Numbered from the stretch's first letter, positions 1 through 32,194 are shown. The stretch is 32,194 bases of DNA from a bacterium (GCA_021780375.1 JAJXYT010000061.1:1-32194), one strand, 5' to 3'. Made by a program: numbers and translations. The notes: generated by a model from the sequence alone, not told the origin.

Positions 1-2724
1 ATCCGCCGCCTGAATCGCCCGGTTGTGATATTTCTGAAGCGTCTGCTCCAGCATTTCCTTGAACGACCGATACTTGGCGAGGTTCATTTTCTCGCGCACG
101 CGGATTTCATCCGCGAGGATTTTAGCCAGCAACTTGAGCCGCAAATTTTCCTGCTCGTGTGTTTTGAAATCTTCGAGGAATTGCTCGTCCAGAATCGAGA
201 TGTCCGCCTTTTCAATTCCGGCGGCGGCGAAAATGTCCACCACCCCCTTGCTCTCAATGCTGCGGTCCAGCAACTCCCGCACGGCCTTTGCCTTTTCCTC
301 ATCTTTGGGCGTCGGCCCCGTAGTAGTTTTGATGAGTTGCTTGCGGAGCAACTGGTAGAAAACGATCTCATCCCCGTAGTCAATGCAGACGGGCAGGTGA
401 TTGACCAGCGAGAAGGCTGAATTCAAGCGCGCTTCCGTCGCAAGGAAGTCGTCCCGTAATTCATCCGTTTCGGTAAGATAACCGCAACATCGGAGGAACA
501 AATCCTCAAATTCAATGTTCGGCAGCGCCCGCCAGCCGCCGTAGTTCCTGCCCGCCGGCAATTCCGGCAGCAACGCGCGCGTGTCGGCGAGCGAATCCAC
601 GAATACCCGCTTGGCCTCGTCGCTGATGTCCGGCGCGGGATTCCCAGCGCCGCCGCCTTGCGTGTATTTCCTGGTCGCTTCCTTTAGCTGGTCGCCTATG
701 CCGATGAAATCCACCACCAGGCCGCCGGGCTTGTTGCTGAAAATCCGATTCACCCGCGCAATGGCCTGCATGAGTGAATGGCCTTTCATCGGCTTGTCCA
801 CATACAGCGTGTGAAGACAGGGAATGTCCGTTCCCGTCAGCCACATGTCGCGCACGATGGTGATTTTCAGCGGGTCATCAATATCTTTCATGCGCGCCTT
901 GATCGCGTCGCGTTGCGGCTGGGTGGTGATGTGGCCGGCCTGACTCCATTCCGGCGGGTCTTCGGCAAGATTGCCGGTCATCACGATTTTGATTTCCGGG
1001 CAGCCGGGCAAAGCTTTGAGCGCGCTGTAGAGCCGCACACAATTGCGGCGGCTCATGCAAACCACCATTGCCTTTCCGTTCAGCATCTTGTTTCGCTGCT
1101 GGAAATGGTCGAGCAACGTCTTCGCCAGGTCTTCGACCCGCTCCTTTGTCCCGGCGGCTTCCGCGATGGCAGCCCACCGCGCCCGCTCGATTTGGGAGCC
1201 ATCTCCGCCGCTTTCCTCCGTCACCTCCGCCAATTCCGCGTCAATCTGGTCGTTCGTCAATTCCAGTTTGACGAGACGCGGCTCGTAATAGACCGGCACG
1301 GTCGAATGGTCTTTCTTCGATTGCAGCATGTCATAACTGTGAATGACGTTGCCGAACACCGTCTGCGTGTCAGCCGACGCGAAACTGATTGGCGTGCCGG
1401 TGAAGCCGATGAACGAAGCGTTCGGCAGCGCCTTGCGTAGCTGGTGCGCGAAACCTTCCGTCAATCCGTATTGGCTGCGATGCGCTTCGTCCGCGATGAC
1501 AATGACGTTGCGCCGGGTTGAAAGGGTCGGGTGGACAACTTCCGTTTCGCCCAATTGAAATTTCTGAATCGTCGAGAAAATGACTTCGCCGCCTTCGCCA
1601 GAGAGCAGCGAGCGCAATGCCTCGATGGACTCCGCGTGTTGCACGTCACCCACCAGCGCCTTGACCGCGACAAACTGGTCGTGCAACTGGTCGTCAATGT
1701 CCGTGCTGTCCACCTGAATGACGAACGTGGGATTCTCCATGCGCGGGTCGTGCCGCAGGATGGCAACGAAATACGCCATCGAAAGCGATTTGCCCGAACC
1801 TTGCGTGTGCCAGATGACGCCGATTTTGCGGTCGCCGTCCGGTTGCGTGGCGCGGAGGGCTTCCTCCACCGCGAACCGCACACCGAAATACTGGTGATAC
1901 TTCGCGCCCTTCTTTTCGATCTTGTCGTTGACCACCTCGAACGCGATGAAATGCCGGAGGTAATCCAGCAACCGCGCCGCCGGAAACAATCCCTCAATCA
2001 GCGTCTTCATCGCGCCAGTGGAACTTTCCACCACGTCGCGCCCGTTGACGCTTTTCCACGGTGCGAACCATTCCCATGTAGCCGTCCACATGCCGTGCAA
2101 CGTCGAACCGACCGCGTGCGGCGTGTCGTCCTCCGCGTGGCCGGCCATGCCGCCGTCGGAAACGACGACGAGTGCGTTGTAATCGAACAACTGCGAAATG
2201 CCCGCCTTGTAATGCTGCACCTGGTTGAACGCGCCGAGCGTGTTCGGCTGCTCTTCGTAAGGATTCTTCAACTCGAACAGCACGACGGGAAATCCGTTCA
2301 GGTAAATGATGATATCAGGCCGCCGGTCGTTCGCGCCGCGAATGGGCAACTGGTTGACCACGCAAAAATCGTTCTCGGCGGGATGCTCCCAATCCACAAC
2401 GTAAATATGCTCGACGGCTTCCGTGCCGTCCGGCTTGCGATATTTCTGCTCGAAGCCTCGCGTGAACAGCGCGTGAAAATTCTTGTTCCGCTGCTCCAGC
2501 GTGATTCCTTCGGGGCGCGACATCTTGACGATGATTTCTTTCAGGGCATCTCCCGGCAGGTGCTGATATTTCTTTTTCAGGAACGCGCGCAGCCAATCTG
2601 TCATCACCACTTCGCGCCAGTCGCGTTCGATTTCGCCGCCGTATTGGTAGCGGTAGCCGGGCAACGCCAGCAGCCGATCAATCGTCGTTTCCTCAAACTG
2701 CGATTCTGTGCCTTGATTGGGCAT
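1..2724 (-). CDS. hsdR: Type I restriction endonuclease subunit R (HsdR), C-terminus beyond the left edge of the window
   Basis: My minus-strand translation from ATG at 2724 stays open to position 1 (MPNQGTESQFEETTIDRLLALPGYRY...). It contains a PD-(D/E)xK-like segment (DIIIYLNGFPVVLFELKNP), Walker A (HTQGSGKSLSM), DEAH (IADEAHRSQYG), FTGTPI and QAIARVNR helicase motifs. The ORF track omits it because it has no stop in the window. Confidence 0.95.
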   Translation of the reverse strand, partial: MPNQGTESQFEETTIDRLLALPGYRYQYGGEIERDWREVVMTDWLRAFLKKKYQHLPGDALKEIIVKMSRPEGITLEQRNKNFHALFTRGFEQKYRKPDGTEAVEHIYVVDWEHPAENDFCVVNQLPIRGANDRRPDIIIYLNGFPVVLFELKNPYEEQPNTLGAFNQVQHYKAGISQLFDYNALVVVSDGGMAGHAEDDTPHAVGSTLHGMWTATWEWFAPWKSVNGRDVVESSTGAMKTLIEGLFPAARLLDYLRHFIAFEVVNDKIEKKGAKYHQYFGVRFAVEEALRATQPDGDRKIGVIWHTQGSGKSLSMAYFVAILRHDPRMENPTFVIQVDSTDIDDQLHDQFVAVKALVGDVQHAESIEALRSLLSGEGGEVIFSTIQKFQLGETEVVHPTLSTRRNVIVIADEAHRSQYGLTEGFAHQLRKALPNASFIGFTGTPISFASADTQTVFGNVIHSYDMLQSKKDHSTVPVYYEPRLVKLELTNDQIDAELAEVTEESGGDGSQIERARWAAIAEAAGTKERVEDLAKTLLDHFQQRNKMLNGKAMVVCMSRRNCVRLYSALKALPGCPEIKIVMTGNLAEDPPEWSQAGHITTQPQRDAIKARMKDIDDPLKITIVRDMWLTGTDIPCLHTLYVDKPMKGHSLMQAIARVNRIFSNKPGGLVVDFIGIGDQLKEATRKYTQGGGAGNPAPDISDEAKRVFVDSLADTRALLPELPAGRNYGGWRALPNIEFEDLFLRCCGYLTETDELRDDFLATEARLNSAFSLVNHLPVCIDYGDEIVFYQLLRKQLIKTTTGPTPKDEEKAKAVRELLDRSIESKGVVDIFAAAGIEKADISILDEQFLEDFKTHEQENLRLKLLAKILADEIRVREKMNLAKYRSFKEMLEQTLQKYHNRAIQAAD

Positions 2725-3924
2725 TTATCGTGACAGATTGCCCCATCGGCCTTGTTTGTTGTAGTGTTGACATCCTGGAAGGCCAGCGGATTGCCACAAG
2801 GCATCAAATGCAGATTTCAGCAGGATGTCCACCGGTGTTGCAAAATCGTCCAACAGCACATCTGGAAGCGGGAGGGTGTCGCGGTCAATTGCGTGCATTT
2901 CAGCGTAGTCATACCAAATTGAATCGAACCAGATGCGATAACCTCTGACGCCGTGCAAAGTGAGCATAATGACCAACGGCGTCGAAATGCCCAGTTCTTT
3001 AACCACCGCCAGATACTTGTGGAGGCTTTCCATCAGCTTACTTTCCAAAGCCGGGGCAGGAATTAGAAGCTGCCCTTCCCGTTGAATCATAAGGTTAGTC
3101 GCCACAGCCTCGAAAATGCCTGAACGAAAAACCTGCACATAGGAATCGGCTGGTTGGTCCCGATATTGAGAAAAAGTCAACAACCCGTCCAAATTGAAAC
3201 GATGATTCCATCCGGTAGCGCGGATTGGGGGCACCTTTGCTGGATTCTGATTCAGCGGAGCGAGGTCTAGCTGCGTGGCAGGATCAAGGATGGTCAAGGG
3301 GATTAGATGGAGAATGACCTTTGGCGTTTCAGGAAGAACAACCGGCCCTTCGTTGGCGATAATTTTGCTGAGGCGTTCCGTGCGGAAGGCGGTGATTTTT
3401 GCCCGTAAATCGCCGGAGGCGGTGAACGCGGAACGAATTTCGCCAACATCCAATTGCATCTTGCCGGCGCTCGTGCGCGAATAGAACCGGGAAAGATTCT
3501 TGAACGTGACCATGTGCGGCCCGGCCCAGCTTTTGGGAATGCGGATCACCAGCACCGGGCCGGAGGCTAAGCCATCAATGCTCCGAATCCGGCAGCCGGG
3601 GATGCGCGGTTCAATGCCCGATTGGATGATGGCATCCAATCGGTTGATTTCCACCCCGGCATTGATGCCCGCCAGGCCCTCGGCCTTTTCCGGCAGGTTC
3701 GTGGGTTTGTTATCGCCGTCACGCTTTTCGACGACGCCAAAAACAATGTCACCGCCGCCGGCATTGGCAAACGAGGAGACATCGGCCAGAAATTCCTTTT
3801 TATCCTCGTCGCCATTGCCGGGGAGTTGTTGTTTGTATTCGAGGGCGCGGCCCTCGGCGACGGCATTGGCCACCAACGCTTCAATGTCGGCCTTGGTGAT
3901 GGCGTCGAAGTCGCGGAGAATCAT
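2725..3924 (-). CDS. Schlafen/AlbA_2-type putative ATP- or nucleic-acid-binding protein embedded in the R-M operon
   Basis: 399 aa. N-terminus ALEYKQQLPGNGDEDKKEFLADVSSFANAGGGDIVFGV resembles the AlbA_2 (Schlafen) domain. The stop TAA directly abuts the hsdR ATG (TAAATG), and its start overlaps the hsdS stop (ATGA). Confidence 0.8.
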   Translation of the reverse strand: MILRDFDAITKADIEALVANAVAEGRALEYKQQLPGNGDEDKKEFLADVSSFANAGGGDIVFGVVEKRDGDNKPTNLPEKAEGLAGINAGVEINRLDAIIQSGIEPRIPGCRIRSIDGLASGPVLVIRIPKSWAGPHMVTFKNLSRFYSRTSAGKMQLDVGEIRSAFTASGDLRAKITAFRTERLSKIIANEGPVVLPETPKVILHLIPLTILDPATQLDLAPLNQNPAKVPPIRATGWNHRFNLDGLLTFSQYRDQPADSYVQVFRSGIFEAVATNLMIQREGQLLIPAPALESKLMESLHKYLAVVKELGISTPLVIMLTLHGVRGYRIWFDSIWYDYAEMHAIDRDTLPLPDVLLDDFATPVDILLKSAFDALWQSAGLPGCQHYNKQGRWGNLSR

Positions 3925-5222
3925 AGTCTGGCCTCTACCAGTTTTTCCGCCTGCTTAACGCGCAACTCGCCCGACAGCAGCTTGGGCAACAGCGTGTCCC
4001 GCAGCGCAGACAGCGTCCGCGATTCGCGGACGTTGTGAATGATTTGACTCCACCACGAGGAAACGATTTCCACAAACTTCTCAACGACCGGCGGCGGCGG
4101 CACAACGGCGGGAATGGGGCGGAAATTCTTTTTGCTGATTTCCATGAAGGTCGTGCCGTTGGCGTTGCCTTCAATCGTGTCCATGTTCTCGCGCACCCAT
4201 TCGATGACGTAGTAATTCGGCAATGGGCCGTCACAAATCAGCGCGATGAAACCTTGATTCACGGCCACCGGTAAATCCGCGATGGCCGTGTAGCCGATGG
4301 GCGCACGCGACGACAGCAGCACCGTGCCTTTGGGCAACAGACCGGAACTGATTTTATCCAGACCGGCGGGCGTGATTTGACGTTCGGTTGAAATCAGCAC
4401 CGGGTCGGTCAACGCGGAGAGGTCGCGCGGCGTGGCCCACGCGATGTTGCCGTTCCAGAATTTCGGTTCGTTTGTGCTGGGCGTGCTGCCGCCGACAACT
4501 TTTGCCACATCACCGATGTTTGCCACGCGCCAGCCGTGCGGGATTGGGCCGAGCGGGGAATCTTGCCAATGGGCGGGGAACAGCGCGGCGAGGGCGGGGC
4601 GGAGGTGGGCGGGTTGGCGTCCGGCGGCTTTGGCCACCACGGGATCGAAATCCACAAACCACGAACGGAACAACGCCGCCGCCAACTCCTCCAGCGTCCG
4701 GTTCATCCGCCGGTTCAACTCAATCTTGTCGTCCAACGCGCTAATGACTTTGCCAACTGCACATTGGTCCTCGGGAGAGAAATTCGGAATTCGGATTCGA
4801 CCGATGCCGTCTGTGCTAACATTTGCTTGCGCACTACCGCCAGCGTTGTTCAAAACTTCTTCATCAAATCCGCGTTGCGAGACAATCGCCCAAACAAAAT
4901 CATCGAACTTGCGTCCGGCCTTCGCCGTAATCTTGGCGACACGTTGATTCAGATATGCTGGCGCGGTAGTGCGGACGCGGCCCACTTTTCCAATCGTCGC
5001 GCCGGTCATCGCCATCACAATATCGCGGTCGTTCAGTGCAAAGCGATCAAGGCCACGCACTTTATCTTCCGGAATCCTATCACAGTCGGAAAGGTTGACG
5101 TGTGGCGGTTCGATGTTTGCAATCTTTACAATCGGAAATCCGGCAGTGGCGAAATGTTCGCTCTTAAAAGCGAAACCGCCCAAGACATCTGCAATTTCAG
5201 AAAGTGGTATTTCGTCCACCAT
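3921..5222 (-). CDS. hsdS: Type I restriction-modification specificity subunit S (HsdS)
   Basis: Starts MVDEIPLSEIADVLGGFAFKSEHF; two target-recognition halves separated by a conserved helix (ISALDDKIELNRRMNRTLEELAAALFRSWFVDFDPV), second half PHGWRVANIGDVAKVVGGSTPST, and a terminal RDTLLPKLLSGELRV. The track's longer start (5282) would extend into hsdM and is less likely. Confidence 0.93.
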   Translation of the reverse strand: MVDEIPLSEIADVLGGFAFKSEHFATAGFPIVKIANIEPPHVNLSDCDRIPEDKVRGLDRFALNDRDIVMAMTGATIGKVGRVRTTAPAYLNQRVAKITAKAGRKFDDFVWAIVSQRGFDEEVLNNAGGSAQANVSTDGIGRIRIPNFSPEDQCAVGKVISALDDKIELNRRMNRTLEELAAALFRSWFVDFDPVVAKAAGRQPAHLRPALAALFPAHWQDSPLGPIPHGWRVANIGDVAKVVGGSTPSTNEPKFWNGNIAWATPRDLSALTDPVLISTERQITPAGLDKISSGLLPKGTVLLSSRAPIGYTAIADLPVAVNQGFIALICDGPLPNYYVIEWVRENMDTIEGNANGTTFMEISKKNFRPIPAVVPPPPVVEKFVEIVSSWWSQIIHNVRESRTLSALRDTLLPKLLSGELRVKQAEKLVEARL

Positions 5223-5223
5223 T

Positions 5224-6993
5224 TTATTCAAGCGTTGCGAGCACTTCCTTGATTGTGCTTCCCAAGCGGAGGGATTCGTCAATTTCCTGCGTCAGAAGTT
5301 TCTTGAGCCTCGGAAACCGTTCTTCAAACGGTTCATCTTCGCCCCCGTCGTCGCTTGCGCCAACGTAACGGCCCGGCGTGAGCGCGTAGTTGTATTCGCG
5401 GATTTTGTCGAGCGTAGCCACGGCGCAGAAGCCGGGCACGGCGTCGGGCGCGCATTCGCGTTTGAACTGCCGATACACGGCGGCCATGCGTTCAATTTCT
5501 TCCTCCGAAAGCTGCTTTTGTTTGCGCGAGCCGGGAATCAGCACGCCGAGTTTGCGCCCGTCAATGAACAGGATTTCATTCTTGCGCGCCCGGCAGGAAG
5601 CTCCTGCTCCCTTGAAGCCGCCGCGATTCTTGCTCAAGAACCAGAGCGCGCAGGGAATCTGCGTGTTGGCAAACAACTGGCCGGTGAGCGTCACCATGCA
5701 ATCCACAAAGCCGCCCTCGACCAGCGCCTTGCGGACGGCGAGCCGGGCGGTTTCGCTGTTGGAAAGTTCGCCGGTGGCCATCACGAAACCCGCCGTGCCG
5801 CCGGGTTCGCGGGCGGTGGTATCCTTGAGATGCGACAGGAAATGCAGCATCCACATCGTATTCGCGTTGCGCGGCGAGAGCGGCAGCGGGCCGGAGTTTG
5901 TAGCGCAGTCCGTCCCGGCTGCGAGTTGCGGCAGCGTCCCGCTGCCCGCACGAACGTCCGGCGAGACGCCGGACGAACCCGCAGGCGAAGACGCCTGCGC
6001 TACCCGGCCCTTCGGCAGGTAGAGGCGGGCGTCCTTGTCGGAAATCAGTTTTGCGCCCCAGCCGTTTTCACCTTTCGCGCCGTCGTTGAACGGCGGATTG
6101 GCAAGGACGAAATCGGCCTTCTTGTCGGCGTGCTGGTCGTTGGTGTAGGAACTGCCGAGTTTGATGTCGCCGTCGAGTCCGTGGATGAACAGGTTCAACC
6201 GGCAGAGGCGGTAGGTGAAATCTTTCGTTTCCTGCCCGAAGAACGACAGCTTGCCGCTGTGATGCGCGAAGGTGTCGCTCTGCACGAACATGCCGCCGGA
6301 GCCGCAGCAGGGGTCGAACACCTTGCCCTCGGTCGGTTCGAGCATGGCCACAAGCGTTTGGACGATGCTCTGCGGCGTGAAGTATTCGCCGCCGCGCTTG
6401 CCCTCGGAATTGGCGAATTCACCGATGAAGTATTCATAGACGCGGCCCAGCATGTCCACGCCGCCGGTTTCAAAGCGGAAAATGTCCTTGGAAAACAGAT
6501 TGATGAGGCCCGCGACGCTTTCCTTGTCGAGATTCGACGTGGCGTAAATCGGCGGGAGCAGCCCCTTGAGCTTGGGAAACGTCTTTTCCAGCAGCAGAAG
6601 GATATTGTCGAGCCGCAGCCGGATGTCATCAGCGCGGGCGATTTTGACGATGTTTTCCCAGCGCGCTTCTTCGGGGACGAGAAAGGTTTGCTTGGCGGTG
6701 TAATTGTCGGCGTCGTTGAGGATGTCGAGCGCGAGTTGCTTATCCTTCGTGTGGAGGTCGCTCTTGGGGTCGGCAATTTCGGCGACAAGTTCGGCATGGC
6801 GCTTCTCGAAACGCAGCGAGAGGAAGCGGAGGAAAATGAGCGGCAGGACGTAACGCTTGTAATCCGCCGGTTCGATGCTGCCGCGCAGGGCGACGGCGGC
6901 GTTCCAGAGTTCCTTGAGCAATTCGGCCAGACCGCCAGAGCCGTTGTTGTAGCTGGTCTTCGTTCCTGAATTTTTGGCTTTGCCCTTTGCCAT
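5224..6993 (-). CDS. hsdM: Type I restriction-modification DNA methyltransferase subunit M (HsdM)
   Basis: HsdM N-terminal helical domain (LWNAAVALRGSIEPADYKRYVLPLIFLRFLS), SAM motif FDPCCGSGGMFVQ, catalytic NPPF, NANTMWMLHFLSHL, and FIDGRKLG. ATG at 6993 is preferred over the TTG at 7002. Carries an in-frame insertion (see findings). Confidence 0.95.
   Translation of the reverse strand: MAKGKAKNSGTKTSYNNGSGGLAELLKELWNAAVALRGSIEPADYKRYVLPLIFLRFLSLRFEKRHAELVAEIADPKSDLHTKDKQLALDILNDADNYTAKQTFLVPEEARWENIVKIARADDIRLRLDNILLLLEKTFPKLKGLLPPIYATSNLDKESVAGLINLFSKDIFRFETGGVDMLGRVYEYFIGEFANSEGKRGGEYFTPQSIVQTLVAMLEPTEGKVFDPCCGSGGMFVQSDTFAHHSGKLSFFGQETKDFTYRLCRLNLFIHGLDGDIKLGSSYTNDQHADKKADFVLANPPFNDGAKGENGWGAKLISDKDARLYLPKGRVAQASSPAGSSGVSPDVRAGSGTLPQLAAGTDCATNSGPLPLSPRNANTMWMLHFLSHLKDTTAREPGGTAGFVMATGELSNSETARLAVRKALVEGGFVDCMVTLTGQLFANTQIPCALWFLSKNRGGFKGAGASCRARKNEILFIDGRKLGVLIPGSRKQKQLSEEEIERMAAVYRQFKRECAPDAVPGFCAVATLDKIREYNYALTPGRYVGASDDGGEDEPFEERFPRLKKLLTQEIDESLRLGSTIKEVLATLE
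5900..6003. repeat. 104-bp hairpin-rich repeat-like (REP/MITE-like) element inserted in hsdM
   Basis: Perfect 9-bp terminal inverted repeats GTAGCGCAG...CTGCGCTAC. Internal hairpins: ggcagcg-tcc-cgctgcc (5930-5946), cgtccggcg-aga-cgccggacg (5955-5975), gcaggcg-aaga-cgcctgc (5981-5998). Encodes a low-complexity VAQASSPAGSSGVSPDVRAGSGTLPQLAAGTDCAT segment that is atypical for HsdM. Confidence 0.75.
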
Positions 6994-7037
6994 GAGTTTC
7001 AAAGCAAATCATATTGCGGGAAACAGGAGTTGGAAAG

Positions 7038-7334
7038 ATGCGAGTTGAACGCCGGCCGGGTCATGTTGAAATCAGCGCATGGCTGTGGGACGAGGACATG
7101 ACAAAGGCACGGAGAAAACGGGCAGGCCGGCACGTGCTCGACCGAATGTTCAAAGGCGCGACCGTCCAGGACGGCGAGGCGGCGCGCGTACATTCCTACG
7201 GTATGCGCCATAAAGATACCTGGGTGGTGTATAAGCATTGCGCCGGGACGGGACTCCGGGCGTTTGATGTGGTGGTGATTTGCGGGCGCACAGGCCGGGT
7301 GCTTTACGAAGGTTCGGCGGGCGACGAGGGGTGA
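7038..7334 (+). CDS. Small hypothetical protein
   Basis: 98-aa ORF MRVERRPGHVEISAWLWDEDMTKARRKRAGRHVLDRMFKG... preceded by AGGAG at 7025-7029, 8 nt from the ATG. No family recognised. Confidence 0.4.
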   Translation: MRVERRPGHVEISAWLWDEDMTKARRKRAGRHVLDRMFKGATVQDGEAARVHSYGMRHKDTWVVYKHCAGTGLRAFDVVVICGRTGRVLYEGSAGDEG

Positions 7335-7439
7335 ACGCCGCGCCGCGCGATTTTATTGTTTCAAACCATTTCGCAGCCAGCAAGCCCAACCAGAAACGCA
7401 CGGAAGGCAAGCGGCGCTGGCGGCGGTTTGGGCCGCGCG

Positions 7440-7575
7440 AGAAAGTCGCGACGTTTTCTCGAAAACGTGCTGCCGGTGCCGGAGCGGAACTATCGCATTT
7501 GCGCCGATGCTTATCTGGTGACCCTGGGCCGGGTTGGCGGATGAGCCGCTTGAAAGTCTCAATGAATTGAATTTG
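7440..7575 (+). pseudogene. Possible decayed glycosyltransferase family 2 fragment
   Basis: RRFLENVLPVPERNYRICADAYLVTLGRVGG, then a frame change into DEPLESLNELN. This resembles the GT2 segment 'LP(I/V)PE..xRI.ADAYL......(L)DEPL', without a complete ORF on either side. Confidence 0.3.
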
Positions 7576-7714
7576 AAACTCGCGGAAGCGGTCGTTTTAA
7601 CCCTTCTGGCCATCGGGTGTTCAGCGCCTCGACGGTTGATTTGCCACCCTTTAAGCCTCTTGCCGTGCCCGGCATATTCGAAGATCACTAATCCTCGGAA
7701 GTGAGGAACACCGG

Positions 7715-9289
7715 TCAGGCGAATCGCAGATAGTCGAAATCCGCCCGGCCCCCGCTTTTGCCTGCGGTTGAGCTGAGGCCAAAGAGGCCGACTTTCGCGC
7801 CGATCCAATGGCCTTTGGCGGCCGGGAAAGGTTTGCCAATGGAAATGAACGACTGATCCTCCTGACCGTAGCTGAAGTTGCACTGGCCGGCGCCATCCAC
7901 CTCTATTTGCAGTTGGATCGAATCGCCAGAGCAGCCGGTTTCCGCTTCAATCAGTTCCGGGTTGCCGGCAAACGCATGGTGACAGGAGGCTTTGACCAGC
8001 CGAATGCCATTGGCCGTCCGCTCTGCTGCCAGACAGGAATAATCTTCACCCATCATGACCAATCCGGCTTTGTCACCGGGCCTAAGCCCGCTGAAATCCA
8101 GCCGGGTGGCGACCGAGCATGGCGTGGCGGGAAGCTTCTGCAACAGCAGGCTGGGCACAGACCCCAGGTTCATAACCCCGGCAGGCAGCGGAAGGCAGAA
8201 CAAGCGCAGCCAGCCTTTACGCGCGGTGAGCGAGGCCCAGTTGTCCTGATGGTTGGCCTGCCACTGCCACTGGAGTCCGAGTCGGCTGGAGTCAAAGTCG
8301 TCGCTGATTTGGGGGACCCGGATGATCGAATCGCGGCCGGCGGCGGGTTTCTGAAACTGCATGACCGGCGCGCCACCGTTCCCCATCAATGGCCAGCCGT
8401 CTTCCCATTTGACCGGCTGGAGGTGGACGATCCGTCCATAAATGCCGGCGTCCTGGAAGTGCACGAACCACCATTCACCGCCGGGTGTGTCCACCAGTGC
8501 GCCCTGGTGCGGACCGTTGATGGAGGTGTCGCCTCGTTCGAGAACAATTTTGTCCTCGTACGGGCCGTAAATACTGTGTGCGCGCAAAGCCACCTGCCAG
8601 CCGGCGGTCACGCCGCCCGCCGGCGCCAGCAGGTAATACCAGCCGTCCTTTTTCAAAAACTTCGGTCCTTCGAGGGTCGGATGTTTGTCCGGTTCATGAA
8701 AAACAATTTTTCCCTCGCCCAACAACTTTGAACCGTCGGGCGCCATGGGGCAGACCCGCAACTGGTGTTTGATGCCGGCGCGCGAAGCGGCGTACGCGTG
8801 GGCCAGGTACGCCCGGCCGTCGTCATCCCAAAGCGGGCATGGATCGATCAAACCTTTGCCTTGCTGAACCAGATGCGGCTCCGACCATTGGCCGGCGGGA
8901 TCATCGGCGGTGACGAGGTAAATGCCTTCGTCCGGCATCGGAAAGAAAATCCAGAACTTGCCGTGGTGGAAGCGCAGGGATGGCGCCCAGATGCCACACC
9001 CGTGTTGCACCTGGGCATAACGCGCGTGCGGCAGGTTTTTTACGGCGTGGCTGATGAGGGTCCAGTTGACCAGGTCGTTCGAGTGAAGGATGGGCAGGCC
9101 GGGCGTGCAATTGAAACTGGATGCCGTCAGATAAAAATTTTCGCCGACGCGAATCACATCCGGGTCGGAGTAATCGGCGGCGATGACGGGATTGCGATAA
9201 GTGCCATCGCCCTGGTCCGGGATCCACAAACCGCCGTTGGCCCCGCGGCGGTCGGAAGTCTGGTTTAAAATCATGGCGGCGGTGTTCAT
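7715..9289 (-). CDS. Glycoside hydrolase family 43 protein (beta-xylosidase/alpha-L-arabinofuranosidase-like) with C-terminal beta-sandwich domain
   Basis: MNTAAMILNQTSD...GDGTYRNPVIAADYSDPDVIRVGENFYLTASSFNCTPGLPILHSNDLVNW, IDPCPLWDDDGRAYLAHA, LEGPKFLKKDGWYYLLAPAGG: typical GH43 blocks. The start overlaps the MFS stop by ATGA; the track's longer ORF (to 9895) is an out-of-frame extension over the MFS gene. Confidence 0.92.
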   Translation of the reverse strand: MNTAAMILNQTSDRRGANGGLWIPDQGDGTYRNPVIAADYSDPDVIRVGENFYLTASSFNCTPGLPILHSNDLVNWTLISHAVKNLPHARYAQVQHGCGIWAPSLRFHHGKFWIFFPMPDEGIYLVTADDPAGQWSEPHLVQQGKGLIDPCPLWDDDGRAYLAHAYAASRAGIKHQLRVCPMAPDGSKLLGEGKIVFHEPDKHPTLEGPKFLKKDGWYYLLAPAGGVTAGWQVALRAHSIYGPYEDKIVLERGDTSINGPHQGALVDTPGGEWWFVHFQDAGIYGRIVHLQPVKWEDGWPLMGNGGAPVMQFQKPAAGRDSIIRVPQISDDFDSSRLGLQWQWQANHQDNWASLTARKGWLRLFCLPLPAGVMNLGSVPSLLLQKLPATPCSVATRLDFSGLRPGDKAGLVMMGEDYSCLAAERTANGIRLVKASCHHAFAGNPELIEAETGCSGDSIQLQIEVDGAGQCNFSYGQEDQSFISIGKPFPAAKGHWIGAKVGLFGLSSTAGKSGGRADFDYLRFA

Positions 9290-10638
9290 ACGGAACCGGG
9301 AGTGGCGATTTTGGGCAGGAGCAGTTGCAGCGCAATCAGCGAGAGCACATACATCCCTGAAAAATAGGCAAACACGAAGACGTAAGTTCCAGTCTTCTGC
9401 AGGATCACACCGGTCAGTGCATTGACAAAACCTCCGGTGAAATAACAGACGAATCCGCCGAGGCCGATAACGGAACTGATGGCGGCCTTGGGCATGGTAT
9501 CCGAAACCACGCTGAAGAGATTGGCGGACCAGCCTTGATGGGCCGCCCCGGCCAGGCCGACAATCAGTACCGCCAGCAGGACGTTGTCCGCGAACGGCGC
9601 CGAGAACACCGGCACGACCGCCAGCGCACAAACGAGCAAGGACAACTTGCGGGCCGCGTTCAGAGTCCAGCCGCGTCCCAGGAGCGCGCCGGCGAGCCAG
9701 CCCCCGGAAATTCCGCCAACCGCCGTCAATGCGAAAAAGGCGCCGGTCCACAAACCCGTCGCCTGCAGACCCAGGTGAAACCGCTTTTCCAGAAAGTCCG
9801 GGACGAAAAACTGGTAGAAACCCCACGCCGGTCCGGCAAAAATACTGGCCAGTACGTAAGCCCAGACCGCGCGATAGCGAAAAAGGGAAAGCCACGGAAT
9901 CCTGACCGTATTCCCCGCCGTTTGCGGTTGTCCGGCGCGGATCCAGGAAAGTTCCGTCGGGCTCAAGCGCCGGTGCTTTTCCGGTTCCTCATAAAGCAAC
10001 CACCAGGCCGTCACCCAGGCGAAACCGGCGGCGCCGGTCAGATAAAATGTGGTCGGCCAGCCGAAGTGCAGGTAAATCCACGGCACCGCGAGGGGGCAAA
10101 GGACCGCGCCGACATTCGTGCCGGCATTGAACCAACCGGTGGCGTAAGCCCGTTCCCGGATCGGAAACCATTCCGCCACCGTCCGGATCGCGGCGGGAAA
10201 ATTCGCTCCTTCGGCCAGGCCCAGCACCATCCGGGCAAAGACAAATCCGGCCACGGTCATGGGGGTGAGCAACGTCATCCAGACGAATCCCTTTTCTGCA
10301 AACGAAAACCATGGATAATGGGCGTGGAATACGGCGTCTTTCCCGATGAAACTGATTAATCCATGCGCCGCCGCGGCCAGGCTCCAAACCAGCATAAACA
10401 GCGGCAATCCGCGCTTCACCTGCAAGCGATCGATGGCGCGCCCGGCGAGCAAATAACCAAAGGCATAGGCGAAGGAAAAAGCCGCCGCGATGTAGCCATA
10501 ATCCTCCTCCGACCAGCCGAGTTGCGCTTCCAGCGGCTGTTTCAGCATGCCGATAATCAGCCGGTCAATGTAACTGAGGGCCACCAGCGCAAACAGCAGG
10601 CCGCAGATGATCCAGCGGAATCTTCCGGCATTTTTCAT
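9286..10638 (-). CDS. MFS transporter, anion:cation symporter/hexuronate (ExuT)-like
   Basis: 450 aa, multiple hydrophobic helices; RWIICGLLFALVALSYIDRLIIGMLKQPLEAQLGWSEEDYGYIAAAFSFAYAFGYLLAGRAIDR matches the ACS-family N-terminus. Overlaps both neighbouring genes by ATGA. Confidence 0.88.
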   Translation of the reverse strand: MKNAGRFRWIICGLLFALVALSYIDRLIIGMLKQPLEAQLGWSEEDYGYIAAAFSFAYAFGYLLAGRAIDRLQVKRGLPLFMLVWSLAAAAHGLISFIGKDAVFHAHYPWFSFAEKGFVWMTLLTPMTVAGFVFARMVLGLAEGANFPAAIRTVAEWFPIRERAYATGWFNAGTNVGAVLCPLAVPWIYLHFGWPTTFYLTGAAGFAWVTAWWLLYEEPEKHRRLSPTELSWIRAGQPQTAGNTVRIPWLSLFRYRAVWAYVLASIFAGPAWGFYQFFVPDFLEKRFHLGLQATGLWTGAFFALTAVGGISGGWLAGALLGRGWTLNAARKLSLLVCALAVVPVFSAPFADNVLLAVLIVGLAGAAHQGWSANLFSVVSDTMPKAAISSVIGLGGFVCYFTGGFVNALTGVILQKTGTYVFVFAYFSGMYVLSLIALQLLLPKIATPGSV

Positions 10639-12866
10639 GGAACAAGGTCCAGCGAGGAATTTTTCACGCGCACCTGCGTCATCCCCGGACCGGTTTGATT
10701 TTCAATCTGGACATTTTCAAAATAAACATCGTCGGCGTCGGTCAAAAATGCGCCGTTCCGGGCGGTGATGGACACATTTTTCAGCAGGATGTCGCGAATC
10801 GGCATTTCGGGCAATCCTTCCAGGACAATTGCCTTTTGGGCGCCGCGGCAGATGACGTTCTCAATATGAATATCCCGGAATTGTGGCGTGCCTTCGTTAA
10901 CAGGTGGAATGGATTTTGCAATTTCGCGGGAGGACTCGTCCAACGGCGGTTGTCCGCCATAAAACATATTGAAATCAATCGCGGCGCCGGCGATGTCTTT
11001 CATGCGGACATTGGAAATGTGAATTTTTTCAACCACGCCGCCGCGTCCGCGCGTGCTTTTGAACCGCAAACCCACGTCCGTGCCCAGGAACAGGCAATTG
11101 TTGACCCGCACGTTCCGCACGCCGCCGGACATTTCACTGCCGATGGTGAAACCGCCGTGCGCATGGTAAACCGTGCAGCCTTCAATCAGCACGTCTTCCG
11201 TCGGAACCCCGATGCGGCGGCCGGCGGCATCCTTGCCGGACTTCAGGCAAATGCCGTCGTCACCGGCGTCAAACGTGCAATCACGGATGAGGGCGCGCCG
11301 GCACGATTCCAGGTCCAAAGCATCGCTGTTTTGAGCGGCGGGCGAATTGTGAACCTTCACCTTGAGAATCGAAACGTCCTCGCACAACGCCGGATTCAAC
11401 GTCCAGTTCGGCGGGTTTTGAAACGTCACACCTTCGAGCAGCACCTTGCGGCAATTGATGAGGTGCAGCATTTTGGGGCGCAGAAATTGGTGGGCCGGCT
11501 CATAGTCCGGCAGCTTGAACGAACCTTCCTTCCGCAACTGCATGACGAGTCGGGCGCCCGACAGGGCCTGGCGGCTGGGCCACCAGGTGTCGCCCTTCGG
11601 GTCCAGGACGCCTCCTGATTTAACCAGCGCTTTCCAGTCGCCGGCGGTGAGCTTTTCCCGTTTGACCGGCCGCCACGCCTCGCCGCCGCCGTCCAGGATA
11701 CCCGAGCCCGTGATGGCGACGTTCTCCAGGTTCTGGCCGGAAATCGGCGAGGTGGAATCCACTTCCTTTTCTCCTTTCAGGTTAATGACCGTCAGAGGGT
11801 ACAATTTGAAATCGCCGGAGAATTGGACCAGCGCGCCCGTTTCCAGGTGCAGGTTGATGTGGCTGCGCAGTTGGATGGGGCCGGTCAGCCAGAAGCCGGG
11901 CGGAACGTCCAGGGTCCCGCCGCCTTTTTCCGCGAGGGCCGCGATCGCCTTCGCAAAGGCGCCGGTGTTCAGCGTCACCCCGTCGCCCACGCCGCCAAAG
12001 CTGGCAAGGGAAACCTCCTGATCCGGAAAAACCGGCAACGCCGCGTGCCAGGACAATCCGGGGCCGGGGTCCTGAGATTGAAGAGCCGCCTGGGACCGGA
12101 CCGCCGTCAGATTCACGGCGTTTCGAAGTGGTGCGAGGCTGGCGTTTGTGGACTGAAGCAGACTTTGGACGACGAAATAACATTGTTGCCGGGCGCCGGG
12201 CAGGCTGAAATGGGTGGCGTCGTTTTCAAAGGTGTTGGTCGCGGTATTGGCTTGATAAACTTGCGCGCCGGATCTTCCCACCGACTCATAAAACTTGAGC
12301 GAGGCCGGCAGCACATCCAGGACCGGCACGTTCAGGTTCGTTCCCAGTTCGCGCATGGCCTCGGCGTATGGCTGCAGGTCATCCCGTTTGAGCTGGTGCT
12401 CGGACTGGTAATTCCGGCGGGTGGGCGGAGTGAGCAGCACGGGAATGCCGCCCTGGGCGCGCGCCTGATGGATGTAGTTGGACAGATAACTCTTGAAGGT
12501 GGTTTCCGGATCCGTGTAGCGCGCCGGGTCCTTGACCTTGCCGTCATTGTGGCCGAACTGGATGAAATAATAATTGGCGTGCGTGGCCAGGCAGGCCTTC
12601 CATTTCCCCTCCTGGTAAAAACTTTTTGAACTTCGGCCCGATGACGCGAGATCGTCCACGACCACGTTGGTGGTAAAAAAATTGGAAAGCACCTGGCCCC
12701 AGCCGGTCCGCTTCCCATAATCCGCCGGGGGAAAAATTGCGGCGGTTGAGTCGCTGGCAATGGTGATTTTAAGGGGAGCCGCGCTGCCGGGGATAAATGG
12801 CAGCAACACGATCGCCAATAGCAATAATGGGAGGATCCTGAAAGGGTTCGGCTGACGGGATTGCAT
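10635..12866 (-). CDS. CE12-like rhamnogalacturonan acetylesterase (SGNH) fused to a GH28 polygalacturonase
   Basis: Likely start M19 of the track ORF (MQSRQPNPFRILPLLLLAIVLLPFIPGSAA, signal peptide). SGNH blocks ITIASDSTAA, ASSGRSSKSF, QFGHND, DATHFSLPGA; GH28 blocks NSDALDLES, DAGDDGICLKSG, HGGFTIGSE, LRFKS. Confidence 0.92.
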   Translation of the reverse strand: MQSRQPNPFRILPLLLLAIVLLPFIPGSAAPLKITIASDSTAAIFPPADYGKRTGWGQVLSNFFTTNVVVDDLASSGRSSKSFYQEGKWKACLATHANYYFIQFGHNDGKVKDPARYTDPETTFKSYLSNYIHQARAQGGIPVLLTPPTRRNYQSEHQLKRDDLQPYAEAMRELGTNLNVPVLDVLPASLKFYESVGRSGAQVYQANTATNTFENDATHFSLPGARQQCYFVVQSLLQSTNASLAPLRNAVNLTAVRSQAALQSQDPGPGLSWHAALPVFPDQEVSLASFGGVGDGVTLNTGAFAKAIAALAEKGGGTLDVPPGFWLTGPIQLRSHINLHLETGALVQFSGDFKLYPLTVINLKGEKEVDSTSPISGQNLENVAITGSGILDGGGEAWRPVKREKLTAGDWKALVKSGGVLDPKGDTWWPSRQALSGARLVMQLRKEGSFKLPDYEPAHQFLRPKMLHLINCRKVLLEGVTFQNPPNWTLNPALCEDVSILKVKVHNSPAAQNSDALDLESCRRALIRDCTFDAGDDGICLKSGKDAAGRRIGVPTEDVLIEGCTVYHAHGGFTIGSEMSGGVRNVRVNNCLFLGTDVGLRFKSTRGRGGVVEKIHISNVRMKDIAGAAIDFNMFYGGQPPLDESSREIAKSIPPVNEGTPQFRDIHIENVICRGAQKAIVLEGLPEMPIRDILLKNVSITARNGAFLTDADDVYFENVQIENQTGPGMTQVRVKNSSLDLVP

Positions 12867-13062
12867 TTTTAAGGAATTATCCCGGCGGTTTTTGCCAAAG
12901 TAAATCAGTAGTTTCTGCAAGACATTTTGGTTTTTGTGTGTTGGCTAAAATGCGATAAACCGCCCTGCGAATCATCAGTTTTTGGATTTCCCATCCGGAC
13001 CAACCCGCGCCGCGGCGCATTCCAAAGTTGAAAATGGCCGTGCGCCTGATAGGGTGGCGAAA

Positions 13063-14208
13063 ATGCCAAAACGTCAAAAGCGCATCCTGCTGGCGTTGGG
13101 CTGGTACGATTACCGGGTCCATGACGGCATCGCCAAATATGCCCTGGAACGCGGCTGGCATCTGTGCCCGGACACGACCAAGGAGAAAGTGATTCCGTGG
13201 GGCTGGCAAGGGGACGGCATATTGGCCTGGCTGGGAGCCGGCGACGACCTGGCTGACTTTGTGCTCCGCGCCCGCAAGCCGACGGTGGATTTCAGTCTTC
13301 GCCGCCCGCAACTGCCCTTTCCGCGCGTGCTCACCGACCATGCCACCGCGGCGAACCTGGTGGCGGAGCATTTTCTTTCGCGCGGGTTCACGCACTTTAT
13401 GTTTTACAGCGCGGTGGAAAACTGGTCGTTCGATGAAGTCGGAACCGCGTTTATGAACGCCCTCCGGGTGGCCGGACAGGCGTGTCAGTGGATTCGCTGG
13501 CACCGGTCGCCGTCCTTTACCACCGGCCATTTGCAATGGAAAGACAAACGCCGCTGGCTCGCGGCGCAGTTAAAAAAAGCGCCCAAACCGCTGGCGCTGT
13601 TCGCGGCCTCGGACGACCACGCGCTGGAGGTTGTCGAAACCTGCGAAACCGCCGGCCTGGCCGTGCCGGAAGATGTCAGTGTCATCGGCCTGGACAATTC
13701 CCTGCCCGCCGTGGACGCGATGCGCACGCCGATCTCCAGCGTGGACCGGAATCTCGGCGTGCTCGGCTATCAAGGCGCGGCGTTGTTGGATCAATTGATG
13801 CGCGGCAAACCGCCGCCGTCAACGCCGGTTCGCATCCCGCCGATCGGCCTGATCGCGCGCAAAAGCAGCGACCTCGTGGCGGTGAATCATCCCGGCGTCG
13901 CCAGGGGGCTGAGGTTTTTGCTGCAAAATTTTCACCGGCCGGTTGGCGTGGACGACATGGCCCGGGCGGCCGCGATGTCGCGTCGCGGATTTCACCAATC
14001 GTTTCTGGAACACATTGGCCGTCCGCCCGGCCATGAATTGCAGCGCGTTCGCATCGAACACGCTAAAAAGCTGCTGGCGCGCTCGGACCAAAAATTGACC
14101 GTCGTCAGCGAACTGTGCGGCTATCAAAGCGCCAACAGTTTCTGGTTCGCCTTCAAGCAGGCCGTCGGCATGTCGCCGCAGGAATACCGCAAAAAAGCCG
14201 GCGGTTGA
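13063..14208 (+). CDS. XylR-like transcriptional regulator: LacI-type sugar-binding domain plus C-terminal AraC HTH
   Basis: MPKRQKRILLALGWYDYRVHDGIAKYA..., FAASDDHALEVVETCETAGLAVPEDVSVIGLDNS (LacI/GalR-like), and AraC HTH GVDDMARAAAMSRRGFHQSFLEHIGRPPGHELQRVRIEHAKKLLARSDQKLTVVSELCGYQSANSFWFAFKQAVGMSPQEYRK. Confidence 0.92.
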   Translation: MPKRQKRILLALGWYDYRVHDGIAKYALERGWHLCPDTTKEKVIPWGWQGDGILAWLGAGDDLADFVLRARKPTVDFSLRRPQLPFPRVLTDHATAANLVAEHFLSRGFTHFMFYSAVENWSFDEVGTAFMNALRVAGQACQWIRWHRSPSFTTGHLQWKDKRRWLAAQLKKAPKPLALFAASDDHALEVVETCETAGLAVPEDVSVIGLDNSLPAVDAMRTPISSVDRNLGVLGYQGAALLDQLMRGKPPPSTPVRIPPIGLIARKSSDLVAVNHPGVARGLRFLLQNFHRPVGVDDMARAAAMSRRGFHQSFLEHIGRPPGHELQRVRIEHAKKLLARSDQKLTVVSELCGYQSANSFWFAFKQAVGMSPQEYRKKAGG

Positions 14209-14365
14209 TCCGGCAAGGACTTTCCGACCCCGCCTGCCGGGCGGCGTGATCCGCGCCTTCCGATTTTTCTCCCTTCGCTCCGCGGCACGCAGAATTTCCA
14301 GGCTTCTTTACACAAAGTAGGGAGGACGGGGGGCCAAAGGAATGATAGTCTAAAAGCATTCATTT

Positions 14366-14956
14366 ATGTCTTTGGTGACTCACAGTTTAAAGAAGCTCCC
14401 GACCGGACGTATGTTCCCGGTCCCGCGTGGCGGTCGCCGCCAACGGATTCTCACATCCAAGCGAATCTCCTCCGGCCGACGATGGGAGCAAGGTTTCGTG
14501 CGGACCAAGGCCAAGCGGTCCACCATCAAAAATTTCAAATTCCACGTTCCTCACCCGGGGGTCGCCAAAAGCCTGGATTACATTTCAAGGCACTGGCGCA
14601 AGTCCATTGGCGTCATGGACCTGGTGCGGGTGGCGCGGATGTCGCGTCGCGGTTTTTTGAAGGCCTTTCAAAGACACACCGGCGGGACACCCGGACGCCG
14701 GCTGCGCGCCATCCGATTGGAGAACGCGCGCAGGATGTTACGTGGATCCGATGATAAGCTGGGCACGATTGCGTGCGGTTGCGGTTACCGGAGTGTGAAC
14801 AGTTTTATCATCGCTTTCAAGCGGGAGGTTGGCCTGGCCCCGATCCAGTACCGCGAAAGCAACCAGTCCGGGAGGAGATACAAAACCGGGGAAATGGCTT
14901 CACGGCCACGCAGAATTTCAAATCTTTTTTGCAGAAAGCTTAATGGCGATTGTTAG
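14366..14956 (+). CDS. AraC-family HTH protein lacking the sensor domain (truncated paralog of the upstream regulator)
   Basis: [85 protein letters not shown] aligns along its length with the AraC domain of the preceding gene. Confidence 0.82.
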
Positions 14957-15032
14957 GTTGGTTCGTATAAATTACTCTGAAAGCAAAAGAACCTCAACCC
15001 GCAGCCCGGATGTTCGCCGTCAACATTTTGAT

Positions 15033-15995
15033 ATGAGTCATTTGAATCGAGATACCAGAAGGGGCAGTGAGCCGGTGAGGCGCCGGCCCCAATCCACATC
15101 TGGCGGCGGCTTCACCTTGATCGAATTGCTGGTGGTGATTGCCATCATTGCCATTCTGGCGGCGATGCTGTTACCGGCGTTGGCGGCGGCCAAGTCGAGA
15201 GCTTTGCTGTCGGCTTGCACGAGCAACCTCAGACAGATTGGCATCGGCCTTAGCATTTATGCCGGGGATCACAACGATTTCCTGCCGCAAACCGGCTGGA
15301 AGCAGGGAGGGAATCCCTGGGAAACGTATGAAGCCTGTCGCTACGCCGCCAACAACGAGGACGTGACCACCGGGGTCATCGTCGAAGGGCCTTACGGCTA
15401 TGGCAGTCTTTTCTTTGAGCACTACATTCAGAACCCGAAGGTCTTCTATTGTCCGGCCCTGGACCGCAAGGCGAATAAAACCTATGCGTATGATAATTAT
15501 GCCAAGACGCCTTTGAAGTGGCCGGCGTCACCCGCCACCGGCAACCCGTATGTCCGCTGCGGTTACAATTATTATCCGGAGTCCAGGCAGACGGAAATTG
15601 TCCGTTATGCTGCCAATACCTACAGGCTTCCGGTCTTGCAGTACCAAAAAAGCACCTTCAGCAGCCCCCATGCCGGGGATGCCCCAAACACCATCACCGT
15701 TACGGCGCCGATCAAGTCAGCGAACATCGATCCCAAGAAAGCCCTGTCCACCGACTTGATGCAGCAAATCACAGGTCTGGCCCATCAACTCGCCGGCAAG
15801 CCGGAAGGCGTGAACGTGTTGTTTGGTGATGGCCACGTGAAGTTCCAAACCGTCAGCGGCCATACCGGCACCGGCCAGCCGTTCAACAACGCGTACTGGC
15901 AAAGCAACCCCGCCGGCGGCAGCCAGGATCCCGGCTCCGGCCCCGGTAACAATCCCATTGGCTTTCGCATCATCATGAACGCCTTTCAACCTTGA
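15033..15995 (+). CDS. Type II secretion/prepilin-like protein with N-terminal methylation motif (H-X9-DG type)
   Basis: [34 protein letters not shown] prepilin signal; [25 protein letters not shown]-terminal [15 protein letters not shown] at 15033 is preferred over the upstream start. Confidence 0.9.
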
Positions 15996-16047
15996 CAATG
16001 TTGACTTTCTCACAGTCACCGAACTAACACCTCACCCATTAAACACC

Positions 16048-19000
16048 ATGAAAAGATTCTTTTATTTCAGAATGTCGCTTGCGTTCCTGCTGGTCGGCGT
16101 GCCGCTCGGTGCTCTGGCGGACACGTTCTTTACCGATGATTTCTCCAACGGCAGCACGCTGGACGCATTGAGCGCGCCGGGCGGCACAACGAATGCCTCA
16201 TTTACCAGTTACGACCTGGCCTCCAGCAAGAACGCCACCACCTCGACCATCGGCCCCGGCCTTTTGAGCGGCAAGCTGGGCGGCAACACCACTTCGGGGT
16301 ATTGGGAAGCCCAGGCGCTGTTTGCCACCAACCCGGTGGTCATGGTGGCGCCGGGCGATTATATTGACCTGCAGATCGTCTTCACCAATTCGGCCGGCAC
16401 CCTTTTGACTGGCACGGCTTCGCCGATTTGGGTTGGTTTATTCAACTCGGGCGCGGCACCGGGGACCACCAACCCGCCGGTCGCCGGAGCGCTGGCCAAT
16501 GCGGGCTTGAACACAACCTCCGGCTCCCAGTACGCCACGGGGAATTGCCAGTTGTGGGCCGGTTATGTGGCCCAACTCTATGACGGCGCCGGCTCCAGAA
16601 TCATCACCCGGCCGGTGCAGGATGGAACGGGCACCACTTCGGCCAACCAGGAGTTGCTGGGAAGCGGGGTCAGCGGCGGAACATTCAACAATCCGAGAGG
16701 CACCACCTTGGTGACCAGCCCATTACAAACCTTTGTTCTTGATACCAATACCGCTTATACCATTGACTATCAGATCATGCTCGACCCGGGCGGATCGGGC
16801 AGTCTGATGATCAGCAACACCCTGTACAGCGGCGTGGGCACCGGCGGGTCCATCCTGATGACCAATGCGACGACCACGAGTGCGCCCATCGCCAGCGCCT
16901 TCGATGGGCTGGCCTTCGGCGCCTTTAATCACAATGGCAGCTACAATCCGCAAATAGATGTGTCTTCCATCAGCATTACCGGTCATACCACAATCATCAC
17001 CACACCGCCTACCATCACCAATGAGCCGGTTTCGGTGACGGCCCCGGCCGGCGCTTTTGTCCCCTTCACCGTGGGCGCAACGGGCTTCAACATGATTTAT
17101 CAGTGGCATCGTTATGGCACCAACCTCGTCAACGGCGGCAACATCTCGGGCGTCAACAGCCCCACACTCATTATTTCCCCGGTCACGGCCGCCGATGCGG
17201 CGTCGGGTGCAAACGGCTACTATGTGACTATTACCGGCGCGGGCGGTTACAGCACCAATTCAACCACGGCTTCGCTGACCTTGGGAACCGCCACCAGCTT
17301 GATCTGGTCGGGCAGCGGCAGCGTTTGGGATTTGAATAACACCGCCGACTGGCTCAATCCCAGCAGCCAGGCGACGACCTTCAATTACGGCGATCCGGTC
17401 ACTTTTAATGACACCGGGGTGGCGGCCAACCCGGTCGTGACCTTGACCGGCCAGTATTTGAGCGCTGGCTCCGTGACGGTTAACAGCGCTTCCGGCTACG
17501 TGTTCACCGGCAAGGGCAGCTTTGCCGGGCCGGGCAGTTTGAACTACATCGGCGCCGGTGGCCTGGAGATTGACAATGCCAACACCTACACCGGCGGCAC
17601 CGTTATCAGCAACGCCAGTGCGTATCTCTATCTTAACAACCTGAACGGTCTGGGCACGGGTCCGATCACCTTGGCCCAGGCGGGTGGCAGCATGGAAGTT
17701 GTTCCGACCGGTGGCGCCGCTTATGGGCTAAACGGCGACGTTTCCGTTGCAGACAACTTTACGATTTACTTCGACGGCGATGGTTCTTACGCCGGCGTCC
17801 TTTTTGGCAACCTTTCCGGCACCGGCGGCAAGACTCTGACGCTCGCCCCGAACCCGTTGGTCAACCCGGCCAGCACCAACCGTTACCGGGTTTATGGCGC
17901 CAGCACAGTCTATAATGGAGACCTGGCCCTCGATCCGAATGACCCGCCGGTCGCCAACGCAAATTATACCGGGACGACTTTGGCGCCCTACAATGCCAAC
18001 GGCAGCCAGACCTACAATGGCGTCATCTCGGGAAGCGGCGGAATAGTACAGCGCAGCGGCGGTTCCACCATCCTCAACGGGGCCAATACCTACACCGGCG
18101 GGACCACTCCGACGACCGGGTCGATTGGATTGGGAATTGATTCCACCGGCAACCCCGTTACGGCCGGCCCGATTGGCACCGGCCCGTTGTATCTGGCGCC
18201 CGAACTGCCCAACTCCAGCGGCAGCGGCACCCTCTTCGCCTCCGGTGGCGCCCATGCCATCGCCAATCCGATTCAATATCCCAGCGCGACCAACAATCTG
18301 ACCTTGATCATCGGCGGCACCAACGACCTGACGCTGGCCGGGCCTTTCAGCCTTAACGGCAATGACGGTCTGGGTACGCAAACCAACCGGACTATCGAGG
18401 TGACCGACACCGGCCTGGCCACCATTTCCGGCGTGATCAGCGGTTCGGGCTTTAATCTGGCCAAGACCGGCAGCGGCGTGCTGGCCCTGAATAACGCCGA
18501 AACCTACACCGGCGCCACAACGGTCAACGGCGGCACGTTGCTCGTAAATGGATCGCTTGGCGCGGGCAGCGTCACCGTCACGAGCGGCCGGTTGGGCGGG
18601 TCGGGAACCATTGCCGGTCCGGTCACGGTTGGAAATGGCGGCGGTCTGGCCCCCGGGAACAACGCCATCGGCACGTTGACCATCAACAACACGCTGACAC
18701 TGCAGTCGGGCAGCTCGAATATTTTCGAAGTCAGCCAGACCGCCGGCACGCATGATCAGGTGAATGCGACCTCGGTCAGTTATGGCGGGACATTGTATGC
18801 CACGAATTTGTCCGGCACGCTGGCCCCGGGCGACAGTTTCACTATCTTCAGCGCCGGTTCCGAAACCGGAAACTTTACGACCATTGCCGGTTCGCCGGGC
18901 GCGGGCCTGGCCTGGAGTTTCAATCCGCTCAATGGAGTGCTGAGCGTGGTCAGCGGCGTGGCCACCAATCCCACGAACATCATGGTCTCCGTCAGCAGCG

Positions 19001-19182
19001 GCAACCTGAACCTCTCCTGGCCGGCAGACCACCTCGGCTGGACCTTGCAGACCAACTCGGTGGGGCTGGCGGCCACCAACATGTGGTTCGCGTATCCGGG
19101 ATCAACGTCAGTGACCAATGTGACGATTTCCATTGATCAGACCAGGACCAACGTGTTCTACCGGATGACTTACACTCCATAG
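16048..19182 (+). CDS. Large secreted protein: unnamed N-terminal module, Ig-like domain, autotransporter-associated beta-strand repeats, conserved C-terminal tail
   Basis: Signal peptide MKRFFYFRMSLAFLLVGVPLGALADT; repeats such as NANTYTGGTVIS, GANTYTGGTTPT, NAETYTGATTVNGGTLLVNGSLGAGSVTV; tail LSWPADHLGWTLQTNSVGL...NVFYRMTYTP. Confidence 0.9.
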   Translation: MKRFFYFRMSLAFLLVGVPLGALADTFFTDDFSNGSTLDALSAPGGTTNASFTSYDLASSKNATTSTIGPGLLSGKLGGNTTSGYWEAQALFATNPVVMVAPGDYIDLQIVFTNSAGTLLTGTASPIWVGLFNSGAAPGTTNPPVAGALANAGLNTTSGSQYATGNCQLWAGYVAQLYDGAGSRIITRPVQDGTGTTSANQELLGSGVSGGTFNNPRGTTLVTSPLQTFVLDTNTAYTIDYQIMLDPGGSGSLMISNTLYSGVGTGGSILMTNATTTSAPIASAFDGLAFGAFNHNGSYNPQIDVSSISITGHTTIITTPPTITNEPVSVTAPAGAFVPFTVGATGFNMIYQWHRYGTNLVNGGNISGVNSPTLIISPVTAADAASGANGYYVTITGAGGYSTNSTTASLTLGTATSLIWSGSGSVWDLNNTADWLNPSSQATTFNYGDPVTFNDTGVAANPVVTLTGQYLSAGSVTVNSASGYVFTGKGSFAGPGSLNYIGAGGLEIDNANTYTGGTVISNASAYLYLNNLNGLGTGPITLAQAGGSMEVVPTGGAAYGLNGDVSVADNFTIYFDGDGSYAGVLFGNLSGTGGKTLTLAPNPLVNPASTNRYRVYGASTVYNGDLALDPNDPPVANANYTGTTLAPYNANGSQTYNGVISGSGGIVQRSGGSTILNGANTYTGGTTPTTGSIGLGIDSTGNPVTAGPIGTGPLYLAPELPNSSGSGTLFASGGAHAIANPIQYPSATNNLTLIIGGTNDLTLAGPFSLNGNDGLGTQTNRTIEVTDTGLATISGVISGSGFNLAKTGSGVLALNNAETYTGATTVNGGTLLVNGSLGAGSVTVTSGRLGGSGTIAGPVTVGNGGGLAPGNNAIGTLTINNTLTLQSGSSNIFEVSQTAGTHDQVNATSVSYGGTLYATNLSGTLAPGDSFTIFSAGSETGNFTTIAGSPGAGLAWSFNPLNGVLSVVSGVATNPTNIMVSVSSGNLNLSWPADHLGWTLQTNSVGLAATNMWFAYPGSTSVTNVTISIDQTRTNVFYRMTYTP

Positions 19183-19210
19183 AGAAAAATTGGATCAAAT
19201 GAGTTGTTGT

Positions 19211-19245
19211 AAAAAAGCGGAGCGGGAGACGCTCCGCTTTTTTTT
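19211..19245 (+). terminator. Rho-independent terminator
   Basis: aaaaaagcggagcg-ggaga-cgctccgctttttt followed by further Ts: GC-rich stem, 5-nt loop and a T-run, 29 bp after the stop of the preceding gene. Confidence 0.88.
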
Positions 19246-19283
19246 CAAAACATGCTAATGTTTTGGAAAGTTCGGTGAGATTT

Positions 19284-22200
19284 ATGCAAGATTCGACAAC
19301 GGTTCGGTGCAGTCGTCCGCCTGGAAATTCCAATCCTGGTCTGGCGCCGGCGCGCCGTTTGCCCTTCCCGGGCGGTGCGTCGGCCCGCCCTTGGCTGCGC
19401 GGGCTGGGGATGGTTTTGGTGCTGCTGGGCATGAATGCGGCTTTTGCCGATGTTCCGCTCCCCAATATCAACACCAACAATGTGGTCAACGCGCTTGCCT
19501 ATGGCGCGGCGGGCGACGGGACAAACGACAATACCACCGCGATCCAGAATGCGATCAACGCCGCAGCGGCAGGCGGCCTGACCAACGGCGCCGGCGGCGG
19601 CACGGTGGAAATTCCGGCGGGAACCAACGCCTATTTGTGCGGGCCGATCACCCTCAAAAGCAGCGTGAATTTGCAGATTGACGCCGGCGCCACGTTGCGG
19701 ATGTTGCCGTTCGGGGAATATCCGGTCACCTGGCACACCAACGGCGCCGTCGTCTATTTCGTCGCGAATAACTTCATCACCGGCTCCAGCCTGCACGACA
19801 TTGAAATCAGCGGTTCCGGCTCCATTGACGGGCAGGGCGAGCCATGGTGGCCGTGGGCTAAAACCAACGGCGCCGTGCGGCCGATCATGATCCGGTTGAA
19901 CAGTTGCAACCGCGAGTTGATCCAAAACCTGACACTTTCCAATTCCCCGATGTTCCATATTTCCATCAGCGGCAACAGCGCCGCCAATACCACGGTGCAG
20001 GGCGTCACCATCCGCGCGCCCGCTTCCAGCGCCAATCCGCCTTCACACAACACGGACGCCTGCGACGTGGATGGCACCAACATCCTGGTGCAGAACTGCA
20101 ACATCAGCGTGGGGGACGATGATTTCACCTGCGGCGGCGGCACTTCCTATGTGTTGCTGACCAATAATACCTATGGCGCCGGCCACGGCGTTTCCATCGG
20201 CAGTTACACCGACAGCGGCGTTTCGAACATCACGGTCGTCAACTGCACCTTCAACGGCACCGACAACGGCATTCGCATCAAGTCGGATGCTGGTCGCGGC
20301 GGCCTGGTGCGGAACATCAACTATTACAACCTCGGCATGACGAACGTGGGGTTCCCGATCCAGATTTACGGCTATTACCTTGAAGTCGGCACGCCCAGCA
20401 GCATCACGCCCGCCATTGCCGCCACGCAGACGGTTGCCGCCGTCACCGGCACCACGCCGATGTATCGCGACATCACTTTCAGCAACATCACCGCCACCTC
20501 CGTCAGCGGCCGGCCCATCGGCATCATCTGGGCGCGCACGGAAGCGCCCGCGACGAACATTGTCTTCGACAAGGTCAATATCACCGGCGACCGCAACTTC
20601 TGCCTCTACAATGTCCAGGGCGCACAGTTCATTGACTGCAACCTCACGCCGTCTGCCAGCACGACCACGTTTGCGATGTTCAACGCGCAAGCCGTCATTA
20701 CCAACAGCGCGCCGGCGGGCCAGTGGTTCACTTTTGACGGCTTGACGACGAATGGCTACGGCAATTCGCTGGCCTTCTACAATGCGCAAGGTTCACTGAA
20801 GAACACAAACGCCCTCGACGACGGACCGCTGACGCTCTCGGCCAGCACGTTCACGGTGAGCAACAACCTTACCCTGTTTCCGACCACGGCGCTGAATTTC
20901 GTCCTGGGCGCCAACGCCGCCACGCTCGCCGTGAAAGGAAATCTCACGCTCGGCGGGACGAACAACATTGTCGCCGGTGGCGGATTTGGCAATGGCACTT
21001 ACACGTTGATGACTTACACCGGCGTGCTGGACGGCAATCCGCCCGCGCTGGGAACGACGCCCGCGGGTTACACTTACAGTTTTGATACCAACACCATGGG
21101 CCAGGTGAAGTTGACGGTGGCGCCCATCGCGACTCAACCGCCGCCCGCGCCGGCCAATCTTGTCGCTACGGCCGGCAGCAACAGCGTCACATTGACGTGG
21201 TCGCCCTCCGCGACGGCGACGGGTTACAACGTCAAACGCGCGCTCGTCAGCGGCGGCGAGAACACAACCAATGCCAACATCACGACCACGGGTTACACTG
21301 ACAGGCAGGCCACCAACGGCACGACGTATTATTACGTCGTCTCCGCCGTGAACGGTTTCGGCGAAAGCCCGAATTCCGCCGAGGTGAGCGCCACGCCGCA
21401 GGCGCCATCCTTTGTCATCGTGACCACGAATGTCTTCAGCGACAATTTTTCCGGCAGCACGCTTAATTCAACGTCGCCGACCGCGCCGGCCCCGACGAGC
21501 ACCAGCTATGAATTGATTTCGTCGAAATCCTGGAATCCAACGCCGGCGCACAGCGCGGGGCATTTGCAGTTCGGCATTGCCTCAACGAGCAGCGGCAGCC
21601 TCGAAGTACAGGCGCGGTTCGCAAATCCCGTCACGCTGGCCGACGTGGGCGACAGCGTTTCGTTGACGGTGACGTTCACGAACACCGCCGGCCTCCTGAC
21701 CGGGTCCGGCACCATGGGTTTTGGCCTCTATCAAAGCGGCCGGAATTTTCCCGTGCCCGGCGGGTTGAATGGAACGGCCACCGCCAACTCCAGCAGCAAT
21801 GCCATCGGCAACGCGCAAACCTGGATCGGTTATGTGGGTCAACTTGCGTTCACCGGCGGGAATTGCCGGGTCATGACCCGGCCGGCTCAGTCCGTCTCGC
21901 CGCTTTACAACAACGACCAGGACCTGGTGACCAGCGGCAGCGGCAGTTCCAGCTACAACTATCCGGCCGGCACAACCGTCGGCGCTGCGTCCAGCGCGCC
22001 TTCCGTGACGCTCGCGGCGGGCAATCCGTACACCGAAGTCTTAACCATCGCGCTGGCCGCAACCAACACGCTCGCCATCACCAATTGTCTCTATTCGGGC
22101 ACGGATACGAATGGCCTCTTGTTGTCGCAGTTTGGCGGTGTTGCCTCCGGCGCGACGTATTTGACCAATACCTTCGACGCCCTGGCGGTCGGTTGGCGGG

Positions 22201-22505
22201 AGACCGGCAGTCAGGCCACGGCGATTGACATCAACACGATTGCGGTCAACTCATCCGCCATCGCAGCACTGACAAATTCGGCATCGTCGAATCCAACCAA
22301 TCTGGTCTTTCAAGTCACCGGCGATCAATTGCAACTGTCGTGGCCGGCGGATCATCTGGGTTGGACGCTGCAAACCAACTCCGTCGGGCTGACCGCCACC
22401 CACGCCTGGTTTCCCTATCCGGGATCGGCGTCACTGACTAACGTGGCCGTCCCGATTGATTCGGCCACAACCAATGTATTTTTCCGGTTGATATACACTC
22501 CGTAG
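19284..22505 (+). CDS. GH28 polygalacturonase with fibronectin type III domain, unnamed module and C-terminal tail
   Basis: Start probably MQDSTTVRC at about 19284 (the track start at 19263 is also possible); hydrophobic segment GLGMVLVLLGMNAAFA. GH28 motifs HNTDACDV, VGDDDFTCGGG, GHGVSIGS, IRIKSD; FN3 (PPPAPANLVATAGSNSVTLTWSPSATATGYNVKR); tail LSWPADHLGWTLQTNSVGL. Confidence 0.9.
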   Translation: MQDSTTVRCSRPPGNSNPGLAPARRLPFPGGASARPWLRGLGMVLVLLGMNAAFADVPLPNINTNNVVNALAYGAAGDGTNDNTTAIQNAINAAAAGGLTNGAGGGTVEIPAGTNAYLCGPITLKSSVNLQIDAGATLRMLPFGEYPVTWHTNGAVVYFVANNFITGSSLHDIEISGSGSIDGQGEPWWPWAKTNGAVRPIMIRLNSCNRELIQNLTLSNSPMFHISISGNSAANTTVQGVTIRAPASSANPPSHNTDACDVDGTNILVQNCNISVGDDDFTCGGGTSYVLLTNNTYGAGHGVSIGSYTDSGVSNITVVNCTFNGTDNGIRIKSDAGRGGLVRNINYYNLGMTNVGFPIQIYGYYLEVGTPSSITPAIAATQTVAAVTGTTPMYRDITFSNITATSVSGRPIGIIWARTEAPATNIVFDKVNITGDRNFCLYNVQGAQFIDCNLTPSASTTTFAMFNAQAVITNSAPAGQWFTFDGLTTNGYGNSLAFYNAQGSLKNTNALDDGPLTLSASTFTVSNNLTLFPTTALNFVLGANAATLAVKGNLTLGGTNNIVAGGGFGNGTYTLMTYTGVLDGNPPALGTTPAGYTYSFDTNTMGQVKLTVAPIATQPPPAPANLVATAGSNSVTLTWSPSATATGYNVKRALVSGGENTTNANITTTGYTDRQATNGTTYYYVVSAVNGFGESPNSAEVSATPQAPSFVIVTTNVFSDNFSGSTLNSTSPTAPAPTSTSYELISSKSWNPTPAHSAGHLQFGIASTSSGSLEVQARFANPVTLADVGDSVSLTVTFTNTAGLLTGSGTMGFGLYQSGRNFPVPGGLNGTATANSSSNAIGNAQTWIGYVGQLAFTGGNCRVMTRPAQSVSPLYNNDQDLVTSGSGSSSYNYPAGTTVGAASSAPSVTLAAGNPYTEVLTIALAATNTLAITNCLYSGTDTNGLLLSQFGGVASGATYLTNTFDALAVGWRETGSQATAIDINTIAVNSSAIAALTNSASSNPTNLVFQVTGDQLQLSWPADHLGWTLQTNSVGLTATHAWFPYPGSASLTNVAVPIDSATTNVFFRLIYTP

Positions 22506-22590
22506 AAAATGTTCAGTTGGGATGTCAAACCGCGAGGTGCGGAGTTGCTTTTAAAAAGCCGGCGCATATCCCAACACTGTGGGTGATGCC

Positions 22591-24420
22591 ATGAAGTTGT
22601 CTATTTGCGATAAAGCCGCCGCGACCACGGCGGGAACTGCGCTGCTGTTACTGCTGGCAGGCACCATCTGTCTCGCGGGCCCCCAAGAATATACCGTCGC
22701 GGCGGACGGAAGTGGTGATTTCAGGACTCTCCAGGCGGCGCTGGCCGCCGTTCCGGATGACAACCCCACCCGCATTATTTTTCATATCCGGCCGGGCGTT
22801 TATCAGGGCCAGATTGTCCTGCCCGCCGGCAAATCAAACGTCACCTTCGCGGGAGACGATGCTGCCAAGGTGATATTGACTTATGCCTTGAACATTCACG
22901 AACCGCAGCCGGCGGGCGTCAGCCCGAAATACGCCGGCATTGGGGTGGTCATTCTGGGCGATGATTTTCACGCCGAAAACATCACCTTCCAGAACACCTC
23001 CGGTGATCACGGCCAGGCGCTGGCGTTGCGGGCGGACGGCGACCGGGCGGTATTCAACCATTGCCGAATGGTCGGCTGGCAGGACACACTGAGAGTGGAC
23101 GATGGACGCGATTATTTCACGAATTGTTACATCGCAGGCCGGGTGGATTTCATTTATGGCTCTGCAACGGCGGTGTTTGACCATTGTGAAATTCACAGCC
23201 GGAACGGCGGCCACGTGACGGCCGCCAATACGCCACAGGATCAGCCCTATGGTTTTGTCTTTCTTAATTGCAGACTGACCGGGGATTCAAAGCCGTGGAT
23301 CAATCCAACGGGCCAGCCTCGCAATGAGAGCGCGCATCCCATGGCCGATTTGGGCCGGCCATGGCGCCCTTATGCGAGCGTCGCCTATATCCATTGTTGG
23401 ATGGGCGACCACATCAAGCCGGAGGGTTGGAATAATTGGGGACAAGTATCGAACGAAAAGACCGCTCGTTATTTCGAGTACGACAGCACCGGACCTGGCG
23501 CGAATCCGGCCGCGCGCGTGAAATGGGCGCGCCAGTTGACCGACCCACAAGCCAGCGCTTACACCGTCGCGAATATTCTGCATGGGGACGACGGTTGGGA
23601 TCCAACGCAAGGTGCCCGGATCCCGGAGGCTAATGCGACCGCGCCTTCCACTCAGCCGACGGAAGCGGAACGGAATCGGAGTTTGCCGACGCTGTTTATC
23701 GTTGGCGATTCTACCGTGCATAACCGTGCGCCCGGTTTGCTGGGATGGGGCGATGTGATCGGCCGCTATTTCGATGCCCATAAACTCATCGTCGAAAATG
23801 ATGCCAAACCCGGACGCAGCAGCCGCACGTTTCAGACGCAAGGCTGGTGGGCGCAAATCCTGGCGGCCGCCCGGCCCGGTGATTTTGTCCTGATTCAGAT
23901 GGGCGACAACGATGGCGGGCCATTGGACGATACCAACCGTGCCCGTGGTTCGATTCCTGGCATTGGCGGCCAGACCCGGGAAATCTACAACCCGGTTCTG
24001 CACAAACCGGAGGTGGTCCACACTTATGGCTGGTATATGCGGAAGTACGTTGGCGATGCCCGCGCCAAAGGGATGGTTCCCCTCATTTGCTCGCCCGTGC
24101 CGCGATGGCCCAGACACGCGGTCAAGGCCGGTGACGTGGACAAAACCGGCTATGTGGAATGGTCAGCCGAAGTCGCCCGGCAGGAGCATGTGTTCTTCAT
24201 CGATTTGAATCATCTGGTCCTGAGTCATTACGTCGGCCTGACGCCGCAGGAAATCAAAGCGAAATATTTCACTGCCCGTGACAATACCCACGCCAGTCCG
24301 GCCGGCGCAGCGCTGAACGCCTCCGCGGTCATCGAGGGCTTGCGCGCGCTGAAGGATTGTGCGTTGAACGACTATTTGCGGAACCCGCCCGGCGTGTCTG
24401 AGCCAACGGCGGCCAAATGA
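22591..24420 (+). CDS. CE8 pectinesterase fused to a CE12-like rhamnogalacturonan acetylesterase (SGNH)
   Basis: CE8 motifs GWQDTLRVDDGRDYFTNCYIAGRVDFIYGSATAVFDHC and LGRPWRPYASVAYIHCWMG; SGNH motifs LFIVGDSTVHN, KPGRSSRTF, IQMGDND, DNTHASPAGA; N-terminal signal peptide. Confidence 0.93.
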   Translation: MKLSICDKAAATTAGTALLLLLAGTICLAGPQEYTVAADGSGDFRTLQAALAAVPDDNPTRIIFHIRPGVYQGQIVLPAGKSNVTFAGDDAAKVILTYALNIHEPQPAGVSPKYAGIGVVILGDDFHAENITFQNTSGDHGQALALRADGDRAVFNHCRMVGWQDTLRVDDGRDYFTNCYIAGRVDFIYGSATAVFDHCEIHSRNGGHVTAANTPQDQPYGFVFLNCRLTGDSKPWINPTGQPRNESAHPMADLGRPWRPYASVAYIHCWMGDHIKPEGWNNWGQVSNEKTARYFEYDSTGPGANPAARVKWARQLTDPQASAYTVANILHGDDGWDPTQGARIPEANATAPSTQPTEAERNRSLPTLFIVGDSTVHNRAPGLLGWGDVIGRYFDAHKLIVENDAKPGRSSRTFQTQGWWAQILAAARPGDFVLIQMGDNDGGPLDDTNRARGSIPGIGGQTREIYNPVLHKPEVVHTYGWYMRKYVGDARAKGMVPLICSPVPRWPRHAVKAGDVDKTGYVEWSAEVARQEHVFFIDLNHLVLSHYVGLTPQEIKAKYFTARDNTHASPAGAALNASAVIEGLRALKDCALNDYLRNPPGVSEPTAAK

Positions 24421-24433
24421 ATTCCCGGAACTC

Positions 24434-25774
24434 ATGAACCGGAACTATTTCGCACTAACGATGACAATTCCAATCACAGCCTTTCTGGCCAGCCTGCTGG
24501 TGTTGGCACCACCCGTCACGCAGCCGGCTCAGGCTCAATCATTTTCCGTTGCTCCCGCGTTGCCGGTAATTCCAGCTCACGTTTATAATATCATCCATTA
24601 CGGCGCGATCGGCGATGGTGTCGCAACCAACACGGCAGCGATGCAAGCTGCCATTAATGCCGCGCAGGATGCCGGAGGTGGCGTCGTGCAAGTGCCGGCG
24701 GGAGTCTTTCTGAGCGGACCCGTCCGGCTGGCCAATCATATCAATCTGCAGATAGACCACGGAGGGACGCTGCGAATGTTGCCGCTCGCCAAATATCCCG
24801 GCGGCACCACCGACCCGGCGAACTTCATCAACGGCTCGAAATTGCACGACATTGCCATCACCGGCTCTGGCATGATTGATGGCCAGGGTGTTCCCTGGTG
24901 GCCTTACGCCCGGCAACAGGGCGCCCGACGGCCGCGGATGATTTCGCTTTTGTCGTGCGACCGCGTGTTGATTCAAGACGTCACGCTGAGCAATTCGCCG
25001 ATGTTCCACATCGCCATTGGCGGCAGATCGGCCAACGTCACCGTCCGCGGTGTCACCATCCGCGCGAATCCCTCAACCGATCCGGTTCACCCCGGCCACA
25101 ACACGGACGCGTGCGATGTCAGCGGCACCAATATTTTGATAGAAAACTGCAACGTGAGCGTGGGGGACGATGACTTTACCTGCGGCGGCGGCACGGCGGA
25201 TGTCCTTATCACCAACTGCACGTACGGTTATGGTCATGGTGTTTCCATCGGCAGTCATACTTACGGCGGCGTGTCAAACCTCACCGTCATCAATTGCACC
25301 TTCAATAACACAGAACAAGGCATTCGGATCAAATCCGACCGCGATCGCGGCGGCTTGGTGCGCCATCTTTATTACCTGAACCTCCACATGACCAACGTGG
25401 ATTGTCCAATTCTGATCTACGGTTCCTACATGGCCACCAACCGTGTTTACCGTAATTTGAACAAGCTCACGCCCGCCGCCGCCGCCAGCTATCCGAGCCA
25501 TGCGGTTGAAGCCCGCACTCCGATCTACCGTGACATCACGTTCAGCAACCTCACGGCCACGGTGCAACCCGGACGCCGGGCGGGTTTGATCTGGGGATTG
25601 CCGGAAATGCCGGTCACCAATGTGTTGCTGCAGCGGGTCAACATCACCGCCGACCGGCCCTTTGGCATCTATGACGCGCGCGGTGTCCGGCTGGTGGATT
25701 GCCGGATCATCACCCCGGACGGCGTCAACCAACTTTCAAGCACCAACGCCCAGGTCGCGATTTCTCCCCGGTGA
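24434..25774 (+). CDS. GH28 polygalacturonase, short single-domain paralog of the 19.3-22.5 kb GH28
   Basis: Signal peptide; GH28 motifs HNTDACDVSGTNILIENCNVSVGDDDFTCGGGTADVLITNCTYGYGHGVSIGS, GIRIKSDRDRGGLVRHLYY. Confidence 0.93.
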   Translation: MNRNYFALTMTIPITAFLASLLVLAPPVTQPAQAQSFSVAPALPVIPAHVYNIIHYGAIGDGVATNTAAMQAAINAAQDAGGGVVQVPAGVFLSGPVRLANHINLQIDHGGTLRMLPLAKYPGGTTDPANFINGSKLHDIAITGSGMIDGQGVPWWPYARQQGARRPRMISLLSCDRVLIQDVTLSNSPMFHIAIGGRSANVTVRGVTIRANPSTDPVHPGHNTDACDVSGTNILIENCNVSVGDDDFTCGGGTADVLITNCTYGYGHGVSIGSHTYGGVSNLTVINCTFNNTEQGIRIKSDRDRGGLVRHLYYLNLHMTNVDCPILIYGSYMATNRVYRNLNKLTPAAAASYPSHAVEARTPIYRDITFSNLTATVQPGRRAGLIWGLPEMPVTNVLLQRVNITADRPFGIYDARGVRLVDCRIITPDGVNQLSSTNAQVAISPR

Positions 25775-25856
25775 CAAGCTCGCCGGAGCTTTCCATCTGA
25801 ACGGACTTTTGGCCCGCCCTGGCCGTGCTGTTTCTGCCCCTGGTCACTCGTCCGGT

Positions 25857-28418
25857 TCAAGGAACGGTGATGAGGTAGAACCGCTGTGGAATATTGGTTG
25901 ATTGACTGTCTTCAAATGAATCCGTGGTCCCGAAAATTCCGTTCGTCAGTGTCGTCCACGTATTGGTCACGGGCGTCAGGGACAAATTGGTGGCGGCCCA
26001 AATGCGATAATGCCAGCCGGCCGTGCCGGCATAAGCGAATTGGATATTTCCGTCAGCCGCCCGGGTGACCGTTTTGAATACCGGAACCGCAGGCCTGACG
26101 GGCACGAGTTGAAAACCGTTCAGGTAAGCACCCGCACCCGGGCCATTCAGAAGAAAACTGAAATTTCCCGAGGCGTCCGTCTGGCCGTGGAGCACCGCCC
26201 ACGTTGTTCCTGGAGGCATTAAATTGGCCGTCCCGCCTGCCACCGTCCAAAGACTTCCGTATGCTCCATTGCTGTTCGCGGTCGCATTGGTCGTGACGGC
26301 TGAGGCCGGATTTGGCCCCCAAATATTCGCCGCCGCCAGGGTCACCCCCGCACCCTGGCCGGCAGTGGTCGTTCCGCCTTCAAGATAAAGGTCATACGGG
26401 CTCGAATTGGATAGTCCGGAGATGGCAAAGATGAAGTCATTGCCGCTGGCGTTGTAATAATTGCGCCAGGCATTGGCCATCACCCCGCCGGGTTGAAGGG
26501 TGTTTTCGCCGCCGGCCCCGGAGGGTTGCGTCCTGGCGCCGGTGCTGACCCGGTTGGTGTAGGCAATGGTCAGCGTCGGCGTGATGCTGGCGCCAATGGA
26601 ATTCACCAGGGGAAGGTTCACATATAAATTTGAAATCGTGCCGGCGACACTGTTCGTCCCGACAACATTTTTTAAATCCACCGTGTTCCACGTCGGGCCG
26701 GGCACCGGCGCGGCGGCGCTGTAAGTATAACCGACGGGCGCAGAGATATTGACGGTGGACGGTCCCGTGGCGGAAGTCCGCAGGGCGACAAAAATGTTTT
26801 GCGCGACGCTCGGCAGCGCCTGGGTCACGATCAACGGGGAAACACAAACGACGACATTATTGGACATCATTGAGCCGTCCCCGGCGACCACGGAAAATTT
26901 GAAACTGCCCAGGCCGGAGAAATTGGGGTCGGGAACAAACCGCGCGATGGCGCCAACGAGTGAGACGACGCCGTTGCTCGCGACGCTGACGGCACAGGTG
27001 GCGTTGGGGGCGAACCCGGCGGCGTATTGCGACAGGTCAATGTCCACGGCCGTGTTGGTTTCCGTGACGATGTGCGGCGCCGCCAGCCAGTTCAAATAAT
27101 GTTCCAACAGCGTGTAACCGTCGGCCGTATTGGTCAGCGGATAATAGACGTTGGTACTCAGGCCGATCGCGAGCTTCCAATAATCCGGGAGGCCGTCGCC
27201 GCTGGAGTTGATCGGAGCCGTGCCGGCCGTGAGGGTGCCATAGCCATTGTTGCCCAGACCGGTGGAAGTCTGGTCGTAGTACAGGCTGGACCCCGGCCCG
27301 GCCGTACCGGCGCCAGTGCCGGCCGGGCCGTTGCCCAGCGTCTGAATCTGGCTCAAAATCAGCGAATCCAATGGATCCCGCGGCAGGGCGCCGGCCCACG
27401 AGGTGTCGTAGTGACAGGCGCCTGCGGCCGAAAAAACGGTCGCGTTCGTCGAGAGCGCCGACCACGGCGCGGTCAACACGGTCCCGCCGCCGCCGGGGCC
27501 AATCGCGCTGCCGTTGAGCGCGCCGTCATTGTTGTTGTCGCGCAAATTGCCGGTGGCATAAATCGTCTGGTTGGAATTGATTTGAAAAAAGGCATTGGCG
27601 CCGGAGGGATCCGTCGGGCCGGTAATGAAATAATTGTCGATGATATCGTGGCGGAAATGGCCACTGGTATTGGCGACCGTGTAACCGCCCTGAAAGTTGT
27701 AAATCGTATTGTTGACGAAAATCGTATCAATTTTGGCCAGCGGCTGGCGGTTGTGTTCGCTCACCCATAGATTGTAATACCAGGAAAATTTCCCGCCCAG
27801 GTGCTCCGTATGCGCGCCGAATCCCTGCTTGGCTGAGGTCCCGTTATACATCGGATCGCCGATAATCGAGTTCTGCACGGTGATGGCGTCGCTGCCGTAG
27901 GTGCCGTGTGCGTCAATGTTGTTGTAGCCGGCAAATTCCAGCGAGACGTGATCAAAGATCATGTTCGTCCCGTCGCCGACGTTGATCGCGTCCTCGCCGG
28001 AGCTGGATAAACTGCCGGGGCGAATGCGAAGATAACGGACGATTTCATTCGTTCGGGCGCTGAAAGAAACCTCGTGACCGATGATGGCGATGCCGCCGCC
28101 GGGCGCGGTTTGCCCGGCGATGGTGAGGTCGCTCGAACAGGAAACCGCACTGCTGAGGACAATCGTGCCGCCGACGTCGAAGACAATGGTGCGGTGGGAG
28201 TGGCTGACCGCGTCACGAAACGAACCCGGGCCGCTGTCGGCGAGGGTCGTGACGTGATATACCGTGCCATTGCGTCCGCCGGTGGCATCGGCGCCGAAGC
28301 CCAACGCCCCGGGAAAGGCCGGGCTTTGTGCCAAAGCCGCCGGAGCCGCCGCCAGGGTCACCCAAAACCACGCCCTGAGTTTACGGGATAATTCGCCAAA
28401 CTGGACGCGGGGAAACAT
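25857..28418 (-). CDS. Secreted PL1-like pectate lyase with C-terminal beta-rich modules and conserved tail
   Basis: FPGALGFGADATGGRNGTVYHVTTLADSGPGSFRDAV, TIVFDVGGTIVLSS, LTIAGQTAPGGGIAIIGHEVSFSARTNEIVRYLRIRPG, MIFDHVSLEFA; signal peptide; tail YRIWAATNLSLTPVTNTW...IPQRFYLITVP. Confidence 0.87.
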   Translation of the reverse strand: MFPRVQFGELSRKLRAWFWVTLAAAPAALAQSPAFPGALGFGADATGGRNGTVYHVTTLADSGPGSFRDAVSHSHRTIVFDVGGTIVLSSAVSCSSDLTIAGQTAPGGGIAIIGHEVSFSARTNEIVRYLRIRPGSLSSSGEDAINVGDGTNMIFDHVSLEFAGYNNIDAHGTYGSDAITVQNSIIGDPMYNGTSAKQGFGAHTEHLGGKFSWYYNLWVSEHNRQPLAKIDTIFVNNTIYNFQGGYTVANTSGHFRHDIIDNYFITGPTDPSGANAFFQINSNQTIYATGNLRDNNNDGALNGSAIGPGGGGTVLTAPWSALSTNATVFSAAGACHYDTSWAGALPRDPLDSLILSQIQTLGNGPAGTGAGTAGPGSSLYYDQTSTGLGNNGYGTLTAGTAPINSSGDGLPDYWKLAIGLSTNVYYPLTNTADGYTLLEHYLNWLAAPHIVTETNTAVDIDLSQYAAGFAPNATCAVSVASNGVVSLVGAIARFVPDPNFSGLGSFKFSVVAGDGSMMSNNVVVCVSPLIVTQALPSVAQNIFVALRTSATGPSTVNISAPVGYTYSAAAPVPGPTWNTVDLKNVVGTNSVAGTISNLYVNLPLVNSIGASITPTLTIAYTNRVSTGARTQPSGAGGENTLQPGGVMANAWRNYYNASGNDFIFAISGLSNSSPYDLYLEGGTTTAGQGAGVTLAAANIWGPNPASAVTTNATANSNGAYGSLWTVAGGTANLMPPGTTWAVLHGQTDASGNFSFLLNGPGAGAYLNGFQLVPVRPAVPVFKTVTRAADGNIQFAYAGTAGWHYRIWAATNLSLTPVTNTWTTLTNGIFGTTDSFEDSQSTNIPQRFYLITVP

Positions 28419-28430
28419 CAGTTTTTTTGC

Positions 28431-31400
28431 CTAAGGCATGGTGATGAGATAGAACCGCTGCGGCAGCCTGCCCGCCGGATCGGCGAAAATTGTCGGCGTG
28501 GTGTCGAAGACGCCGTTCGTGAGCAGGGTCCAGGTGCTGGTGACCGGTGTCAAGGCGAGGTTCGTGGTCGCCCAGACGCGATAACCAAAGCCCGCCGACC
28601 CGGCCGGGCCGCTGATGGCAAACTGGACGTTTCCGCTGTTGTCCACCGACGGTGAAACAATGGTTGCCGGGGTGGTGGGGGCATTGACCGTCAAAACCGC
28701 ATTGCTGCTGGTAACACTGCCGGAACCGTTCGAAACGATGACTGAATAGGCGCCGATGTCCAGTCCGCTCGCGCTGCTGATGGTGAGCGTCGGTCCGGTT
28801 TGTCCGACGAGGTTGGCGCCATCCTTCAACCATTGATACGTCGGATCCGGAATGCCGGTGGCGCTGACCGTGAAGCTCACGCCCTGGCCGGCGTTAACCG
28901 TTTGACCGGTCGGCTGGCCGATGATGTTCGGCGCCATTTGCGGTTGCCAGCCGGAAAGCCAGTTCGTGGCGCTCAGGGCCATGGACACAATCGGGTTGGT
29001 CGCCGACAAGTGCGTTGAGTAGAGCAGCGTCTTGGGCAGCGTAGCCGTCAGGTTGCTGTCGGCGTAATCCCAGAAGTTGCTGCCGGCGTCGGAATTGTAG
29101 CCGGTGATAAAATCACCCATCAGGCACTGGCTGAAGATGACCTCCGCAGGCGTGGTGGGCGTGTTGATGGAACGGCCGAGGTCGGCGCTGGTCACGTTGC
29201 TGCTGCCTGCCGTCACCTGGCAGTTGACGAATGAAAATCCGTTCTGACCGGCTGGCGAGCGCGGCTGGGTCACATGGCCGCCGGTGCTCATCACGCGCAA
29301 TTCGCAATTTGTCCAATACACCGTGCCGTAACCCCAGTTGAAGTCAGTGTCGCCTTGGATCAGGCTGTCCTGGAAATAAACCAGCTTGCCGGCGGAATGA
29401 ACCAGGAACGTGTCCTGATAGCTGTCGAGATTCATGTTATTGAAGATGGCGCGGGTGCCCTCAACATCAATCGCCTCGGCCTGGGAACCGCCTTTTGGCG
29501 TCATGTTGGTGAGCGTGACATTTTCAAACGAGCAATCGTTGCCGTTCACTATAAAGGCAGCGCGCCAGGGAGCGCCGGCGTTGACATTGTTGTTGTTCGG
29601 ATAACCGATCATGGCGCCGGCGCGGCTCTGACCGCGGAAATCCAGATTGTTCTTCGATTTCACGTCCACGATTTCCGTGTAAGTGCCGTTGCGGACGTTG
29701 ATCGTCGTCGGCGTGGTGTTGTTCGCCGGCACGAAATCCACCGCGCCCTGCACGGTGTCGAAGTCGCCACCGCCATCCGCCGCCACCACGAGGTTGGTCG
29801 GATTGAACGGGCCACCGGGCTTGGTGGTGAACTGCCAGGCGTTCGTGGCGGTGATGCCGGCGAAATAAGCGCCGTTGGTGTCGCTGAATGCACCGTCATC
29901 CACCGTGACATAATAAGTCTGATTCGAGGTCAACAGGTCCAAGTGCGGATAGATGGCCGCCGTGTTGCCGGTGATGATGACCGGGAAGGTAGTGAACGTG
30001 TCGCCGGCAATGGTCCGCTGCTGGACGTTCACGGCATAAGGCGTCTGCAAAGTCTGATTCAAGCTCAGGTCAATCGTGTCCACCGGCGTGGCGGAATTGG
30101 TCACGTTGTAGATGCGAACGGCGCCCCGGGTGTTCAGCACGGGCGTCTGGCTGAACGAAAGGTAAAGCGGCGTGTCGTAGCAAATACCTGTCGCGCCATT
30201 GGCTGGCGTCAAGGCGGCAGCCGACATGGTGGAGTTGACCGTCAAGGTGACACTGACCGTATTGGTCGCGCCTGCTGCGTTGGTAATCATGCACGTATAA
30301 GAGGCCATGTCACTCGGCGACGCGCTGGCAATGGTAAGCGTGGCATTGGTGGCCGTGATGTTGACTGCGCTGGAAATCGGTGTGCCGTTCTCACTCCATT
30401 GATAAGCGACGCCCGGCACGCCTGTGGCGCCCACGGTAAACGAAGCGGCTTGCGTGTTGGTCACCACCAGGCTGGTCGGCTCCGCACTGATGGCCGGCGG
30501 CACCCACACCGTCAGCGTCGCGCTGTTGGTGACACTGCCCACGCTGTTGCTGGCCACGATGTAATATGAATAACCGTTCTGCGAATACTGCACATTCGTC
30601 AACGTCAAGGTCCTGCCTGTGGCTCCGGGGAGGGGCGTCCGGGTTTGATCCAGCCACTGCAACGTGGGCAGCGGCACGCCGGCGGCCGAAGCGCTGAACG
30701 TTCCGGTATTGCCTTGAATCACCGTGAGGTCGGCCGGGCCGGTGATGAAGGGCAAGATGTCGTGTGTGGCCACGGTCAGATTCATGCTGTTGGTCACGAT
30801 GCCCGCGCTGTTGCTGGCGATCAGGGAATACGTGACGCCGTCGGCCAGTTGCACATTGGTGATATTCAAGGTGCTGTTGGTGCTGCCGGCGATGATGGAG
30901 CCATTCGCATCCAGTCCGTCAACCAGATCCACACCATTGGTCTGCCATTGGAGGGTTGGCGCCGGTACGCCCGAAACGGCCGGGCTGATGATCACGGTAT
31001 CGCCGACCAGGGCGGCCTGGTCGTTCAAATCGGCGATGTTCGGCGTGACAATGACCGAGAGCGTCATGGTGGCCGAACTGGCGCCCGGCGCATTGGCGGC
31101 CACCAAAGTATATTGATAATTGTTCTGCGAGTACTGGACATTGGTCAAGGTAATCGCGGGAGCGGTTGCCCAGGAGATGGCATTGGAGGTCGCGCCACCA
31201 TCGGTGCTGACATACCATTGGCACCCCGGGGTGGGATTACCCGTCACCGTCGGACTCAGGGTGAGGTTGTTGCCAGCAATGGCCGTTTGATCGTTGAGAC
31301 CGGCAATGGATGGCGGGTAATAATAATTGGTTGAGATCGTAATCTGGCTTATGTCCATTTGCGGGTTATAACCGGTGCCTTTGTTGGCGATACCAATGGC

Positions 31401-32194
31401 AAGTCCATCATATGAATTGTCATAATTGGTATAGGTGGTTCCACCGGTGGTGGTGTTGGTCTGAGCCGAGAGCAAGTTGCCGTTCGAATCGAAAAGGTTG
31501 TTGATGATGGTGATGGTTCCGGGCGCCGAAAGGAGAGCGGTGAAGCTCGACGTGTATTGCGCTCCTGCGGTAAGCGTCACCCCCGAGGTCAAAGTGCTGC
31601 CGATTTGCGTCCCGGTTGGGTTTTTATACAACCCGGTGCCAGCCCCGTTGAAGAGAAGATCCTGATCCCCATTGTTCGGGCTTGCCCCGGTCTGCCTCGG
31701 GCGGGTATAGACTGAGGAGGCGTTCCCGTTGTAATTAATCTGTGCCGCATATCCCTGCCAATCCTGGCAGTTCCCCGAGGCATACGTGGTGGCGCTGCTG
31801 AGACCAGCATTATTGAGCAAACCGGCCAGTGGCAAGTTGCCGCCCGAATTGTACAAGCCCACATCAATGACCGAGCCATTTCCGCCTTTCAACAAAGTGC
31901 CGGTGGTATTTGTAAAAGTCACGGTCAGATTAATGCTGTCACCCACGTTGACCAACTGAACCGGCGTGCTGGTGAACAATGCCTGCAGTTCAATGTAGCC
32001 CGCCGTGGTGGCACCGCCGAGCTTCATCGTCAGATCGTTGGCGGCAATCGCGCAACTGGTGCCATTCTTGGTCGAAGCCACATCATAACTGGTTGAAGAG
32101 GCTGCGGGCGTTCCCCCGGGCGTGCTGGTTCCGTTCAGCGTACTGCCGCCGAAGGTGTCGTTGAAGAGGACCGTCTGCGCCCGGGCCGCCGGCC
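28431..32194 (-). CDS. Giant secreted protein: unnamed module, about 4 Ig-like domains, SbsA-type Ig-like domain, divergent CE8 pectinesterase, Ig-like domain, conserved tail; N-terminus beyond the right edge
   Basis: Frame stays open through the right edge (AQTVLFNDTFGGSTLNGTSTPGG...). Ig-like repeats carry LTLTNVQYSQN.Y.Y.(L/I)VA.N..G; CE8 part VVAADGGGDFDTVQGAVDFVPANN, DSYQDTFLV, DTDFNWGYGTVYWTNC; tail YRVWATTNLALTPVTSTW...LPQRFYLITMP. Confidence 0.88.
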   Translation of the reverse strand, partial: PAARAQTVLFNDTFGGSTLNGTSTPGGTPAASSTSYDVASTKNGTSCAIAANDLTMKLGGATTAGYIELQALFTSTPVQLVNVGDSINLTVTFTNTTGTLLKGGNGSVIDVGLYNSGGNLPLAGLLNNAGLSSATTYASGNCQDWQGYAAQINYNGNASSVYTRPRQTGASPNNGDQDLLFNGAGTGLYKNPTGTQIGSTLTSGVTLTAGAQYTSSFTALLSAPGTITIINNLFDSNGNLLSAQTNTTTGGTTYTNYDNSYDGLAIGIANKGTGYNPQMDISQITISTNYYYPPSIAGLNDQTAIAGNNLTLSPTVTGNPTPGCQWYVSTDGGATSNAISWATAPAITLTNVQYSQNNYQYTLVAANAPGASSATMTLSVIVTPNIADLNDQAALVGDTVIISPAVSGVPAPTLQWQTNGVDLVDGLDANGSIIAGSTNSTLNITNVQLADGVTYSLIASNSAGIVTNSMNLTVATHDILPFITGPADLTVIQGNTGTFSASAAGVPLPTLQWLDQTRTPLPGATGRTLTLTNVQYSQNGYSYYIVASNSVGSVTNSATLTVWVPPAISAEPTSLVVTNTQAASFTVGATGVPGVAYQWSENGTPISSAVNITATNATLTIASASPSDMASYTCMITNAAGATNTVSVTLTVNSTMSAAALTPANGATGICYDTPLYLSFSQTPVLNTRGAVRIYNVTNSATPVDTIDLSLNQTLQTPYAVNVQQRTIAGDTFTTFPVIITGNTAAIYPHLDLLTSNQTYYVTVDDGAFSDTNGAYFAGITATNAWQFTTKPGGPFNPTNLVVAADGGGDFDTVQGAVDFVPANNTTPTTINVRNGTYTEIVDVKSKNNLDFRGQSRAGAMIGYPNNNNVNAGAPWRAAFIVNGNDCSFENVTLTNMTPKGGSQAEAIDVEGTRAIFNNMNLDSYQDTFLVHSAGKLVYFQDSLIQGDTDFNWGYGTVYWTNCELRVMSTGGHVTQPRSPAGQNGFSFVNCQVTAGSSNVTSADLGRSINTPTTPAEVIFSQCLMGDFITGYNSDAGSNFWDYADSNLTATLPKTLLYSTHLSATNPIVSMALSATNWLSGWQPQMAPNIIGQPTGQTVNAGQGVSFTVSATGIPDPTYQWLKDGANLVGQTGPTLTISSASGLDIGAYSVIVSNGSGSVTSSNAVLTVNAPTTPATIVSPSVDNSGNVQFAISGPAGSAGFGYRVWATTNLALTPVTSTWTLLTNGVFDTTPTIFADPAGRLPQRFYLITMP

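What the first reader, a model, noticed from the sequence alone, without database searches (positions are those of the whole stretch)
16120..32167. An unnamed ~280-aa module recurs in three different secreted proteins of the pectin locus
Three segments align end to end although the host proteins differ: (A) 16120-16990 in the beta-strand-repeat protein, (B) 21421-22260 at the C-terminal side of a GH28/FN3 protein, (C) 31325-32167 (minus) in the Ig-rich CE8 protein. Shared blocks: D(D/N/T)F..GSTL; TSY(D/E)..S(S/T)K; (P)GD.(I/V).L...FTN(S/T)(A/T)G.LL.G; (L/N)..AG / GNCQ.W.GY(V/A)AQ; R..TRP.Q; Q(E/D)L(L/V)..G.......N(P)(R/A)GT; the span ends (A/S).(F/Y)D(G/A)LA(F/V/I)G...........(I/M)D(I/V)..I.I. 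It is N-terminal in A and C but C-terminal in B, so it behaves as a mobile domain rather than a fixed linker. The beta-rich composition and invariant Trp/Tyr positions suggest a carbohydrate-binding (possibly pectin-binding) or surface-assembly module. I do not recognise it as a named family, which is not proof that it is unnamed.
Basis: partly seen in the sequence, partly recalled or inferred. Interest (0 to 1): 0.85.

Follow-up and report, generated by a model that had tools for sequence, protein, structure and literature searches.

The report
Mobile lectin-like module on pectin enzymes
A previously unnamed ~280-residue protein module, predicted to fold like plant and animal sugar-binding lectins, has been attached repeatedly to pectin-cutting enzymes and surface proteins of Verrucomicrobiota bacteria, and probably holds these proteins on plant pectin.

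Summary
The three segments align end to end (37-43% identity; pairwise E 1e-31 to 7e-54), and a fourth copy in the same genome is a stand-alone PEP-CTERM protein flanked by polygalacturonase genes. No segment or relative matches Pfam, NCBIfam or a PDB sequence meaningfully. Two AlphaFold models (pTM 0.85 and 0.89) are beta-sandwiches whose best PDB fold matches are L-type (legume/ERGIC-53) lectins (E 2e-8 to 6e-8), though TM-scores are only about 0.35-0.52; legume-lectin and alginate-lyase signatures are absent. The family occurs in 20 of 49 sampled genomes of the window's genus and in Opitutaceae-type relatives. Every host with a recognised enzyme domain is a pectin enzyme: 9 pectin methylesterases (CE8), 7 polygalacturonases (GH28), 5 pectate lyases. 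The module tree needs about six module/pectin-enzyme lineages. About 20 further hosts are beta-strand-repeat (PATR) proteins, each preceded by a prepilin gene; PATR proteins lacking the module often are too. Best reading: a non-catalytic carbohydrate-binding module of the concanavalin-A superfamily, most likely targeting pectin, which also exists as a stand-alone PEP-CTERM protein. Binding is inferred, not shown.

The parts
16120..16992 (+). Module copy A, N-terminal in the beta-strand-repeat (PATR) protein
   Evidence: profile match E 2e-135; BLASTP to B and C
16048..19182 (+). Host A: signal peptide, module, Ig-like, PATR repeats, C-terminal tail
   Evidence: ORF; Pfam PATR and Ig_3
17299..18948 (+). 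PATR beta-strand-repeat region of host A
   Evidence: Pfam PF12951, TIGR02601; used as query
21432..22262 (+). Module copy B, C-terminal in the GH28 protein
   Evidence: profile match E 1e-130; AF2 pTM 0.89
19263..22505 (+). Host B: GH28 - FN3 - module - C-terminal tail
   Evidence: Pfam PF00295 E 4e-53, PF00041
31320..32168 (-). Module copy C, N-terminal in the CE8 protein
   Evidence: profile match E 3e-142; AF2 pTM 0.85
28431..32192 (-). Host C (5' end off the contig): module - Ig domains - CE8 pectinesterase - Ig - C-terminal tail
   Evidence: Pfam PF07679, PF01095 E 5e-28
29169..29795 (-). CE8 pectinesterase domain of host C
   Evidence: PF01095 match
14829..15995 (+). Prepilin-type (N_methyl/DUF1559) gene directly upstream of host A; the same pairing is seen at every module-PATR host with a readable upstream region
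22579..24420 (+). Neighbour without module: CE8 plus GDSL-type esterase
   Evidence: PF01095 E 3e-69; used as query
24434..25774 (+). Neighbour without module: GH28
   Evidence: PF00295
25857..28418 (-). Neighbour without module: pectate-lyase-like protein; pectate-lyase-type hosts in Opitutaceae-type genomes do carry the module
   Evidence: NCBIfam PelZ E 3e-21, below cut-off
18955..19179 (+). 75-aa C-terminal tail shared by hosts A and B (63% identical; 16 places in the genome)
22278..22502 (+). Same C-terminal tail in host B
12982..14208 (+). XylR-type regulator (periplasmic-binding-like + AraC HTH); similar genes lie beside module-PATR genes in L045, L055, L056, L059

Best explanation
The segment is a mobile, non-catalytic carbohydrate-binding module with a concanavalin-A-like (L-type-lectin-like) beta-sandwich. 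It exists as a stand-alone secreted PEP-CTERM protein and has been fused several times to exported enzymes that attack homogalacturonan (CE8, GH28, pectate lyase) and to prepilin-associated PATR surface proteins. It most likely works by holding the enzyme, or the cell surface, on pectin. The candidate site is the conserved loop region that carries W137, Y140, R156 and Q159, with K34 (numbering of copy C). Shown: homology, mobility, host repertoire, predicted fold. Inferred: glycan binding, pectin as the ligand, and the site.
For: Common domain. Profile finds 20 of 49 genus genomes and Opitutaceae-type/other relatives. Unbiased Pfam scan of 39 hosts: the only enzyme families are pectinesterase (8), GH28 (6) and Pect-lyase_RHGA (3); further hosts add Pectate_lyase_4 and another pectinesterase; classified totals are 9 CE8, 7 GH28, 5 PL. 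Tree: GH28 modules form one clade, CE8 modules about three lineages, PL at least two. Stand-alone PEP-CTERM members lie next to GH28/CE8/PL genes in 5 of 7 loci. Genus-wide, module genomes all have CE8 (20/20 against 12/29, Fisher 9e-6) and more GH28 (mean 10.5 against 4.4). Fold. No PL7-type catalytic signature in any of 56 modules.
Against: About 20 of the hosts are PATR proteins without a recognised enzyme, and only 8 of those loci show a pectin gene in the fetched flanks. The modules are slightly acidic (net -1 to -16 in PATR, -2 to -7 in GH28 hosts), which does not favour simple electrostatic binding of a polyanion. TM-scores to lectins are at most about 0.52 and the loop with the conserved residues is the least confident part of the models. 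One host carries RCC1 repeats and no pectin domain (L101). GH28/CE8 richness may only mark plant-polysaccharide specialists.
Confidence: 0.6

Rival explanations
1. The module is primarily a PEP-CTERM-type surface or matrix protein body: it mediates retention or assembly at the cell surface or in exopolysaccharide, and its presence in pectin enzymes keeps them near the cell without touching pectin.
For: Stand-alone forms end in PEP-CTERM; weak relatives in other families are ORFs of 286-368 aa with PEP-CTERM-like ends; exosortase in 48 of 49 genus genomes; many hosts are PATR proteins paired with prepilin genes.
Against: The fused forms lack PEP-CTERM, and the enzyme hosts are only pectin enzymes, which a general anchor would not predict.
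Confidence: 0.2
2. The module binds a neutral glycan that accompanies pectin (RG-I galactan/arabinan) or another wall polymer, not homogalacturonan itself.
For: Fold matches include galactose-specific lectins; the modules are not basic; the L045 neighbourhood reads as holding a solute symporter and galactokinase (by sequence reading only).
Against: The enzyme partners act on the galacturonan backbone (CE8, GH28, PL).
Confidence: 0.15
3. It is a spacer or folding/stability domain with no ligand, carried along by duplication.
For: Low-charge, Ser/Thr-rich beta domain next to Ig/FN3 linker domains.
Against: Stand-alone members; invariant W137 and R156 in a loop region, not only core residues; repeated association with one enzyme class.
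Confidence: 0.04
4. It is a catalytic domain (for example a PL7-like lyase or laminarinase-type hydrolase) on the same fold.
For: Fold matches include PL7 alginate lyases.
Against: No PL7 signature (R[ST]EL R, QIH, YFKAG) in any of 56 modules.
Confidence: 0.01

Closest known systems
L-type lectins (legume lectins, ERGIC-53/p58)
   Same: Best Foldseek matches of both models, probability 1.00, E 2e-8 to 6e-8 over nearly the whole domain.
   Different: 7-15% identity, TM 0.35-0.52; legume-lectin signature patterns absent from all 56 modules; different genomic and domain setting.
PL7 alginate lyases (concanavalin-A-like fold)
   Same: Among the top 50 fold matches of copy C.
   Different: Catalytic signatures absent.
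CBM77 (homogalacturonan-binding module)
   Same: Single beta-sandwich module with homogalacturonan specificity (PMC9668655), the role expected here.
   Different: No sequence match through Pfam or PDB chain sequences; not compared residue by residue here.
PEP-CTERM exported proteins of Verrucomicrobiota
   Same: Stand-alone members are PEP-CTERM proteins, open frames of 341-399 codons.
   Different: PEP-CTERM names only the 24-aa sorting tail; the body is unnamed, and fused copies lack the tail.

Membership tests
L-type lectin (legume/ERGIC-53) | Concanavalin-A-like beta-sandwich | tested here: met
   Foldseek probability 1.00, E 2e-8 to 6e-8, but TM only 0.35-0.52
L-type lectin (legume/ERGIC-53) | Sequence signatures with the metal-binding Asp (legume lectin beta and alpha patterns, recalled from PROSITE) | tested here: not met
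   0 of 56 modules match either pattern
L-type lectin (legume/ERGIC-53) | Match to the family profile | tested here: not met
   No lectin family in Pfam at E<=10
PL7 alginate lyase | Catalytic motifs R(S/T)EL R, Q(I/V)H, YFKAGxY (recalled) | tested here: not met
   0 of 56 modules
Known CBM families held in Pfam | Profile match over the module | tested here: not met
   no CBM even at E<=10
CAZy CBM families not in Pfam | Profile match (dbCAN) | not testable with these tools
Carbohydrate-binding module (functional class) | Independent fold, part of a carbohydrate-active enzyme | tested here: met
   Independent fold predicted; fused to CE8, GH28 and PL
Carbohydrate-binding module (functional class) | Measured binding to a glycan | not testable with these tools
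   needs experiment
PEP-CTERM protein (stand-alone members) | C-terminal PEP-CTERM motif and exosortase in the genome | tested here: met
   PF07589 E 7e-6 on the fourth copy; exosortase in G000

The most novel reading that the evidence does not exclude
A new carbohydrate-binding-module family: a lectin-fold module dedicated to pectin, arisen from a PEP-CTERM surface protein of Verrucomicrobiota and recruited independently to methylesterase, polygalacturonase and pectate lyase, so that one shared module co-localises a complete homogalacturonan-degrading set and, through the prepilin-paired PATR proteins, the cell itself on pectin.
Probability: 0.35. Interest if true: 0.7.

Novelty: new variant of a known kind. 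Interest (0 to 1): 0.52.

Why it matters
Pectin-specific binding modules are few, and the large multidomain secreted proteins of uncultured Verrucomicrobiota are mostly unannotated. A module that marks pectin enzymes across families would let annotators recognise pectin loci and the unknown PATR and PEP-CTERM proteins in them, and gives a concrete, small protein to express and test. It would also show how a stand-alone exported surface protein and a targeting domain shared by a whole degradation pathway can be one and the same family.

Tried and rejected
Chance similarity or compositional bias: rejected (pairwise E down to 7e-54, invariants held over 56 modules). A known Pfam/NCBIfam family or solved homologue by sequence: none (the single PDB hit, a Sel1-repeat protein at E 1.7, is noise). 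The idea that the prepilin gene is a partner of the module itself: weakened, because PATR proteins without the module in the same genome are also next to prepilin genes in five of seven loci. A spread on plasmids or phages: no match. The short resemblance of the C-terminal FDGLA(I/F)G motif to the ADGLAF loop of legume lectins (recalled) was considered and not used, because it lies at the wrong place in the order of strands. The search for related loci with the 39-row alignment failed for lack of a conserved stretch; a six-row alignment worked. Literature searches found no description of the module.

Full report
CHECK OF THE OBSERVATION. The three segments are in open frames and align over their full length. 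Pairwise BLASTP gives A/B 37% (E 1e-31), A/C 43% (7e-54), B/C 39% (3e-40). Profile limits are A 16120-16992, B 21432-22262, C 31320-32168 minus. Host C runs off the contig end, so its start and most of its signal peptide are missing; this is an assembly limit. The same profile finds a fourth copy in the genome, contig 156, bases 58201-59028 minus: a 333-aa protein made of a signal peptide, the module and a PEP-CTERM tail, flanked by two GH28 genes.

NOT A NAMED FAMILY IN THE LIBRARIES HELD. Single segments and 39 relatives match nothing relevant in Pfam at E<=10, nothing in NCBIfam (stray hits at E>=0.015 in one or two members), and no PDB chain sequence. dbCAN and InterPro were not available.

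DISTRIBUTION. With the three-copy profile, 20 of 49 sampled genomes of the window's genus (own genome included) have the module and none of 48 genomes of other families in the order do. With the 39-row profile, sampling the class and phylum finds it in another family, f66, and in f84, plus weak PEP-CTERM-like relatives. Named records are Limisphaerales, 'Verrucomicrobia subdivision 3' and one Opitutaceae bacterium. Plasmid and phage collections have none by tblastn.

HOST REPERTOIRE. An unbiased Pfam scan of 39 hosts gives Ig domains, PATR repeats (16), pectinesterase (8), GH28 (6), fn3 (6), PEP-CTERM (4) and no other enzyme family except the overlapping Pect-lyase_RHGA model. Hosts from f66 and f84 add Pectate_lyase_4 and one more pectinesterase; one has RCC1 repeats. 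Classified together: 9 CE8 (module N-terminal), 7 GH28 (module C-terminal), 5 pectate-lyase type (both positions), about 20 PATR (N-terminal), 7 stand-alone PEP-CTERM, and three f66 proteins with two modules each around Ig domains. Five of seven stand-alone genes have GH28, CE8 or PL genes in their flanks; 8 of 20 PATR loci do (some flanks are cut by contig ends). The classification used pectin enzymes as queries, so the claim 'only pectin enzymes' rests on the unbiased.

MOBILITY. A maximum-likelihood tree of 56 modules groups GH28-linked modules in one clade (100/99), CE8-linked modules in about three places and PL-linked ones in at least two; all host classes together need 12 changes against a minimum of 6. 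The three window copies fall in two separate parts of the tree (B with GH28 modules; A and C with other PATR and CE8 modules), so they are not recent duplicates within the locus. Across the genus, module genomes all have CE8 genes (20/20 against 12/29, Fisher 9e-6) and more GH28 genes (mean 10.5 against 4.4); fused CE8 genes are included in that count, and general plant-polysaccharide specialisation is an obvious confounder.

FOLD. AlphaFold2 with 18 sequences gives pTM 0.85 for C and 0.89 for B, all-beta. Foldseek against the PDB puts legume lectins first for both, with ERGIC-53/p58 for B and PL7 alginate lyases for C also in the lists; the viral library gives phage proteins, one of them annotated concanavalin-A-like. 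E-values are strong, TM-scores are modest (0.35-0.52), so I claim the superfamily, not the family. The most conserved polar and aromatic residues (W137, R156 in all 56; Y140, Q159, K34 in 93% or more) lie mostly in a long region of loops and short strands between the main strands, a natural place for a ligand site and also the least confident part of the model. Lectin and PL7 signatures are absent.

MECHANISM. Best supported: the module is exported with its host and holds it on its substrate. The partners, which de-esterify (CE8), hydrolyse (GH28) and cleave (PL) homogalacturonan, share only this polymer, so pectin is the likeliest ligand; this step is inferred. The modules are slightly acidic, so binding, if real, would have to rely on aromatic stacking, the invariant Arg and perhaps Ca2+ rather than a basic surface. 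The PATR forms may do the same for the cell. The main rival is that the module is a surface/matrix protein body.

PREPILIN PAIRING. Every module-PATR host with a readable upstream region (20 loci, counting four whose repeats were recognised by Pfam and two cut off by a contig end) has a prepilin-type gene immediately upstream on the same strand (gap -69 to +81 bases), against none of 9 CE8, 7 GH28, 5 PL or 7 stand-alone hosts. With 64 prepilin-like genes in a 4 Mb genome this is far above chance. PATR proteins without the module are also next to prepilin genes in 5 of 7 loci of the genome, so the pairing belongs to the PATR class. It may point to a pilus-like surface system; a paper on Planctomycetes cell biology that holds the words pili, crateriform and polysaccharide (PMC5394234) was found but not read here.

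VERDICT. A real, mobile, unnamed domain family with a lectin-like predicted fold and a strong link to pectin enzymes: a new variant of a known kind (carbohydrate-binding module in the concanavalin-A superfamily), with ligand binding still to be tested.

Noticed in passing
14829-15995 and loci L043, L045, L046, L048-L061, L064, L066: A prepilin-type gene stands directly upstream of every module-PATR gene; PATR genes without the module are often beside prepilin genes too (5 of 7 loci in the own genome).
   Followed up: partly
18955-19179 and 22278-22502: Hosts A and B share a 75-aa C-terminal tail (63% identical; SWPADHLGWTLQTN...) that recurs in 16 places of the genome, mostly in large ORFs: perhaps a secretion or anchoring tail.
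   Followed up: partly
25860-26081 and 28434-28655 (minus): A second type of C-terminal tail (N(V/I)QFA...WT.LTNG.F...QRFYLIT.P) is shared by host C and the pectate-lyase-like protein.
   Followed up: no
12982-14208; L045:10125-11333, L055:5734-6990, L056:7252-7986, L059:8214-9395: A XylR-type regulator recurs next to the prepilin/module-PATR pair, also outside pectin loci.
   Followed up: partly
L045:2000-5428: Near a module-PATR gene lie what read as a galactokinase and a sodium/solute symporter, suggesting galactose use; not confirmed by profile.
   Followed up: no
L095, L096, L099: Opitutaceae-type proteins with two modules around Ig domains and no known enzyme domain; in L095 and L096 directly upstream of a pectate-lyase gene with its own module.
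   Followed up: partly
1-7002 (minus): A type I restriction-modification locus (HsdR-, HsdS- and HsdM-like ORFs with an extra ORF at 2725-3924) lies beside the pectin locus; read from the translations only.
   Followed up: no
own genome: 64 prepilin-like genes and many PATR proteins of 860-1628 aa in one 4 Mb genome.
   Followed up: partly
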